DNA of 64,000 nucleotides, from contig NZ_FORH01000006.1 in NCBI RefSeq assembly GCF_900113955.1, positions 62,001 to 126,000 on the forward strand, given 5' to 3'. Within the stretch, counting starts at the first letter, position 1. Each line of letters opens with the position of its first letter. The DNA comes from Celeribacter neptunius. Lineage in GTDB: Bacteria; Pseudomonadota; Alphaproteobacteria; Rhodobacterales; Rhodobacteraceae. A program made the position numbers and the translations under genes. This document shows, one piece after another, positions 1 through 64,000 of the stretch. Below the pieces are notes generated by a model, which had not been told where the DNA came from, searched no databases, and saw only the letters and a program-made list of their open reading frames with translations.

Positions 1-435
1 GTGTTCATGTCAATTCTTCTTGTGGTGCTGCTGGAGCTGTTTTTGGCGCGCACGCGGGCGGGGAAATCCATTCAGGCCGTGTCGCAGGATCTTCAGGGCG
101 CCGCACAGGTCGGGATCAACGTCAACCGCGTGTTCGGTCTCGCCCTTGGGCTGTCGGTCGTCCTGACCGGTGCCGCAGGCATCCTTCTGGCGCCGATTTT
201 CCAAATCTCGCCAATCGGCGGCTGGTCGCCATTCCTGAAAGCCTTCGTCATCGTTGTCTTCGGTGGTTTGGGCAGCACCCGCGGGGCAATGCTCGCCGCC
301 TTTATCCTGGCCTTTCTGGAGGCTGTCGTCGTTGCCACAGTGGGGCCAGGCTGGTCCATGCCCGCGTGGCTGATCGTGCTCATGGTCGTTCTGATGATAC
401 GACCGAAAGGCCTTTTGGGCGTATGGGAGAACTGA
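1..435 (+). CDS. livH: Branched-chain amino acid ABC transporter permease, LivH type (5' truncated by window edge)
   Basis: Inner-membrane permease subunit of a LivFGHM-type importer. Only the last ~144 residues are present; the reading frame enters from the left edge, so the true start lies outside the window. Visible are hydrophobic segments and the family block running from SIQAVSQDLQGAAQVGINVN through LALGLSVVLTGAAGIL, followed by the VVFGGLGSTRGAMLAAFIL segment and a C-terminal MIRPKGLLG typical of LivH. The stop is separated from the next permease gene by one base, indicating an operon. Substrate cannot be fixed from the permease: members import branched-chain amino acids, amides or urea. 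Confidence 0.9.
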   Translation: MFMSILLVVLLELFLARTRAGKSIQAVSQDLQGAAQVGINVNRVFGLALGLSVVLTGAAGILLAPIFQISPIGGWSPFLKAFVIVVFGGLGSTRGAMLAAFILAFLEAVVVATVGPGWSMPAWLIVLMVVLMIRPKGLLGVWEN

Positions 436-436
436 G

Positions 437-1453
437 ATGAAATCCAAGACACACACCGACCACTCCAGCCCCGCCCGCATCACGTCGCGTTTCACCGGCG
501 ATCACTATGTCCGGGACAGCCTGGCGTTTCTGGGCTCTGCTTTGGCGGTCCTCGCCCTTGGTCTGTTGATCGGCGAAAACTACGTGTTCCACATCCTGAT
601 CCTGATCTGCATTTGGAGCGCGGTGATTGCGGGATGGGACCTATTGATCGGCTATGCCGGCGTTTTCAACTACGCCCAACTGGTGTTCTTCGCCGTGGGT
701 GCCTATGCAAGTGCCATGTTGTCGGTTTCGGCGGGCTTGCCCGCAGTGGCCACGATCCCGCTTGCCGCCGTCATTGGCGGGATCGTCGGCGCGCTGATCG
801 CCATTCCAACGGCGCGTCTCAAGGGCGAATATGTTGCGCTCTTTACCTTCGCGGTGCATCTCGCCTTGCCTGCGGTCCTGCAACAAACGCGGGGTTTGGG
901 CACAGGCGGCAGTACCGGGGTTCTGGGCTTGCCGCCGATCTCGCTTTTCGGTCAGACCTTTTATGCCATCAACAAACAGGCATGGTTCGTCATGGCCCTG
1001 ATCGTCGCGGTGCTGTGCATCTACCTGATCTACTTTGTCGCGCTGCGCAGCCGTTTCGGTCTGGCGCTTCTGGCGATGCGCGACGCCCCGGCGTTCTCCG
1101 AAGCACTCGGCGTGAACGGTCGTCGGCATCAGATTTTCGCCTTCGCGATCTCTGCTGCGATCACGGGTTTTGCAGGCGCGTTCTATGCGCATTACACCTC
1201 TGTCGTTACGCCTCGCATCCTCGGGACGGAGTTCTTCCTGATGGCCATGGTCATGCTCGCCATCGGCGGCATGGGACGATTCCCCGGCGCTTTGCTCGGA
1301 GTTGTGGTGGTGATCCTCGGCAATGAATTCCTCAGAAGCTTTGACAGCTATCGGTTGATCGTTCTGGGGCTGATCGTCATCCTCTCGGTGATCGCCTTGC
1401 CGGAGGAGTTGGGCGGTTTCCTCAAAAACCGAATGCGGAAAAGACGCGCTTGA
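437..1453 (+). CDS. livM: Branched-chain amino acid ABC transporter permease, LivM type
   Basis: Second membrane subunit of the same importer, 338 residues, the usual length for LivM. About eight to nine hydrophobic segments follow a short cytoplasmic N-terminus. Diagnostic blocks are WDLLIGYAGVFNYAQLVFFA near residue 75, the IPTARLKGEYVALFTFAVHL block near 120, and FAFAISAAITGFAGAFYAHY in the second half, followed by the AIGGMGRFPGALLG coupling-loop region. The ATG follows the livH stop after one base and is probably translationally coupled. The ATPases (LivG/LivF) and the binding protein are not in the window and presumably lie upstream. Confidence 0.92.
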   Translation: MKSKTHTDHSSPARITSRFTGDHYVRDSLAFLGSALAVLALGLLIGENYVFHILILICIWSAVIAGWDLLIGYAGVFNYAQLVFFAVGAYASAMLSVSAGLPAVATIPLAAVIGGIVGALIAIPTARLKGEYVALFTFAVHLALPAVLQQTRGLGTGGSTGVLGLPPISLFGQTFYAINKQAWFVMALIVAVLCIYLIYFVALRSRFGLALLAMRDAPAFSEALGVNGRRHQIFAFAISAAITGFAGAFYAHYTSVVTPRILGTEFFLMAMVMLAIGGMGRFPGALLGVVVVILGNEFLRSFDSYRLIVLGLIVILSVIALPEELGGFLKNRMRKRRA

Positions 1454-1454
1454 T

Positions 1455-1859
1455 ATGAGCCTTGAAAAGGCGCGGGCGAGGGTGCGACAGCACCTGTTGC
1501 ACATGCCCGAGAGCGCTGTTGTGCAGGTGATGCTCAGGGAGCTTGAGGACATAGACGACGCGTCCGTTTTGGAGGGGCGCGTCTCGCCTGACCTGCCGGA
1601 CGCGATGCATCTGTGTTTGGCGTGTCAGAACCGCCTGCTGCAAAGGGTTCTGTCTTCAAAAGTCGTGGGGCCTGAGATGGCACATCCGAATTGGTCAAAG
1701 GAAGCGCATGCCGAAGCCTTTTACCTCCTTGCGGCCAATGCATTTCTGCCGCTTGCGTTTGATCTTGTTCCTCAGCTCCTGGCCGGAACTGTTGATCGTC
1801 AGGAACAGGCCGTATCTGCGATTTTAAAGGCTGTGAGGAGAATGCCGAAAACGCGATAG
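1455..1859 (+). CDS. Hypothetical protein coupled to livM
   Basis: 134 residues, not recognised. It starts one base after the livM stop, so it is probably co-transcribed and perhaps translationally coupled. The sequence is largely alpha-helical in character, with no signal peptide or clear membrane segment. It has two cysteines close together (CLACQNR near residue 55) and a hydrophobic stretch AFYLLAANAFLPLAFDLVPQLLAG near 85-108 that could be a buried helix. Nothing indicates an ABC component. It could be a small accessory protein of the transporter operon. Its position supports reality more than its sequence does. Confidence 0.55.
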   Translation: MSLEKARARVRQHLLHMPESAVVQVMLRELEDIDDASVLEGRVSPDLPDAMHLCLACQNRLLQRVLSSKVVGPEMAHPNWSKEAHAEAFYLLAANAFLPLAFDLVPQLLAGTVDRQEQAVSAILKAVRRMPKTR

Positions 1860-2037
1860 TTTCGGGCTGTGTCATTCTGTGACGTATGCTTCTCTGAGAG
1901 AGATGGAACTACATTGATGCGAAACAGTGCAGGTCATAACCAATTAGGTTCGTTAGAAAACTCCATTGTGATCGTTACAAACGATGGGCTTTTCTGATTG
2001 GGCCAAAAATTCGACACACAGCACGAACTGCTCTCGG
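1860..2037. other. Intergenic region between livM operon and accessory patch
   Basis: Convergent junction between the liv operon and the leftward-reading hypothetical gene. It is noticeably more AT-rich than the flanking operon. I see no rho-independent terminator of good quality and no copy of the tRNA-Pro 3' end that would mark the left boundary of an island. Confidence 0.4.
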
Positions 2038-2547
2038 TTACACCTCACCCGTCAGCGCTAAAGCCTCAATAGCCCCATCCAAAGCATCTTTTGTCGTGGC
2101 TAGGCAATATTTGACCTCGCCCCACATTGTGGCTGGAATCAGAAAACGTGTTTCTGAGATTTCGGCAGCATGGTTCGCGAGGAAATGGTTCATTCCATCA
2201 AGGCTTATTATCGCATTCACGATAATATCGACTTCATCCAGGTTCAGCAGACCCAAATCAGATGACAGGCTATCAGAAAGAAGCCTCTGCACCCTTCCAA
2301 TCGAAATAAATTCGCTGTCCGGAGTTGGGCCGTCGAGATTTTGCTTCAGAGCGCGCGCATAGTTCCGAAACTCGGCTGCAAGGATGCGCCGCAATGTTTG
2401 GCGTTTGGTTGCCAGTTGTCGCTCATGCGTTTCTCTGTCGTGCTTCGCATTTGCTCTCAAAGTCCAGATGACGCCGAAAAAGCCGATGACCCCAACAATG
2501 GATGTCTGAAAGCGATCCAGCAAATCGATGACATCAATGATCGTCAA
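2038..2547 (-). CDS. Hypothetical membrane-anchored protein
   Basis: 169 residues, unrecognised. One hydrophobic segment near residues 13-28 (FQTSIVGVIGFFGVIWTL) is followed by a strongly charged helix (RANAKHDRETHERQLATKRQ), the pattern of a single-pass protein with a cytoplasmic coiled-coil-like stalk. The remainder looks soluble and helical. It sits alone in a low-conservation patch between the liv operon and tRNA-Pro and is probably accessory DNA. Similar short N-anchored proteins occur in defence and prophage regions, but no specific function can be claimed. The start ATG is the only good in-frame choice. Confidence 0.6.
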   Translation of the reverse strand: MTIIDVIDLLDRFQTSIVGVIGFFGVIWTLRANAKHDRETHERQLATKRQTLRRILAAEFRNYARALKQNLDGPTPDSEFISIGRVQRLLSDSLSSDLGLLNLDEVDIIVNAIISLDGMNHFLANHAAEISETRFLIPATMWGEVKYCLATTKDALDGAIEALALTGEV

Positions 2548-2651
2548 AACGAAATCCGTTCATGAAAAATACTTGGACCCAGAGCATGCATAACAGGATC
2601 GACATGGGCAAGCGTTTCTGTGGGTATTGCCCATGCGTGACATCCTCCTGC
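2548..2651. other. Short spacer in accessory patch
   Basis: Lies between two leftward reading frames. No recognisable gene or strong structural element is visible. Confidence 0.3.
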
Positions 2652-2894
2652 TCAATCACGCGATTTCAGAAAACCCTCTAAGCTCTCACGATAAATCAAG
2701 CGATCCCGAGCATGGCCATCATTTTCTTCGGGGCGTTGTTCAGTCAGCTTTCCGGCTGCAATCAACGCATAGATCCCCTCGGCGTCAGTTCCCAACGCCT
2801 TTGCCGCTTCTCGAACGGGTATAACCTGCCGTTGCACCTTGGAAAGAATGTCCGTCAGGTCGGACGCAATTACCCTCAGTTCCTCGAAACTGAG
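2652..2894 (-). pseudogene. IS-interrupted helix-turn-helix protein (C-terminal part)
   Basis: The readable C-terminal part contains VIPVREAAKALGTDAEGIYA and a downstream KLTEQRPEEN...LIYRESLEGFL, the layout of a MerR/excisionase-type helix-turn-helix (HTH_17 style). An in-frame GTG lies at 2837, but the frame stays open upstream of it (LSFEELRVIASDLTDILSKV) exactly to the end of the IS element. The gene was therefore most likely longer and was cut by the insertion. Removing the IS joins it to an open frame on the far side (4119-4325), although that 5' portion does not look strongly coding. Role unknown; DNA binding inferred from the fold pattern only. Confidence 0.55.
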
Positions 2895-2908
2895 GTGCCC
2901 CTAGTTTC

Positions 2909-3782
2909 CTAGACACCTGCCTCGGTCAGTTTCTGCTGTCTGGTCTCGAAGTCAACGGGCGACAGCATGCCGTTGTTCGTGTGCTTGCGCTTCGGGTTGT
3001 AGAAGAGCTCGATGTATTCGAACACGTCCCTCCTGGCGTCGTCCCTGGTCGGGTAAGTTCGGCGTCTAATCCGCTCGCGTTTCAGCAGCTGAAAGAAGCT
3101 TTCTGCTACGGCATTGTCGTGGCAGTTACCGCGTCGGCTCATGCTGGGTTCCAGATGTTGCTGGCGGAGAAACGCCTGCCACTCCCGGCTGGTGAACTGG
3201 GAACCTTGATCGGAATGCACCATGACCTGGCCAGCGGGCTTTCGTCGCCAAACGGCCATCAGCAAGGCTTGCAGAGCGAGGTCCGTGGTTATGCGGGATT
3301 GTGCAGACCAGCCGACGACACGGCGGGAGAACAGGTCGATCACGACGCAGAGATACAGCCAGCCCTCATGGGTCTTGATGTAGGTGATGTCGGTCACCCA
3401 GACCAGATCGGGTGCGGTCGTGCTGAACTTATGCTCCAGCCTGTTCTCGGCAACCACCGCACGTTTGCCGCCGTGTCGGCCCGGGCGACGCCCGTGGCCC
3501 ACCTGGGCAGCGATCCCGGCCAGAGACGCCAAACGTGCCACCCGGTTCTCTGAAATTCGTTCGCCCTGATCCCGCAGATCGTCCGTCAACTTGCGATAGC
3601 CATACACCTTGCCGCTCCCAGGCCTGTCGGATCAGCTCGGTCTGGCGCGCATCCTGCTGCGCACGGTGACTTAACGGTTCTTTAAGCCATGCGTAGAAGC
3701 CGGAGAAATGGACCCGCAGCACCCGGCACATGGCCCGGACGCCGAACTCTCCGCGATGCGCCCGAATGAAGGCGTACTTCAT
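2909..3782 (-). pseudogene. IS3-family transposase OrfB, frameshifted
   Basis: Catalytic DDE subunit split over two frames. The first part (from 3782) begins MKYAFIRAHRGEFGVRAMCR and continues to an AWERQGVW stretch. The sequence then makes sense only in the other frame, resuming with the conserved GKVYGYRKLTDDL. A single-base loss just after the AWE codons near 3620 accounts for this. The second part keeps the catalytic acids: D in WVTDITYI, D in VHSDQGSQFTS, and E in NAVAESFFQLLKRE. This is not the programmed OrfA/OrfB shift of IS3 elements, because it lies inside OrfB; it could also be a sequencing error. Confidence 0.85.
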
Positions 3783-4060
3783 TGGGACTCGCGCGCGAAG
3801 TACACCGTTGCCTTTTTTAAGATATCGCGCTCCTCGGTGACCCGGGCTAGTTCCTTCTTCACGCGCTTGAGTTCAGCTGCGAGATCCACCTCCGCCTCTC
3901 GAACCTTCGCAGGCTTCGCAAACCGAGCCTTCCATGTATAGAGCGACTTGGTGCTAACCCCCAGCCGATCAGCCACCTCGCTGACCGCATAGCCACGGTC
4001 AACAACTTGCGCCACAGCGTCCCGTTTGAACTCGTCCGTAAATCGATTTTGCGATGACAT
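3779..4060 (-). CDS. IS3-family transposase OrfA
   Basis: 93 residues. It carries the N-terminal helix-turn-helix of transposase_8/HTH_Tnp_1 type (FTDEFKRDAVAQVVDRGYAV...GVSTKSLYTWK) followed by the leucine-zipper-like helix (LKRVKKELARVTEERDILKK) that mediates OrfA/OrfAB assembly. It ends four bases inside the OrfB start (ATGA), the usual IS3 arrangement. The sequence looks intact. It binds the IS ends; without an intact OrfB it could act only as a repressor or in trans with another copy. Confidence 0.88.
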   Translation of the reverse strand: MSSQNRFTDEFKRDAVAQVVDRGYAVSEVADRLGVSTKSLYTWKARFAKPAKVREAEVDLAAELKRVKKELARVTEERDILKKATVYFARESQ

Positions 4061-4118
4061 CCACGCTTCTCCTTGGTTCCAAAATTACCAAGCAAAGCGT
4101 CTACAAATCTAGGGGCAC

Positions 4119-4398
4119 GTCATGTTGCCCTGCTTTTCCAGGAAGCCGTGGACGCTTGGCGGGCAGGCCGGCCTGACGACGAAACGACGTAAGAAAGCCG
4201 GGGGGAATTCCCCGGTTGGTGGCGCTGAAACGCATGTGCGATGCCGCGCACTTGGCGCCACCAAGACAGGTCTGATCTGAGGTATGCGGCTGTCGCGCTG
4301 AGTTCATGCTCGGATAACACTTCACAACAGGCAGCGCTTAGCAGATGCTCCGCACCTGACAGCCATCCGCACTGAAAAGAGAGCCTGTTTTATGAGCC
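4119..4398. other. Accessory remnant between IS and tRNA-Pro
   Basis: A low-confidence stretch. One leftward frame from 4325 remains open to the IS border and would fuse with the HTH fragment beyond it, but its composition is poor evidence for coding. No other gene is recognisable. The position directly downstream of a tRNA 3' end is typical for decayed island DNA. Confidence 0.35.
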
Positions 4399-4440
4399 AG
4401 TGGCAGAACTATGGGGGGGCAAAGTGGCAAAACTATGGGG
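4399..4440. repeat. Tandemly spaced near-identical 18-mers
   Basis: AGTGGCAGAACTATGGGG at 4399-4416 recurs as AGTGGCAAAACTATGGGG at 4423-4440, one mismatch, 24 bp start to start. Paired short direct repeats like this are the layout of transposase-binding sites at the ends of some insertion sequences (for example IS21-like). No transposase of that kind is present, so this may be an orphan end of a lost element. Confidence 0.55.
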
Positions 4441-4458
4441 CGTACCCCATGATTGAAT

Positions 4459-4535
4459 TGGTCGGAGCGAGAGGATTCGAACCTCCGGCCCCTGCCTCCC
4501 GAAGACAGTGCTCTACCAGGCTGAGCTACGCTCCG
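4459..4535 (-). tRNA. tRNA-Pro (anticodon CGG)
   Basis: Full cloverleaf on the minus strand: acceptor stem CGGAGCG/CGCTCCG, D-arm GCTC...GAGC, anticodon stem-loop CTGTC-TTCGGGA-GGCAG with CGG at positions 34-36, T-arm with GTTCGAATC, discriminator A and an encoded CCA. It decodes CCG. The DNA immediately 3' of it is the accessory patch, consistent with use as an insertion site in the past, although no duplicated 3' end was found. Confidence 0.96.
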
Positions 4536-4646
4536 ACCGTGACGGGCGGAATATAGGGACATGGGGGGATTTGCAAGAGAGAATCTCGCGGTTTTGCGGG
4601 AATCTTCGTGCAGGCAAACTTGCGGTGTTTTTTCCGGTAAAACCCG

Positions 4647-5591
4647 CTATCGCAATTTGCCTTTGCGGACGAAGGGAGAGATCCGAAAGGACATGGCCGA
4701 GGAGGCGCGCGACCGGGTTCTGAGCACCGGGGTGTTGTCCGAATGACCGCCCCGGGATTCGCGGAACACGATATAGAGGCCCGAGAGGATGATGATCCCG
4801 GCGCCGATGACGGTCGGCAGATCGACTGTCTCGCCGAAGATGAAGTAGCCAAAGATCGTGGCCCAGATGATCTGGGAATATTGCATCGGCGCGACGATGG
4901 CGGCTTCCGAGGCGCGATAGGCGAGGATGAGGATCACCCCGCCGGTAAAGCCCAGAAGCGAGATCGTTGCGACACCGCCCAGATCCAGCAATGGCAGCGG
5001 GTGATAAAAGAACGTCATGACCGTGCCCATGACCACGAAATTCGCGATCAGCGGGTAAAGCATCAACACGGCGGTGCGCTCTTCGCGGCCGATCTTGCGC
5101 ACGACGATCGAGGTGAAGGCGCCGAAAAAGGCGCAGGACAGCGCCGCCAGATGGCCGAGGGTCAATTCGGTCGCCCCGGGACGCAGCACCACGATCACCC
5201 CGATCAGACCGGCGATCACCGCCGCCCAGCGGTGAAATCCAACGCGTTCTCCGAGCACGGGGATGGACAGGATGGTGATCACCAGAGGCGTGGCAAAGAT
5301 CAGCGCGTAGACCTGCGCCAGCGGCAGAACCGAGAAGGCATAGAAGGCCGCCGTGGTGTTGACCATCGCCGAAAGCGTGCGAAACAGTGTCCACCAGGGA
5401 TGAACCGGGCGCAAATGGCCCTCGCTGCGGTCCCGGATCAGCATGAACATGACCAGCGGGAAAGAGAACAGCGTCGAGAAAAAGATGATCTGGAACGGCG
5501 CGTAGGAGCCACCCAGAAATTTGATCACCACGTCATGGGTCGAGAACACCGCGAAAGCTGCGAGCGCATAGAAGGCTCCGGTGATATTCAT
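4647..5591 (-). CDS. EamA/DMT family transporter
   Basis: 314 residues, inner membrane, ten predicted hydrophobic segments forming the two EamA repeats. The N-terminus MNITGAFYALAAFAVFSTHDVVIKFLGG and the second-repeat segment GVATISLLGFTGGVILILAYRASEAAIVAPMQY followed by IIWATIFGYFIFGETVD are typical of drug/metabolite exporters. Family members export amino acids, nucleosides or other small molecules; the substrate is not predictable. It has its own promoter region and reads in the same direction as a second EamA gene upstream, with ~150 bp between them, so co-transcription is possible. The C-terminus is long and basic. Confidence 0.88.
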   Translation of the reverse strand: MNITGAFYALAAFAVFSTHDVVIKFLGGSYAPFQIIFFSTLFSFPLVMFMLIRDRSEGHLRPVHPWWTLFRTLSAMVNTTAAFYAFSVLPLAQVYALIFATPLVITILSIPVLGERVGFHRWAAVIAGLIGVIVVLRPGATELTLGHLAALSCAFFGAFTSIVVRKIGREERTAVLMLYPLIANFVVMGTVMTFFYHPLPLLDLGGVATISLLGFTGGVILILAYRASEAAIVAPMQYSQIIWATIFGYFIFGETVDLPTVIGAGIIILSGLYIVFRESRGGHSDNTPVLRTRSRASSAMSFRISPFVRKGKLR

Positions 5592-5744
5592 GCGGGCGAT
5601 CCTCTGTCCTGTACGGGATCAGATTAACGGTCCCGGGGGCGAAGGTGCAAATGCTCTCTTGCGCCGTGAGGCGTTTCTGCAATGGCATAGCCCTTCTGTG
5701 CCGAAGGGTTATGCAGTGATCCGGTCGCCGCAACGCGTTGGTCG

Positions 5745-6671
5745 TCACGCCCGCTTCGGGAAAAGCCGACCGCTGGCCAGAAGCACGCCGAATATCGCCA
5801 GGACAACGCCGAGGATTTGCGAGAGATGTGGTGAGCGGCCAAAGGCGGTGGCAATCAACAGGGCCGCCACCGGCACCAGATTGAACAGGATCGAGGTCGC
5901 CGCCGGGCCGCGGTGTTTGATGCCGATTTGCCAAAAGACAAAGGCCAGCGCCGAGCCCGCCAGAGCCATCCAGAGCGTTGCGCCCCAGGCGGCTGGCGTG
6001 GCCTGTGCCAGATGGGCAACCGGGGTTTCAAAGAGGAAGGCGGAGATCCCGAGAGTGATCGCGCCAAAGACCATGGTCCAGGCCGAGGTCTCGAGCGGGC
6101 TGGCCTCTCTGACCCAGCGACGGCAGCCGACGGTGTAAAGCGCCCAGGCGAGGCTGCCCGCGAAGATCAGAATATCGCCCGGGCCGAAATGCGCGCCGGA
6201 AAAGGCGCCGACGGTCAGGGCGACGCCGCACAGGCTGATGGCCATGCCGATCAGGGAAAGCGCTGTCGGGCGGCGGCGCGAGATTGCCGCGTCGATCAAA
6301 TTTGTGGTCAGCGGGCTGGTGGCCATGATCAGGGCGGCGGTCACCGGGCTCGAGCTGCGCATGCCGAGAAACAGCGCGGCGTTAAAGCCGGCGACACCGA
6401 TCAGCCCGAGTGCGACAAAGGCCGGGCCGTTGCGGCGCAAGACCTCCAGCTTCACCCCTTCGGCCAGATGCAACCAGAGCAGGATGGCGATGGCGGCGAT
6501 GGCAAACCGGCTTGCCGCCGCTGTCCACGACGGCAAGCTCTCCAGAACGATGCGGGTGGCTTCGAAATTCGAGCCCCAGAACATGGCCGCAAGTGCGCTC
6601 GCGGCAAAGGCGAGGCGCTCAGGGCGTCGGGATGCGGACAAAGTGGTTTCAGAGAAATCAGATGTGGACAT
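5745..6671 (-). CDS. EamA/DMT family transporter
   Basis: 308 residues with ten hydrophobic segments in two EamA repeats (AASALAAMFWGSNFEATRIVL at the start; second repeat near 150). I chose the ATG at 6671 because a GGAG lies about 8 bases upstream and MSTSDFSE leads straight into the first membrane helix; longer upstream frames would overlap the divergent regulator. The gene is divergent from a LysR-type regulator with ~120 bp between starts, the classic arrangement of a regulator controlling an exporter. Substrate unknown. Confidence 0.88.
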   Translation of the reverse strand: MSTSDFSETTLSASRRPERLAFAASALAAMFWGSNFEATRIVLESLPSWTAAASRFAIAAIAILLWLHLAEGVKLEVLRRNGPAFVALGLIGVAGFNAALFLGMRSSSPVTAALIMATSPLTTNLIDAAISRRRPTALSLIGMAISLCGVALTVGAFSGAHFGPGDILIFAGSLAWALYTVGCRRWVREASPLETSAWTMVFGAITLGISAFLFETPVAHLAQATPAAWGATLWMALAGSALAFVFWQIGIKHRGPAATSILFNLVPVAALLIATAFGRSPHLSQILGVVLAIFGVLLASGRLFPKRA

Positions 6672-6791
6672 GGCGGATCTCCAGTAAGGCGGATGATCCT
6701 GATAGTGACATTCCATAAATGCGGCATATATGGCATAATTCCGAGATAAGGTTTCCAAAAATGGAAAGCGAAGCCTGAGGGGTGACGGAAG

Positions 6792-7658
6792 GTGGAGCGA
6801 CTGAACTGGGATGACGTGCGGCTTTTTCTCGCCCTTGCCCGGGAGGGCACGCTCCTGGGGGCGGCGCATCGGCTGGGCGTCGGCGTGGCGACGATCTCGC
6901 GCCGCATCGAGCGTATCGAGCGGGCGATGGGAGTGCCGCTGTTCCTGCGCCATCAACAGGGTCACGATCTGACCGACCAAGGTGCGGCGCTACTGCCGCG
7001 GGCCGAAGCGGTCGAGCTGGCGGTGCTGGAGCTGAATCGCGATGCACAGGCCGAGATGGAGGTGCGTGGTCTGGTCCGGTTGGCCAGTATCGAAAGCCTC
7101 ATCGCTCCGGTGGTCCTGCCGGCGCTGGCGCCGCTTTTGGCCGAGAACCCGGGGCTCGATGTCGAGATCAATTACGCCCCGGATATGGTCAACCTGCATC
7201 GGCATGATGCTGATATGGCGTTGCGCCTCGTGGCCCCGGACGGAGGCAACCTCATGGTGCGGCGGCTGGCGATGATACGGTTTGGTCTCTACGGCCCGGC
7301 CGACGGATCGCGGCCACAACGTCATGTCATCTGGCCGCAGCGGACGAGTTTCGACATCGGGCGCAATTGGTCACGGGCCTTGGGTGCGGAGCAGGCCGGA
7401 CAACTCATGCTCAACACGTTGGAGACTCAACTTGCGGCCGTGCAACAAGGTATCGGAATCGGCATTCTGCCGCATTTCATGGCACGCCGGGCGGGACTTT
7501 CTCTGCTGGCTGAGGCGCTTCCCGACGGTGGCCTCATGGAGCGGCCGATCTTTCTGGTGACCCATGCGGAGCTTGCAAGATCGCGCCGCATTCGCGCGGT
7601 TTCCGACGCGCTGGCGGAGGGTCTTCTCGGCTTTCGGGAGGCATTGGAGCACGCCTGA
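6792..7658 (+). CDS. LysR-family transcriptional regulator
   Basis: 288 residues starting at a GTG (VERLNWDDVRLFLALAREG). The N-terminal winged HTH has the LysR pattern LLGAAHRLGVGVATISRRIERIERAMGVPLF, and a periplasmic-binding-like effector domain follows (about 88-285). It lies divergently to the adjacent EamA exporter and probably regulates it, with itself, from the shared intergenic region. The effector is unknown. A second look at the start is reasonable, but no better upstream codon exists before the divergent promoter. Confidence 0.9.
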   Translation: MERLNWDDVRLFLALAREGTLLGAAHRLGVGVATISRRIERIERAMGVPLFLRHQQGHDLTDQGAALLPRAEAVELAVLELNRDAQAEMEVRGLVRLASIESLIAPVVLPALAPLLAENPGLDVEINYAPDMVNLHRHDADMALRLVAPDGGNLMVRRLAMIRFGLYGPADGSRPQRHVIWPQRTSFDIGRNWSRALGAEQAGQLMLNTLETQLAAVQQGIGIGILPHFMARRAGLSLLAEALPDGGLMERPIFLVTHAELARSRRIRAVSDALAEGLLGFREALEHA

Positions 7659-7915
7659 GTGCCGGTCTCATTGCCACAATGCAAAACGGGCCATGCGCGG
7701 AACACGATGCGCGAAATGAACCGTATTTGTCGCAGGTCCTGAGCCTGGCTGCGCTCGCCTCCGAGCCGCACCCGGTTTGCAACGGAACACGGCCGGGAAA
7801 GCCTCTGTCGAGACTGCAGCCGAGCTCATTCTGATTAAGTGGATTTTCATCGTTTGGCGCAATGAATGGGACGAATTTGCAAATCCGTAACTACAGGTAT
7901 GGACCCGGAACCCAG

Positions 7916-10900
7916 ATGAATATCGTGAAAAAACTGCCGATCTCGGTCAAGCTGCCCCTGATTGTGATCGCCCTCGTTCTTGCGTCAGTCTCGACGGTCT
8001 CGGTCCTCGAAAGCACGATCGGTGCGCGTGAGTTGAAACAGGCCGCCAATCGGCAGCTGGAGGGGCTTGCTCGTGATCGCAGTCAGAGATTCTCCGAGTT
8101 CATGCAGCGCACCCAGAACGATATCATGGCGGCTGCGGGGCGGGGCGCCACGGCGCAGGCGCTCAGCGATCTCAGCATGAGCTGGACCATGATGGCGCAA
8201 TATGGCGACACCGGCCCTGGTGAGATGCTGAACCGGGCCTTCATCGACGACAACCCCAACCCAGTGGGGAAACGTCGTCTGCTCGACGCGCCGGTCGAGG
8301 CGATCGATGACTACAACTATTCGGGGTTGCATGCGCTTTATCATCCGGAATTCCGGGCGCTGGCCGATCTGTTCGGCTATTACGATATCTATCTCATCGA
8401 CCAGAAAGGCAATGTGGTCTTCTCGGTGGAGAAAAAGGCGGATTTCGCCAGCAATCTCCTCACTGGCCCCTATGGCAACTCCGGCCTTGCAAAAGCGGCC
8501 TTTGTCGCCGAAACGCTGCCTGAGGGCGAAGTGGCCTTTTCGGATTTTGCCGCTTACGGCCCCAGCGAGGGCGCTCCCGCAGCTTTCATGGCAACGCCGA
8601 TTTTCGATGCACAGGACCAGCGGGTCGGCGTTCTGGCCTACCAACTTCCGAACGACCGGATCAATGCCATTGTCAGCGATGTGAGCGGTCTGGGCGAGAC
8701 CGGCGATGCCTTTCTTGTCGGGCCGGATCAGATCCTGCGCACCGATATGCGGTTCGCGGATACGCCGACCGCGCTCGAACGCCGCGTCGAAGGCCCGGCG
8801 GTGATCGCGGCGCTGAGCGGAAAATCGGGGATCTTGCAGTCCGCAGGGGCGGATGGAGACATGGGGTTCACCGCCTATGCGCCGGTGAATGTCTTCGGTC
8901 GCACCTGGGCGTTCGTGGTTGAGAAGGATGAAGCCGAAGTTACCGCCCTCATTTCCGATCTGATCTATGTCCAGATCATCGCGGCACTCGCCGTGATCGT
9001 CGTGACATCGATCATTGCCGTTCTGGTGGCGCGAGGCTTTTCGAAGCCGCTGACCCGGGTGCGGGATGCCATGCATGTGGTGCGCGGCGGCGATTATCAT
9101 GTCGAGATCAAGGATATCGGGCGCGGCGATGAGATCGGCGGCATTGCCCGCGTGCTTGGCGAGTTCCGCGATGACCTCTCGGAGGCACAGCAGACCGACC
9201 GTGAAAGCCAGTTCCGTGGCGCCGCGTTCCAGGCCTCCGGCTCGGCCATGCTGATGGTCGAGGAGGATATGACGGTGCTGCATGGCAATGCGGCGATCAC
9301 CGATCTGTTCACGCAATATGAGGCCGAATTCAAAGCCGCGATCGAGAATTTCTCTGCCGATGAGATCGCCGGTCGTCCTTTGGTGGAGCTCTTCCCGCAG
9401 GCGTATCGCGCCGAGATCCATGAGGTTCTGAAGGAACCGGGCCGGCTGCCGCATGAGCTGCGCTTCGGTCTGGGCGAGATCCGCCTGGTGATCCGGATTT
9501 CCGCGGTTGAGGATGCCGGGGGCGCACCGATCGGCTTTGTTGCGGAATGGCAGGACGCGACGGGCGGCTACATGAACGCGGCGATTCTGGCCTCGATCGA
9601 TACCAACCAGGTGCGCGCCGATTTCTCGCCGGACGGCAAGTTGCTCGACGGCAATGCGCCGATGCTGAAAGCCTATGCCATCACCCGCGAGCATTTTGCG
9701 CTGATGCCGAAGCTGCAGGACGCGGCACCGGAGCTGGCCGATGTCTATACACGGGTGCATCAGGGCGAAACCGTCTTTGGCACTTTCCCCGGCCCGGTGA
9801 ACCCCGAGACCGGCGAGCAGGTGATGATCGATGGCGCCTTCTCGGGCGTGAAGGACGAGAACGGCCAGATCCTGCGGATCATCATGATCGGCAAGGATGT
9901 CACCCGCGAGAAACGTGCCTGGGCGGATGCCGAGGCCAAGCGAGAGGCCATGCAGGCCGCGCAACAGGAGGTGGTCGACGCGCTGCGCACCGGTCTGGGC
10001 GAATTGGCGGAGGGCGATCTGACGACCCGGATCGAAAGTGTCTTCTCGAGCGAATACGAACAGCTGCGCGCCGATTTCAACCTGGCCTGCGAACGTCTTC
10101 AGGATGCGCTGGGCAAAGTGGTCGAGAATGCCAATCTGATCAAGGGCGAGGCGAGCGAGATTTCTTCCGCCGCGGATGATCTTTCGGTGCGCACCGAAAA
10201 GCAGGCGGCGACATTGGAAGAGACCGCCACGGCGCTCGATCAGCTGACCAGCTCGGTGAAATCCGCCGCCGAAGGCTCCACCCATGCCAACAGGCTCGTC
10301 GACACCGCGCGCGAGAATGCCGAGGCCTCTGGTCAGGTCGTGCATGAGGCGGTGACGGCGATGAGTGAGATCGAGCAATCTTCGCTGCAAATCTCGAAAA
10401 TCACCGGCGTGATCGACGACATCGCCTTCCAGACCAACCTTCTGGCCTTGAACGCCGGCGTCGAGGCGGCCCGGGCCGGCGACGCGGGGCGCGGGTTCGC
10501 GGTCGTAGCCTCCGAAGTGCGCGCCCTGGCGCAGCGCTCCTCGGATGCGGCGCGCGAGATCAATCAGCTGATCTCCTCCTCGGGCGCACAGGTGAAACGT
10601 GGCGTGGATCTGGTCGGTCATGCCGGCGAAGCGCTCAAGGGCATCGTCGAGAGCGTCAAGGAGATCAGCCGCAACGTTTCCGAGATTGCCGCCTCGTCGC
10701 AGGAACAATCCGTCGGTCTCGCCGAGATCAACACGGCGATGAATCAGCTCGATCAGGTGACGCAGCAGAATGCGGCGATGTTCGAGCAAACCACGGCCGC
10801 GAGCCATGCACTGACCCGCGAGGCCGAGAGCCTGACCCAGGCGACGGCACGGTTCCGGACAGGTCAGGCCAGCACGCCCCCGGTGTCCGCTCGGGGCTCT

Positions 10901-11068
10901 GTTCCGGTCGCAGCCGCAGCTTTCGAAGCGACCGCCCTCCAACCGACGGCCTCCGAGCCCGTCGCCGTGCCAAAGCCCAGACCGACCCAGGCCAAGGTGG
11001 CGGTCGGCCAGATGAGCGCGCCGGTGTCCAGTGGCGACAGTTTTGACGATGGTTGGGACGAATTCTAG
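7916..11068 (+). CDS. Methyl-accepting chemotaxis protein with tandem PAS domains
   Basis: About 1050 residues from the ATG at 7916 (an in-frame ATG at 7862 would add 18). TM1 lies near 9-30, then a ~320-residue periplasmic sensor of Cache-like character, TM2 near 352-372, HAMP, two PAS-like segments (~440-690), a second HAMP-like linker and the MCP signalling helix hairpin. The hairpin tip [15 protein letters not shown]...[13 protein letters not shown] is near 834-875. The C-terminus ends GWDEF after a proline/alanine-rich linker, resembling the CheR/CheB tether pentapeptide. It should signal to a CheA/CheW array not encoded here. The ligand is unknown. Confidence 0.92.
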
Positions 11069-11096
11069 GCCGCCTCGCAGAATGCTGCATAAGAAG

Positions 11097-11128
11097 AAGC
11101 CCGGACGATCGGATCGCCCGGGCTTTTT
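11097..11128. terminator. Bidirectional rho-independent terminator
   Basis: Stem AAGCCCGGACGATC/GATCGCCCGGGCTT (one mismatch) followed by TTTTT on the plus strand. On the minus strand only a short mixed run follows (CTTCTT). It sits between the convergent ends of the chemoreceptor and the DMGDH-like gene and can serve the chemoreceptor strongly and the other gene weakly. Confidence 0.85.
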
Positions 11129-11148
11129 CATTTTCTGCCTGTTTCGGC

Positions 11149-13710
11149 TCAGCTGCGCGGCTTGAGGTTCTCCGGGTCATAGAGCGGTGCATAACCGACC
11201 CCCGCGACCTCGACCTCGTAAGGCTCGTCGAAATAGGTCACTTTCAGCTTGCGACCGATCTCGCAATAATCCCAGGGCAGATAGGCAAGCGCGATGTTCT
11301 TGCCGATCGAGGGACCAAAGGCCACGGAGGTGGTGTAGGAGCGGCGACCAAGTTCGTCGATCAGCACCTCATCGGTTTCCGGGTCCATCACCGGCAGGGT
11401 GGTGTTCGGGTAACGCGCCACGCCGTTGCTGTCGATATTGTCATGCATCACCAGGGTACAGAGCATCGCCGGCTGATGTTCGCGGGCACGATATTCTTCG
11501 TGCTTGGCCTTGCCGCGGAAATCGGCGGCTTTCACCTTCGGACGCGACAGGTCGGCCTCGTAGAGGTTGTACTGCGTGTTCAGGTCGGCGTTTTGCAGGC
11601 GCAGGCTCTTCTCCAGACGCCGCGAGTTGGCGTAGGTTTCGACACCCACGGCCATCACGCCGATCTCACGCAGCGCGTCCCAGACGGCGAGACCGTCTTC
11701 ATAGCGCATGTGAAGTTCCCACCCTTGTTCGCCGACATAGGAGATGCGGAAGGCAGAGACTTTCTTGCCGGCAATCTCGATCGTCTTGATCGCCGCGAAG
11801 GGGAAGTTCTCCACCTCCAGCATATCCGGATCTGCGACGATCTTTTTGAGGTTTTCGCGGGCGTTCGGCCCCCAGATGCCGATGGTGGTGAACTCTTCGG
11901 TCACATCGGTGATGGTGACGTCGAGACCACGATCCTGGGCCATGCGCTTCATATACATGAGATCGCGCGGACCGGCATCGGCGCCGTTCACCAGACGGCA
12001 GCGGTCTTCCATGCGGAACACGGTGAAGTCGGCCCGCACCATGCCTTCATCATCGAGCATATGGGTGTAGATCCCCTTGCCGATCATGTTGTCGCCACCG
12101 ATTTTCGCGGCACAGAGATATTCCATCAGCGCGACATGATCGGGGCCCGAGATGTCGGTCATGTGGAAATGCGACAGGTTGATGATGCCGCAATCCGCGC
12201 TCATCTCGAGCTGTTCGGCATTGGAGACGCGCCAGAAGTGACGGTTGTCCCACTCGGCTTCGCGCACCGGAACCTGATCGGCGTATTTTTCGAGAAGATG
12301 CTCGTTGGCGGCATAGCCATGCGCGCGTTCCCAGCCGCCCAGTTCCATGAAATAGCCGCCAAGTTCGACTTCGCGCTCGTAAAAGGGCGAACGCCGGATG
12401 CCACGGGCGTTGGCGAAGGGCTCGCGCGGGTGGATCGGCGGGTTGTAGATTTTCTTTGCGGTTTCCCAGCAGCGATCGGCGATGAACTCTTCGGTCAGCG
12501 CGAAATCGTTGAACCGGGCGTAGTCGATCGAGTTGTGGTCGATGTCGGTGCGGCCCTTGGTCATCCAGTCGGCGATGAGCTTGCCCATGCCGGGGCCGTC
12601 CTTCACCCAGATCGCCACGGCGTACCAGAGGCCCCGTAGCTTGCGGCTTTCGCCCATCGACGGCCCGCCGTCGGTGGTGGTCTGCAAGAGACCGTTGAAG
12701 GAATGACCTTCGTTGAAGCCGAGTTCCGCGAGGATCGGGGTCAGTTCCATGGCTCTTTCAAGCGGCTCGATCACGTCTTCCAACACGAGGTCGCGCATTG
12801 ACGGCCCGAGACGCGCCTGACCTTTCTCGAGAATGTCGCGCGGATGCACCATGCGCGGCTCTTCCTCGTAATAGTAACCCCATTCGATCTGACCGCCCTC
12901 GGTGGTCGCAGGATCGCCGGTGTCGCGCAGATAGGCGGAGTTGCCCTGGTCGCGCAGCAGCGGACGGCCAATCTCGAGACCGGTGCCGGCGAATTCATCA
13001 TAGGGCCCGAAGAAGGTCAGCGGGTGATCGACCGGCATGACCGGCAGGTCTTCGCCCGCCATCTCGGCGATCAGACGCCCCCAGATGCCGGCACAGACCA
13101 CGACGTGATCGGCCATGATCGTACCGCGGGTGGTTTTCACGCCGGTGACGCGGCCGTCTTCGGTGATCAACTCGAGCGCCGGGGTGTTGGCAAAGGCCTT
13201 GAGCTTGCCGCATTTCTCGGCATCGTCCACCAGCTTGCCTGCGACGGTCTGCGACCGCGGCACCACGAGGCCCGCATCCGGGTCCCACATCGCGCCCTGA
13301 ATCTGATCCTCTTCCAGAAGCGGGAATTTCTCTTTCGCTTCGGCCGCCGAGATCATCCGCACGTTGGAGCCGAAGGCGCGGCCCGAGTCGCAGCGGCGCT
13401 TGAGTTCTTCCAGCCGCAGGTCATCGCCCACGCGGGCCACTTCGAGGCCGCCGATGCGGGCGTAATTCCCCATCTTTTCGTAGAAATCCATCGAATACAT
13501 GGTGGTCCATGTCGACAGAAGATCGTGGCTGGTGGCGTAGCAGAAATCCGACGCATGCGCGGTCGAACCGATGTCGGTCGGGATGCCGGATTTGTCGATG
13601 CCGACAATATCGTCCCAGCCGTTCTCGATGAGGTGATGGGCGACAGAAGCGCCGACGATGCCACCGAGACCGACGATGACGACCTTGGCCTTGCTGGGGA
13701 ATTTGGACAT
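11149..13710 (-). CDS. Dimethylglycine dehydrogenase-like FAD/folate protein
   Basis: 853 residues. An N-terminal DAO-type FAD domain has the dinucleotide motif VVIVGLGGIVGASVAHHL at residues 10-27 and runs to about 420. It is followed by the FAO/GCV_T aminomethyltransferase-like folate domain and its C-terminal barrel. This is the architecture of mitochondrial-type DMGDH, which oxidatively demethylates dimethylglycine to sarcosine and passes the C1 unit to tetrahydrofolate. It lies in a block with betaine monooxygenase, sarcosine oxidase and a GbdR-like regulator, which supports that step. Other members of the family act on sarcosine or related methylamines, so the exact substrate is inferred from context. 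Confidence 0.85.
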   Translation of the reverse strand: MSKFPSKAKVVIVGLGGIVGASVAHHLIENGWDDIVGIDKSGIPTDIGSTAHASDFCYATSHDLLSTWTTMYSMDFYEKMGNYARIGGLEVARVGDDLRLEELKRRCDSGRAFGSNVRMISAAEAKEKFPLLEEDQIQGAMWDPDAGLVVPRSQTVAGKLVDDAEKCGKLKAFANTPALELITEDGRVTGVKTTRGTIMADHVVVCAGIWGRLIAEMAGEDLPVMPVDHPLTFFGPYDEFAGTGLEIGRPLLRDQGNSAYLRDTGDPATTEGGQIEWGYYYEEEPRMVHPRDILEKGQARLGPSMRDLVLEDVIEPLERAMELTPILAELGFNEGHSFNGLLQTTTDGGPSMGESRKLRGLWYAVAIWVKDGPGMGKLIADWMTKGRTDIDHNSIDYARFNDFALTEEFIADRCWETAKKIYNPPIHPREPFANARGIRRSPFYEREVELGGYFMELGGWERAHGYAANEHLLEKYADQVPVREAEWDNRHFWRVSNAEQLEMSADCGIINLSHFHMTDISGPDHVALMEYLCAAKIGGDNMIGKGIYTHMLDDEGMVRADFTVFRMEDRCRLVNGADAGPRDLMYMKRMAQDRGLDVTITDVTEEFTTIGIWGPNARENLKKIVADPDMLEVENFPFAAIKTIEIAGKKVSAFRISYVGEQGWELHMRYEDGLAVWDALREIGVMAVGVETYANSRRLEKSLRLQNADLNTQYNLYEADLSRPKVKAADFRGKAKHEEYRAREHQPAMLCTLVMHDNIDSNGVARYPNTTLPVMDPETDEVLIDELGRRSYTTSVAFGPSIGKNIALAYLPWDYCEIGRKLKVTYFDEPYEVEVAGVGYAPLYDPENLKPRS

Positions 13711-13822
13711 TGTTTCGGTCCTTTGCAGAAATTCTGATCCAAAGCGGATAGAGAAGGGATGTTGGGAGGATGAGGGAAAAGCGGCGCCCCGCCAAGGCGG
13801 GACTTGCAGGTTCAGGACAGGA

Positions 13823-14680
13823 TTACGGGGTGAACACGACGGTCCGGTGATCGTTGAGCATCACCCGGCCCTCGAGATGGAATTTCACCGCCCGGGCCAG
13901 CACCCGCGATTCGATGTCGCGCCCGGTGGCAACGAAATCCTCGGCGGTCATGGAATGGCTGACGCGTTCGGTTTCCTGTTCGATGATCGGGCCTTCGTCG
14001 AGATCCGGCGTCACGTAATGCGCCGTCGCTCCGATCAGTTTCACCCCGCGCTCATGCGCCTGATGATAGGGTTTCGCACCCTTGAACGAGGGCAGGAAGG
14101 AATGGTGGATGTTGATGATCATGCCATAGAGCTTGTTCGACAGCTCGTTGGAGAGCACCTGCATGTACCGCGCCAGAACCACCAGCTCGGCGCCGGTGTC
14201 CTGGACCAGCTGGGCGAGCTTCTCTTCCTGTTCGGCCTTGTTTTCCTTGTTCACCGGCCAGCAGTGGAAGGGAATGCCCTCCTGCTCGGCGATGGTGCGC
14301 GCGTCTTCGTGGTTCGAGACGATGGCGGCGACCTCGGCGTCGAGCCAGCCGACCTTGATCTGATAGAGCAGGTGCAACATCGCATGGTCGAATTTCGACA
14401 CCATGATGATGATCTTCGGCTTGCGCGTCTCATCCTCGACCTTGAGTTTCAGATCGAAACGGTCCACCGCCGGTTTCAGCGCCAGTTCCACCGCATCCTT
14501 GCTGGTCTCTTCCGGGAAGAGACATCCCATGCGCAGGAAGAATTTGTTGGTCTTGCGATCCCAGAACTGGTTGCTCTCGGCGATATTCGCGCCACGTTCG
14601 GACATGGCGGAAGACACGGAGGCGACGATGCCGTTCTTGTCGGTGCAGGCGATGCGCAGGATGTAAGATTTTGAACTCAT
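13823..14680 (-). CDS. purU: Formyltetrahydrofolate deformylase
   Basis: 285 residues. An N-terminal ACT domain (ILRIACTDKNGIVASVSSAM) precedes a formyltransferase-fold domain with the catalytic triad visible as N190 and H192 in INIHHSFLPSF and D228 in TPDLDEGPI. It hydrolyses 10-formyl-THF to formate and THF, recycling folate loaded with C1 units during demethylation of betaine-derived compounds. The start at 14680 (MSSKSYILR) is chosen because the ACT strand begins immediately; upstream residues in the frame are not family-like. It reads in the same direction as the DMGDH gene, about 110 bp upstream, and is divergent from the regulator. Confidence 0.95.
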   Translation of the reverse strand: MSSKSYILRIACTDKNGIVASVSSAMSERGANIAESNQFWDRKTNKFFLRMGCLFPEETSKDAVELALKPAVDRFDLKLKVEDETRKPKIIIMVSKFDHAMLHLLYQIKVGWLDAEVAAIVSNHEDARTIAEQEGIPFHCWPVNKENKAEQEEKLAQLVQDTGAELVVLARYMQVLSNELSNKLYGMIINIHHSFLPSFKGAKPYHQAHERGVKLIGATAHYVTPDLDEGPIIEQETERVSHSMTAEDFVATGRDIESRVLARAVKFHLEGRVMLNDHRTVVFTP

Positions 14681-14905
14681 TGGCGATACCGTTTCTCCCT
14701 GAAGATCCCGGTCGTCGCAGGGGCAGAGGCATTGGCCAAATGAGGTCCTGAGAGCGGATGGGGCCGGGCCGCAGCGTCCGCTGTTCGGCACAGATATCCC
14801 GCCTGACCAGAAGCTCTTCAGCCGGTGCGCAATACGTCACGAGAACCGGAAATCCAAATTATCCTTCAAAACAGGGTGCCGTTCTTTTGCGCCGGAAAAT
14901 AGAAG

Positions 14906-14918
14906 GATTGCGTCATTC
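14906..14918. promoter_or_regulatory. Candidate operator half-site (13-mer shared with soxB promoter)
   Basis: GATTGCGTCATTC lies 52 bp before the regulator start and ~225 bp before purU. The identical 13-mer occurs 39 bp upstream of soxB at 22646-22658. A shared 13-mer in two promoters of one pathway suggests a binding site for the pathway regulator; no binding evidence is available. Confidence 0.45.
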
Positions 14919-14969
14919 ACAGATTATCGCTACGACATTCCATCATTCCTTGGCTTTCCGGACCGTTCC

Positions 14970-16031
14970 ATGGCGAATACACAGGCCCCTTCAGCTCGTC
15001 TCTCTTCTCCGCGTTCTGCGAAACCGCGCCCCGCTGGCCCGCGCCTCTCGGTCGGGTTTATCCTCGCGCGGCGCTTCACGCTTTGCGCTTTCGCCAATTT
15101 CGTCGATGTGCTGCGCCTCGCCGCCGACGACGGCGATCGCAGCCGGCCGATCCTCTGCGACTGGACGGTGCTTTCGGATACGATGGACCCGGTGCTGTCG
15201 AGCTGCGGCATTTCGGTACAGCCCAAGGAGCGTCTCAATGACCCGCGCCGCTTCGACTATATCGTCGTGGTCGGCGGCCTCCTGGACGATGACGCCCCGA
15301 GCCTCAGCCCGGCTTATACCCGTTATCTGAAACAGGCAGCCGAGGCCGGCGTGCCGCTGGTCGGGGTCTGTTCGGGGGCGTTCTCCTTGCACGAAGCGGG
15401 GCTTCTGGATGGCTATCGCTGCTGCGTGAGCTGGTTCCATCATTCTGATTTTCTGGAACAATTCGACGGGCTCAATCCGGTGTCCGACCAGATTTTCGTG
15501 GTCGACCGGGATCGTCTGACCTGCTCGGGCGGCGCGAGCTCCGCGCATCTCGCCGCCTATCTGGTGGACAAGCATGTCGGGCGGGCGCAGGCCAGCAAGA
15601 GCCTGCATATCATGATCATTGACGACGCGCTGTCGCCCGACAAACCGCAGCCCGGCCTGCCGTTGAACATGAAGACCCAGGACCCGATCGTGCAACGGGC
15701 GCTTTTGCTGATGCAACAGAATATCGACACGCCCATTTCCGTCCAGCAGATCGCCGAGCGCATGGGCAACAGCAAACGCCAGATCGAGCGACATTTCCGC
15801 ATGTCGCTCAACACCTCACCGCAGGCGGCCTTTCTCGAGATGCGGTTGGATCTTGCCAAGCACATGGTGGAGAAAAGCCAGAAATCCGTTGCTCAGATCG
15901 CGGTGGACTGCGGCTTTTGCGATTCGTCGCATCTCAGCCGGATGTTCCGCCGGAAATACGGCGGCACGCCTCAGGCCCTGCGTCAGGCGCAGCAGGTGCC
16001 GCAGATCGAAAGCTCGGAGATCGAAGAATAG
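14970..16031 (+). CDS. GlxA/AraC-family regulator, GbdR-like
   Basis: 353 residues. A DJ-1/PfpI-like domain (about 25-215, with VVVGGLLDD and GVCSGAFSLHEAGLLDG) is fused to a C-terminal AraC double HTH (QIAERMGNSKRQIERHFR and SVAQIAVDCGFCDSSHLSRMF). This is the architecture of GbdR, which in Pseudomonas activates betaine and dimethylglycine catabolic genes in response to those compounds. Its position between the purU/DMGDH genes and the sdaA-sox-gbc genes makes it the probable activator of the whole block. It is divergent from purU and convergent with sdaA. The ligand is inferred from context. Confidence 0.88.
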   Translation: MANTQAPSARLSSPRSAKPRPAGPRLSVGFILARRFTLCAFANFVDVLRLAADDGDRSRPILCDWTVLSDTMDPVLSSCGISVQPKERLNDPRRFDYIVVVGGLLDDDAPSLSPAYTRYLKQAAEAGVPLVGVCSGAFSLHEAGLLDGYRCCVSWFHHSDFLEQFDGLNPVSDQIFVVDRDRLTCSGGASSAHLAAYLVDKHVGRAQASKSLHIMIIDDALSPDKPQPGLPLNMKTQDPIVQRALLLMQQNIDTPISVQQIAERMGNSKRQIERHFRMSLNTSPQAAFLEMRLDLAKHMVEKSQKSVAQIAVDCGFCDSSHLSRMFRRKYGGTPQALRQAQQVPQIESSEIEE

Positions 16032-16063
16032 GCCTCTGCACTCCGGCCGTCAGCCCCCAGCAG

Positions 16064-17470
<1,407 letters not shown>

Positions 17471-17482
17471 GGCGGCCTTCGC

Positions 17483-18037
17483 TTATGCGGCTTCGGCGGC
17501 GAGTTCCTTGCACCCCACCTCGAGCGTTTGCGCGATGAAGGGGGCGAAGCTGTTCCAGACATCCATGCGGAAGGCGTTTTCGCCATCGTGCCAAAGCACG
17601 ACCGTGGCGACATCGAACAGGGTCCGGCGGGCTTCACCCGGGGCGACCCCGGAGAGATCGCGGGCACAGCCGATGGTCAGAAGCTCGGCGGCGCGCGTGC
17701 CCTCGATGCGGAAGGTCACTTCACGACCGGAAATATCGGTCAGCGCATGCGGCAGCTCGGGCATCAGTGCGGCGAGGGCTTCGGTCACGGTCGCGACCTG
17801 ATCCAGCGGCAACAGGAGCGTCCATTCGTCGGGGCCGAGGCACACCGCCTCGATCCCGTCCGCACGGGCGCATTGACCGATTTTCTGCGGCAGGCTCAGG
17901 CCAAGAGCGGCGCCGAGTTTGTCGAGCCCGTCACGGGCGCGCAGCGACAACCGGCCCTGCATGGGCAGGCTTACCACCTTCGCGGCCGAGGTCTCGGCAA
18001 TGGTGGAGGGCGTCAGGGAAGAAATTGCGATCGACAT
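17483..18037 (-). CDS. soxG: Sarcosine oxidase gamma subunit
   Basis: 184 residues, the normal size of SoxG, a structural subunit of the heterotetrameric enzyme with an aminomethyltransferase-like fold. Recognisable are RLSLRARDGLDKLGAALGL, ECLGPDEW-type LGPDEWTLLLP and HALTDISGREVTFRIEGTRA. It follows soxA by 13 bases and precedes sdaA. The protein has no catalytic centre of its own but completes the alpha-beta-gamma-delta complex. Confidence 0.93.
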   Translation of the reverse strand: MSIAISSLTPSTIAETSAAKVVSLPMQGRLSLRARDGLDKLGAALGLSLPQKIGQCARADGIEAVCLGPDEWTLLLPLDQVATVTEALAALMPELPHALTDISGREVTFRIEGTRAAELLTIGCARDLSGVAPGEARRTLFDVATVVLWHDGENAFRMDVWNSFAPFIAQTLEVGCKELAAEAA

Positions 18038-18050
18038 GGCGGACCTCCTT

Positions 18051-21041
18051 TTAGATTTTCAGACGGGTGTTTTCGGGGTCGAGAAACACGGTCCCGGTGA
18101 TCTTGGCGGCGATGGTGCGGTCTTCCATCGGAATATAGACCGTCTCGCCCATTTTCGCATGACCGCCCTCGACCAGCGCCAGCGCGATCGGTTGCCCGGT
18201 GGTGCCCTGATCATAAGACGAGGTGACATGGCCACGCATGGTCATCGGGATCGGCTGTTTCGGATCAAAGACGATCTGTGCCCCTTCTTCGAGCTTGGAT
18301 TTGTCTTCCGAAATCAAACCGACCAGCTGTTTGCGGTTCGGATCGGTGAGGTCCGGGCGCGCCAACCCGCGCATGCCGACGAAATCGGCTTTCTTCTTGC
18401 CCACGGCCCAGCTCATGCCGGCGTCATGGGGCGTGACCGTGCCGTCGGTGTCCTGACCGACGATGATATAGCCCTTTTCGGCGCGCAGCACGTGCATGGT
18501 CTCGGTGCCATAGGGGGTGATGTCATATGGCTGACCCGCCTCCCACAATTTTTCCCAAAGATCGCGACCGTGAGGCGCGGCAACGTTGATTTCGAAGCCG
18601 ATCTCACCGGTGAAGCTCACGCGCCACAGGCGGGCAGGGTAGCCGGCAACCTCGACATCGACGCAGGACATATGCGGGAAGTTCTCTTCGGTCAGGGCGA
18701 AATCCTTGACGAAGGGCTGAAGCAGCTTGGCGGCATTCGGACCGTTCAAGGCGATGGTGGAATATTGCTCCGTCGTCGAGGTCAGCCAGACATTGAGATC
18801 GGGCCATTCGGTCTGGAGATAATCCTCCATCATGGTCAGGACCCGCGCAGCCCCGCCGGTGGTGGTGGTGACGTGGAACCGGTCCTCACCGACACGCGCG
18901 ATCACGCCATCGTCGCGGATGAACCCGTCATCGCCCAGCAAAAGCCCGTAGCGGCATTTTCCCGGCGCCAGTTTCAGGAACGGGTTGGTGTACATCCGGT
19001 TGACGAATTCGGCGGCATCGGGGCCGACCACTTCGATCTTGCCCAGAGTGGAGGCATCAAAGATGCCCACGGATTTCCGCGTCGCGGCGCATTCGCGCGT
19101 CACCGCCGCGTCCATGTCTTCGCCGGCTTGCGGGAAATAGCGCGCCCGGCGCCATTGGCCCACGGGTTCGAACACCGCGCCGCGTGCCTCGGCCCAGCTG
19201 TCGATCTGGGTCTTGCGGGTGACTTCGAAATGATCGCCCCGGTGATAGCCCGCGAAGGCGCCGAACGTGGTCGGCGTATAGGGCGGGCGGAAGGTGGTCA
19301 GACCGACCTCTGGCTGGCGTTTGCCAAGCGCATCGGCGGCGATGTTCAAACCGTTGATGTTGGACATCTTGCCCTGGTCGGTGGCCATGCCGTTGGTGGT
19401 GTAGCGTTTGACATGTTCGATCGAACGCATGCCCTCGCGCACCGCGAGACGCAGGTCCTTGGCGGTCACGTCGTTCTGGTAGTCGACGAAAGCCTTGGCC
19501 TTGCCGGCGCTACGATCGGTCGGCAACTCGCGCATGGTGACGCCCGTGCCGGGGCGGTCGTTGGCGACGGTGTACTCGCTGATCTCGGCCTCCGTCCCCA
19601 GAGCGGCGAGCACTTCTCTGGCCTTGGCGGACCCATCCTCGAGCGCGGCTTCGAGGCCCCAGAGCCCACGGCTGGCGCCGGCGATGACGCAATCCTCCGG
19701 GGTCTGATCCGGCAGGAAGGTGGTCATGTCGTCGTCCCAGGTGAGCTTGCCCTTGGTGTGCGAGAACAGGTGCAGCGACGGCGTCCAGCCGCCCGACATG
19801 AGCAGGCAGTCGCATTTGATCCACTGGCCATGGCCGACGCGGCTGCCGTCCATCGGGTTGATGCGGACATTGTTGACGCGCAGCCGTCCGCCGGTGGCGG
19901 TGACCGTGTGGTTGAGCTTCACCGGGATGCCGCGATTGCGGGCCTCGGCCTGCAGATTCTCGCGCACGGAGGCGCGGGTGTCGACGATGGCCTGAACCCG
20001 GGCGCCGGCATCGTGCAGATCGAAGGCGGCGTACCAGGCGCTGTCATGCGAGGTGATCACCATCGGGCTGTCACCGACCTTCACGCCATAGCGGTTGAGA
20101 TAGGTCTGGGCCGACCCGGCGAGCATCACGCCCGGACGGTCGTTGCCGTGGAACACCAGCGGTTTTTCCAGCGCGCCCTGGGCCAGCAGCACCTGTTTCG
20201 CGCGCACCCGCCACATCCGTTCGCGCGGTGTGTCGGCGGGCAGTTCGGCCAGGTGGTCGGTGAGTTTCTCGACCATGCCGATCAGGTTCTGATGGTAATA
20301 GCCGATCGCGGTGGTACGGGTCATTAGCTTGACACCCGCCTCCTTGAGTGCGGCCAATTCGTCTGCGAGCCAGTCCCAGGCGGCTTTGCCGTTGATATGG
20401 GCCTGCGGTTCCGACAGCAGCGTACCGCCCATCTCCGGGTTTTCATCGACCAGCACCACCGAGAGCCCCTTGCCCGCGGCTTCGCGTGCGGCGGCGATCC
20501 CCGTCGGACCGGCGCCGACGATCAGCAGATCGCAATGCAGGTTGCGCGAGGCATAGGTGTCGGGATCTTCCTCGGTCGGCGAGACGCCAAGACCGGCGGC
20601 GGCGCGGATGAACGGCTCATAGACCTTGTCCCAGAACGAACGCGGCCACATGAAGGTCTTGTAATAGAACCCGGCGGAAAACAGCATATAGGCGGCGTCA
20701 TTGACGGCGCCGACGTCGAATTTCAGGCTCGGGAACTTGTTTTGCGAGCTGGCGTCCAGCCCGTTCCAGATCTCTTGCACCGTGGCGCGGGTGTTGGGCT
20801 CGAACCGGCCCGGACCGCGGCGGGTGCCGATGAGCGCATTGGGCTCTTCGGAGCCGGCGGCGATGGCGCCCCGCGGACGGTGATATTTGAACGAGCGCCC
20901 CATCAGATGCACCCCATGCGACAGGAGCGCGGAGGCGACGGTGTCGCCTTTCACCCCGGTATAGGGTTTGCCGTCAAAGGTGAAAACGACGGGTTGGGAC
21001 GCATCGACGCGGCCCTTTCCACGCAGGCGGAATTTGCTCAT
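18051..21041 (-). CDS. soxA: Sarcosine oxidase alpha subunit
   Basis: 996 residues. Domains in order: N-terminal ferredoxin-like segment (QPVVFTFDGKPYTGVKGDTVASALL), NAD-binding Rossmann domain with LLIVGAGPTGIAAAREAAGKG near 175, and a C-terminal GCV_T folate domain from about 605. It binds NAD and tetrahydrofolate and accepts the methylene group released from sarcosine as 5,10-methylene-THF. It overlaps soxD by four bases (ATGA), so the two are translationally coupled. Length and order match the Corynebacterium and Rhodobacterales enzymes. Confidence 0.96.
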   Translation of the reverse strand: MSKFRLRGKGRVDASQPVVFTFDGKPYTGVKGDTVASALLSHGVHLMGRSFKYHRPRGAIAAGSEEPNALIGTRRGPGRFEPNTRATVQEIWNGLDASSQNKFPSLKFDVGAVNDAAYMLFSAGFYYKTFMWPRSFWDKVYEPFIRAAAGLGVSPTEEDPDTYASRNLHCDLLIVGAGPTGIAAAREAAGKGLSVVLVDENPEMGGTLLSEPQAHINGKAAWDWLADELAALKEAGVKLMTRTTAIGYYHQNLIGMVEKLTDHLAELPADTPRERMWRVRAKQVLLAQGALEKPLVFHGNDRPGVMLAGSAQTYLNRYGVKVGDSPMVITSHDSAWYAAFDLHDAGARVQAIVDTRASVRENLQAEARNRGIPVKLNHTVTATGGRLRVNNVRINPMDGSRVGHGQWIKCDCLLMSGGWTPSLHLFSHTKGKLTWDDDMTTFLPDQTPEDCVIAGASRGLWGLEAALEDGSAKAREVLAALGTEAEISEYTVANDRPGTGVTMRELPTDRSAGKAKAFVDYQNDVTAKDLRLAVREGMRSIEHVKRYTTNGMATDQGKMSNINGLNIAADALGKRQPEVGLTTFRPPYTPTTFGAFAGYHRGDHFEVTRKTQIDSWAEARGAVFEPVGQWRRARYFPQAGEDMDAAVTRECAATRKSVGIFDASTLGKIEVVGPDAAEFVNRMYTNPFLKLAPGKCRYGLLLGDDGFIRDDGVIARVGEDRFHVTTTTGGAARVLTMMEDYLQTEWPDLNVWLTSTTEQYSTIALNGPNAAKLLQPFVKDFALTEENFPHMSCVDVEVAGYPARLWRVSFTGEIGFEINVAAPHGRDLWEKLWEAGQPYDITPYGTETMHVLRAEKGYIIVGQDTDGTVTPHDAGMSWAVGKKKADFVGMRGLARPDLTDPNRKQLVGLISEDKSKLEEGAQIVFDPKQPIPMTMRGHVTSSYDQGTTGQPIALALVEGGHAKMGETVYIPMEDRTIAAKITGTVFLDPENTRLKI

Positions 21042-21340
21042 TTCTCGTCCTCCAGGAGTGCGGAGAGATCGGGGCGGGCTTCGCCCGCCTTATAGGTGAT
21101 GTAGAACTTGTCGGTGATGGTGTTGCGCACCGCGTTGAAATAGCGACCGCAGCCATGGAAATGGCGCCAGCGTTCGAAATGCGGGCCTTTCACGTTTTCA
21201 CGCAGGAAGAGAAAGCTCTCCCATTCCGCGTCGCTCTGCTCCGACGGGTTTTCCGGGCGATCGATATGCGCCTCGCCGGCATAGGTGAATTCCAGCTCCG
21301 GCAGGGTCTCGTCGCAATAGGGGCAATGGATCAAAAGCAT
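21038..21340 (-). CDS. soxD: Sarcosine oxidase delta subunit
   Basis: 100 residues with the SoxD signature MLLIHCPYCDETLPELEF and WRHFHGCGRYFNAVRNT. Cysteines in CPYC and the H...C pair downstream form the zinc site known in this subunit. It lies between soxB and soxA with a 13-base gap to soxB and a 4-base overlap with soxA. It is a small structural subunit required for assembly. Confidence 0.95.
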   Translation of the reverse strand: MLLIHCPYCDETLPELEFTYAGEAHIDRPENPSEQSDAEWESFLFLRENVKGPHFERWRHFHGCGRYFNAVRNTITDKFYITYKAGEARPDLSALLEDEK

Positions 21341-21353
21341 CTGATGCGCCTCC

Positions 21354-22607
21354 TTAGTGGGCCACGGCGGCGGCGGCCGCTTCGTCGATCAACCGTCCGG
21401 TGCGGAACCGATCCAAGCTGAACGGCGCGTTGATCGGGTGCGGTTCGTCTTTCGCGATCGTATGCGCAAAGACATGGGCCGAGCCGGGCGTGGCCTTGAA
21501 GCCGCCGGTGCCCCAGCCGCAGTTGACATAGAGGTTCGGGACCGGGGTCTTGCCGATGATCGGCGAGCGGTCCGGTGTGTTGTCGGTGATGCCGGCCCAT
21601 TTGCGCAGCATGCGCATGCGGTTGAAGATCGGGAAGACCTCGGAAATCGCCGCGATCGTGTGCTCGATCAGGGGCAACCCGCCGCGCTGGGAATAGGAGA
21701 TATACTGATCCGTGCCGGAGCCGATCACCAGCTCGCCCTTGTCGGACTGGCTGCAATAGGCATGCACGGCGTTGGACATCACCACGCAGGGGAAGATCGG
21801 TTTCACCGGCTCGGAGACCAGCGCCTGCAACGGCATGCTTTCCAGGGGCAGGCGCACATCGGCGGTGGCCATCACCATGGAGTTGTGACCAGAGGCGGAC
21901 ACCCCGATTTTCTTGGCCTTGATAAAGCCCTTGTCGGTGTCGACGCCGATCACCGCCCCGTCCGGGCCGCGACGGATCGCCTGCACGGCGCAGTTCTGAA
22001 TGATGTCGACGCCACGTTCTGCGGCGCCACGGGCATAGCCCCAGGCCACCGCATCGTGGCGCGCCGTGCCGGCACGTTCCTGCAGCGCGCCGCCCATCAC
22101 CGGGTAGCGGGCATCCTTGGAAATATTGATCGGCGGGCAGTATTCCTTGCACTCTTCCGCGGAGAGCCAGCGGTTGTCGACGCCGTTGAGACGATTGGCG
22201 TGGACGTGACGTTTGAAGCTCTGCACGTCATGCACGGTATGCGCCAGCATCAAGCAGCCGCGGTTCGAGTACATGACGTTGTAGTTCAGCTCCTGGCTCA
22301 GCCCCTGCCACAGATCCACCGAATGGTCGAACAGCCGCGCAGATTCGTCGTAGAGGTAGTTCGAGCGGATGATCGTGGTGTTGCGTCCGGTGTTGCCACC
22401 GCCGAGCCAGCCCTTGTCGATCACCGCGATATTGGTGATGCCATGTTCCTTGGCCAGGTAATAGGCCGCGCCCAGCCCGTGGCCGCCGGCGCCGACGATG
22501 ATGACATCGTATTCGGCTTTCGGCTGGCTGTCCGGCCATTGCTCGGTCCAGTTCTTGTGCCCGGTGAGGGCGTTCTTGACGAGGTTGAGGGCGTTGAAGC
22601 GGGTCAT
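21354..22607 (-). CDS. soxB: Sarcosine oxidase beta subunit
   Basis: 417 residues, catalytic flavoprotein subunit. The Rossmann motif YDVIIVGAGGHGLGAAYYL lies at 33-51. H184 in GTARHDAVAWGYARGA matches the histidine that carries covalent FMN in characterised enzymes. It demethylates sarcosine to glycine with O2, giving hydrogen peroxide. It is the first gene of the soxBDAG-sdaA run; a promoter region with a candidate operator lies upstream, separated from gbcB by 150 bp. Confidence 0.96.
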   Translation of the reverse strand: MTRFNALNLVKNALTGHKNWTEQWPDSQPKAEYDVIIVGAGGHGLGAAYYLAKEHGITNIAVIDKGWLGGGNTGRNTTIIRSNYLYDESARLFDHSVDLWQGLSQELNYNVMYSNRGCLMLAHTVHDVQSFKRHVHANRLNGVDNRWLSAEECKEYCPPINISKDARYPVMGGALQERAGTARHDAVAWGYARGAAERGVDIIQNCAVQAIRRGPDGAVIGVDTDKGFIKAKKIGVSASGHNSMVMATADVRLPLESMPLQALVSEPVKPIFPCVVMSNAVHAYCSQSDKGELVIGSGTDQYISYSQRGGLPLIEHTIAAISEVFPIFNRMRMLRKWAGITDNTPDRSPIIGKTPVPNLYVNCGWGTGGFKATPGSAHVFAHTIAKDEPHPINAPFSLDRFRTGRLIDEAAAAAVAH

Positions 22608-22645
22608 CCGTGGGGACTTTCTCTCCGGGAGTGGGGATAGGCGAT

Positions 22646-22658
22646 GATTGCGTCATTC
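22646..22658. promoter_or_regulatory. Candidate operator half-site upstream of soxB
   Basis: GATTGCGTCATTC, identical to the 13-mer upstream of the GbdR-like regulator. It is 39 bp before the soxB start codon. A related TGCGTCATT lies at 22703 inside the hairpin described next. Proposed target of the GlxA/AraC regulator; inference only. Confidence 0.45.
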
Positions 22659-22683
22659 GCCCCGGGTTTTATCGGACTTTTGC

Positions 22684-22745
22684 GCCATGCCCCGTGAAAG
22701 TCTGCGTCATTTTTGTGACGCGTCGCATCGGCTGCGGGGCATGGC
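22684..22745. repeat. Long inverted repeat between gbcB and soxB
   Basis: Perfect 11-bp arms GCCATGCCCCG (22684-22694) and CGGGGCATGGC (22735-22745), with an inner stem GCGTCA/TGACGC (22704-22709 and 22716-22721) around a TTTTTG loop. It lies directly after the gbcB stop and before soxB. There is no U-run, so it is more likely an mRNA-processing or attenuating structure than a simple terminator. Confidence 0.6.
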
Positions 22746-22757
22746 ATGTTTCTGCGG

Positions 22758-23852
22758 TTAGAGCTCGACCTCGACATCGCTCATTGGCGTCGAGCAACAG
22801 ATCAGGATCTTGCCCTGATCGATCTCGCGTTTGCGAATGCCGCCGCCATGCTGCATGTCGACCTCGCCGGACAGGAGCTTCGATTTGCAGGTGCCGCAAA
22901 TGCCGCGCTGGCAGGACGACATGGGCATGAGACCGGCCTCTTTCGCCGCCGTCAGGATGGTCATGCCGGGGCTGACCTCGACCACATGGCCGGTCTTCGG
23001 GAAGGAGACGCGGAAGGTCTCGCCGCTGATCTCGGGCGCCGCTGTTGGCTCCTCGATGGTGCCGGCGGTTTCCGCCCCGAAATCAAAGCTCTCCTCATAA
23101 TACTGGTTCATGTCGAACCCGGCATCCTTGAGCATGTCCCGCACGCCTTCCATGAAGCGCGCCGGGCCACAGCAGAAGACTTTGCGATCCTTGAAATCCG
23201 GCGTCATCATTGCCAGCATCTGCAGGTTGAGACGGCCGACATAGCCGCTCCAGCTGTGGCTGGCGGATACGGTGTCGACGGTGAAACCGAGGCGCAGCGC
23301 CGGGGTGCGGCTCGCCAGAAGCTCGAGCTCCTTGCGGAAGATGATGTCCGACGGGGTGCGCGCGGCATGGATGAAATGCAGGTCGTGCGGTTCCGAAAGG
23401 TCACAGGCGGTCCGGGTCATCGACATCAACGGCGTGATGCCGCTGCCTGCCGAGATGAACAGCAGCTTCTCTTCCGCATTGGCGTCGGTGGTGAAGTCGC
23501 CGCTCGGGCCGGCCACGTTGATCTCTTTGCCCGGCAACATGTTGTCATGCAGCCAGTTGGAACCCGGCCCGCCCGGCACGCGTTTCACCGTGATCTCGAT
23601 CCGGTAGGGGCGCGCCGCCGAGGCGGAGATCGTGTAGCTGCGCATGACCATGCCATCGACCGGCAGCTCAAAGGTCATGTGCTGACCCGGGTAGAACCGG
23701 AAGTCGCGCGGTTCGCGCGCCGAGAAGACAAAGGTCTTCACGTCATGGGTTTCCTGCCGCACATGACGACAGACAAGCGTATCATCGACTTCGGGGTCCC
23801 ACGGCGGGACCCCTGTCGCTTCGGTCAGTTTTTCATTGGAAGGCGTGGTCAT
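22758..23852 (-). CDS. gbcB: Glycine betaine monooxygenase reductase (GbcB-like)
   Basis: 364 residues. A ferredoxin-reductase module with FAD and NAD(P)H domains (HMTFELPVDGMVMRSYTISAS; ISAGSGITPLMSM) is followed by a plant-type 2Fe-2S ferredoxin domain with CQRGICGTCKSKL near 325 and a final conserved Cys in ILICCSTP. It passes electrons from NAD(P)H to the Rieske oxygenase encoded immediately upstream. It overlaps that gene by four bases. Homologous reductases serve other quaternary amines such as stachydrine and carnitine; the surrounding DMG and sarcosine genes favour betaine. Confidence 0.9.
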   Translation of the reverse strand: MTTPSNEKLTEATGVPPWDPEVDDTLVCRHVRQETHDVKTFVFSAREPRDFRFYPGQHMTFELPVDGMVMRSYTISASAARPYRIEITVKRVPGGPGSNWLHDNMLPGKEINVAGPSGDFTTDANAEEKLLFISAGSGITPLMSMTRTACDLSEPHDLHFIHAARTPSDIIFRKELELLASRTPALRLGFTVDTVSASHSWSGYVGRLNLQMLAMMTPDFKDRKVFCCGPARFMEGVRDMLKDAGFDMNQYYEESFDFGAETAGTIEEPTAAPEISGETFRVSFPKTGHVVEVSPGMTILTAAKEAGLMPMSSCQRGICGTCKSKLLSGEVDMQHGGGIRKREIDQGKILICCSTPMSDVEVEL

Positions 23853-25138
23853 TCGGCTGCCACCTGTACCTTTTTGTCCCCGGCAAAGTGAGACTTCAGA
23901 CGTTCGATATACCAGGCCGCAAAGGATTCAACATGCGGTTCGGTATAGGGGGAATACGGACCCGGCTGATAGCCCGGCATTTCGGCGCCCAACTGTGCCA
24001 GACGCACCAGATCGGCGTCCTGCTGGTTGGTGTGGGTCCAGACCTGAGTGAGATTCTCGAGGTTGTAATCCTCGCCCTCGATCGCATCCTTGTTGACCAG
24101 CCAGGTGGTGCGCACGAGGGTGCGGCCCGGGGACAGCGGCAACACGGAGAAGGTCACGATGTGATCGGACATGAAGTGATGCCAGGAATTCGGGTGGGTC
24201 CAGAAGCTCAGCCCGCCGAGCTTTGCGCCGGTGGTCTCGCGGGAGAAATTGCCCAGAAGCTTCTTGCAGGCGACTTTCGTGTCGACCGTGTGGCTTTCGC
24301 CCTCCCACATCAGCGGCAAGCGCATGGTGCGGTAGCCGGTGACATCGGCAAGGTGCTCTTCCTCGGCGGAGGGCAGGCCGCAGGCTTCCCAGCGGGCGTG
24401 GTTCTCCTCGATATCCTTGGCGTATTTCGCGACATCCTCGGACCGGCGCTCGTCGAGCTCGTCCGGGGAAAAGCCGAAACCGAATTCGGACAGCGGCACG
24501 GTGAGCTGCGGGTGGTTGCCCTCGCAATGGTAGCACTCGCGGTTGTTTTCGAGCGTCAGCTTCCAGTTGCCTTCCTCGATCAGTTCCGACTGGAAGGCCA
24601 CCTTGGTGTTGGCGATGTCATGCGGCGCGATGTATTTTGCCATCGTCGTGGCCATCTCGTCGAAATCCGCAGGCGGCTCTTCCGCCAGGCAGATGAAGAT
24701 CAGGCCGGCGATCGAGCGGACATGCACGGTGCGCAGGTTGTGACAGGATTTGTCGAAATCCTTGCCCATATGCTCGGCGAGGATCAGTTCGCCATCCTCA
24801 TTGTAGGTCCAGCCGTGGTAGCGGCAGACGATATTGCCGATCGTGGTGGATTTCTCGTCGATGAGCTTGGCGCCCCGGTGACGACAGACATTGTGGAACC
24901 CGCGAATCTCCTCGTCGTCGCCACGCAGCAGCAGGACGGAGACATTGCCGATTTCGACGGTGATGCAATCGCCCGGCTCCGGCAGTTCCGGCTCGACCGC
25001 GGCAAAGATCCAGTGATTTTTGAAAATCACCTCGAGATCGAGATCGAGCACCTCCTGAGAGGTGTAAAACGGCGCTTCGAGGCTTTTGTAAGCTTCGCGG
25101 CGATCAACCAGTTCTTGGATATTGAGAGTGTTAGCCAT
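23849..25138 (-). CDS. gbcA: Glycine betaine monooxygenase, Rieske oxygenase (GbcA-like)
   Basis: 429 residues. The Rieske 2Fe-2S site is C85-x-H87 (NVCRHRGAK) and C105-xx-H108 (IVCRYHGW). The ring-hydroxylating oxygenase catalytic domain follows, with ENNRECYHCEGNHPQL carrying the mononuclear iron ligands. It demethylates glycine betaine to dimethylglycine and formaldehyde, the first step of the pathway. It is the first gene of the gbcAB pair, with its promoter in the ~500 bp to the right. Length and N-terminus agree with the family. Confidence 0.9.
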   Translation of the reverse strand: MANTLNIQELVDRREAYKSLEAPFYTSQEVLDLDLEVIFKNHWIFAAVEPELPEPGDCITVEIGNVSVLLLRGDDEEIRGFHNVCRHRGAKLIDEKSTTIGNIVCRYHGWTYNEDGELILAEHMGKDFDKSCHNLRTVHVRSIAGLIFICLAEEPPADFDEMATTMAKYIAPHDIANTKVAFQSELIEEGNWKLTLENNRECYHCEGNHPQLTVPLSEFGFGFSPDELDERRSEDVAKYAKDIEENHARWEACGLPSAEEEHLADVTGYRTMRLPLMWEGESHTVDTKVACKKLLGNFSRETTGAKLGGLSFWTHPNSWHHFMSDHIVTFSVLPLSPGRTLVRTTWLVNKDAIEGEDYNLENLTQVWTHTNQQDADLVRLAQLGAEMPGYQPGPYSPYTEPHVESFAAWYIERLKSHFAGDKKVQVAAE

Positions 25139-25643
25139 GAGTGGATACCTCAGCTGATGGGTCTGGCTTGGCAGTTATGAGACACATGTTCGGTTCGACG
25201 TGCTGTGTCATGGGGCCGAACATGAGGATTTCAGGTGGTCAATCTGTTCGGGGCGCGGGCCATCAGGCCCGGCCTGTCCGTTCCTTAAGATACAGCATAG
25301 CGCTCCGGGGCGCTGGAAGAAACCCACGCAGCACAGGTGGCATGAAGCGATGTGAGGGGCATACTATCCTCCCTGTTCATGACAGCGCTCAGGCTGTTCT
25401 TCGAGGTATCATAAAAACTCATCGCGCCCAATTCTCCACAGCGGGTTCTTGGAAAACGATCAGGCGATTTTGATCGAATGCCCGCCGGTTGACAGAAGGG
25501 ATAAGTCAAAAATCCGGTACAAATGCGTCACAAGCCTCAGGGGATTTTCCCGATTTGTTTTGCGCCCTGAAAATGGGCGAAACCGGCAGGGGTTTGAGTA
25601 ACGGTGAGGCGAATTATGCGCGACTGCTGCATATGGCTGCCAA
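25139..25643. other. gbcA upstream region, no gene
   Basis: About 500 bp between gbcA and the left attachment repeat. It contains the gbcA promoter region with a perfect 9-bp inverted repeat, a small GGGCCATCAGGCCC hairpin near 25257 and an ATGCGTCACA element at 25522 that resembles the TGCGTCATT half-site. No convincing coding sequence is seen. Confidence 0.5.
25185..25224. promoter_or_regulatory. Candidate operator upstream of gbcA (perfect 9-bp inverted repeat)
   Basis: CATGTTCGG (25185-25193) and CCGAACATG (25216-25224) are exact reverse complements separated by 22 bases, so the arm centres are about 31 bp (three helical turns) apart. It is ~47 bp upstream of the gbcA start. A site for the GbdR-like regulator or for a repressor is plausible. 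Confidence 0.5.
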
Positions 25644-25689
25644 TTGGCGATCCCTTGAGGACTCGAACCCCAAACCTGCTGATTAGAAG
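25644..25689. repeat. Left attachment repeat (partial tRNA-Arg), attL
   Basis: 46 bp identical to 33518-33563. Read on the minus strand it is the 3' part of tRNA-Arg(TCT), from the first anticodon-loop base through CCA plus one base. Outside it the sequence diverges at once from the tRNA. This marks the left end of the integrated element. Confidence 0.95.
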
Positions 25690-25871
25690 CTCGGCTCAGG
25701 CGGTTTCTCCCGATTTCTCTCAACTACGCCACACTGACAAAAATATAGTTAAAACAAAAACTTACATTGACTGTCTTTGCGCTCATGCCGCAGAGATAAC
25801 GCCATGTTTCGGCGCATTTTGCTTCCTTATAGCTTCCCGATTTCGCGCCGATGGTTTGAGGAGACAGTAAA
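25690..25871. other. Integrase upstream region
   Basis: AT-rich spacer between the left repeat and the integrase start, expected to hold integrase arm sites and promoter. I see no gene and no unambiguous promoter. Confidence 0.4.
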
Positions 25872-27059
25872 ATGAAACTGACAAAGCGCGCGATTGAAGG
25901 GTTGGAGACGAGACCGCAAAGCTATTTCGAATGGGATAGCGAGGTGCGTGGTTTCGGGGTTCGTGTCTATCCGACGGGCAAGAAAACCTATGTCATTCAG
26001 TACCGCGTCGGCAAACGTTCCCGGCGGATGACACTCGGTCAACATGGGCCGCTGACCACAGATGAGGCCCGCAAACTCGCCATGCGTCACCTCGGGCACA
26101 TTGCGCAAGGTGCCGATCCCGCCGAGGACAAACGGCGTGTGCGCCATGCTCCGACCATGGCGGCGCTCTGCGACCGTTTCCTAGAGGAATATGCCGAACA
26201 GCATTGCAAACCCTCCACCGTGCGCAGCTACCGCACGATCATTCGCAATCATGTTCAGCCGCGCCTCGGGTCCTATCTGATCGAAGACGTGAAGCGCGCC
26301 GATGTGGCCGCTCTGCACTTCGATATGAGGAACACACCTTACCACGCGAACCGGACGCTGATGGTCCTGTCCAAGATGTTCAATACGGCAGAAGATTGGG
26401 GCCTGCGCGACGAAGGCACCAACCCGACCCGCCGGATCAAGAAATATCGCGAGGAGGAAAAGAAACGCTATCTTTCCGAGGAGGAGCAATACCGTTTGGG
26501 CGTCGCCTTCGAAGAGGTTTTGGAGGAGGGCAGCGAGACCATTCATGTGGTCTCGGCCTTCATGCTCCTGATGCTGACCGGCTGTCGCCGCAATGAGATT
26601 GCGGAACTCAAATGGGACTATGTGAACTACACCCATCTGGACCTGCCGGACAGCAAGACGGGACGGCGGCGTATTCCGCTGCCGCGTGAAGCCTACGACA
26701 TTCTGATGCAACTGCCGCGCCGGGATGGAAATCCCTATGTGATCTTGGGCTTGACCGAGGACGGGCATATCACCGATTTGGAACGCCCATGGCGACGCAT
26801 CCGGGAACGGGCCGGTTTGAATGACGTGCGTATTCACGACCTGCGGCATACCTATGCGTCCGTCGCGATGAAAGACGGGATCGACCCGTTCACGCTGAAA
26901 GAGATTCTGGGCCACAAAAACCTGACGACAACTTTGCGCTATGCGCACCTTGCCGATGACGCGGTTCAAAAAGCTGCCGGGTCTGTCGCCGCGCGTCTTG
27001 CCCGTGCGGTACGTAGCAGGGACACCCGCGACGGCCCCGCGTTGCGTGTGGTTCGATAG
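25872..27059 (+). CDS. Tyrosine-type integrase (P4-like)
   Basis: 395 residues. The N-terminal DUF4102 arm-binding domain (MKLTKRAIEGLETRPQSYFE...GFGVRVYPTGKKTYV) is typical of P4-like integrases that use tRNA genes, and a SAM-like core-binding domain follows. The catalytic domain has R239 (TGCRRNEIAELKW), K in the DSKTGRRRIPL strand region, H322 and R325 (HDLRHTYAS), the GH pair in EILGHKNL and nucleophile Y357 (TTLRYAHLA). All catalytic residues are present, so the enzyme should be active. It reads away from the adjacent attL repeat. Confidence 0.96.
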   Translation: MKLTKRAIEGLETRPQSYFEWDSEVRGFGVRVYPTGKKTYVIQYRVGKRSRRMTLGQHGPLTTDEARKLAMRHLGHIAQGADPAEDKRRVRHAPTMAALCDRFLEEYAEQHCKPSTVRSYRTIIRNHVQPRLGSYLIEDVKRADVAALHFDMRNTPYHANRTLMVLSKMFNTAEDWGLRDEGTNPTRRIKKYREEEKKRYLSEEEQYRLGVAFEEVLEEGSETIHVVSAFMLLMLTGCRRNEIAELKWDYVNYTHLDLPDSKTGRRRIPLPREAYDILMQLPRRDGNPYVILGLTEDGHITDLERPWRRIRERAGLNDVRIHDLRHTYASVAMKDGIDPFTLKEILGHKNLTTTLRYAHLADDAVQKAAGSVAARLARAVRSRDTRDGPALRVVR

Positions 27060-27060
27060 G

Positions 27061-27160
27061 TTACGTATCGGGCGTTTCCCCATCTCATTCCTAACGTAAC
27101 GTATCGCTACGATACGGGCGGGTATTTCGCTGCCGGTTGCGTTACGTATCGAACGTATCG
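27061..27160. repeat. Cluster of CGTATCG repeats
   Basis: Four direct copies of CGTATCG (within TTACGTATCG at 27061, TAACGTATCG at 27097, GTTACGTATCG at 27141, AACGTATCG at 27152) and one inverted copy (CGATACG at 27110) occur in 100 bp between the integrase and the next gene. Copies two and three form the palindrome CGTATCG-CTA-CGATACG. These are iteron-like or operator repeats for an element-encoded DNA-binding protein. Confidence 0.75.
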
Positions 27161-27181
27161 CGAGCAGCCAGAGAAAAACCA

Positions 27182-27898
27182 ATGGACGACGACATTCACC
27201 TCTCCGAGACCGGACGCAAACGTATCGCAGAGCGCGCCGCAGCCTTCGCGCGTCTGGACCTTGCGAAAGCATGGCGGACACTCGGTGTTGAGGGAGACTG
27301 CCCCGCCACCTTCGAGGTCGATATGTCTGAGGCCATGAGCTTCTATTCCCCCGGCCCGGATCAAAAGGTGTCACTCGACGCCAAGACGCGAACGCCGATC
27401 TATCGCAAGCTCGAAAAGACGATTGCCGGCCTGCAAGATCAGCTGGACGAGATGCACGACCATATCGTTTGGGAAATTGACGCCGCCAGCACCGGTATCG
27501 AGCCGGAAGATTTCGAAGAGACCCTACCGGAAGACTACGAAGGCCTGAGCTTCGGCGGCTATCACATCCATCTCCTGATAGATCGACTCGCGACCTTCTC
27601 GGATATTCTCGACGAGGCGAAGCGCGTTCACGACAAGCCCAAAGGCAAACCCAAACAGAACGAGACCCTTTCCGACACGATCAAAGAACTCGGATACGTT
27701 TTCAAAAAATACACCGGGCAGGAGCCGATGACGGGCTATCGCTTCGACGATTGGAACGGGATTGATGACGCTCAAGTCTATCAGGGCCCGTTCTTCGATC
27801 TGCTGCACCTCGTTTTCTGGTCGATGTACGGGCACGAAAACCCGACCAGCCATGTGCTCGGGGACACGGCCAGACGCGCGTTTAATCTAAGAAAATAA
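27182..27898 (+). CDS. Hypothetical protein of the integrative element
   Basis: 238 residues, not recognised. It is acidic and soluble with no signal peptide. The ATG start is preferred over an upstream in-frame TTG because that would run through the CGTATCG repeat cluster. The sequence has a plausible N-terminal helix region (TGRKRIAERAAAFARLDLAKAWRTL) and a C-terminal part with FDLLHLVFWSMYGHENPTSHVLGDTARRAFN. The gene is the first after the integrase and could be under control of the repeat cluster. Role in the element unknown. Confidence 0.7.
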   Translation: MDDDIHLSETGRKRIAERAAAFARLDLAKAWRTLGVEGDCPATFEVDMSEAMSFYSPGPDQKVSLDAKTRTPIYRKLEKTIAGLQDQLDEMHDHIVWEIDAASTGIEPEDFEETLPEDYEGLSFGGYHIHLLIDRLATFSDILDEAKRVHDKPKGKPKQNETLSDTIKELGYVFKKYTGQEPMTGYRFDDWNGIDDAQVYQGPFFDLLHLVFWSMYGHENPTSHVLGDTARRAFNLRK

Positions 27899-28002
27899 GG
27901 CGATGGCGTTAATGGCGCAAAACGCGTCCATTTCCGCCATTAGAAGCGATTCGCAATACGCTGCATAAAGACCTCAACGCAACGACATGCAGCGAGGGCA
28001 AC
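27899..28002. other. Spacer with inverted repeat
   Basis: TAATGGCG and CGCCATTA are reverse complements separated by about 18 bases just after the preceding stop. Possibly a weak terminator or an operator of the following HTH gene. Confidence 0.4.
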
Positions 28003-28227
28003 ATGCAAACACAACCTGATCCTGACTACTACGACCGCCTGATCGACGAGAAAGAAGCGGCCAGCTACCTGTGCTATTCCGTGCGCGCCTTGCAGAACTG
28101 GCGCGTGCGCGGGGGCGGGCCTCTGTTCATCAAGGTCTCGGGCCGCTCCGTGCGCTACACGCGCCGCGACCTGCAAGACTGGATCAGCGCCAAGCGCGTC
28201 GCCAACACGACCTGCGCACCTTCCTAA
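28003..28227 (+). CDS. AlpA/excisionase-like HTH protein
   Basis: 74 residues. It has the HTH_17 layout: LIDEKEAASYLCYSVRALQNWRVRGGGPLFIKVSGRSVRYTRRDLQDWI. This is the helix-turn-helix followed by a beta-wing and a terminal DLxxWI helix that characterise AlpA/Xis regulators of P4-like elements. Such proteins act as excision directionality factors and as activators of the integrase or of early genes. It lies between the integrase side and the replication gene, matching satellite elements. Confidence 0.85.
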   Translation: MQTQPDPDYYDRLIDEKEAASYLCYSVRALQNWRVRGGGPLFIKVSGRSVRYTRRDLQDWISAKRVANTTCAPS

Positions 28228-28293
28228 CAAAATAGAGTTTTGCCCGTTCGGAGTTGGCAGCAACGAGCGGGATTTTGGGGCCGGATGGCTCTA

Positions 28294-28326
28294 GGGGCGC
28301 GGGGCAACACAGCCACACCGCGCCCC
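28294..28326. repeat. Stem-loop at the left border of the T-poor tract
   Basis: Perfect 9-bp stem GGGGCGCGG (28294-28302)/CCGCGCCCC (28318-28326) with a 15-nt loop. No U-run follows on either strand, so a simple terminator is unlikely. It directly precedes the T-poor tract upstream of the replication gene. Confidence 0.7.
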
Positions 28327-28590
28327 CTCTATACACCCGCCCCCCACCCAAAAAACACGGCAAAAAAAAGAAAACAACAAGGCCAAACAAACCCCCTAAA
28401 AGGTCAAAAACCGCCCGAACAACCCCAACAACCGGAAAAAAGAACGGCTCCAATCCCGCCAACCGAACCCCCCCCAAAAAAACCAAAAAGGCCAATGGCC
28501 CAAAAACCCCAACCTCCGGCAAAAAGAACCGCCGAAACCCCCCAAAAGCCCCGAAACGGCCCAAAACCGGAACCCAAAAGCAGCTTGCCG
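28327..28590. other. Extremely T-poor (A/C-rich) tract upstream of rep gene
   Basis: About 260 bp with fewer than ten T residues on the plus strand, made of runs such as CCCCCCACCCAAAAAACACGG; the minus strand is correspondingly G/T-rich with several G-runs. The lack of T removes nearly all stop codons and produces misleading long open frames on both strands. The translated products are low complexity, so I regard it as non-coding. The strand asymmetry and G-runs suggest a replication-origin or R-loop/quadruplex-forming function next to the initiator. Confidence 0.75.
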
Positions 28591-28791
28591 CAAACATCTG
28601 ATTGGAGCGCCGGGCGTTCAGCCCGGCCCCAAAACAATCGCTGCCCCGCCGGAGGCACCATTAAAGGGCGCGCCAGCGCCCGCACTTCCCTGAACATCCC
28701 CAACCAAGGCGCGCGGCATCGGCCGAATGAGGGGGGTGATTGTAGCACCCCCCTCTGGAAATACCGTCCGCCAAAGAGAAAGAGTAAAACA
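28591..28791. other. Leader of the rep gene
   Basis: Continuation of the non-coding region, GC-rich with a second stem-loop (see next feature) and a purine-rich ribosome-binding region (AAAGAGAAAGAG) before the ATG. No independent gene seen. Confidence 0.5.
28729..28755. repeat. Stem-loop immediately upstream of rep gene
   Basis: Perfect 10-bp stem GAGGGGGGTG/CACCCCCCTC with loop ATTGTAG, 36 bp before the rep start codon. In rolling-circle replicons the nick site is often exposed in such a loop; alternatively it could control translation of the initiator. Confidence 0.65.
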
Positions 28792-29943
28792 ATGAACATC
28801 CTTCACCGTGGCTTTGACCGTCTGGAATTGTCGATTGAGGCCAATATTCCGCCCGAGCTGTTCGAATATCTCGACCCGATCCGCGAAGAGGCCGAGGACG
28901 CCCGCGAGAGCCGCGCTGTGAGCTATGGCGGGGCGGAATTTGACCTGCTGCCCCATGGCGTGCAGGGCTATCGCTTTATCCTGCAAAGCGGGCCTCTGCC
29001 GGTCACGTGGTTCTTCAAGAAGCCCAATGCCCGCGACCCTTGGGGCATCCGCATTGTCGTCGGCTCGCTCATGCTCGCCACCCGAGGGCTGGGCTATGTC
29101 CGGACCCACATCGCTAACACGCTGGAACGGCTGGGCGTGCGCTATGGCCCGCGTCAGGTCAGCATTGGGCGCACCGACTTTTGCGTCGATATTCTGGCCC
29201 CGGAGTTTGAGTTGACGCCGGAGAATTTTGTGATTCACAGCCACTCGAACCGCGCCGATCACCTGACCCCGGAGGATCACAGGCTGAGCAATGGTAAATC
29301 CGGGCGGTTCACCTCCGTCACCGTTGGCAAAATGCCGGGGCGGCAGGTGACGATCTATGACAAGCGGCTCGAAGTCACCGACAAGCGCAAGCCGATCTGG
29401 TGGGAACTGTGGAACGAGACCCGTAAAGCCGAGGGCTTGCCCCCTCTGGACCCGAAAGACCGCTCGGAGAGCCGGATTTGGCGCGTTGAGGTGCGGGCAG
29501 GCAAGCGGATCATGAAAGACCGATGGGGCATCACCACTTGGGAGGATTTCGACGCCAAATTCGGCGACGTGATCGCGGAAGCCTTTGAGAAAATCCGCTA
29601 TTGCGAACCCGACCCGACGGACAGCAACCGCGCCCGCTGGCCGAACCATGAGATTTGGGACATAGCCAAGGTGGACGCGGACGAAGACCTGACCGAGATG
29701 CGCAGCCATGTGGGCGCCAGCGCCGTGAAGGAGGTGCACAAGGCCGATCAGATCAAAATGATCCTCGCCCTCACCTTGGGCAATTGCACCACCCTAGCGG
29801 CCCTTGAAGGCGTCGAGAACGACGATCTACAGGGCTACATGCAGGACATGGGCGAGCGGTTGCGGATGGAAATCCAAGCCGACCCCGAGCGCGCCGCCAA
29901 CAAGCTCAGCAAGGCCAAGGAGAGGTATCGGTTTGTCGGGTGA
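28792..29943 (+). CDS. Probable replication initiator (Rep_trans family)
   Basis: 383 residues from the ATG at 28792, preceded by a purine-rich RBS. The frame is open further upstream only because of the T-poor tract, so that extension is rejected. The central region has QVTIYDKRLEVTDKR (Y189, D190, K191) and then SRIWRVEVRAGKRIM, matching the IYDK...RvEvR pattern of replication initiation factors of rolling-circle plasmids and filamentous phages (PF02486 type). These nick and religate the origin with a tyrosine. The assignment is by motif pattern only. It suggests the element can replicate after excision. Confidence 0.62.
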   Translation: MNILHRGFDRLELSIEANIPPELFEYLDPIREEAEDARESRAVSYGGAEFDLLPHGVQGYRFILQSGPLPVTWFFKKPNARDPWGIRIVVGSLMLATRGLGYVRTHIANTLERLGVRYGPRQVSIGRTDFCVDILAPEFELTPENFVIHSHSNRADHLTPEDHRLSNGKSGRFTSVTVGKMPGRQVTIYDKRLEVTDKRKPIWWELWNETRKAEGLPPLDPKDRSESRIWRVEVRAGKRIMKDRWGITTWEDFDAKFGDVIAEAFEKIRYCEPDPTDSNRARWPNHEIWDIAKVDADEDLTEMRSHVGASAVKEVHKADQIKMILALTLGNCTTLAALEGVENDDLQGYMQDMGERLRMEIQADPERAANKLSKAKERYRFVG

Positions 29944-30101
29944 GTGACCACAAATCACACGTTATACATTCGGCGGGCAAATAATGCCCGCCTTGGGGCG
30001 AGAACTCCTAAAACTGGTGCAATCGGCCCAACCTGACACTCACGCATTGAGCAGCAAATGTCCGGGGGCAGCCGAAAGCAGACATCTGAGGAATAACCTG
30101 A
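29944..30101. other. Spacer after rep gene
   Basis: Between the convergent ends of the rep and DUF982 genes. Nothing recognisable beyond ordinary spacer sequence. Confidence 0.3.
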
Positions 30102-30452
30102 CTATGCGACTGTCTGCGTTGCCACCACAGGCACGAAACCTGCGGTTTTCGCGGCCATCATAAACGCTTTGCGCGCCTCGCCGACAGGGGTCATGCAATC
30201 CATTGCCGCTTCAATTGTCTCCAGTGCGCGTTGCCGCGCGTCGTCTGACACGGGCCATTTACGGTGAAGCCAGTGGCGCGCTTTTTCGATGGTGCCGAAT
30301 TTCTGCACGTCGCCCTCGGGTGAAGTGACGAGCGACAGGGGGGTGCCCCAGTAAATTTCTATCAAGATCTTTTTCTTTCTCGGATACAAACCGCGTGGCC
30401 GTGGAGACGGGATCGCGGTTTCGGGCAGCTCGTGGCATGCGGCCAACGGCAT
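30102..30452 (-). CDS. DUF982 family protein
   Basis: 116 residues. The pattern SPEGDVQKFGTIEKARHWLHRKWPVSDDARQRALETIEAAMDCMTPVGEARKAFMMAAKTAGF is that of DUF982, small proteins common in Rhizobiales and Rhodobacterales, often on plasmids and islands. Function is unknown. It is the only leftward gene of the element. The first ~25 residues are basic and proline-rich and not part of the domain, so translation may start further in. Confidence 0.75.
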   Translation of the reverse strand: MPLAACHELPETAIPSPRPRGLYPRKKKILIEIYWGTPLSLVTSPEGDVQKFGTIEKARHWLHRKWPVSDDARQRALETIEAAMDCMTPVGEARKAFMMAAKTAGFVPVVATQTVA

Positions 30453-31112
30453 CCGCCCTTATGGGTGACTTGGTTCAGATGAACTCAAGAGAAATGACCG
30501 AACGTGGGCGCGGCGCAGGGGAATGTCTCCACCATGCACCTGCGTAGCACGGGATTATTGCACCGTGCTGCGGACCCATCGTTCTGGTCAGGTGATAAAT
30601 TTTGCGATTGATCGATCAATCACGTCGTCTGTCTCGCTCGGTTTGATGAGAGACAGCGCACATCTGCTGGCGATTGAGGGTATGTGCCACAGGTCAGACG
30701 TATGTGATAGAAATAGGCGCTCTGCCGCCGAAATACGAGGCATTTTTCTGAGAAAGTCTCGAAACCCGCCTTAGCTATGGAAAACAATCACTATTATTTT
30801 CTGAAACTCGGGCAAGCGGGGCCGCGTCTTGCCATCCCACGGTGACTTAGGGGACAAGTTGCGCCGCTCGCATGTCATTTCACTGGTAATGCGGTGCGCG
30901 ATCCCCCATATCTATTGAGGTTACAAGGAAATTCTCACAGGCGGGCGACGACCCGCACCATCGCTGCGGTGCGCAATATGCCCCCAGTTTCTCCTCGTAT
31001 CCGGACGACACACCAAACGAACTGGTCCCAAGTTGCCGATCCCGAGGAGGCTGCCACATGTCTGTGGCGTCTTTTCCGCATTCATAAGTTGCTCCCGGAA
31101 AGGACACTCAAA
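30453..31112. other. 660-bp region without a confident gene
   Basis: Contains short open frames on both strands, none with convincing composition or start signals. A perfect 16-bp palindrome GATTGATCGATCAATC lies at 30606-30621. The sequence is of lower GC in places and may hold the promoter for the leftward DUF982 gene and the rightward small gene. Confidence 0.45.
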
Positions 31113-31307
31113 ATGACAAAACACATTGGTCACAGTACCGAAACCGACGCCGAAAAAACACCCATCACACAAAAGCCCCAGATCAAGGCCACCAAGCCGA
31201 CCACTGGCGAGGCGCCGAAACCGCGTCGCTCGATTTTCGATGCGTCCTATGCCCCTATCGGGGCGGAACTGCGCAAGGCCTGGTCGCGCCACGGTCGAAA
31301 ATTATGA
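31113..31307 (+). CDS. Small hypothetical protein
   Basis: 64 residues starting MTKHIGHSTETDAEK after a GGACACTCAAA leader. It is lysine/threonine/proline-rich in the first half and ends IFDASYAPIGAELRKAWSRHGRKL, which looks like an amphipathic basic helix. It overlaps the next gene by four bases (ATGA), suggesting translational coupling. Function unknown. Its frame is open further upstream to 30894, but that part lacks a plausible start. Confidence 0.5.
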   Translation: MTKHIGHSTETDAEKTPITQKPQIKATKPTTGEAPKPRRSIFDASYAPIGAELRKAWSRHGRKL

Positions 31308-32191
31308 CAAGATCGGGGGAATTCTTGCGGGATCATGGATGTTCGGTGACAGGGCACAGTAGCCGCATCACGACCCAAACTGAGCTTCGGATCAAACTTG
31401 GCTGCCGGTTCAAATTTGACCTGCCACAGCCCACGCCGATGATTGCCCTGCTGAATGTGCATTTTTCTCGCGTCAGTGACTTGGAATATCCAGATCATAT
31501 TATCACCACGCCCCGTGTTCCCATGAGCGGTTATCGGGACAGATTTGGCAACTGGTGTACACGTATCGTCGCTCCTCAAGGGAATTTCACGATCGAGACG
31601 CAGACGATCATCGCAGACAATGGTTTGCCCGACGCCCGCCCGAGTACCGGCGTACAAACCCCGGTCGAAAATCTCCCGAATGAGGTGCTCGTCTATCTTC
31701 TGGGAAGCCGGTATTGCGAAACCGATACTCTATCGGATAAGGCGTGGAAATTGTTTCAACACACACCTCCCGGACACGCACGGGTGCAAGCAATCTGTAA
31801 TTACGTTCACGGTCAAATCCGCTTCGACTACCTAGCAGCACAGTCTACGCGCAGCGCGATGCAAGCCAATCAGGAGGCACAGGGCGTGTGCCGCGATTAC
31901 GCGCATCTGGCGATCACCTTTTGCCGCTGCATGAACATTCCCGCGCGCTATTGCACCGGTTATCTCGGTGACATCGGGACGCCTCCCCCTTACCCGCCCG
32001 GAGACTTTGCCGCCTGGATGGAGGTCTGGCTGGACGGGCGTTGGTGGGTGTTCGATCCGCGCAATAACACGCCGCGCATCGGCCGTGTTCTGGTGGCACA
32101 GGGGCGCGATGCCGCGGATGTGCCATTGATCCATTCTTTCGGCAAAACCCTTCTGACAGGCTTCGAAGTCTGGAGCGATCGGATCGCGTGA
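31304..32191 (+). CDS. Transglutaminase-like protein with altered catalytic triad
   Basis: 295 residues; homology begins near residue 25 (TELRIKLGCRFKFDLPQPTPM), so an internal start is possible. A bacterial transglutaminase-like N-terminal region (SGYRDRFGNWCTR) precedes the cysteine-protease-like core. The presumed nucleophile is C196 in QGVCRDYAHLAI. The position that usually carries the catalytic His (HAW...EV) reads FAAWMEVWLDGRWWVFDPRN, with Ala at 237, while the Asp of the triad is kept. Hence activity is uncertain. The tail GRVLVAQGRDAADVPLIHSFG is characteristic of an alphaproteobacterial subfamily. Cargo of the element. Confidence 0.8.
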   Translation: MTRSGEFLRDHGCSVTGHSSRITTQTELRIKLGCRFKFDLPQPTPMIALLNVHFSRVSDLEYPDHIITTPRVPMSGYRDRFGNWCTRIVAPQGNFTIETQTIIADNGLPDARPSTGVQTPVENLPNEVLVYLLGSRYCETDTLSDKAWKLFQHTPPGHARVQAICNYVHGQIRFDYLAAQSTRSAMQANQEAQGVCRDYAHLAITFCRCMNIPARYCTGYLGDIGTPPPYPPGDFAAWMEVWLDGRWWVFDPRNNTPRIGRVLVAQGRDAADVPLIHSFGKTLLTGFEVWSDRIA

Positions 32192-32416
32192 CATCTGCCC
32201 GGCAGCAAGGCGTCAACAGCGGCATTCCGCGCCGGTGCTATCAGCCGGTCGATCCCTTTTTCTTTGCTATTGCGGGGCTCGTCCTGTACACGGGTAGTGC
32301 AACGTTTTTTCCATCTGCATCCTGTCTCCTTTATCGGTTCCAGTCTGCCGCTTCGATCTGACTGAGCCGGGCAACCGCATTCACGTGGGCTGCAAAATAC
32401 TCAAGGAGACATCACA

Positions 32417-32623
32417 ATGGCCAATGGCACTGTGAAATGGTTCAACCAAACTAAAGGCTTCGGCTTCATCGCACCGGAATCCGGTGGGCGCGATATTTTC
32501 GTCCATATTTCGGCGATGGAACGCGGCGGTATCGCGCAACTGGATGACGGTCAATCGGTCACCTTCGACGTCGAAGCCGGACGTGACGGGCGCGAATCCG
32601 CGATCAATCTGGCACTCGCCTGA
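32417..32623 (+). CDS. Cold shock protein (CspA family)
   Basis: 68 residues forming one OB-fold cold shock domain with RNP1-like KGFGFIAPE and RNP2-like DIFVHISAM motifs. It binds single-stranded nucleic acid and acts as an RNA chaperone. The ~220-bp leader upstream is long, as is common for cold shock genes whose 5' UTR is regulatory. A good RBS (AAGGAGA) precedes the ATG. It lies within the integrative element, and may be coupled to the small gene that follows 56 bp downstream. Confidence 0.93.
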   Translation: MANGTVKWFNQTKGFGFIAPESGGRDIFVHISAMERGGIAQLDDGQSVTFDVEAGRDGRESAINLALA

Positions 32624-32679
32624 TTTGACCGGTTCCAGACCCGGCGGTCATCGCCGGGTCTCACAACCAAGGAGGGCTC

Positions 32680-32898
32680 ATGTCCAATAAAGACAAAGCC
32701 GCTGCCCTGTTTCGCCAAACCACCGCGAAGCCTGCTACGGCGCATGACCGAACTGCGGCTGCGGCGCGCGAGATTGTCGAAACAGAAGCCAACCGCCGCG
32801 CAGACCTGACGGCCAGCCTGAAGGCGGCACGATTGGCACGCGATGCAGGTAGGGACGCGCCTGACGGTCCGCCTGCCTCCGACAAGAAAAACATTTGA
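32680..32898 (+). CDS. Small hypothetical protein downstream of csp
   Basis: 72 residues, highly charged and alanine-rich (SNKDKAAALFRQTTAKPATAHDRTAAAAREIVETEANRRADL), predicted largely helical, no signal or membrane segment. A GGAGG RBS lies 6-7 bases before the ATG. Probably co-transcribed with the cold shock gene. Function unknown. Confidence 0.65.
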   Translation: MSNKDKAAALFRQTTAKPATAHDRTAAAAREIVETEANRRADLTASLKAARLARDAGRDAPDGPPASDKKNI

Positions 32899-32961
32899 GC
32901 CGATTTCATGGGCTCGAGATGAAATTCCGGGATATTTTCGGAATACGATGAAGGGCCAAAC

Positions 32962-33123
32962 ATGACACTCAAAAAGACCCCCGCAGGTGGGACCCCTGCG
33001 ATGATGACCATTACTCAAAAGAAGAAGAAATCCGACCTCGGTTGGCATCATTTCTTTGAGCGCCTTGCGGCGGAAAAGACTTTGGACACACGGCAAGCCT
33101 TGCCGCAAAACGTCCAAGAATAA
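32962..33123 (+). CDS. Short basic hypothetical protein
   Basis: 53 residues, MTLKKTPAGGTPAMM followed by a KKKK cluster and SDLGWHHFFERLAAEK. The AAGGGCC before the ATG is a modest RBS. It follows two small genes in the same direction and precedes a terminator, which makes an operon plausible. Function unknown; it is short enough to be doubtful. Confidence 0.4.
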   Translation: MTLKKTPAGGTPAMMTITQKKKKSDLGWHHFFERLAAEKTLDTRQALPQNVQE

Positions 33124-33517
33124 CGTCATCCCTCTATGACCTATGGAAGATGGCGTTTTCGGTGGACCAACTGATCGCGATCAGGCTCCAATAGAGCCGA
33201 TCAGCATTCGTTGATGCGCCACCGGAAGGTGAAGCGGCAGAGCATAGTCTCTGCCGCTTTGCTTTTACAAACCCCGTTTCATGGAATGCTGTGCTTTAAA
33301 TTATCTACGTTTCTCGCTTCGTTGTGGATGTGGTCGTTTGTTTGCTGTGCGGCGAATGGCGGCTAACCGCCCAAAAGCACCGCCACGCGGCTCGGCAGTT
33401 GCTTCTAAGCAACGCCTTTAAAACCTCTTCCCGTGCTTCCTTATTGCTTCCCGATTTAAAACTAGAACAAACGAGAATATTCAAAAATCAATTATCATGT
33501 TGATTTTGTTGTTAAAG
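33124..33517. other. Right end of the integrative element, no gene
   Basis: About 390 bp, AT-rich towards the tRNA. Apart from a strong terminator near 33232 I see no gene. The last ~100 bp before the attachment repeat are the place where integrase/excisionase arm sites would be expected. Confidence 0.5.
33232..33266 (+). terminator. Rho-independent terminator of the csp-containing unit
   Basis: Perfect 11-bp stem AAGCGGCAGAG/CTCTGCCGCTT with loop CATAGT followed by TGCTTTT. It ends the rightward transcription unit before the tRNA-Arg. Confidence 0.88.
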
Positions 33518-33563
33518 TTGGCGATCCCTTGAGGACTCGAACCCCAAACCTGCTGATTAGAAG
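33518..33563. repeat. Right attachment repeat inside tRNA-Arg, attR
   Basis: 46 bp identical to the left repeat. It forms the 3' part of the intact tRNA-Arg, so integration restored the tRNA. Confidence 0.95.
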
Positions 33564-33595
33564 TCAGCTGCTCTATCCAGTTGAGCTAAGGGACC
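33519..33595 (-). tRNA. tRNA-Arg (anticodon TCT)
   Basis: Complete cloverleaf on the minus strand: acceptor GGTCCCT/AGGGATC, D-arm GCTC...GAGC, anticodon arm GCTGA-CTTCTAA-TCAGC with TCT, T-arm TGGGG-TTCGAGT-CCTCA, discriminator G and encoded CCA. It reads AGA codons. The 3' half, from the anticodon loop on, is duplicated at the far end of the element. Confidence 0.97.
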
Positions 33596-34021
33596 GCACT
33601 TGGGCTCGGGACCATGGATGCGATGCCCGAGGCTGGCAGGTCGACAATCGGACATTCGCCCGTCGCATGCGCCAAACTCTCTAGCCATGCTCCGAGCTGG
33701 TTTCAAGCAAAACGTGTCCCGCGCGCAACCGTCTCTGCTCGGGCTTGCCTGATCTGGCACGGCCGCAGCGTGACGATGGGGCCGCCGCCCCCGAGGAGTG
33801 CTCTGCCGTTTTCGGCGATGCTCCGCGTTGTGGCGCTGTCTTTGCGCAAAACACTTGCCCTGACCCGGGGGAAGCCTGCAAACATATGAAAGAGACTTTT
33901 GTGACGCTGTTTTCTGGTGCGTATTCTCGCGGAGCCTGACCTGCATGGTCCGTCGTGTATCGGGTTCGTGTTGTTATCGGGGCTGACCCTTTCGAAGCCC
34001 GAGCTGATTGGACGGTAAAAT
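33596..34021. other. Region between tRNA-Arg and gamma-glutamyltransferase gene
   Basis: About 425 bp. Contains the tRNA promoter region (leftward) and the leader of the rightward gene. Several short frames overlap, none convincing. Confidence 0.4.
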
Positions 34022-35608
34022 ATGTTATATTCTGCACTTGGATATAAGGGGGCAATCTCGGCCCCGCATCGCGCCGCGGCCCTGGCCGGGCAGGAGATCC
34101 TCGACGCTGGCGGCACGGCAATCGAGGCGATGGTCGCCGCCGCCGCCACCATCGCGGTGACCTATCCGCATATGAACGGCATCGGCGGCGACGGGTTCTG
34201 GATCATCCACCGCCCGGGCGAAGCGCCGCTGGGCATCTCCGCCTGTGGTCAGGCCGCCGGACTGGCGACGCCGGAGTGGTATGCCGAGCGCGGCCATGCC
34301 GAGGTCCTGCCGACCCGCGGCGGGGCGGCGGCGCTGACCGCGCCCTGCACGATCCGCGGCTGGGACAAGGCACTGTCACTGGTGCCTATGGGGCGGCGTC
34401 TGCCTTTGGTGCGGCTTCTGGGATCGGCGATTGACTATGCCCAAAGCGGCATCGCGGTGACCGGCAACCAGTCGCGCACCACCGCCGAGAAACTCGACGG
34501 GCTCAAGGAGGTTCCGGGCTTTGCCGATCAGTTTCTGATCGACGGAGAAGTCCCGCCGCCGGGGTATCTCCTGCGCCAGCCGGCTCTGGCCCGGACCCTC
34601 GACAAGCTGGTCGAAAACGGGCTCAAAAGCTTCTACGAGGGTCCGATCGCCGAGGCCCATGCCCGCACCCTGGAAGCGGCGGGGAGCCCGCTGCGCCTCG
34701 CTGACTTTGCGGCCTGCGAAGCCGAGTTCGTCACACCGCTCTCGGTGGAGACCTCGCACGGCAGGCTCTACAACATGGTGGCCCCGACCCAGGGCGTCGC
34801 CTCGCTGATGATCCTCGGCCTGTTCGACCGGCTGGGCGTCAAGGAGGGTGAGAGTTTCGAGCATCTCCACGGGTTGGTGGAAGCGACGAAACAGGCCTTC
34901 CTCCAGCGCAACGCCGGGCTTGGCGATCCGCGCAGCATGGCGGAACCTGCCCAAAGCTGGCTCGACGCCGACCGGCTCGATGCGATGGCCGCCAAGATCG
35001 ATCGGGAAAAAGCCTTGGAGTGGCCCTATGAGCCGCGAGAAGGCGACACGATCTGGATGGGCGCCGCCGATGCCGAGGGCACGGTGGTGAGCTTCATCCA
35101 GAGCGTCTATTGGGAATTCGGTTCGGGGCTCACCTGTCCCGAGACCGGGGTCTATTTCCAGAACCGCGGCGCCGGGTTCTCGCTCGCCCCGGGTCCCAAT
35201 CAACTGACCCCCGGCAAACGCCCGTTCCACACGCTCAATCCGGCCCTGGCCGAGCTCAAGGACGGTCGTGTGCTGGCCTATGGCACCATGGGCGGCGAGG
35301 GCCAGCCGCAGACCCAATCCGCCGTGTTCAGCCGCTACGTGCAATTCGGCATGGACCTGCAAGCGGCCGTCACCGCGCCGCGCTGGCTTCTGGGCCGGAC
35401 CTGGGGCGACGCGGCAACGTCGCTGAAGCTCGAAGACCGGTTCGACCCGGCGCTGGTCGACGCGCTCAAGGCCGCCGGCCACGAGGTCGAGCTGATCGCG
35501 CCCTTCTCCGATCTGGCCGGCCACGCCGGCGCCGTGCTGCGCCACCCCGGCGGGCTTTTAGAAGCCGCAACCGACCCCCGCGCCGACGGCGCAGCGCTTT
35601 GCTATTGA
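34022..35608 (+). CDS. Gamma-glutamyltransferase family protein
   Basis: 528 residues, Ntn-hydrolase of the YwrD-like branch of gamma-glutamyltransferases. N-terminal features are AAALAGQEILDAGGTAIEAMVAAA and HMNGIGGDGFWIIH. The autoprocessing/nucleophile position is T343 in EGDTIWMGAAD, and the downstream EFGSGLTCPETGVYFQNRGAG and GTMGGEGQPQTQ blocks match the family. No clear signal peptide, so it is probably cytoplasmic. It would hydrolyse gamma-glutamyl amides or related compounds. It stands alone; before insertion of the element it lay near the gbc genes. Confidence 0.88.
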   Translation: MLYSALGYKGAISAPHRAAALAGQEILDAGGTAIEAMVAAAATIAVTYPHMNGIGGDGFWIIHRPGEAPLGISACGQAAGLATPEWYAERGHAEVLPTRGGAAALTAPCTIRGWDKALSLVPMGRRLPLVRLLGSAIDYAQSGIAVTGNQSRTTAEKLDGLKEVPGFADQFLIDGEVPPPGYLLRQPALARTLDKLVENGLKSFYEGPIAEAHARTLEAAGSPLRLADFAACEAEFVTPLSVETSHGRLYNMVAPTQGVASLMILGLFDRLGVKEGESFEHLHGLVEATKQAFLQRNAGLGDPRSMAEPAQSWLDADRLDAMAAKIDREKALEWPYEPREGDTIWMGAADAEGTVVSFIQSVYWEFGSGLTCPETGVYFQNRGAGFSLAPGPNQLTPGKRPFHTLNPALAELKDGRVLAYGTMGGEGQPQTQSAVFSRYVQFGMDLQAAVTAPRWLLGRTWGDAATSLKLEDRFDPALVDALKAAGHEVELIAPFSDLAGHAGAVLRHPGGLLEAATDPRADGAALCY

Positions 35609-35786
35609 TCGTGTTGCTCGGGCGCGGGTGAACAGAACAGGCGACGATCGGCGATGAATGCGCTATTCTGACATGACCCTGTCGCAGGGGATGTCCGGCG
35701 CAAACATAGACCTTTAGGCAATGTTTCATCCTGCCGTGCTTTGCTAGGGTTGGTCTACGCATAGAATAAGAACAGTGGTCCGGTAT
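35609..35786. promoter_or_regulatory. Promoter region of the response regulator
   Basis: 180 bp leader. A TTGGTCTACGCAT near 35751 only loosely resembles the XoxF-locus motif, so autoregulation is uncertain. Confidence 0.3.
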
Positions 35787-36482
35787 ATGAACGACAAAGC
35801 CCCCATCCAAGTTGCAGGCGCCCTGGGACGTGCGCTCATCGTCGATGACCACCCGCTGTTTTGCGATGCGCTCTCCATGACCTTGCGGGCGGGCGTGGGG
35901 ATCGAGACGGTCGAGACCGCCGGGACGCTGGAAGAGGCGCTGAGCCGGCTCGAAGCCGGGCCGCTGCCGGATGTGATCCTGCTCGATCTCAACCTGCCGG
36001 ATGTGAACGGGCTCGACGGGTTGGTGCGGCTGACCAAGCAATGCCCGCAGACCCCGGTCGTCATCGTGTCCTCGATGGCCGAGCCGCGGGTGATCCGTTG
36101 CGCCATTCGTGTCGGTGCCGCCGGTTTCGTGCCGAAACATTCGACCCGCGAGACTTTCAGTAAAGCCTTCACGGTGATTGCAGGCGGCGAGGTCTATGCC
36201 CCTGAGGCGGCGCTCGCCGAGGCCGATCCGAACATGCCGATGAGCCCGCGCGAGGATGCGCTCATTCGTCTGTCGCACCTGACCCGGCAACAGGCCCGCA
36301 TTCTGCAGCTGATCTGCGAAGGCCAGATGAACAAGCAAATCGCCTATGAGCTGTCGATTGCCGAGACCACGGTCAAGGCGCATGTCACCGCGATCATGCG
36401 CAAGCTTGGGGTACAGAGCCGGACCCAGGCGGTGCTGATCGCGCAGGAGGCGAATTTCAACAGCCTCTTGCCCGAAGACTGA
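35787..36482 (+). CDS. LuxR-type (NarL-family) response regulator
   Basis: 231 residues from the ATG at 35787 (a GTG four codons earlier is possible). The receiver has acidic residues in RALIVDDHP and phospho-acceptor D67 in VILLDLNLPD. The LuxR HTH is HLTRQQARILQLICEGQMNKQIAYELSIAETTVKAHVTAIMRKLG, spread over residues ~165-210. It lies directly upstream of a FIST sensor and a hybrid kinase and adjoins the PQQ/XoxF locus, like the regulators of quinoprotein alcohol oxidation in other Proteobacteria. I propose that it binds the TACGACCAAAGTCGTA motif found across the locus. Confidence 0.9.
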   Translation: MNDKAPIQVAGALGRALIVDDHPLFCDALSMTLRAGVGIETVETAGTLEEALSRLEAGPLPDVILLDLNLPDVNGLDGLVRLTKQCPQTPVVIVSSMAEPRVIRCAIRVGAAGFVPKHSTRETFSKAFTVIAGGEVYAPEAALAEADPNMPMSPREDALIRLSHLTRQQARILQLICEGQMNKQIAYELSIAETTVKAHVTAIMRKLGVQSRTQAVLIAQEANFNSLLPED

Positions 36483-36520
36483 GTTTCGGCCACCCTGCAA
36501 GGCAGGGACGGAGAAACATC

Positions 36521-37723
36521 ATGCAAAACCGAGGCGCGACATTCGTGTCGGCGATGCCGCTCGTGCGGCAGGCAGAAGTCGACATACAGGACCCGGAAGC
36601 GGTGCGTAAACTGGTCAAGGCCCTGGGGCCGGGGCCGTTTTCCATCGTGCTGATCTTCTTTTCGCCGGAGACCGATCTCGCGTCCTTTTCACGCCAGCTC
36701 AAGGCCGAGATTCCCTGGGGGCGGGTCATGGGCTGCTCGACCGCGGGTGAGTTGACCTCGATCGGCTATGACGAGGGCAAGATCGTCGCTGTCGCCTTTC
36801 CGGTCGAACATTTCGGGGTCGAGACGCTGATGGTCTCCGATCTGAAAAACTGTGTTCCGAATGATCTGATGGGTGGGCTGGTGCGGGCCCGGCAAATCCT
36901 GTCGCAGCGCTATCCGCAATTTCCCTATGAATTTGCCATGCTGCTGGTCGACGGGCTCTCGGAACGCGAGGATGAATTGACTGCGGCATTGGCCTCGGGG
37001 CTCGGTCCTGTGCCGCTGTTCGGCGGTTCTGCCGCGGACGGTGCGCGGTTCGAGAAAACCCTGATCCTGAACGGGCGCGACATCATCGAGAATGCTGCTA
37101 TTTTGACATTTTTCCGCACGGATTGCCCTGTTAAGGTGTTTTCATATGATCACTTGCAAGCTTCGGAAAAGCGCATGGTGGTGACCGGGGCGGAACCCAA
37201 TGCCCGGATCGTGACCGAGATCAACGGTGAGCCGGCCAGTGTCGAATATGCCCGCCAGATCGGCTGTGATGTTGCCGATCTCAACGACAGTGTCTTTGCC
37301 GAGAACCCCGTCGTGGTGCGTGTCGGCGGGCGGCATCATGTCCGGGCGATCAAATCGGCAGAAGCGGATGGCAGCATGCATTTCTTTGCCGCGATCGACG
37401 AAGGGCTGGTCCTGACCCTGGCCGAACCGCAGGATATCGTGTCGCATCTGCACGGTGCACTGGGGGGGTTGGCGGCGCATTCCGCGCCGGAAATCGTCCT
37501 GGCGTGCGATTGCATCTTTCGACGCGTGGAAGCCGAGCACCGGCAACGCAAAGGCGACGTGTCCGAACTGCTCAGGGCGCATAATGTGCGCGGCTTTTCC
37601 ACCTATGGCGAACAGATCGGCTCGATTCATGTCAATCAGACCTTCACCGGGGTCGCCATCTATCCGCCCGGCAGCGATTTCGATCGCGAGCCCCTCCCGG
37701 CCGACATGGTGCCTGTGACATGA
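36521..37723 (+). CDS. FIST domain sensor protein
   Basis: 400 residues with FIST_N (SIVLIFFSPETDLASFSRQLK...WGRVMGCSTAGELTS) and FIST_C (EIVLACDCIFRRVEAEHRQ...GFSTYGEQIGSIHVNQTFTGVAIYPPG). FIST proteins are soluble small-molecule sensors that feed into signal transduction. The gene overlaps the following kinase gene by four bases (ATGA), which strongly suggests that the two proteins work together. The ligand is unknown; for this locus an alcohol, aldehyde or amino acid signal could be imagined. Confidence 0.92.
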   Translation: MQNRGATFVSAMPLVRQAEVDIQDPEAVRKLVKALGPGPFSIVLIFFSPETDLASFSRQLKAEIPWGRVMGCSTAGELTSIGYDEGKIVAVAFPVEHFGVETLMVSDLKNCVPNDLMGGLVRARQILSQRYPQFPYEFAMLLVDGLSEREDELTAALASGLGPVPLFGGSAADGARFEKTLILNGRDIIENAAILTFFRTDCPVKVFSYDHLQASEKRMVVTGAEPNARIVTEINGEPASVEYARQIGCDVADLNDSVFAENPVVVRVGGRHHVRAIKSAEADGSMHFFAAIDEGLVLTLAEPQDIVSHLHGALGGLAAHSAPEIVLACDCIFRRVEAEHRQRKGDVSELLRAHNVRGFSTYGEQIGSIHVNQTFTGVAIYPPGSDFDREPLPADMVPVT

Positions 37724-39945
37724 GCGAGATTGCCGAAAACCTGCTGAACCCGGCAGACAGCCCGGAGCGGTCGCGCGAAAAGCTGCTCAAGATCGTCGAT
37801 GTGCTGATGCGTCAGGTCGAGCATCGCTCGAACGAGCATGGCGCCGCCTATGCGCAGTTCCAGCGCGCGGCCATGCTCGAGGAACAGGTCCGGCAGCGCA
37901 CTGCGGATCTCGAATATGCGCTCGATCTTCTGAACGTGTCGAATGGCTGTCTCGCCGATGCCAACAGGGAACTGGAACTGGCGCGGCGCAACCTCGCCAA
38001 TGCGATCGAGACGGTGCGCGAAGGCTTTGCGCTCTTCGATCACAACGATTGCCTGGTCCTGTTCAATTCGCGCTTTTCGACCTTTCTGCCGGATGTGCGC
38101 GACGGGTTGAAAGAGGGGATGAGCTTTGCCCAATATGCCGAACTGGCGGGGGCCTCACCGCATCTCGACCTGAGCGACACCGATACGGCCTATGCCTGGG
38201 CGGCGCGGCGGATGGAGCGGCATCGCGACCGCCATGTGGTGTTCAACGTGCATGTGCGCGGCGACCGCTGGATCCAGATTTCCGAACACCGCACCGCCGA
38301 TGATGGCACCGTGATCCTGCAGACCGATGTGACCGACCTGGTGCTGACGGAGCGTGAAACCCGGGGGCGCATGCTCGACGATCAGGCGCAGATGATCCGC
38401 GCCACACTCGAACATATCTCGGTCGGGGTCTGCATCTTCGACAGGGAACGGCGGCTCGCAGGTGTCAATCAGCGGCTCGGCTACCTGCTCGGCCTGCCGA
38501 TGTCGCAGGTGCAGGCAGGCACCGGTTTCGAGATCATCTATGCGCGGGTGCAAGGCGCCTGGTCGATGTCCGGCAGCATGACGCCGGAGGAACTGTCCAC
38601 CTGGGTCTTCGGCGTGCCGCCCCGGGCGCCGATTACCTTTGAAATGGGACGCGAGGACGGGCGCCGGCTGGTGGTCTCGGCGGAGGATCTGCCGGACGGG
38701 GGCTTTGTGATGTCGGTCACCGATGTGACGGCGGAACGTCAGGCCATGGAAGAGTTGACGCGTACCAATGAAACGCTCGAAGCGCGGGTGATGTCGCGCA
38801 CGCTCGATCTCGAGGATGCTTTGTCAAAGGCCGAACGCGCCAATGCCGCGCGCTCGCGTTTTGTCGCCGCCGCCAGTCACGACCTGCTGCAGCCGTTGTC
38901 TGCGGCCAAGCTGTTTGTCGCCTCTGCCGAGGATGGCGTCGAAAGCGAAGAGACCCGGGGCATCCTGTCCAAGGCGCAAAACGCGCTCGCCAGTGTCGAG
39001 AATATCCTCTCGGCCCTGCTCGATATTTCCAAGCTCGAATCCGGGCGTTCGGCGCTCGACATCATGCCGGTGCCGCTGGGGCCGCTCCTGGCCCAGCTCC
39101 GGGATGAATACACGCCGGCCGCCGCCGCAAAAGGGCTCGATCTGCGAGTCATTGGCACCGATCAGGTGGTGGAAAGCGATCCGACCTACCTCAGGCGCAT
39201 TCTGCAGAACCTGATTTCCAATGCCATTCGCTATACCGATCGCGGACGGGTATTGGTCGGCGCGCGACGCAAGGGATCGGGCCGGATCAGGATCGAAGTC
39301 TGGGACACCGGCCCCGGCATTCCCGAGATCGAGCAACAGTCGATCTTTCAGGAATTTCACCGCTTGGGCACTTCTGCCTCGGCCTCTGTCGGCATGGGGC
39401 TGGGACTGGCCATTGTCGATCGCGCCTGTGCGCAACTGGGGCATCCGATCCATCTCGACAGCCGGCTCGGTCGCGGCACGGTCTTCGGCATCGATCTGCC
39501 GCTGGCGCGTGCCTGGATCGCCAAGCAGCCGGGCAGTTTCGCCCATGCCGAACCGGTCGACCGTCCGCTCTCGGGGCTGATTGTCCTGTTGGTGGAAAAC
39601 GATGCCGATGTGCGCCGCGCCATGACCCTTTTGCTGGAGAAATGGTCGCTGATGGTGATCTCGGCTGAGAATGGCGAAGAGGCGCTCGATCTGCTTGAAG
39701 AGCTCGAGGTCTCGCCTGATCTGATGCTGGTCGATTACCAACTCGGAGAGGGCATGGATGGCATTCGGTTCATCGAGAACTTCCGCGCGATCCATGGCCG
39801 GGTGCCGACCCGTTTGGTGACCGCCAACCGCTCGCCTGATGTGGCGCAGGCGGCCAAGCTGGCGATGATCAAGATGCTCTACAAACCCATCGCGCCCCGC
39901 GATCTCGAAGCTTTCGTTTCGGCTCCGCCGTCGCCAAGGGACTGA
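37720..39945 (+). CDS. PAS-domain hybrid histidine kinase
   Basis: 741 residues, soluble. It has an N-terminal coiled coil (~45-100), two PAS_7-type domains (~90-205 and 220-340), a second coiled coil, HisKA with H387 in AAASHDLLQPLSA, HATPase with N-box NLISNAIRYTDRG and G-boxes WDTGPGIPE and GMGLGLAIV, and a C-terminal receiver with D672 in LMLVDYQLGEGMDG. With no membrane segment it probably receives its input from the FIST protein encoded just upstream and phosphorylates the LuxR-type regulator. It ends convergently with an ABC permease gene, six bases apart. Confidence 0.93.
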   Translation: MSEIAENLLNPADSPERSREKLLKIVDVLMRQVEHRSNEHGAAYAQFQRAAMLEEQVRQRTADLEYALDLLNVSNGCLADANRELELARRNLANAIETVREGFALFDHNDCLVLFNSRFSTFLPDVRDGLKEGMSFAQYAELAGASPHLDLSDTDTAYAWAARRMERHRDRHVVFNVHVRGDRWIQISEHRTADDGTVILQTDVTDLVLTERETRGRMLDDQAQMIRATLEHISVGVCIFDRERRLAGVNQRLGYLLGLPMSQVQAGTGFEIIYARVQGAWSMSGSMTPEELSTWVFGVPPRAPITFEMGREDGRRLVVSAEDLPDGGFVMSVTDVTAERQAMEELTRTNETLEARVMSRTLDLEDALSKAERANAARSRFVAAASHDLLQPLSAAKLFVASAEDGVESEETRGILSKAQNALASVENILSALLDISKLESGRSALDIMPVPLGPLLAQLRDEYTPAAAAKGLDLRVIGTDQVVESDPTYLRRILQNLISNAIRYTDRGRVLVGARRKGSGRIRIEVWDTGPGIPEIEQQSIFQEFHRLGTSASASVGMGLGLAIVDRACAQLGHPIHLDSRLGRGTVFGIDLPLARAWIAKQPGSFAHAEPVDRPLSGLIVLLVENDADVRRAMTLLLEKWSLMVISAENGEEALDLLEELEVSPDLMLVDYQLGEGMDGIRFIENFRAIHGRVPTRLVTANRSPDVAQAAKLAMIKMLYKPIAPRDLEAFVSAPPSPRD

Positions 39946-39951
39946 GCCTCC

Positions 39952-40713
39952 TCAGGCCGGGCGCCAGCGTCCCGCAGCGCGTTCCCAGGGCTGGATCATC
40001 GTCCATTCGATCATCAGCATCACCATGATGAAACTGAGCGCATAGGCCAGCACATGCGCGGTCTCGAAATTCTGGAAATAGAGGTGGATGCGAAAGCCGA
40101 TGCCGGAGGAACGGCCCAGGAATTCGACCACCAGAACGACTTTCCAGATCATCGCCAGCCCGTTGCGCCCGGCGATGGCGAAATAGGGCGCAAGCTGCGG
40201 CAGGATCACATGGCGGAGCCGATCACCCGCGGGCATGCCGTAGCTCATCGCCATATCGGTGAGCCGAATGTCGCGCGTCCGCGTGCCGTCGCGCAGGGTC
40301 ACCGTCACCTGTGCCAGTTTGTTGAGCGTCACTGCGGTGATCGCGGCGGTCTCGTTGAGACCGATCCACAGGTAGCACAGCACGATCAGCACCAGCGCCG
40401 GCAGGTTGAGAAAGATCGTCACCCAAGTGCCGAGAAAGTGGTCGAGACGCGTGGAAAGCCCGAGCGCAATACCGAGCGCCGATCCCAGCACCATGGCCAG
40501 TGTAAAGGCGACAGTGACGCGGGTGAGCGTTGTCAGCATATCCGGCCAGAGCGCGCCCGAGCGTATCAGCTCGGTGAGCACGGCAAAGACCTGCATGGGC
40601 GAGGGCAGGACCATCGGATCGGCCTTGAGCCAGGAGGTCAGTGCCCAAAGCCCGATCAGCGCCGCCAAAGAGAGAGCGGTCATCGGACCTGTGCCTGTGG
40701 TCTCTCGTGCCAT
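39952..40713 (-). CDS. ABC transporter permease (NitT/Tau type), separated from its partners
   Basis: 253 residues with about six membrane segments (MTALSLAALIGLWALTSWL first) and the EAA-like loop MSYGMPAGDRLRHVILPQLAP. It belongs to the permeases of nitrate/taurine/sulfonate-type importers. No ATPase or binding protein is beside it, but an ATPase and a binding protein of this transporter class, without a permease, lie about 9 kb away next to xoxF. Both halves share the locus-wide operator motif, so they probably form one transporter. Substrate unknown. Confidence 0.85.
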   Translation of the reverse strand: MARETTGTGPMTALSLAALIGLWALTSWLKADPMVLPSPMQVFAVLTELIRSGALWPDMLTTLTRVTVAFTLAMVLGSALGIALGLSTRLDHFLGTWVTIFLNLPALVLIVLCYLWIGLNETAAITAVTLNKLAQVTVTLRDGTRTRDIRLTDMAMSYGMPAGDRLRHVILPQLAPYFAIAGRNGLAMIWKVVLVVEFLGRSSGIGFRIHLYFQNFETAHVLAYALSFIMVMLMIEWTMIQPWERAAGRWRPA

Positions 40714-40756
40714 CTCCTGCTCCCGACCTGTCTTGCCGTGCCGAGAGACTAACGCG

Positions 40757-40798
40757 CCTCTGGTCGAATGAGGCTCTGGACTTTGGTCGTATTACCGG
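40757..40798. promoter_or_regulatory. XoxF-locus operator pair, site A
   Basis: Minus-strand TAATACGACCAAAGTCC (40781-40797) and the weaker ATTCGACCAGAGGC (about 40757-40770), 23 bp apart. They lie in the divergent region between the permease and the NosR-like gene and share the GACCAAAG core with sites near xoxG, xoxF, the Sel1 gene and a cytochrome gene. Confidence 0.65.
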
Positions 40799-40826
40799 TT
40801 GCGCGCGGCGGGCATAGCTTGGGGGC

Positions 40827-42950
40827 ATGTGGAGGAGATCTCGATTGGCCAGATGGGGCGTCGCGCTGCTGAGTGCGTGGACCCTGCTCCTGTCCTGCGC
40901 TGCCCTTTGGGCCGAGGCGCCGGAGCCATTGCCGCGGGCGGAAATCGAAGCCCGGATCATGCCGCCCTATGCGCTTGGCGATCTGGCCGGGGGCGATCTC
41001 GGCACCAAGGGTGTCTACCTGTTGCTGAACTCGGGCGGGGCGGAGATCGGCTATGTCTTCGAAACCGGGCCTCTGGCGCCGCTGCCCGGATTCTCCGGCG
41101 CGCCGATTGATATGCTGGTGATGATGGACAAGGCGGGGCTGATCCTTGATCTGCAGCTTCTGTCGCAGCGCGAACCGGTCTTTGTCTCGGGCCTCGGCGA
41201 GGCGCCGTTTCGCGAGTTTCTCACACAATATCCCGGCCTGTCGATCACCCAGAGCCTGGTGATCGGTGTGCCCTATGGCGCGGGCGGCGCGGGCTCCGAT
41301 CTCACCTATCTCGACGGGGTCACCAAAGCGACGGCTTCCGTCCGGATCGCGCATGAGAGCATCCTCGCTGCGGCGCTGGCGGTGGCGCGCGACAAGATGA
41401 AAGGGATGAAGACCCAGGCCCCGGCGCGGCCCGACCCGGAGATCCGTGAGGAGCTGTCCTGGCCCGATCTGGTGGCGCAGGGCATTGCCCGATCACTGGT
41501 CGTCAGCAATGCCGAGCTCGACACGGCTTTTGCCGGCACGATCTGGGCGGAGGACGATCCGGAGGCGAAATCCGATCCCGAGGGCGCCTATCTCGATCTC
41601 TGGCTGGTGGATGTCGGCCCGCCTTCGGTGGCGCGTGCGACCCTGTCCGAAGAGACCCGCGAGGAGCTGGAGCATTTCCTCGAGGTGACGCCGGAGGCCG
41701 AGCCCTTTCTGGTGATGGATGCCGGGCGCCATGGGCTGGTGTCCGCGGATTTCGTTCGCAACACCGCGCCGGATCGCCTCTCTGCGGAACAGGGCGGCCT
41801 GCCGATGGGGCTGCGCGATGCCGATATCTGGGTCGAGCTGGCCGAGGGGCCGCCAGAGACGGAGACGGCGATGATCCTCTGGGCCGACCGGCGGCAGGGA
41901 TTTGACCCGCTCACCGAATGGACCCTGAAACTGCAGGCGGTGCGTCGTCATGGCATGTTCCAGCCGCAGATCGGTGATCGGCATTTCACCCTGGATTATG
42001 TCGCACCCGAGCGTTTCTTCATCGTCCCGCAAGGGCACAAGCCTCTGCCCGCCTGGGCCGAGGCGATGCACAATCGCAAACCGGATCTGATTGTCCTGGC
42101 GGTCGGGCTCGTCGCTCTGCTTGTTCTGCTCGGCCCGTTGATGAATCGTTTCGCCGCGCAGCGGTATTTTACCCGCTACCGTCTGGTCATATTGGCGCTT
42201 GTCGTCACCTTCGTCGGCTGGTGGGGGCAGGGGCAATTGTCGATTGTCACGGTGCTGGCCGTGCTGCGCGCGCTCTCTGGCGACGGATCGCTCTCTGTCC
42301 TGCTTTACGATCCGTTCTCGCTGTTGATCTGGGCGGTCGCGATCCTTGGCTTTTTTCTCTGGGGGCGCGGGCTGTTCTGTGGCTGGCTTTGCCCCTTTGG
42401 GGCGATGCAGGAACTGATGCATCACCTCGGGCGGGGCCTGCGCCTGCCGCAGATCATGCCGAACGCGCGCTGGGACCACCGTCTGAAAAAGCTCAAGTAT
42501 CTGATGCTGGCGGGGCTCGTCTTTGTCGCCTTTGCCGCGCCGGATTACGCCGAGAAGGCCGCCGAGGTCGAGCCGTTCAAAACCGCCGTCACGGTCTATT
42601 TCCAGCGCAGCTGGCCCTATATCGCCTATGCGGCCGGGCTTCTGTTGCTCTCCATGGTGTTGTTCAAGGGGTTCTGCCGTTATCTTTGTCCGCTTGGCGC
42701 GGTGATGGCGATCGGCGGTCTCCTCCGTGGTCGAGACTGGATCAAACGGCGCGAGGCCTGTGGCAGCCCTTGCCAGCTTTGCCGGGTCAAATGCGCCTAT
42801 GGTGCGATCCGGAAAACCGGCGAAATCCAATATGACGAGTGTTTCCAATGCCTCGACTGCGTGACCATCCACGACGATCCGGGGCAATGCGTACCGCTGA
42901 TCCTAGCGGCGAAACGCGGGGCACGGAACAGGCAGGAGGAAGCGGCATGA
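40827..42950 (+). CDS. NosR-like FMN-binding/4Fe-4S membrane protein
   Basis: 707 residues. A signal/anchor segment is followed by a periplasmic FMN-binding domain with DGVTKATAS at 163-171, where the TKAT matches the threonine flavinylation motif except for K in place of G. Membrane helices lie from about 425, with polyferredoxin motifs LFCGWLCPFGAMQE and FCRYLCPLGAVMA, and a C-terminal ferredoxin-like part (CGSPCQLCRVKC and CFQCLDC). NosR/NirI proteins move electrons between the quinone pool and periplasm. The next gene encodes the flavin transferase and overlaps it. No denitrification genes are present; its place in the XoxF locus is notable. Confidence 0.9.
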   Translation: MWRRSRLARWGVALLSAWTLLLSCAALWAEAPEPLPRAEIEARIMPPYALGDLAGGDLGTKGVYLLLNSGGAEIGYVFETGPLAPLPGFSGAPIDMLVMMDKAGLILDLQLLSQREPVFVSGLGEAPFREFLTQYPGLSITQSLVIGVPYGAGGAGSDLTYLDGVTKATASVRIAHESILAAALAVARDKMKGMKTQAPARPDPEIREELSWPDLVAQGIARSLVVSNAELDTAFAGTIWAEDDPEAKSDPEGAYLDLWLVDVGPPSVARATLSEETREELEHFLEVTPEAEPFLVMDAGRHGLVSADFVRNTAPDRLSAEQGGLPMGLRDADIWVELAEGPPETETAMILWADRRQGFDPLTEWTLKLQAVRRHGMFQPQIGDRHFTLDYVAPERFFIVPQGHKPLPAWAEAMHNRKPDLIVLAVGLVALLVLLGPLMNRFAAQRYFTRYRLVILALVVTFVGWWGQGQLSIVTVLAVLRALSGDGSLSVLLYDPFSLLIWAVAILGFFLWGRGLFCGWLCPFGAMQELMHHLGRGLRLPQIMPNARWDHRLKKLKYLMLAGLVFVAFAAPDYAEKAAEVEPFKTAVTVYFQRSWPYIAYAAGLLLLSMVLFKGFCRYLCPLGAVMAIGGLLRGRDWIKRREACGSPCQLCRVKCAYGAIRKTGEIQYDECFQCLDCVTIHDDPGQCVPLILAAKRGARNRQEEAA

Positions 42951-43822
42951 CCCTGACCCGTCGGAGATTTCTCACGCTCTCGGCCTGTGCGTGCGCACAT
43001 CCCGCATTTGCGACCGAACGGCACTGGTCCGGACGCGCTTTCGGCGCAGACGTTTCGATTGCCCTCACCGGGCGGGTGGATCGGCTCGGGGCGGATCTCG
43101 CCGCCGTGGTGGCCGAGATCGCAGGGCTCGAGGCGCGGTTTTCCCTGTTCTCGCCGATGTCGGAACTGCAGCAGTTGAACGCCCGCGGGCAAGGCGCGAT
43201 CAGCATCGAGATGGAAGAGATCCTGCGGATTTCGCGACGGGTACACCGGGCCACCGAGGGCCTGTTCGATCCGACGATCCAGGTGCTGTGGCAGGCTCTG
43301 GCGCTGGGCGCCGAGGCCGGGACAGCACGCGATCTGGTTGATTTCTCGCAGGTCGAAATTGGTCTGGGACGTGCAAGGCTCGGGCCGGGGCAAAAGCTCA
43401 GCCTCAATGGTATTGCCCAGGGCTATGCCACGGATCGCATCGCGGCATTGTTGTCGCGGCGGGGTTATGATCAGGCCCTGATCAACATCGGCGAATATGC
43501 GGCGCTGGGCGGGCCTTACACGCTGGGATTGTCCGATCCATCCGCCGGTCGCATCGGGCAGGTGAGTCTACGTGGCGCAGCGCTGGCGACATCGAGCCCG
43601 GAAGGTATGCGCATCGGCGGGGCGCCGCATATCCTGCACCCGAAAGGCGGGCGCCCGCTCTGGTCCACCGTGACGGTTGAAGCCGCCTCCGCCGCACTCG
43701 CCGATGCCTGTTCGACCGCCATGTGCCTGATGGACCGCGAACAGATCGAGACGGTGCAGGAGGTGCTGGGTCTGAGACGGGTGATTTTGGTCGATGAGGC
43801 CGGTGATCTGACGACGATTTGA
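42947..43822 (+). CDS. apbE: FAD:protein FMN transferase (ApbE)
   Basis: 291 residues starting at the ATG that overlaps the NosR-like stop (ATGA). The N-terminus MTLTRRRFLTLSACACAHPAFA is a Tat-type signal (RRRFL), placing the enzyme in the periplasm. The ApbE blocks LSLNGIAQGYATDRIA, LINIGEYAALGG and DACSTAMCLM are visible. It transfers FMN from FAD to a Thr/Ser of a substrate protein with Mg2+, and the obvious substrate is the FMN-binding domain of the upstream protein. Some motif positions deviate (AQGYA for the usual KGYA, IGEY for GGD). Confidence 0.92.
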   Translation: MTLTRRRFLTLSACACAHPAFATERHWSGRAFGADVSIALTGRVDRLGADLAAVVAEIAGLEARFSLFSPMSELQQLNARGQGAISIEMEEILRISRRVHRATEGLFDPTIQVLWQALALGAEAGTARDLVDFSQVEIGLGRARLGPGQKLSLNGIAQGYATDRIAALLSRRGYDQALINIGEYAALGGPYTLGLSDPSAGRIGQVSLRGAALATSSPEGMRIGGAPHILHPKGGRPLWSTVTVEAASAALADACSTAMCLMDREQIETVQEVLGLRRVILVDEAGDLTTI

Positions 43823-44071
43823 GCCCCTTGGGGGACGTTGGGATGTAAGGGCGTGCGCCGGACCGTGGGCAGGCGCTGCAGCTGTCGAACGTTGCACTTT
43901 ATGCCTGCCAAATCTGAGAAGAATTAGAACGATGCGCGCGGTCTCGAATGCGCCTGACCGCTGGGACGGTCCGGCGCACGCCCGGGCAACTGCGTTGCTG
44001 TTCCGGGCGGTTGCACATGGTTCGAACGTTCGTTTCGTCCCGCTCAGCGGCCCCTCCACCCCGGTCCGGCC
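43823..44071. other. Convergent intergenic region
   Basis: Between the ends of apbE and the xoxJ-like gene. No strong terminator or gene seen. Confidence 0.35.
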
Positions 44072-44995
44072 CTACCGCTCCGGTGGTAGAAAGCTCAGCC
44101 CGTGTGCGGCAAAGATCGCTTCGATCCGTCCGTCATTAAGTGCCTTCTCGATCGCGTAATCCACGGCATAGCCGAGATCCCGGTGCTGCATGCCGACCGC
44201 GACACCGACGGTCCATTCCGTCCGCGCGAGCCCCGGTAGCGGCGGGCGGTGCACGGCAAAGCGGTCCGCCACCTGATCCGTTTCGATCTCGGCTTCGATC
44301 ACCGCCAGCGGTGCCATCGAGGCCATGGTCTCGCCCTCGATCATCGCCGCCACCGCCGCCGGCGCGTTCGGATAGCGATGAATCGCTTCCGCGACCGACC
44401 CGTGCCCGATCGAGGCGAGATAGAAATCAGGCAGGCTGTCATTCTCGACCGCCACCGTGTCGTAGCGGAAATAGGCGGGTGTCGGCCCGCCATCCGGATA
44501 CTCGGCACGGTCGTAGCCGATGGCCAGCGCTTCACCCGCATATTGCCCGGTGAAGACCACCTGTTCGACACGACAGGTCAGCTTTGAATCGTAAGGCACA
44601 TGCAGCATCACGTCGGAGACACGCCCGCCGATCACCGCACCTTTCCAGATGTAATTGCGCAGATCGCTCTCGAGGTTTTCGTCGGCCTGCACCAGACGGA
44701 ACTTCGGCGTGACTCCGAGATCTTCGGCGATGATCCGGCCGATCTCGACGTCGATGCCTTGGGCTTTGCCACCCTCCTCGTAGGACCAGGGCGCGAAATC
44801 CTCGTAGAGGGCGAATTCGATCCAGCCAGATTCGAGGATGTCATCGAACTCACGGCCGATATCCTGCGCGGCGGTGTTTTGTGGCTTCGGTCCCGGCACA
44901 TAGTCCTCACAGCGCGCGAAAGCCGGCCCCGCACATGCGAGACCGGCCATCAGGGCGAGGACGGAAGCCGGGGTTTTGGAGATCCCGACGGTCAT
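44072..44995 (-). CDS. xoxJ: XoxJ/MxaJ-like periplasmic binding protein
   Basis: 307 residues with a signal peptide (VLALMAGLACAGPAFA). It has the SBP_bac_3 fold with the pattern typical of quinoprotein-associated binding proteins (CEDYVPGPKPQNTA; GWIEFALYEDFAPWSYEEGGK; GKAQGIDVEIGRIIAEDLGV). XoxJ/MxaJ are required for methanol dehydrogenase function and are thought to help assemble or activate the enzyme in the periplasm. It follows the XoxG-like cytochrome gene by 12 bases, the standard xoxG-xoxJ order, although here the pair is separated from xoxF. Confidence 0.87.
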   Translation of the reverse strand: MTVGISKTPASVLALMAGLACAGPAFARCEDYVPGPKPQNTAAQDIGREFDDILESGWIEFALYEDFAPWSYEEGGKAQGIDVEIGRIIAEDLGVTPKFRLVQADENLESDLRNYIWKGAVIGGRVSDVMLHVPYDSKLTCRVEQVVFTGQYAGEALAIGYDRAEYPDGGPTPAYFRYDTVAVENDSLPDFYLASIGHGSVAEAIHRYPNAPAAVAAMIEGETMASMAPLAVIEAEIETDQVADRFAVHRPPLPGLARTEWTVGVAVGMQHRDLGYAVDYAIEKALNDGRIEAIFAAHGLSFLPPER

Positions 44996-45007
44996 ATCAA
45001 CCCTCCC

Positions 45008-45682
45008 TCAATGCGTGGCGGATAGGCCGACGGTCAACAGATCGGCCGCGTGTTTCCAGGTCTCCGGATCGTCGGACATGGCCTGTGACGCTTCGAACGC
45101 CACCGAGACCGCGACCGGGGCGCCGGAGCCGGTTTCGACATGCGAGGCGATGGTCGAGAGCTCCTCTTTCACGCCTTCCGGATTCTCGAGATCTCCCGCC
45201 AGGAGGTGATCGCGGATCTCCGTCAGGCGGGTCTGATAGTCATCGAGCGCGCCATCATCCGGTCGGGTCTCGATATAGGTGCGGATGGCCCAGCCGGCCT
45301 TTTGACCGAGGATCTCGCCAAAGGCGGGCATCTTGGTGATGCCATTCTGGGTCATGCCGTGCTGGAACCGTTCGACGAACCATTCATCACCATATTCCTC
45401 GGCTTCGAGATAACGCAGATCCGGGGCAAGACCGCCGGAGACGACGCCGAGCCCGTGACAGCGGGCGCAGTTCTGGTTGTAGCCGGACGATCCGATTTCG
45501 ATGGCCTTGAGCCAGACCTCGTCGCCGGCCGCCTCCGCTCGGTACGGGTTCTCGCTCAGCCACTCTTCGCCCACGTCGGGCAGGGCGTCGGTGTTGACCG
45601 GTTGCGGCGCGACATCGCCATGGGCGAAGGCGGAAGTGGCAAGAACGAGTGCGGTAAGCGTGGCGGCAGATATGCGTTTCAT
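45008..45682 (-). CDS. xoxG: Cytochrome c, XoxG-like electron acceptor
   Basis: 224 residues from the MKRISAATLTALVLATSAFA signal peptide. A single haem c site C72-x-x-C75-H76 in NCARCHGLGV and a likely distal Met in ITKMPAFGEIL are visible, with the ANPYR-like ENPYRAEAAGDEVW N-terminal segment of c-L cytochromes. It should accept electrons from XoxF and pass them to the terminal oxidase. A longer in-frame start exists but has no signal sequence directly behind it. The gene heads the xoxG-xoxJ pair, divergent from the PQQ-associated binding protein, with operator site B between them. Confidence 0.88.
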   Translation of the reverse strand: MKRISAATLTALVLATSAFAHGDVAPQPVNTDALPDVGEEWLSENPYRAEAAGDEVWLKAIEIGSSGYNQNCARCHGLGVVSGGLAPDLRYLEAEEYGDEWFVERFQHGMTQNGITKMPAFGEILGQKAGWAIRTYIETRPDDGALDDYQTRLTEIRDHLLAGDLENPEGVKEELSTIASHVETGSGAPVAVSVAFEASQAMSDDPETWKHAADLLTVGLSATH

Positions 45683-45740
45683 GATGGTCCTCCCAACAGT
45701 TTCCCAAAAGGCTATCGCTGCGACTGCACGGCGCGCCATT

Positions 45741-45801
45741 AGACCTTGGTCCCAAAGACATCCGGAAACGGCAGCGGGCCATGAGACTTTGGTCCAATAT
45801 T
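45741..45801. promoter_or_regulatory. XoxF-locus operator pair, site B
   Basis: Minus-strand TTGGACCAAAGTC (45785-45797) and GGGACCAAGGTC (45743-45754), 43 bp apart, in the divergent region between the cytochrome and binding-protein genes. They show the same GACCAAAG core as sites A and C-E. Confidence 0.62.
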
Positions 45802-45849
45802 CCGCGCCGGGTCTGCGTGCTTAGGCTGAGGGCCTAGGGAGGATTTTCG

Positions 45850-47055
45850 ATGACAGGCATGGCACGGGCATCTCTGGCGAGGGCCGTCATGACCAGCATG
45901 GCCGCGATGCTCGCAGCGACCATCGGGGCGACATGGGCGACGGGCGCGGCGGCGCTCGACGTGTCGATCGGTTATCTGCGGTTCGAACGCCCGCCTCATG
46001 CGGTGCTCTCCAATCTCGACCCGATCCCGGAACGCCGGGGCATCGAAGGCGCGGAGCTGGCGCTCGGGGACAATCGCACCACAGGCAAGTTTCTGGGCCA
46101 TGACTATGGGCTCGAGGTGATCTCGGTGCCCTTCGACGGTGATATTTTCGCGGCCGCCAGGGCGATGGAGGCGGATCACGATCTGATCCTTCTGGATATG
46201 GCGGCAAAGGACATGCTTGCGATCGTCGATGCCGCCCCCGCCGGGACGCTGTTCTTCAATGTCGGCAGCCGCGATCCGGCCCTGCGCGACAGCGCCTGCC
46301 GGGCGCAGCTTTTGCACGCCATTCCCAGTTTGGCCATCGAGGCGGATGCGCTCATGCAGGTGCTTTTGGCGAAAGGCTGGAACAAGCTGGCCATGATCGA
46401 GGGGCCAACCCCGCAAGACAAGGCGCTGGCCGAGACCTATCGTAAATCCGTGCAGAAATTCGGGCTCAAGATCGTCTCGGAAGCGAGCTGGAGCTTTGAC
46501 ACGGATCTCAGACGCGCCGCCAGCCGGGAAGTGCCGTTGTTGACCCAAGCCTTCAAACCCCATGACGTGGTGCTCATTGCCGATGCCCACGGCGATTTTG
46601 CCCGTTACATCGAGCATAACACATGGCAACCGCGCCCGGTCGCCGGGGCCTCGGGGCTCGAAGCCGTCGCCTGGGCCCCGGTTGTCGAGCAATGGGGCGC
46701 GGCGCAGCTGCAATCCCGGTTTGAACATCTTTCCGGGCGGGAGATGACGCCAGAAGATTACGCCGCCTGGGCCGCCATGCGCACGATCGGAGAGGCGGTG
46801 ACCCGGCTCGGCCAAACCGACCCGGCAGAGCTGCGTGATTACATCCTTTCGGACGCCTTCGAATTGGCCGGGTTTCAGGGACGGCCGCTGAGCTATCGCC
46901 ATTGGAACGGTCAGATGCGGCAACCGATCCCGGTGGTCAACGCCCATGCTCAGGTGGCCTCGGCGCCCCTGGACGGGTTTGAACATGCCCGCAATCCCCT
47001 GGACACGCTCGGTATCGATCTGGCCGAGAGCCGCTGTTCCGCTTTTGGAGACTGA
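45850..47055 (+). CDS. PQQ-dehydrogenase-associated ABC binding protein
   Basis: 401 residues with a signal peptide ending near ATGAAALD. The mature N-terminus VSIGYLRFERPPHAVLSNLDPIPERRGIEGAELALGDN fits the branched-chain-type binding proteins linked to PQQ alcohol dehydrogenase systems (TIGR03863 family). In other genomes these lie with a dedicated ATPase and permease; neither is found next to it here. The gene is followed one base after its stop by a beta-propeller gene of the same system. Role in alcohol catabolism is inferred from conserved neighbourhood. Confidence 0.83.
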   Translation: MTGMARASLARAVMTSMAAMLAATIGATWATGAAALDVSIGYLRFERPPHAVLSNLDPIPERRGIEGAELALGDNRTTGKFLGHDYGLEVISVPFDGDIFAAARAMEADHDLILLDMAAKDMLAIVDAAPAGTLFFNVGSRDPALRDSACRAQLLHAIPSLAIEADALMQVLLAKGWNKLAMIEGPTPQDKALAETYRKSVQKFGLKIVSEASWSFDTDLRRAASREVPLLTQAFKPHDVVLIADAHGDFARYIEHNTWQPRPVAGASGLEAVAWAPVVEQWGAAQLQSRFEHLSGREMTPEDYAAWAAMRTIGEAVTRLGQTDPAELRDYILSDAFELAGFQGRPLSYRHWNGQMRQPIPVVNAHAQVASAPLDGFEHARNPLDTLGIDLAESRCSAFGD

Positions 47056-47056
47056 T

Positions 47057-48037
47057 ATGAGATTCGCCACGCTTCTGCTTTCAACCTGCCTCGCCGCACT
47101 CGTCACGCCGCTCCTTGCCGGGGAAATCCGGGCTGGTGAGATCTGGATCAGCAATGAAAAGGACGACACGCTGTCGGTGATCGACGCCGATACGCTCGAG
47201 GTGATCCGTACCATCCCGACCGGTGAACGGCCGCGCGGGATCACCTTCAATTCCGATTTCACCCGGCTCTATATCTGTGCCTCCGACAGCGACGCGGTGC
47301 AGGTGATGGACCCGGACACCGGCGAGATCCTGCACAACCTGCCGTCTGGCGAAGACCCGGAGCAATTCGTGCTCTCGCCCGATGACCGCCATCTCTGGAT
47401 CGCCAATGAGAATGACGCGGTCTCGACCGTGGTCGATGTGGAGACGCGCAAGGTCGTCTCGCAGATCGATGTCGGCATTGAACCGGAGGGCATGGCGATT
47501 TCTCCCGATGGCAAGACGGTGATCACCACCTCGGAGACCACCAGCATGGCGCATTGGATCGACGCCGAGACGCGTCAGATCTATGCCAATACGCTGGTCG
47601 ACGCCCGGCCGCGGCATGCGGAGTTCGTCAAGGATGGCTCAGAGCTCTGGGTCTCGTCGGAAATCGGCGGCACGATTGCCGTGTTCGACACCGCGACACA
47701 GCGTGAAAAGGCAAAGATCCATTTCGAGATCAAAGGGGTTCATCCGGACCTGATCCAGCCGGTCGGGTTCGAGCTGACCCCGGATCAGAAAACCGCCTTT
47801 GTTGCGCTGGGCCCGTCGAACCATGTCGCTGTGGTCGATACCGAGCGTTTCGAGGTCGAGGAATATATCCTCGTCGGGCGTCGCGTCTGGCATATGGCTT
47901 TCGGTCCCGATCACCGCCGGCTGTTCACCACCAACGGTGTCAGTGGTGATGTCACGGTGATTGATGTCGCCGCCCGTAAGGCGCTTCAATCCATCAAGGT
48001 GGGGCGTTTCCCATGGGGCGCGGTAATGCGCCCATAG
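47057..48037 (+). CDS. PQQ-associated YVTN beta-propeller protein
   Basis: 326 residues, secreted (signal MRFATLLLSTCLAALVTPLLAGE). It is made of repeats of the form ISNEKDDTLSVIDADTLEVIRTIPTGERPRG, about seven blades (YVTN/lactonase-like; TIGR03866 type). Such proteins accompany PQQ dehydrogenases; whether they are enzymes or scaffolds is not known. The start is the ATG immediately after the preceding stop (one-base gap), so the two are co-translated. Confidence 0.87.
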   Translation: MRFATLLLSTCLAALVTPLLAGEIRAGEIWISNEKDDTLSVIDADTLEVIRTIPTGERPRGITFNSDFTRLYICASDSDAVQVMDPDTGEILHNLPSGEDPEQFVLSPDDRHLWIANENDAVSTVVDVETRKVVSQIDVGIEPEGMAISPDGKTVITTSETTSMAHWIDAETRQIYANTLVDARPRHAEFVKDGSELWVSSEIGGTIAVFDTATQREKAKIHFEIKGVHPDLIQPVGFELTPDQKTAFVALGPSNHVAVVDTERFEVEEYILVGRRVWHMAFGPDHRRLFTTNGVSGDVTVIDVAARKALQSIKVGRFPWGAVMRP

Positions 48038-48269
48038 GTTTTTAAAAGATAATATAAATCGACATATATCTCTTAAAAAATCAAAATAATGCATTTTTAA
48101 GTCGGATTGCGATGAGCTTTCATTGCTGCTTCCCCGTGTGGGGGCCGTGTCCCGCTTTGGGGGTGCGCCTTTGGGGGCGCGTCGGGTCTCGGGTCCTGTG
48201 CGACCCGCGACCTTGGTCGCATGGGGCAATTTGTCCGCCTGTGGCAGCATTTGCGCAGGAGGACCTGTC
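48038..48269. other. AT-rich spacer and Sel1 promoter
   Basis: The first ~65 bases are exceptionally AT-rich for this genome (TTTTTAAAAGATAATATAAA type) and may include the terminator region of the propeller gene. The remainder is GC-rich and contains operator site E. Confidence 0.45.
48199..48224. promoter_or_regulatory. XoxF-locus operator, site E
   Basis: GCGACCTTGGTCGC at 48207-48220 is a perfect palindrome; on the minus strand it reads ATGCGACCAAGGTCGC and matches the locus motif. It lies ~50 bp before the Sel1 gene start. A weak second half-site GGGTC lies 23 bp to the left. Confidence 0.6.
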
Positions 48270-48854
48270 ATGAAACCTGCTGCACGCAACCTGTCCGCTC
48301 TGCTTCTGACCGGATTTCTCACCGCACCGCTTTGGGCCGAGGATCTGGCAATGACTCCGGGGGAGGACACCGAGGTGACCGAGGACGGTACGCTCAACCC
48401 GCATGAAATGTCCATGGCGCATCTGATGGATCAGATCCGCGACGGCGACACCGGCATGGTGATCTGTTCCCAAGGTTATCTTCTGACCAAATCCGGACGT
48501 CATGCGCTGGCCCGCGAATTGTTCGAACGCTGTGCCGACGAAGGCTGGACCGGGGCGATGACCTGGATGAGCCAACTTGAGGACAACGGGCTGGGGGCGC
48601 CGCAGGATCTCGAAGCCGCGAGCGAATGGAACCGCCGTGCCGCCGAGGCGGGCGATCCGGTGGGCAAGTTCAACCGCGGGCTCGATCTCATGCGCGGCTG
48701 GGGCGTGGCACAGGACGAAGAGGCCGGGCGCGCCCTCGTCGATGAGGCGGCGCGCGACGGGCTGGCGATCGCACAGAGGCTGCAGAGCGCGGATTACGAT
48801 CTCGACGAGGTCACGCCCGATGCCGACGAATGGCGCTATCAGAAACTGTTCTGA
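48270..48854 (+). CDS. Secreted Sel1-repeat protein
   Basis: 194 residues with signal peptide (LSALLLTGFLTAPLWAEDL) and a strong RBS AGGAGGA. Sel1/TPR-like repeats are visible near 85-160 (GWTGAMTWMSQLEDNGLGAPQDLEAASEWNRRAAEAGDP; FNRGLDLMRGWGVAQDEEAGRALVDEAARDGL). Such proteins mediate protein-protein contacts. Its place between the PQQ-associated genes and a cytochrome, and its own operator site, suggest an accessory or assembly role in the XoxF system. I do not know a characterised homologue. Confidence 0.8.
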   Translation: MKPAARNLSALLLTGFLTAPLWAEDLAMTPGEDTEVTEDGTLNPHEMSMAHLMDQIRDGDTGMVICSQGYLLTKSGRHALARELFERCADEGWTGAMTWMSQLEDNGLGAPQDLEAASEWNRRAAEAGDPVGKFNRGLDLMRGWGVAQDEEAGRALVDEAARDGLAIAQRLQSADYDLDEVTPDADEWRYQKLF

Positions 48855-48883
48855 GCCGTTGCCCCGCCCACAAAGTCCAGAAA

Positions 48884-48922
48884 CTACGACCAAAGTCGTA
48901 GGGTCTCTGCGACCAATGTCGG
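48884..48922. promoter_or_regulatory. XoxF-locus operator pair, site C
   Basis: CTACGACCAAAGTCGTAG at 48884-48901 is the best copy, with perfect 7-bp arms around CAAA. TGCGACCAATGTCGG follows exactly 23 bp downstream. Both lie upstream of the small cytochrome c gene. Confidence 0.75.
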
Positions 48923-49017
48923 GGGGCTTTGTTGAGGTAAATCAACATGGCGGAAGGGGATTGGCGCGATGTTGACTCGTGACAGATGAGACAGGTAGCG
49001 CGCCAAAGGAGACAGCT

Positions 49018-49404
49018 ATGAAAGCCAGACAATTCGCACTCGCCATGATCCCCACCCTTTTCGCGGCCGCCGCCCTGGCGGGAGAATATGATGCGATCAA
49101 GATCGAGGCGGGCGCCTCGCTTTTCGACAAGGAATGCCATCGCTGCCATTCGGTAGATGCCGATCGCGCCAGCTACGGCCCGCTCCTGAACGGGGTGATC
49201 GGGCGCAAGGCGGGGTCCTTCGAGGGCTACCCCTATTCCGACGCGCTGGCCAATGCCGGCTTCACCTGGACCAAAGGCGCGATCCGCGCCTGGATGGAGG
49301 ACAATGACGGCCTGGTGCCGGGTACGAAAATGCGCCACGTGGGTGTGACCGACCCGACGGTGCAGGATTTCATCGTCACCTATCTGGCGTCGATTTCTCA
49401 GTAA
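49018..49404 (+). CDS. Periplasmic cytochrome c (class I)
   Basis: 128 residues, signal peptide MKARQFALAMIPTLFAAAALA. Haem attachment C40-x-x-C43-H44 (KECHRCHSV) and distal Met in PGTKMRHVG. It resembles small cytochromes c550/c2-like carriers used between quinoprotein dehydrogenases and oxidases. It is monocistronic with two copies of the locus motif upstream, so it is probably induced together with xoxF and may receive electrons from XoxG. Confidence 0.9.
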   Translation: MKARQFALAMIPTLFAAAALAGEYDAIKIEAGASLFDKECHRCHSVDADRASYGPLLNGVIGRKAGSFEGYPYSDALANAGFTWTKGAIRAWMEDNDGLVPGTKMRHVGVTDPTVQDFIVTYLASISQ

Positions 49405-49438
49405 GATTGGCAGAGTGACCGGCCAGGCCGCGCCCGTC

Positions 49439-50098
49439 TCACTGGAGCCGGGCGGGCTGCCCCGCGAGGCGCAATTGTCGCGCGGCGAGCCGTGTTGCCT
49501 CGTGGTCCGAATGCGTCACCAGGAGCGTGGTGACCCGGGTCCGGGCCCGCAACTCTTCGAACAGGGTCATCATCTCATCGGCCAGTTCCGCGTCGAGCGA
49601 GACGAAAGGTTCGTCCATCAGCAAGAGTTCAGGCTCTGTGGCGAAGGCACGGGCGAGTGCGAGCCTGCGCTGTTGTCCGAGCGAGAGCTGGGTCGGGAAA
49701 TGTTCGGCCCTCTCTGACAGGCCGACTGCCGCGAGCCACTGTTGCGCCGCGTCGTTTGTGCACCGCGTCACCAGGGTGATATTGTCCCGCGCCGTGCGCC
49801 ACGGCAGCAACGTTGGGTCCTGAAACACCACGGCCATTCTCCCGGGGCGCTGCACCGTGCCGGTGAAGTCGCGATGCAACCCGGCGATCACCCGCAAGAG
49901 CGTGGATTTACCGACCCCGGAGGGGCCGGTGATGGCGACGGTCTCGCGCGGCAGGATGTCGAAGGCCAGAGGGCCGAGCACCGTGGCGCGCCCGTACCGG
50001 GCCCGCTCCAGACGCAGTGAAAGAAGGCGGCTCTCGCGCAGCGTCTCCGTTGCTTTGTCGAGCGGGGGGTGCAAAGCGATATGCCCGATGGCGGTCAT
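49439..50098 (-). CDS. ABC transporter ATP-binding protein (NitT/Tau type)
   Basis: 219 residues. Walker A GPSGVGKST at 58-66, Q-loop FQDPTLLPWRTARDN, signature LSLGQQRRLALARA, Walker B LLLMDEPF and switch His in LLVTHSD. It belongs to the SsuB/TauB-type importers. It starts 8 bases after the binding protein gene, so they form an operon that lacks a permease; the partner is probably the permease at 39952-40713. Confidence 0.9.
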   Translation of the reverse strand: MTAIGHIALHPPLDKATETLRESRLLSLRLERARYGRATVLGPLAFDILPRETVAITGPSGVGKSTLLRVIAGLHRDFTGTVQRPGRMAVVFQDPTLLPWRTARDNITLVTRCTNDAAQQWLAAVGLSERAEHFPTQLSLGQQRRLALARAFATEPELLLMDEPFVSLDAELADEMMTLFEELRARTRVTTLLVTHSDHEATRLAARQLRLAGQPARLQ

Positions 50099-50106
50099 CC
50101 CCAGCC

Positions 50107-51096
50107 TCAGGAGGCGGGTTTGTAGAACAGGCCCTCGGGCAGGCTGGTGGCCTTGCCGACCAGCGCTTCACCACCCAGAGAGGCCATGATCGCCAGCATC
50201 TTTGCCGCATCCTCTTCGGAGACCGGACCGGGGGCCGGGATGCCGGCGATCCAGCCGGCTTTCAACGCCTCGAACTGGGCGTCATTCTTGACCCGCATGC
50301 GATCGCGCAGCTGCTCCCAAGCGGCGTCATCGGACGCCAGAAGATCCTTGGCCTCGCGCGAGGCGGCGATCAGCCCCTCGACCAGCTCCGGGTGGTCTCT
50401 CACCACCTCGCCACGCATGACATAGCCCAGAAGCGGTGTGTCCGGATTGAGGCCAAGCGCCACGGCCGCCTCCGAGGTCGAGGCCAGAAGCCGCATGCCC
50501 GCAGCCTCCATCTTTGCTCCGAAATGCCAGAAATTGATCGCCCCGTCCAACTCGCCGGAGAGCGCGGATTTGAAAATCAGCGGCGGCGCGCCGAACACCT
50601 GTTCCGTGTCGCCGGCCAGATCCTGACCGGTTGCCTGCTCGGCATAGGCGCGCAGGATCAGCCAGCTCTTGTCATTCGGCCCGCCGGCAATGCCGATCTT
50701 GCCGCCTTTCAGGTCGGCGAGGCTCTGCGCGGGGCTGTCCTCGGGCACATAAAGCCCGCCAACGGCCTTGGAATAGGGGACAAAGACATAGTCCTTGCCG
50801 CTGGCGCGCTGGGCCGCGACCCAGAGCCAGTCGGCGACGATCATATCGACCTCGCCCGCCGCCAGGGCAACACGGGAGGCGGGGCTGCCGGCGACATCCA
50901 TGGTCTCGAGCTCGAACCCATGCGCCTGATCGAACTGGTTCTGTTTGATCGTCTCCACTTCCCAGGCCACCGTGCCGGACATATAGAGCGCGGCCTTGAG
51001 CGTCGGCAGGTCTTCGGCCTGAGCCGATCCCGCGATGAGGCCGGTCAAAGATGCGGCGGCGGTCAGGGCCATCAGGCCTTTCGTGAATCTGGTCAT
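50107..51096 (-). CDS. ABC transporter substrate-binding protein (NMT1/SsuA-like)
   Basis: 329 residues with signal peptide ([27 protein letters not shown]). NMT1/THI5-like fold pattern: [21 protein letters not shown], then [19 protein letters not shown] and [20 protein letters not shown]. It delivers an unknown small molecule to the permease. Divergent from xoxF with two operator copies between. In such a place a compound needed for methanol oxidation (an alcohol, a metallophore or a PQQ-related molecule) is conceivable, but nothing in the sequence decides it. Confidence 0.87.
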
Positions 51097-51142
51097 ATGT
51101 CGTCCTCCCTGGCCTCAAAGCTTGGCGCAGAGTCCCCGTGCG

Positions 51143-51208
51143 CGAAATACGACCAAAGGAGGGGCCGAATAGGGGCGGGTCGCATGGGAATTACGACCAA
51201 TGGCCAAT
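51143..51208. promoter_or_regulatory. XoxF-locus operator pair, site D (xoxF promoter)
   Basis: AATACGACCAAAGGAG at 51146-51161 and ATTACGACCAATGG at 51190-51203, 44 bp apart (about four helical turns), in the divergent region between the binding protein gene and xoxF. Left half-sites ACGACCAA are perfect; right halves are degenerate. Confidence 0.7.
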
Positions 51209-51305
51209 TTCGGAGCGCGCGGCCCTGCGTCGATCATATGAGGGCTTTGAACGTGGCCGCCGGGACCGGTCGAGTCGCGGAAAGTCCACAATGGGAGGAA
51301 ATCAC

Positions 51306-53072
51306 ATGAATAGGTTTGTCACCGCCGCGAGCGCGGCCATTCTCGCGCTGGGATTCGCACAGGGCACCCTCGCGGGGGTGACCGAAGCGGATCTGCTGAA
51401 CGACGCGACGACGCCGGGCGACGTGCTCACCAACGGCATGGGGCGCAGTCTGCAACGCTACTCGCCGATCGCCACGCTGAACAAGGACAATGTCGAAAAT
51501 CTCGTGCCGGCCTGGGCCTTCAGCCTCGGCGGCGAAAAACAGCGCGGTCAGGAAACCCAGCCGCTGGTGCACGACGGGGTGATGTATATCACCGGGTCCT
51601 ACAGCCGGGTCTATGCCATCGATCTGAAGAGCGGCAAGGAACTGTGGCAATATGATGCCCGCCTGCCGGAAGGCATTCTTCCCTGTTGCGATGTGATCAA
51701 CCGCGGCGGCGCGATCTATGGCGACAATTTCTATTTCGGCACGCTGGATGCGCGGATCGTGGCGCTGGACCTGAAGACCGGCGACGTGAAATGGCGCAAG
51801 AAGATCGCCGATTACAAGGCCGGCTATTCCTACACGGCGGCGCCCTTGATCGTGAACGGTCTGGTGATCACCGGCAACTCCGGCGGTGAGTTCGGCATCG
51901 TCGGCGAAGTGCAGGCGCGCGACGCCGAGACCGGCGAGCTTGTCTGGACCCGTCCGGTGATCGAGGGCCACATGGGCACCTACAAGGGCGAAGAGAGCAC
52001 CATGACCGGTACGCTCAACGCCACCTGGCCGGGCGACATGTGGAAGACCGGTGGCGGCGCCACCTGGCTCGGCGGGTCCTATGATGCCGAGACCGACACG
52101 CTGGTGTTCGGCGCGGGCAACCCGGCGCCGTGGAATTCGCATCTGCGCAACGCCGGCGCCCCGACCGAAGGCAACACCGGCGACAACCTCTATGCCGCGT
52201 CGCGGATCGGTATCAACCCGGAGAATGGCGAGATCAAATGGCACTTCCAGACCACGCCGCGCGAGGGCTGGGACTTTGACGGGGTGAACGAGGTCGTGGC
52301 CTATACCGACCGCGCGGGCAACAAGCGCTTTGCCACCGCCGACCGCAACGGCTTCTTCTACGTGCTGAACCGTGAAGACGGCAAATTCGTCTCCGCCACA
52401 CCTTTCGTCGAGGACATCACCTGGGCCGAGGGCATCGATGAGAACGGTCGCCCGATCTACAACGAGGACAACCGTCCGGGCAATCCGCTCGAGGCCGAAA
52501 AGGGCGAGATGGTCTTTGCCGTGCCGTCCTTCCTGGGTGGCAAGAACTGGATGCCGATGGCCTATTCCCAGCACACGGGCAATTTCTACGTGCCTTCGAA
52601 CGAATGGGGCATGGACATCTGGAACGAACCGATTTCCTACAAGAAAGGCGCGGCCTATCTCGGCGCCGGTTTCACCATCAAGCCGATCTTCGAAGATCAT
52701 ATCGGCTCTCTGAAAGCCATTGATCCGGATAGTGGCGAAGTGCGCTGGAACTACAAGAACGACGCGCCGCTCTGGGGCGGGGTGATGACCACCGCCGGCG
52801 GTCTGGTGTTCTTCGGCACGCCCGAGGGTGAATTCATCGCGCTCGACGATGAAACCGGTGAAAAGCTTTGGTCGTTCCAGACCGGTTCCGGCATCGTCGG
52901 CCAGCCGATCACCTACGAGATGGATGGCGAACAATATGTTTCGATCGTCTCCGGCTGGGGCGGTGCGGTGCCGCTCTGGGGCGGTGAAGTGGCCAAGAAG
53001 GTGAACTACCTCAACCAGGGTGGCACCGTCTGGACCTTCAAACTGCCGAAACAGCTGGCCATGGCCAACTGA
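51306..53072 (+). CDS. xoxF: Lanthanide-dependent PQQ alcohol dehydrogenase XoxF
   Basis: 588 residues, signal peptide [24 protein letters not shown], then the eight-bladed PQQ propeller. The adjacent cysteines C127-C128 ([12 protein letters not shown]) form the disulfide ring near PQQ. In [11 protein letters not shown] the catalytic D323 is followed two residues later by D325, the extra aspartate that marks lanthanide-binding XoxF enzymes and is Ala in calcium MxaF. It oxidises methanol and other primary alcohols in the periplasm. RBS GGGAGGA precedes the ATG; a longer upstream frame is rejected because it would destroy the signal peptide. Confidence 0.95.
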
Positions 53073-53102
53073 TCCGAGCGACCGGAAGGTACCTGAAACT
53101 CA

Positions 53103-53130
53103 GAGCCCCGGCATGGATGTGCCGGGGTTT
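53103..53130 (+). terminator. Rho-independent terminator of xoxF
   Basis: Perfect 8-bp stem CCCCGGCA/TGCCGGGG with loop TGGATG followed by TTT, 30 bp after the xoxF stop. Confidence 0.85.
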
Positions 53131-53267
53131 ACGCGTGCAGATTTGGCGATTGAAGCGGGGCGCTCATCCCTGTCGCGACAGCGATGAGATGAAACGCAGC
53201 GCCGTGCGGCAGTCGCGCAGGCCGCGTGACAGTGTTGCCGGCATCGTCCGCAATGTCCGGGCGCGTG

Positions 53268-53429
53268 TCATTTGGTTAGAATCAGCTTGCCGGCGCGGGT
53301 GATGCGCAGGGTGTAGATCTGACCGTCGAGATCGATGGCCCGGGTCGTGCCTTCGGCGATCAGGCTGCGGGCGTCGAGCGGTGGAAGTTGTCGGGAATCG
53401 GAGGAGATCGTGGTCACATATGCGTTCAT
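53268..53429 (-). CDS. hemP: Hemin uptake protein HemP family
   Basis: 53 residues ending AIDLDGQIYTLRITRAGKLILTK, the diagnostic C-terminus of HemP/HmuP (I.H.G..Y.LR.TR.GKLILTK). The ATG at 53429 with AAGG upstream is preferred to a longer form. HemP-type proteins are needed for expression of haem-uptake genes in some alpha- and betaproteobacteria. No haem transporter genes are adjacent in the window, so this is an orphan copy; iron/Irr-type regulation is expected but no box was identified. Confidence 0.82.
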   Translation of the reverse strand: MNAYVTTISSDSRQLPPLDARSLIAEGTTRAIDLDGQIYTLRITRAGKLILTK

Positions 53430-53469
53430 TTTGGTGCCTTTGGCCTTGTGGTCTGTCGCGTTTGGCACG

Positions 53470-53914
53470 CGTCGGGATCACCAAGACTGGCTGGGCGGGA
53501 CGCCTTTGCTTGCCAGGGATCGTGCGTTGAAATCGTGGTCATGCTCCGGAGAGCTGAATATGGCCAGGCTAATATTTCCGATTGTTTTCGTCAACTATTA
53601 TGTGCGGCATTGCGACCGCGTTTTGATTTTGGCGCCCTTTCGGGCCGGACATCCTGAATTTTGCCTGATTCATCGCGCAGAAGGCGGTGCGGACCGTCGC
53701 CGAATCTGAAGCCTCAGGTGACAAATGGCACGGTACGACATTTGGAATGTATTTTATAACTTACGAAAAAAATTGAGAAATATCATGATTTCGCCGGAAA
53801 CTCGCAGGGCAATATTCAATATTGACAAAAATGTCATTACGAAACAGGTTAATTTCGGTTAAGTCTCGGAAGAGACGGTTTGTCCGCCATCTCAGGTATA
53901 GTTTGGACAGGTAT
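53470..53914. other. Spacer before RND operon
   Basis: About 440 bp. The left part holds the hemP promoter; the right part, from ~53740, is clearly AT-rich and should contain the promoter of the efflux operon. The RND adaptor frame is open upstream to 53822 but without a signal sequence there. No further gene seen. Confidence 0.4.
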
Positions 53915-54985
53915 ATGAACATCACTTCTCGAAAGATATTCGGCTTTCTGGGGCTGGTCATCCTGCCATTCCCGGGCTTTGCGGAGGCGCCGCTCAAGGT
54001 CGAAATGATTGTCGCCACGCCCGCGCCGCTGATCCGGCAATTGAGTCTGGTTGGCTCGGTCGAGGCGACCAAGAGCTTTCCGGCCTCGTTTCGCAACGGT
54101 GGTCAGATCAACTTTCTCGATGCGGATGCCGGACGCTTTGTCGCGGCCGGTGAGGTCATCGCCCGGATCGATGCCACCAATGTGCGCGCCGCGCTCGATG
54201 CCGCTCGTGCCAATCTCAACGCCGCCGAAGCGGCTCTGGTTCAGGCCGAACAGGCCCGCGACCGGACCAGGAACATGTTGACCCGAGGGGTCGGCACGCA
54301 GGCGCAATATGACGAGGCCGAGCAGGCCTATCTCGAAGCCGCCGCCAGCCGGGATCAGGCGACCGCCCTGTTGGAAACCGCGCAACAGGCGCTCGAGGAC
54401 ACGGTGCTGAGCGCGGAACAGGATGTGATCGTCACCGAGAAATTCGCCGATTTCGGCGAGGTGGTCTCCGCCGGCACTGCGGTGGTGGAGCTCGCCCCGG
54501 AAGGCAAGCGGCAGGCGGTGTTTCTCGCCCCGGATGCCGCCGGGCTTTCGGACATGCGCGGCCATGAGATTGTGCTCGATCCGAGCGGTTCCATGGGATC
54601 GTTCTCGACCACGGTGTCCGAGGTCCTGCCGGTTCTGACGGAGACCGGCACGGTGGAAATCCACGCCGATATTCCGGCCGACCTGGCGGGGCAGATCCCC
54701 CTTGGGGCCTCGATTACCGGGCGCGCCAGCCTGTCGACGGTCGATCAGATCGCGCTGCCCTGGGAGGTGCTCAGCGCCAATGCCGACGGCCCCGCCGTCT
54801 GGCTGGTCGACCCGGCGACGAATACGGTCACGCTGCATCCCGTGCGCATCAGCATCTACACCGATGAAGTGGTCTCCATCGCGGAGGGTTTGGCGCCGGG
54901 TGACAGGGTCGTCGCGGCCGGTTCGCACCTTCTCTACGACGGGCGGAAGGTCCAGCCCTTGCAACCCGCGGAGGGCACAGAATGA
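53915..54985 (+). CDS. RND efflux periplasmic adaptor (first)
   Basis: 356 residues from MNITSRKIFGFLGLVILPFPGFAEA, a signal peptide, which decides this start over an upstream ATG. HlyD/AcrA-type membrane fusion protein: barrel-sandwich half VGSVEATKSFPASFRNGGQINFLDADAGRFVAAGEVIARID, an alpha-hairpin (NLNAAEAALVQAEQARDRTRNMLTRGVGTQAQYDEAEQA) and the second lipoyl half. It links the inner-membrane pump to the outer membrane channel. It overlaps the next adaptor by four bases. Confidence 0.9.
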   Translation: MNITSRKIFGFLGLVILPFPGFAEAPLKVEMIVATPAPLIRQLSLVGSVEATKSFPASFRNGGQINFLDADAGRFVAAGEVIARIDATNVRAALDAARANLNAAEAALVQAEQARDRTRNMLTRGVGTQAQYDEAEQAYLEAAASRDQATALLETAQQALEDTVLSAEQDVIVTEKFADFGEVVSAGTAVVELAPEGKRQAVFLAPDAAGLSDMRGHEIVLDPSGSMGSFSTTVSEVLPVLTETGTVEIHADIPADLAGQIPLGASITGRASLSTVDQIALPWEVLSANADGPAVWLVDPATNTVTLHPVRISIYTDEVVSIAEGLAPGDRVVAAGSHLLYDGRKVQPLQPAEGTE

Positions 54986-56076
54986 TCAAGGTTTCCCGAG
55001 CCTCAGCCTTGCTCGTGACAGGTCTGCTTGTGACAGGTCTGGCCTTGCCGGGGCTGGCCGAAGAGACGGCCACGGCCGAGAGCCGGACCCCGCGTCCGGT
55101 GATCTCCGAATTCCTGTCCGCCGATCCAGCGGTGCAGCGGCAGTTCTCCGGCGTGATCCGGGGACAGGATGTCTCGGCGCTGGCGTTCCAGACCAGTGGC
55201 CGGCTGGCGACGCTGGATGTCGAGGCGGGCGAACGGGTCACCAAGGGTCAGGTCTTGGCGACCTTGGATCAGATCACGCTGGCGCAGGATGTCGATGTTG
55301 CCGAGGCGGCGGTGTCCGCGGCCCAGGCCCAGGCCGATTTCGCGCTGAGCCAATATGAGCGGGTCGAGACGCTTCTGGCCCGCGATGTCGCGACCACGGC
55401 CCAGATCGAGGCCGCCCGCGCCAATCGTATCGCCACTGCGGCCAAGGCGCTGAGCGCGCGGGCCGATCTGGCCCAGGCCGAGGAAGCCGCCCGCTATGGT
55501 CAGCTCGTCGCGCCGCGCGACGGCATCATTCTGAGCACGGATGTGGAACCGGGCACCCTGGTGAGCCCGGGGGTCGGCGTGCTCGAAATGGCCGATCCGC
55601 TGGGCCGTGAGGCGATCATCGATGTGCCCGAGAGCTTTGCTCAGGTGATCCCGGAGAATGCCGCGTTCATCGTGCAGCACCGGGCCATCGGTGTGCCGCC
55701 GGTCTCGGCGCGGTTGACGCTGATGGAACCCATCGCCGACACCAGCCTGGAGACCCGTCGTCTTCGTCTGGCTCTGATCGATCCGCCGGAAGACTACCGT
55801 ATCGGCACGCTGATCTCGGCCCGTTACGACAGCGACGCCGCGCCGGTGACGACCCTGCCGAAAACCGCGATTGCGGGCAGCGATGCGGCGCCGGGCGTCT
55901 GGCGGGTCGCGGCCTCTGATGGCGCTCGTCATGTGGTGTTCACCCCGGTCGAACTGGGCGCGGAGATTGGAGATCGGGTGGTGATCACCCAGGGCGTAGA
56001 GCCGGGCACGGAAATCGTCACCCGCGGCGTCCATATGTTGCAAGACGGGCAAGAGATCGGGGAGCGTCAGCCATGA
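54982..56076 (+). CDS. RND efflux periplasmic adaptor (second)
   Basis: 364 residues with signal peptide (ALLVTGLLVTGLALPGLA). Adaptor features: VIRGQDVSALAFQTSGRLATLDVEAGERVTKGQVLATLD, then an alpha-hairpin (AQAQADFALSQYERVETLLARDVATTAQIEAA) and lipoyl half LVAPRDGIILSTDVEPGTLV. Two different adaptors in one RND operon occur in a subset of alphaproteobacterial systems; they may form a mixed hexamer. Overlaps the pump gene by four bases. Confidence 0.9.
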   Translation: MIKVSRASALLVTGLLVTGLALPGLAEETATAESRTPRPVISEFLSADPAVQRQFSGVIRGQDVSALAFQTSGRLATLDVEAGERVTKGQVLATLDQITLAQDVDVAEAAVSAAQAQADFALSQYERVETLLARDVATTAQIEAARANRIATAAKALSARADLAQAEEAARYGQLVAPRDGIILSTDVEPGTLVSPGVGVLEMADPLGREAIIDVPESFAQVIPENAAFIVQHRAIGVPPVSARLTLMEPIADTSLETRRLRLALIDPPEDYRIGTLISARYDSDAAPVTTLPKTAIAGSDAAPGVWRVAASDGARHVVFTPVELGAEIGDRVVITQGVEPGTEIVTRGVHMLQDGQEIGERQP

Positions 56077-59000
56077 AAGGGTTCAACTTGTCCGACTGGG
56101 CGCTGGGGCATCGCTCCTTCATCTGGTTTCTGATGATCGTCGCCGTGCTGGCTGGCGCGCTGAGCTACATGCGTCTGGGCCGCGAGGAGGACCCGTCCTT
56201 CACCATCCGCACCATGGTGGTCAGCGCTAGCCTCCCCGGTGCCACCGCCGAGGAAACCGTGCGTCAGGTCACCGACCGGATCGAGCGCAAGTTGCAGGAG
56301 CTGCCGACGCTCGATGGCACCCGCTCGGTGACCTATCCGGGCATCGCCATGGTCTATGTCGATCTGCGCGACGATGTCGCAAATGATCAGATCACGCCCT
56401 CGTGGATCCGGGTGCGACAGATGATGTCGGATATTCAGGGCGAGTTCCCGCAGGAGTTTCAGGGCTTTGCCTTCAATGACGATTTCGGCGACGTGTTCGG
56501 GACGCTCTATGCCTTCACCTCGGACGGGTTTCGGCCGGAAGAGGTAAAAGACTATGTCGAGGATATCCGCGACGTGGTGCAGGCGCTCGACGATGCCGGC
56601 AAGGTGGAGCTTTTCGGCACCCGCGATCAGGTCATCCATCTGGAATTCTCGGCCCGGCGCCTCGCAGCTTTCGGTCTGGATGCCCAGGCTGTGCTCTCTT
56701 CGCTCTCGGCGCAAAACGCCATCGTGCCTTCGGGGATGATCTCGACCGAAGGGGAAAACATCCTGCTGCGTGTCACCGGTCAGTTCGACACGGTGGAGGC
56801 GCTGTCGCAGGCGCCCTTGCGCTCGGGGGATGTGTTCTTCACCCTCGCGGATATCGGCGAGGTCAGCATGGGCTATGACGATCCGCCCGGCGAGCTGTTC
56901 CGCTACAAGGGGGAACCGGCCATCGGGCTCAAGATCGGCATGCGCGAGGGCGGCAATATCCTCGGCTTCGGCGAGGCTCTGGGTGCGACCATGGCGGAAC
57001 AGACCGCGCTCTTGCCCATCGGCATCGATGTCCACCACGTTGCGGATCAGCCCTATGTGGTCGAGGAATCCGTCGGGCATTTCATCAAGGCGCTGGTCGA
57101 GGCGATTGTCATCGTCCTGGGAGTCAGCTTCGTCTCGCTCGGCATGCGCGCGGGCTTTGTCGTCAGCCTGACCATTCCGCTGGTGCTCGCCCTGACCTTT
57201 GTGTTCATGGAGATGCTGGGCATCACCTTGCAACGGATCTCACTGGGGGCGCTGATCATCGCGCTGGGGCTTCTGGTCGATGATGCGATGATCGCCATCG
57301 AAACCATGATCTCGCGGCTGGAGCGGGGCGAAAGCCGACGCAAGGCGGCATCTTACGCCTGGACGACGATTGCCTGGCCGATGCTCACCGGCACGCTGAT
57401 CACCACCGCCGGGTTCATCCCGATCGGGCTCAACAGTTCGCAGGCCGGCGAATATACCCGCACGCTGTTCTATGTGATCGCCATTTCACTGGTGCTGAGC
57501 TGGATCGTCGCGGTGCTTTTTGCCCCGGTGCTGGGCGCGACCTTCCTGCCGAAGAAATGGAAACACGAACATGGCGAGCCGGGCTGGCTGCGCCGCCGGT
57601 TCCACGGGTTGTTGCGCCAGGCGATGCGTTTCAAGCTCCTGACTGTGGTGCTCACCCTCGCGGTCTTCGGGGTTTCCGTGGTCGGCATGAGCAAGGTGGA
57701 ACAGCAATTCTTCCCGAACTCCGACCGGCCGGAGGTGGTGGTCGACGTGACCCTACGCCAGAATGCCAGCATCTATGCCACCGACAGCGCGATCGCCGGT
57801 TTCGAGAGCTGGCTGGCGGATCAGGAAGAGGCGGAATACTGGACCACCTATGTCGGTGTCGGTGCGCCACGGGTGGTCCTGACGCTCGAGACCCTGACAC
57901 CGGGGCCGAACATCGGGCAGCTTCTGATCATGACGTCGGATTTCGAGGCGCGCGACCGGCTGATCGCCAAGGTGCGAGACTATTCCGCGGCGCAGCCCGG
58001 CAGCGAATTCTATCCGAAGAGTTTCGAGCTTGGCCCGCCGGTCGGCAAACCGGTGCAATACCGGATTTCCGGGCCGGACTATGCCGAGTTGCGCGATCAT
58101 GCCCGGGACCTGGCGGCGACGATTGCCGGGGACGAGCGGCTGAGTGCCATCACGCTCGATTGGAACGAGCCGAGCCGGGTGGTTCAGGTCGATCTCGATC
58201 AGGCGCGGCTGCGCCAGCTCGGATTGACGCAATCGGATGTCGCGGGGCTTCTCGCCTCGCTGTTCGAAGGCTCGACTGTGACCCAGCTGCGTGATGACGG
58301 CGATCTGATCAATGTCGAGATTCGCGGCGCCGAAACCGATCGCAAGACCCTGTCGGCGCTCGAAAGCCTGCAATTCGCCAATACTGAGGGGGTCTCGATC
58401 CCGTTGTCCTCGATTGCGACACTCGACTGGGTGACCGAACAGCCGCTCATTCGTCAGGAGGACCGCGCGCCGGTGATCACGGTGAAAGCGGCGATTGCCA
58501 GTGCGGATCTGCCGGCGACCCTTGTCAACGATCTCGCCCCCAGGGTGGCGGAATTCGCCGAGAGCCTGCCGCGCGGCTACATGGTCGAGGTCGGCGGCAC
58601 GGTGGAAAGCAGCGCCGAAAGCCAGGGGCCGATCATGGCGGTGATGCCGATCATGGTGCTGATCATGCTCACCCTGACGATGATTCAGGTGCAGAGCTTC
58701 CGGCTGATGTTCGTGGTCATGGCGGTCGCGCCGCTGGGGCTGATCGGGGTTGTCGCCTCACTGCTCTCGGCTTCGGCGCCGATGGGCTTCGTCGCGCTGC
58801 TGGGCGTCCTGGCCCTCGTCGGCATCCTGATCCGCAACTCGATCATCCTCATTCAGGCGATCGAGGATCTCAGGGCCGATGGAAAATCCCGTTGGGAGGC
58901 GGTGTTCGAGGCGTCCGACAGCCGGGCGCGTCCGATCCTGTTGACGGCGGCAGCGGCCTCTCTGGCGCTGATCCCGATCTCGCATCAGGTGTTCTGGGGG

Positions 59001-59156
59001 CCGATGGCCTATGCGATGATGGGCGGGATCGTCGCGGGCACGCTGATCACTTTGCTCTTTGCCCCCGCGCTCTATTGCCTCGTCTTCCGGGTGAGACCTG
59101 AGAACGGGCCAGATGACAGAGCCGAGAGTGGGCCGGAAAAAGGGAGGACGGCATGA
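56073..59156 (+). CDS. RND efflux pump inner-membrane subunit (AcrB/HAE1-like)
   Basis: 1027 residues, the normal length of an AcrB-type pump. It has 12 membrane segments with two large periplasmic loops; TM4 carries the proton-relay aspartates in ALIIALGLLVDDAMIAIE (DD near 405). Further signatures are MVVSASLPGATAEETVRQVTDRIE and the LLGVLALVGILIRNSIILIQ segment. It exports drugs, detergents or lipophilic metabolites. No outer membrane TolC gene is in the operon. Overlaps the regulator gene by four bases. Confidence 0.94.
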   Translation: MKGFNLSDWALGHRSFIWFLMIVAVLAGALSYMRLGREEDPSFTIRTMVVSASLPGATAEETVRQVTDRIERKLQELPTLDGTRSVTYPGIAMVYVDLRDDVANDQITPSWIRVRQMMSDIQGEFPQEFQGFAFNDDFGDVFGTLYAFTSDGFRPEEVKDYVEDIRDVVQALDDAGKVELFGTRDQVIHLEFSARRLAAFGLDAQAVLSSLSAQNAIVPSGMISTEGENILLRVTGQFDTVEALSQAPLRSGDVFFTLADIGEVSMGYDDPPGELFRYKGEPAIGLKIGMREGGNILGFGEALGATMAEQTALLPIGIDVHHVADQPYVVEESVGHFIKALVEAIVIVLGVSFVSLGMRAGFVVSLTIPLVLALTFVFMEMLGITLQRISLGALIIALGLLVDDAMIAIETMISRLERGESRRKAASYAWTTIAWPMLTGTLITTAGFIPIGLNSSQAGEYTRTLFYVIAISLVLSWIVAVLFAPVLGATFLPKKWKHEHGEPGWLRRRFHGLLRQAMRFKLLTVVLTLAVFGVSVVGMSKVEQQFFPNSDRPEVVVDVTLRQNASIYATDSAIAGFESWLADQEEAEYWTTYVGVGAPRVVLTLETLTPGPNIGQLLIMTSDFEARDRLIAKVRDYSAAQPGSEFYPKSFELGPPVGKPVQYRISGPDYAELRDHARDLAATIAGDERLSAITLDWNEPSRVVQVDLDQARLRQLGLTQSDVAGLLASLFEGSTVTQLRDDGDLINVEIRGAETDRKTLSALESLQFANTEGVSIPLSSIATLDWVTEQPLIRQEDRAPVITVKAAIASADLPATLVNDLAPRVAEFAESLPRGYMVEVGGTVESSAESQGPIMAVMPIMVLIMLTLTMIQVQSFRLMFVVMAVAPLGLIGVVASLLSASAPMGFVALLGVLALVGILIRNSIILIQAIEDLRADGKSRWEAVFEASDSRARPILLTAAAASLALIPISHQVFWGPMAYAMMGGIVAGTLITLLFAPALYCLVFRVRPENGPDDRAESGPEKGRTA

Positions 59157-59857
59157 CGGATTGCGGCAAACAGACGAGAGACGTCGTGGATCACCGCACC
59201 CGGATCGGCCAGGCGCGGCGGCGCAAGACCGAGGATAAGCTGATCAAGGCGGCGATCCTGGTCTTTGCCGAGCGTGGGCTCAACGGCACGGTGATCGACC
59301 ATGTGGTGCAGCGCGCCGGCGTCTCTCGCGGCACTTTCTACAATTACTTCGATACGATCGAAGGGGTGCGTGAGGCGGCGCGTGTGGCGCTCGGGCGTGA
59401 GGTCATGCTTCTGGTCAAGGATGCCGTCGATTACGACCGTCCGGCGCCGGCCCGGGTGGCGCAGGGCATTCACGCCTTTATTGCCGTGGCGCGACAGAAC
59501 CGGATGTTTCTCGAATTTACTGCCCGGCTCGGGCGGCACAGCTACAGTTTCGCCGAGATGCTGCGGGAAACCGCGCCGAATTTCCTGGCCGCGGGGATCG
59601 AGGAGGGCGCTTTTCGTCCGGTGCCGGAGGCGCTGGTCTATGATCTTCTGGAAACGGGGACAAGCGCGCTGCTGCGCCGTCTGAAATCCGGCGAAGAGGT
59701 CGATGTTGCGGCTTTCGTCGCGGCGATGCTGCGGGTGTTCGGTGTGAGTTATGACCTCGCCGCCGAGGTCGCGGCCGATCCGATCGCGACGCCGCACGTG
59801 CCGGAAGACAGCCTGTTGGCGCGCGGCAATGCCACCTGGCGGCCGTCGCAGCCGTAG
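59153..59857 (+). CDS. TetR-family regulator of the RND operon
   Basis: 234 residues. N-terminal TetR HTH: KLIKAAILVFAERGLNGTVIDHVVQRAGVSRGTFYNYFDTIEGVREA (split motif at ~25-70). The C-terminal ligand domain is unclassified. It is the last gene of the four-gene operon, joined by ATGA overlap, so it is probably an autorepressor of the whole unit. An unusual C-terminal tail ends NATWRPSQP. Confidence 0.9.
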   Translation: MTDCGKQTRDVVDHRTRIGQARRRKTEDKLIKAAILVFAERGLNGTVIDHVVQRAGVSRGTFYNYFDTIEGVREAARVALGREVMLLVKDAVDYDRPAPARVAQGIHAFIAVARQNRMFLEFTARLGRHSYSFAEMLRETAPNFLAAGIEEGAFRPVPEALVYDLLETGTSALLRRLKSGEEVDVAAFVAAMLRVFGVSYDLAAEVAADPIATPHVPEDSLLARGNATWRPSQP

Positions 59858-60053
59858 GGCGGAGGAAGGCGCCGCAGGGGGCTTTGGCCCCGGCTGTCGG
59901 TCAGACAACCTGTGCCTGCCGATTGTGCATCCCGTATATGAAGGTGCATTTCTTATGCGCGGGTTTCGTATACGGCCTCGTATGCGGTTTGCCCGCCGTG
60001 CGAGGCTTGCCAATCTTCACCGGGGCCGGACATTGGGTCGATACCGGTGACGG
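59858..60053. promoter_or_regulatory. GntR upstream region with operator-like palindrome
   Basis: Contains TTTCGTATACGGCC with the perfect palindrome CGTATACG at 59967-59974 followed by CGTATGCG at 59979, which look like GntR/FadR-subfamily operator halves. The AT-rich TGAAGGTGCATTTCTTATGCG segment may hold the promoter. Confidence 0.4.
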
Positions 60054-60761
60054 ATGCCGGAGGCGTGGAAAGGTGGGCTTGGTGTGACGGAGGCTCTCGG
60101 ACAGGGCAGCGCGAAGGTTGCGAACAGTCTGGCGATGGCGATTCACGAACATCGTCTCGCGCCGGGCATGAAGCTGAGCGAAGACGAGGTGGGCGAGATC
60201 TATGGCGTCAGCCGCACCGTGGTGCGGGCCGCGCTGCAACATCTGGCGCATGAACATCTGGTCGAGCTGAAACGCAATCGCGGCGCCTATGTGGCGCAGC
60301 CGACAGTGCGCGAGGCCCGCGAGGTGTTCGAGACCCGTGCCCTGCTGGAGCCGCGCACGGCACATTCCGCCGCGCTGCGCTGCGGGCCGGAAGATGTCGC
60401 CATCCTGCAAGGCCATATCGAGGAGGAACACGCGGCGCTCGCCCAGGGCGATGCCGGTCGGGCGCTGAATCTGTCCGGCCAGTTCCATATCGAAATTGCC
60501 CGGATCGCCGACCAGACCACGATCGCCGATTTTATCGCGCAGCTCGTGTCGCGCTCCTCGCTCATCATCGCGCTCTATTGGCAGCGCCGCGCTGCGCTTT
60601 GTGAAAGCCATGCCCATGATCTGCTGCTCAGGGCGCTGGAACGTCACGATGCCGAGGCGGCGGAGCAGGCGATGAAGGAACATCTGCTCGATCTCCTGAC
60701 CTCGCTCGATTTGAGCGATCGTCCCTCGGTGCCGACGTCTCTGAAAGACGCTTTGGGCTGA
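60054..60761 (+). CDS. GntR-family (FadR/FCD) transcriptional regulator
   Basis: 235 residues; a GTG at 60084 with GGAAAGG ahead of it is an equally possible start. Winged HTH: AIHEHRLAPGMKLSEDEVGEIYGVSRTVVRAALQHLAHEHLVEL, then an all-helical FCD effector domain with ETRALLEPRTAHSAALR and metal/ligand histidines (FHIEIA...). Regulators of this type control catabolism of sugar acids, amino acids or polyols. It lies ahead of the polyol operon in the same direction with 82 bp before the next gene, so it might regulate it or be independent. Confidence 0.88.
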   Translation: MPEAWKGGLGVTEALGQGSAKVANSLAMAIHEHRLAPGMKLSEDEVGEIYGVSRTVVRAALQHLAHEHLVELKRNRGAYVAQPTVREAREVFETRALLEPRTAHSAALRCGPEDVAILQGHIEEEHAALAQGDAGRALNLSGQFHIEIARIADQTTIADFIAQLVSRSSLIIALYWQRRAALCESHAHDLLLRALERHDAEAAEQAMKEHLLDLLTSLDLSDRPSVPTSLKDALG

Positions 60762-60843
60762 CCGGGCCATTCCGCTTTGCGGCGGATTTGCGATTGTGCG
60801 CCTGCGCCGCGCGAATTAGCGTTGCCGCAAAAAGGGAGGCGGG

Positions 60844-61530
60844 ATGTTCGATCTGGTGATTTTCGATTGCGACGGCGTGCTGATCGACAGCGAGGTAATC
60901 TCCGCGCGCATGCTGATCGCCGCCTTGGCCGGCCATGGGGTCGAGATCGACACGGAATATGTCGCGCGCAATTTCCTCGGGCGGAGCTACCCGGTCGTGT
61001 TCTCGCAAATCCGCGAGGAATTCGGGGTCACCCTGCCGGAGCGCTTCGAAGAGGAGTATCGCCAGAGGCTGATCGCGGCCTTTCGCGCCGAGTTGGTGCC
61101 GATCCCCGGGGTGCGCGATGTGATCCTGCGGCTTGCCGTCCCCTATGCGCTCGCCACCAGTTCGAGCCCGCCACGGCTGGCCGAGTCGCTGGCGATCACC
61201 GGGCTCGACGATCTCTTTGCGGGCCGCACGACCACCGCTTCGGAGGTGACCCGCGGCAAACCGGCGCCGGATCTGTTTTTGCACGTGGCGGAAAAATTCC
61301 AGGCCGTGCCCGCACGTTGTCTGGTGATCGAGGATTCTCTCGCGGGGGTGCAGGCGGGACTGGCGGCGGGGATGACGGTCTGGCGCTTTACCGGCGGCAG
61401 CCATCTGGCCGGGCTCGATCTGGCGTCGTCCGACGCCCCGGCCCCGCAGCGGCAATTTGCATCCTATTCGGATTTCTTCCATTCTGATGCGCAGCTTATG
61501 AAAAAGGAACCGCGGCATGGCAAAGGCTAA
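60844..61530 (+). CDS. HAD-family phosphatase of the polyol operon
   Basis: 228 residues, HAD subfamily IA (beta-phosphoglucomutase-like). Motif I is FDLVIFDCDGVLIDSE (D9, D11), motif II near ATSSSPPRL, motif III K in RGKPAPDLFLHVAE and motif IV VIEDSLAGVQAGLAAGM. It dephosphorylates a sugar or polyol phosphate. It overlaps the next gene by 14 bases and is the first gene of a putative smo-type operon, where a HAD phosphatase commonly accompanies sorbitol/mannitol transporters in Rhodobacterales. Confidence 0.9.
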   Translation: MFDLVIFDCDGVLIDSEVISARMLIAALAGHGVEIDTEYVARNFLGRSYPVVFSQIREEFGVTLPERFEEEYRQRLIAAFRAELVPIPGVRDVILRLAVPYALATSSSPPRLAESLAITGLDDLFAGRTTTASEVTRGKPAPDLFLHVAEKFQAVPARCLVIEDSLAGVQAGLAAGMTVWRFTGGSHLAGLDLASSDAPAPQRQFASYSDFFHSDAQLMKKEPRHGKG

Positions 61531-62512
61531 GGCGCAGGGTAAATCGCAGGGTAAATCTCAAGCCGCGCATGATGAGAGCGACGTGTCCCCGCGCGATCTC
61601 GCGGCGCGCGCGGCCTGGCTGTCCTTTGTCGGTGGCATGACCCAGGACCAGATTGCCCAGGAGTTGGGGATTTCGCGCCAGAGGGTGCAGCGGCTCGTTG
61701 CTCGCGCCTCGGCCGAAGGGCTGGTCCGTGTGCGGATCGATCATCCGATTGCCGAATGCCTGGAGTTGGAGCGCGGTCTGAAACGCCGCTTCGGGCTCGA
61801 CGCGGCCTGGGTGTCGCCGCAGATCAGCGGGGCCAGTGATCCGCTGATCGGTCTGGCGCCCTTTGCCGTACCGGTGCTGGAACGCCTGTTCGAACGCGAG
61901 GAGGCGAAGGTTTTCGCGCTCGGCACCGGGCGGACGCTGAAAACCGTGGTCGAGCATATGCAGCAGGTCGATGGAGCACGCCACAAGCTGGTCTCGCTGA
62001 TCGGCAATGTCGCGCCGGACGGCTCCGCCTCGTTTTACGAAGTGATCATGCAACTGGCGGAAAAGATCCGGGCTCGGCACTATCCGATGGCGGCACCGGT
62101 CTTTGCCCGCAGCGATGAGGAACTGGCGCTCTATCGCTCGCTGCCGCATGTGAAAGCGTCGCGGGCGCTGGCGAAATCCGCCGATATGGCGATCGTCGGC
62201 ATCGGCCAGCTCGGCGATGACGCACCGCTCTATGTCGATGGCTTCCTGACGGCGGAGGAGCTTCTGGACCTGCGCGCCGGTGGTGGCGTTGGCGAGATCT
62301 GCGGCCATGTGTTCAATCGCGAGGGGCAATATCTCGATCACCCGGTCAACCACCGCATGGTGGGGGTGAGCGTGCCGGTCGGCGATATGCCGGTCTATTG
62401 CATCGGCGCGGGCACATCCAAGCTCGAAGCGCTGCGCGGGGCGCTCTCCGGCGGGCTGATTCACGGGCTGTTCACCGATGAGTGGACCGCGAGGGAACTG
62501 GTTAACTCCTGA
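61517..62512 (+). CDS. SorC/DeoR-type sugar-binding transcriptional regulator
   Basis: 331 residues with a lysine/glutamine-rich N-terminus, an HTH (FVGGMTQDQIAQELGISRQRVQRLVARASAEGLV) and a sugar-phosphate-binding domain of the SorC family (KVFALGTGRTLKTVVEHM; LIGNVAPDGSASFYEVI). It senses phosphorylated sugars or polyols and probably controls the downstream transporter through the TGAGCA palindrome. A terminator follows before the transporter gene. Confidence 0.9.
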   Translation: MAKAKAQGKSQGKSQAAHDESDVSPRDLAARAAWLSFVGGMTQDQIAQELGISRQRVQRLVARASAEGLVRVRIDHPIAECLELERGLKRRFGLDAAWVSPQISGASDPLIGLAPFAVPVLERLFEREEAKVFALGTGRTLKTVVEHMQQVDGARHKLVSLIGNVAPDGSASFYEVIMQLAEKIRARHYPMAAPVFARSDEELALYRSLPHVKASRALAKSADMAIVGIGQLGDDAPLYVDGFLTAEELLDLRAGGGVGEICGHVFNREGQYLDHPVNHRMVGVSVPVGDMPVYCIGAGTSKLEALRGALSGGLIHGLFTDEWTARELVNS

Positions 62513-62536
62513 TCTGAAAGTGATTTCCGGGCATCA

Positions 62537-62560
62537 AAGGGCTTTGGTGAAAAGCCCCTT
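62537..62560 (+). terminator. Terminator/attenuator after SorC gene
   Basis: Stem GGGCTTT/AAAGCCC with loop GGTGA, followed by CCTT. It separates the regulator transcript from the transporter transcript, whose -35-like TTGACA begins at the end of this structure. Confidence 0.6.
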
Positions 62561-62613
62561 GACAGAAATGCACCTTTAAGTGAGCATTGGTTCATGAAGT
62601 GAGCAAATGCTCA
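62559..62613 (+). promoter_or_regulatory. Promoter and SorC operator of the polyol transporter
   Basis: TTGACA at 62559-62564, then TGAGCATT at 62581 and the perfect palindrome TGAGCAAATGCTCA at 62600-62613. The two TGAGCA elements are 19 bp apart and overlap the expected -10/+1 region. They are probable binding sites of the SorC-type regulator. Confidence 0.6.
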
Positions 62614-62632
62614 TATCAAATGGGAGGATACC

Positions 62633-63937
62633 ATGAATACGACTTTTCGCGCCCTGATGGGTGCGTGCGCTCTTGGTGCGCTTGCCGCCGGGGCCTCTGC
62701 CGAGACCATCACCATCGCCACCGTGAACAATGGCGACATGATCCGCATGCAGGGCTATACCGACGATTTCACCGCTAAGACCGGCATCGACGTCGAATGG
62801 GTGACGCTCGAGGAAAACGTGCTGCGTCAGCGCGTGACCACCGACATCTCGACTAAGGGCGGTGCCTTCGACATCATGACCATCGGCATGTACGAAACCC
62901 CGATCTGGGGGGCCAATGGCTGGCTCGTGCCGCTCACCGATCTGTCCGAAAGCTACGACGTCGGGGACATCCTGCCGGCGATGGCGGGCGGTCTGAGCTA
63001 TGACGGCACGCTCTATGCTGCGCCGTTCTATGGCGAAAGCTCGATGGTCATGTATCGCACGGACCTGATGGAAAAGGCCGGTCTGGAAATGCCGAAGGCC
63101 CCGACCTGGGAGTTCATCCGCCAGGCGGCGGCGGCGATGACCGACCGTGATGCCGAAATCAACGGCATCTGCCTGCGCGGCAAGGCCGGCTGGGGCGAAG
63201 GCGGGGCCTTCATCACCGCGATGTCCAACTCCTTCGGAGGGCGCTGGTTCGACATGGACTGGAACGCCCAGTTCGACACCAAACCGTGGAAAGATACGCT
63301 CGAATTCTTCGTCGGCATGATGAACGAAAGCGGTCCGGCGGGCTATGCCACCAACGGTTTCAACGAAAACCTGTCGCTGTTCCAGCAGGGCAAATGCGGC
63401 ATGTGGATCGACGCCACCGTGGCGGCCTCTTTCGTGACCAACCCGGAGGATTCCACCGTGGCTGACAGCGTCGGCTTCGCGCTTGCCCCCGACAACGGTC
63501 TCGGCAAACGTTCGAACTGGCTCTGGGCCTGGGCGCTGGCGATCCCGGCCGGGACACAGAACGAAGCGGCCGCGAAACAGTTCATCGAATGGGCCACCTC
63601 GAAAGACTATATCGAGCTCGTCGCCTCGAAAGAAGGCTGGGCCAATGTGCCGCCGGGCGCACGCAGCTCGCTCTATGAAAACCCGAACTACATCGAAGTG
63701 CCCTTTGCCCAGATGACCCTGGATTCGATCCTGACGGCGGACCCGAACAATTCGACGGTCGAGCCTTCGCCCTATGTCGGCGTGCAATTCGCGGCGATCC
63801 CCGAATTTGCCGGTATCGCCACCGAGGTCAGCCAGGAATTCTCGGCGGTCTATGCGGGACAACAGAGTGTCGACGAGGCGCTTGAGAAAGCTCAGGCTCT
63901 GACCAACGACGCCATGGAAGCTGCGGGTTACCGCTAA
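62633..63937 (+). CDS. smoE: Sorbitol/mannitol ABC transporter substrate-binding protein (SmoE-like)
   Basis: 434 residues, family-1 extracellular binding protein with signal peptide (MNTTFRALMGACALGALAAGASAE) and GGGAGG RBS. SmoE-type features: TITIATVNNGDMIRMQGYTDDFTAKTGIDVEWVTLEENVLRQ, DIMTIGMYETPIWGANGWLVPL, and WLWAWALAIPAGTQNE near the C-terminus. It binds sorbitol, mannitol or related hexitols in the periplasm. The permeases SmoF/G, the ATPase and polyol dehydrogenases would lie beyond the right edge. The assignment is by sequence character and context. Confidence 0.88.
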   Translation: MNTTFRALMGACALGALAAGASAETITIATVNNGDMIRMQGYTDDFTAKTGIDVEWVTLEENVLRQRVTTDISTKGGAFDIMTIGMYETPIWGANGWLVPLTDLSESYDVGDILPAMAGGLSYDGTLYAAPFYGESSMVMYRTDLMEKAGLEMPKAPTWEFIRQAAAAMTDRDAEINGICLRGKAGWGEGGAFITAMSNSFGGRWFDMDWNAQFDTKPWKDTLEFFVGMMNESGPAGYATNGFNENLSLFQQGKCGMWIDATVAASFVTNPEDSTVADSVGFALAPDNGLGKRSNWLWAWALAIPAGTQNEAAAKQFIEWATSKDYIELVASKEGWANVPPGARSSLYENPNYIEVPFAQMTLDSILTADPNNSTVEPSPYVGVQFAAIPEFAGIATEVSQEFSAVYAGQQSVDEALEKAQALTNDAMEAAGYR

Positions 63938-63952
63938 GCTCTCCTCCCGAAC

Positions 63953-63975
63953 GGGGGGCGGTCAAACCGCCCCCC
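63953..63975 (+). repeat. Strong hairpin after smoE
   Basis: Perfect 10-bp stem GGGGGGCGGT/ACCGCCCCCC with loop CAA, 15 bp after the stop. No U-run, so it is more likely a 3'-end stabiliser that keeps binding-protein mRNA in excess over the permeases, as in many ABC operons. Confidence 0.75.
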
Positions 63976-64000
63976 AACCCCGCTCGCACATTACACACTG

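Follow-up and report, generated by a model that had tools for sequence, protein, structure and literature searches.

A conserved TACGACC inverted repeat upstream of PedH-like alcohol oxidation genes in Celeribacter neptunius and its candidate NarL-family regulator

Operators of NarL have a 7-2-7 layout, in which two inverted heptamers beginning with TAC are separated by a 2-bp gap. The closest described system to the locus reported here is the Pseudomonas ped/exa cluster, which contains PQQ alcohol dehydrogenases, a PedF-type cytochrome and PedA1/A2, and whose regulator AgmR/ErbR/PedR1 adjoins nosP and nahK/pedS1 genes. According to a 2026 review (PMC12997753), which tabulates nosP, pedS1/nahK and agmR in succession, AgmR is an activator of the pqq operon and of the ped core genes, and the part played by NosP and PedS1/NahK in sensing alcohol is unsettled. 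CrbR/ErdR also pairs a LuxR-family response regulator with an inverted repeat, the ACTU motif of acetate utilisation, described as imperfect and as lying immediately ahead of the promoter, from -52 to -36 (PMC5715377); we set it apart by its regulator and targets, not by motif sequence. In the related bacterium Paracoccus, C1 oxidation is under the two-component system FlhSR, but its targets in the account we cite, methanol and formaldehyde genes, are different (PMC8879981). An ExaA regulator in Azospirillum is reported to work with sigma-54 (PMC6115532). No letter-level operator of an AgmR-like regulator was found in the literature searched, a weak negative since figures and most subscription papers lay outside its scope, and a search on the bare string GACCAAAG gave, among the matches listed, only papers unrelated by title.

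The locus lies in a window of 64,000 nucleotides from Celeribacter neptunius, the whole stretch analyzed here (Table 1). As in the ped/exa cluster, the response regulator gene stands beside nosP- and nahK/pedS1-like genes (models below curated cut-offs), and predicted operators are found at the PQQ alcohol dehydrogenase, PedF-type and PedA1/A2-type genes. Unlike that cluster, the presumed targets include a NosR-like/ApbE pair and a split ABC transporter, and there is an FNR-type co-box. Membership in ErdR was rejected (NF041830, 176.8 bits, cut-off 390). The original prediction had named the dehydrogenase XoxF and the cytochrome at 45008 XoxG, and neither name held: the cytochrome is PedF-type, and XoxF was rejected on the ranking among solved enzymes, where 6zcw/6zcv, which we take to be P. 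putida PedH, came first (E 2e-250), followed by 1flg, presumably the calcium enzyme ExaA (3.5e-201), and the XoxF-type 4mae (1.3e-93). In the alignment the enzyme shares with 6zcw its vicinal cysteines and a WDFD where 1flg has WDFS, residues whose significance we likewise presume, and it looks to be a PedH-type (lanthanide-type) alcohol dehydrogenase rather than XoxF. The true start of the cytochrome c gene at 48979 is probably the ATG at 49018.

Table 1. Genes, operator copies and FNR/CRP-type box of the locus (bits for operators are matrix scores)
Feature	Position	Strand	Details
NarL/LuxR-type response regulator, candidate binder	35775-36482	+	ATG 35787; REC and GerE domains; NarL 1a04 E 9.6e-24
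NosP-like FIST protein	36521-37723	+	NF041558 364 bits, below cut-off 450
NahK/ErcS'-like hybrid histidine kinase	37720-39945	+	NF041832 365.8 bits, below cut-off 400; PAS_7, HisKA, HATPase, REC
SsuC-like ABC permease, presumed target	39952-40713	-	
Weak operator	40753-40768	-	23 bp from 40776 copy; 11.0 bits, relatives' matrix
Operator TACGACCAAAGTCCAG	40776-40791	-	between permease (-) and NosR-like (+) genes; 25.9 bits
NosR-like membrane protein, presumed target	40827-42950	+	NosR model 460 bits, below cut-off 1000
ApbE-like protein after NosR-like gene, presumed target	42839-43822		ApbE model/domain
PedF-type cytochrome c550, presumed target	45008-45739	-	TIGR04494 195 bits, cut-off 122
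Operator	45739-45754	-	between PedF-type (-) and PedA1-type (+) genes; 20.8 bits; aligned in relatives
Second operator, PedF/PedA1 intergenic region	45782-45797	-	21.7 bits
PedA1/PedA2-type binding protein and beta-propeller, presumed targets	45850-48037	+	TIGR03863, TIGR03866 above cut-off
Operator	48206-48221	-	upstream of Sel1-like gene; 22.1 bits
Sel1-like protein, presumed target	48270-48854	+	Sel1 21.9 bits, below Pfam cut-off 30.7
Best operator TACGACCAAAGTCGTA	48885-48900	+	cytochrome c promoter; 25.9 bits
Second operator, cytochrome c promoter	48908-48923	+	23 bp downstream of 48885 copy; 20.4 bits
FNR/CRP-type box TTGAGGTAAATCAA	48932-48945	+	centre 23 bp after second operator
Cytochrome c, presumed target	48979-49404	+	
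ABC ATPase, presumed target	49439-50098	-	tblastn with ABC_tran proteins of relatives
SsuA-like binding protein, presumed target	50107-51096	-	
Operator	51148-51163	+	between the divergent binding-protein and PedH-like dehydrogenase genes, upstream of both; 20.9 bits
Promoter-proximal operator TACGACCAATGGCCAA	51192-51207	+	dehydrogenase promoter; 22.2 bits; orthologous promoters compared
PedH-like PQQ alcohol dehydrogenase, presumed target	51306-53072	+	

About nine copies of a near-palindromic motif had been predicted in five intergenic regions. The motif is present in all five; eight copies are strong, but the one at 40753 is weak, with a TGCGACC half-site at its aligned position in several relatives. 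The architecture is TACGACC-WW-RGTCGTA, two inverted heptamers with a 2-bp gap, and 108 distinct sites from relatives show a strong left arm TACGACC, AA/WW, R, G and a weaker right arm. This is the NarL-type layout, with heptamers beginning with TAC and a NarL-family regulator, but TACGACC departs from the NarL consensus. The best copy is not perfectly palindromic as had been thought: the 7-bp arms of CTACGACCAAAGTCGTAG are perfect, but the CAAA between them lacks self-complementarity. The core of the 40776-40791 operator has 0 or 1 base changed in 9 aligned relatives. Ahead of the regulator gene itself, the window has no site of at least 8 bits in the stretch that separates it from its upstream neighbour.

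With a matrix built from the 108 relatives' sites alone (outside marked genes, window left out), the eight strong copies were the top eight in the window, and all 9 window matches of at least 14 bits, two of which are both strands of the 48885 site, fell within 40.7-51.3 kb. Column-permuted matrices (n=200) gave a mean of 0.6 and a maximum of 4, none reaching 9, in a test that is partly circular because the relatives' sites were first gathered with the window's nine copies. The pattern TACGACCAAWGNC occurs exactly 3 times in the 4.4-Mb genome, always in the locus; at one mismatch there are 25 matches, 5 of them in the locus. Local enrichment is strong, but genome-wide excess is absent in the 4.4-Mb genome (25 matches against 26 for the reversed pattern; 8 against 10 in a second count). 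The predicted regulon is supported as a local one. At least three strong matches lie beyond the locus, two inside open frames (C9:489818, 23.2 bits; C18:137981, 19.8 bits) and one outside any frame of at least 100 aa (C3:2099, 19.3 bits). Beyond the locus and the pqq region there are 7 exact copies of GACCAAAGTC, 6 of them inside an open frame of at least 120 aa.

The motif is kept at the same genes in relatives, as the prediction would have it. In 35 orthologous loci (632.7 kb), all 62 matches to TACGACC-WW-RG fall in the 320 bp that precede each of eight cluster genes, regions that make up 59.5 kb of the total. Among 64 heptamer variants TACxyzC-WW-RG compared in these loci, TACGACC has 62 matches so placed and the next variants 1, a count less circular than the matrix test. 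The pattern is present in 27 of the 35 loci and absent from 8; loci may share species (the dehydrogenase promoters of L034 and L110 carry the same sites), and these counts are therefore not of independent lineages. Dehydrogenase promoters were also taken from one genome per genus, our own included, several of these genomes or near kin being also among the 35 loci: 25 of 30 have a site of at least 10 bits (200 permuted matrices: mean 0.8, maximum 5), and 5 have none, with half-sites visible by eye in four of those five (L123, L134, L137, L138). Six paralogous PedA1/A2 loci (L066-L071), kept apart from the 35, are unenriched (9 matches; permuted mean 5.6, maximum 17); one such cluster, with its own regulator (42% identity), is found in the C. 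neptunius genome. A pqqA gene was found in 5 of 8 loci examined, with an upstream match of at least 11 bits in 4 of the 5: 23.6 with 16.3 bits (G024, sites common to the divergent NosR-like gene), 15.9, 11.7 and 11.0, the last being that of our own genome, which overlaps the end of an upstream gene. The predicted link of the separated permease to the rest of the locus is supported: its likely partners, the binding protein and the ATPase, are encoded at the opposite end of the locus, and in L064 and L068 their genes are contiguous with a permease gene. The repeated signal is real and is conserved across many relatives.

In 20 further loci, 19 of them from relatives of another class (presumably Gammaproteobacteria), the window matrix is unenriched (27 matches; permuted mean 24.8, maximum 76), and inspection then revealed a variant, TACTACC-WW-RG, at this same set of genes (9 of 12) in other-class relatives with AgmR-like regulators. 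Their regulators are 36-44% identical to that of the window. The other-class counts for the variant use 15 of 23 genomes, eight having been dropped after their loci were seen: seven whose stretch lacks any homologue of PedA1, PedA2 or the dehydrogenase, and G207, of the window's own class. Seven other-class genomes have an upstream TACTACC site, three of them (G248, G252, G333) from one genus. The base preference is not strict, since one other-class promoter (G260) has TACGACC although TACTACC is found in a same-genus relative whose DNA-binding segment is identical.

The most likely binder is the NarL/LuxR-type response regulator at 35775, the one originally proposed (from its ATG at 35787), judging by the association of the sites with its operon across relatives. 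Among 30 genomes whose dehydrogenase reaches at least 79% identity, 29 have a regulator match of at least 50% identity, as do 19 of the 119 others, the search being made in most genomes among the best 19 first-look candidates; the sole miss, G190, is a genome 73% complete. The recognition-helix segment KAHVTAIMRKL is identical in 26 of 27 orthologues (L033 differs), the L053 and L066 regulators (36-39% identity) being set apart. Where the dehydrogenase is absent or unlinked, 10 of 20 regulator loci have a site beside the regulator operon (maximum 4 among 300 permuted matrices). Such an operon neighbours a molybdenum hydroxylase operon, by model, in L140 and L141; in L143, L146 and L157 the resemblance is limited to the order of frame sizes. 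The hybrid kinase includes a receiver domain, and a phosphotransfer protein may be required.

Pair spacings in the window are 23, 43, 23 and 44 bp, as described before, but the placement of all pairs on one helical face is not general. Across relatives the spacing varies from 24 to 50 bp at PedF/PedA1 and from 26 to 60 bp at the dehydrogenase promoter. Helical phasing was rejected as a general rule (21 distinct region-spacing pairs, R 0.25 at 10.5 bp, below the 95% null of 0.39); 57 raw pairs from related loci gave R 0.43, the null having been computed for the distinct pairs. The 23-bp register is rigid at some promoters only: it was found in 10 of 10 relatives with both cytochrome-promoter sites over threshold, and six relatives have two sites 23 bp apart at the Sel1-like promoter. 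In the cytochrome promoter the register continues as far as a conserved predicted FNR/CRP-type box, TTG-N8-CAA, which we take as such from the FNR consensus and which occurs in 19 of 22 orthologous promoters (cytochromes of at least 45% identity, expected strand, window included) against a background of 0.039 per 160 bp.

We hold it very probable that the sites are operators through which the 35775 regulator jointly activates the cluster. A regulator dimer would sit on each pair of inverted heptamers; the NahK-like kinase would phosphorylate it under alcohol-related, possibly nitric-oxide-related signals. Bound to a single operator or to two, close ahead of each promoter, it would jointly induce the genes for the PedH-like dehydrogenase with its cytochromes, for PedA1/A2, for the NosR-like/ApbE pair and for the split ABC transporter. 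The fixed 23-bp array of the cytochrome c promoter would be occupied by two dimers plus an FNR/CRP-family protein. Repression instead of activation, for example without alcohol or with nitric oxide, is rather improbable: the related PedR2 of P. putida is reported to activate pedE and to help repress pedH (PMC6115532), but AgmR is described as an activator (PMC12997753) and the operators lie upstream of promoter-like positions, themselves predicted. Less probable still is that the operators, though real, are bound mainly by another NarL-family regulator, either the C10 paralogue or the C5:1199814 homologue. These two regulators are 42% and 35% identical and NarL-family members can share heptamers, but the C10 cluster has no site of at least 11 bits and, in related genomes, it is the window-type regulator that the sites accompany. 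We give little credit to an action at the RNA level, be it as a regulatory RNA, an attenuator or a hairpin; shuffled sequences fold less well than the 48870-48930 transcript (z -3.87), as expected of any near-palindrome, but the other four regions are unremarkable (z -0.25 to -1.59), no Rfam family reaches gathering score in 35-56 kb, and the sites occur in both orientations and between divergent genes. Chance, or a repeat family without regulatory role, agrees with the genome-wide counts but is practically excluded, being already contradicted by the local clustering and by sites kept within otherwise diverged orthologous promoters.

The repeat gives a letter-level candidate operator for an AgmR-like regulator of alcohol oxidation, one that ties the split ABC transporter and the NosR-like protein, as presumed targets, to the dehydrogenase. 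Only tentatively do we suggest that nitric oxide is linked, through the NosP-like/NahK-like/regulator operon, to lanthanide-type alcohol oxidation in the periplasm, that an oxygen- or NO-responsive FNR/CRP-family protein adds to this in the cytochrome-promoter array, and that, within this regulator family, each operator arm differs in one base between Alphaproteobacteria and Gammaproteobacteria as the result of a shift. The one-base difference between the two classes offers a comparison for how recognition helices change, and the operator, together with the conserved operon, makes it testable what NosP and PedS1/NahK contribute to the sensing of alcohol.

Nine copies of a 16-bp element are found in five regions of the window. 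In the correct register, this element reads TACGACC-AA-AGTCGTA, with two facing heptamers and a 2-bp gap, which is the layout of NarL operators. The motif copies of the original prediction are real: with a matrix built from relatives, eight score 20.4-25.9 bits and are the top eight matches of the 64-kb window, and the ninth (40753) scores 11.0 bits. The best copy, described as perfectly palindromic, has perfect arms and an asymmetric centre.

Features of the operator-bearing cluster (window coordinates)
Feature	Position	Strand
NarL/LuxR-type response regulator	35775-36482	+
NosP-like protein	36521-37723	+
NahK/ErcS'-like hybrid kinase	37720-39945	+
SsuC-like permease	39952-40713	
NosR-like membrane protein and ApbE-like gene	40827-43822	
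PedF-type cytochrome	45008	
PedA1/PedA2-type genes	45850-48037	
Short AT-rich stretch	48037-48270	
Sel1	48270	
TTG-N8-CAA box	48932-48945	
Cytochrome c	48979 (likely start ATG 49018)	
SsuA-type binding protein and ATPase	49439-51096	
Dehydrogenase	51306	
Operator regions	40.7, 45.7, 48.2, 48.9, 51.2 kb	

The dehydrogenase had been labeled XoxF, an identity that we reject. Its closest matches are 6zcw/6zcv, which we take to be P. putida PedH, and it has the CC pair and WDFD common to these, while 1flg, presumably ExaA, has WDFS there. Model searches identified the PedF-type and PedA1/PedA2-type genes. Upstream of the cluster are the response regulator, NosP-like and NahK/ErcS'-like genes, whose nearest named models all score below curated cut-offs. 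These genes correspond to those that PMC12997753 describes around AgmR/PedR1 in the Pseudomonas ped cluster: a regulator with NosP and NahK-type genes, together with PedF, PedA1/A2 and the dehydrogenase.

The NosR-like and ApbE-like genes are retained within the cluster of many of them. The permease and the binding protein plus ATPase apparently form one ABC transporter split into parts 10 kb apart, both with operators in the window; these genes are contiguous in loci L064 and L068. Where the window has only the AT-rich stretch, several relatives have about 2 kb extra with a pedB-like ABC ATPase (L031, L034, L046, L054, L058, L060 and L063). Stops interrupt the PedA2 reading in L065.

Exact TACGACCAAWGNC occurs three times in the 4.4-Mb genome, always inside the locus. 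With one mismatch there are 25 matches, five in the locus (reversed control 26), and TACGACCWWRG has 8, three in the locus (control 10). Raw counts resemble the controls and there is therefore no genome-wide excess, although the locus is densely loaded; the possibility that the motif is as frequent at random in its own genome is thus borne out by the counts but not by the placement. All five TACGACCWWRG matches outside the locus fall inside open frames or at their edges; the matrix score stays below 10 at four of these sites and is 17.0 at one. At least three further strong matrix matches outside the locus exist, with 23.2, 19.8 and 19.3 bits, two of them within open frames.

Relatives were compared using 23 named loci and 18 further stretches (17 from relatives, one from the own genome). 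The proposed scan with the nine-copy matrix (at least 11 bits, both strands counted, 60 permuted matrices as control) gave 112 matches in the 11 closest loci (permuted mean 12.0, maximum 39) and 136 in 24 further loci (mean 22.4, maximum 61), above every permuted maximum. The six paralogous PedA1/A2 loci showed no enrichment (9 matches; mean 5.6, maximum 17). In alignments with nine relatives, the boxes are conserved islands inside otherwise diverged promoters. Among 64 heptamer variants, TACGACC-WW-RG, present in 27 of 35 loci, has all 62 of its matches within the 320 bp preceding one of eight cluster genes. A site of at least 10 bits lies upstream of the dehydrogenase in 25 of 30 family genomes, own included.

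Four lines of evidence from sequence comparison point to the regulator at 35775 as the predicted binder. First, of the 30 genomes that encode the dehydrogenase, 29 have a match with at least 50% identity, versus 19 of 119 others (best 19 candidates scored in most genomes). Second, sites can accompany its operon without a linked dehydrogenase: in 20 loci that lack the dehydrogenase or carry it unlinked, the regulator-NosP-kinase operon is largely preserved, and 10 have a site beside it (permuted maximum 4, 300 permutations). In two of these stretches, L140 (10602-14995) and L141 (8017-12662), the operator lies between this operon and a CODH/glyceraldehyde-dehydrogenase-like molybdenum hydroxylase operon; L143, L146 and L157 resemble them in frame sizes only. 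Third, the paralogous clusters are not enriched, including the second PedA1/A2 cluster of the own genome (L066, contig C10 of G000), which encodes a separate regulator (42%) along with NosP-like and kinase genes and has no site of at least 11 bits. Finally, other-class homologues, 36-44% identical to the window's regulator and mostly with TVKAHVSAIL versus TVKAHVTAIM in the recognition segment, go with TACTACC-WW-RG: 9 of its 12 matches lie at PedA1, PedF and dehydrogenase genes, in target regions that make up 6.4 of 540 kb, and they are found in 7 of 15 genomes. One exception is an other-class promoter of genome G260, which carries TACGACC.

Spacing is conserved only in part. Where both boxes pass threshold, neighbours are exactly 23 bp apart at the cytochrome (10/10) and Sel1 (6/6) promoters, while spacing varies at PedF/PedA1 (24-50 bp, 25 pairs) and SsuA/dehydrogenase (26-60 bp, 13 pairs). 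Phasing on one helical face, also proposed, does not hold as a general rule: among distinct spacings R is 0.25, which is not significant (95% null 0.39), and the R of 0.43 for the 57 raw pairs mainly reflects spacings that recur in related loci. The cytochrome promoter also has an FNR/CRP-type TTG-N8-CAA box, which agrees with the FNR consensus at 8-10 of 10 letters; 19 of the 22 orthologous promoters carry it, against a background rate of 0.039 per 160 bp. In the window and in 10 of 11 close relatives, the two regulator boxes stand 23 and 46 bp before its centre; in the eleventh relative, L055, only the box at 46 bp is over threshold. Among the seven more distant loci that have both kinds of box, six place the regulator box at a distance of 33-34 bp and one at 18 bp. 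If translation starts at ATG 49018, as is likely, about 72 bp separate the end of the TTG-N8-CAA box from the start codon.

In the own genome, contig C17 carries pqqA, pqqC and pqqE. Exact GACCAAAGTC occurs upstream of pqqA in a weak context (11.0 bits), overlapping the end of another gene. Matches of at least 11 bits precede pqqA in 4 of 5 loci where it was found, the best one, in G024, being shared between pqqA and the divergent NosR-like gene. In 11 of 13 dehydrogenase-cluster genomes (own and 12 relatives), pqqC above cut-off and pqqE (E <= 1e-60) are missing (G001, G006, G011, G012, G013, G014, G016, G018, G019, G025 and G035), and only the own genome and G024 have both. Four of the 11 have weak pqqC matches (38-39 bits, cut-off 240). 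These 11 genomes may depend on external PQQ.

The regulon reading of the original prediction was mostly right; its assignment of the enzyme to XoxF and its rule of same-face phasing were not. Beyond the observed sites, their placement and their association with the regulator operon, we infer binding, activation and signals. Most likely, the phosphorylated regulator would bind one or two boxes adjoining each promoter and activate the alcohol-oxidation genes as one set, and a further, FNR/CRP-family regulator would tune the cytochrome. A letter-level operator for this control system was not found in the searchable text of the literature covered. This is a known kind of control system, to which the window's cluster adds a further case.
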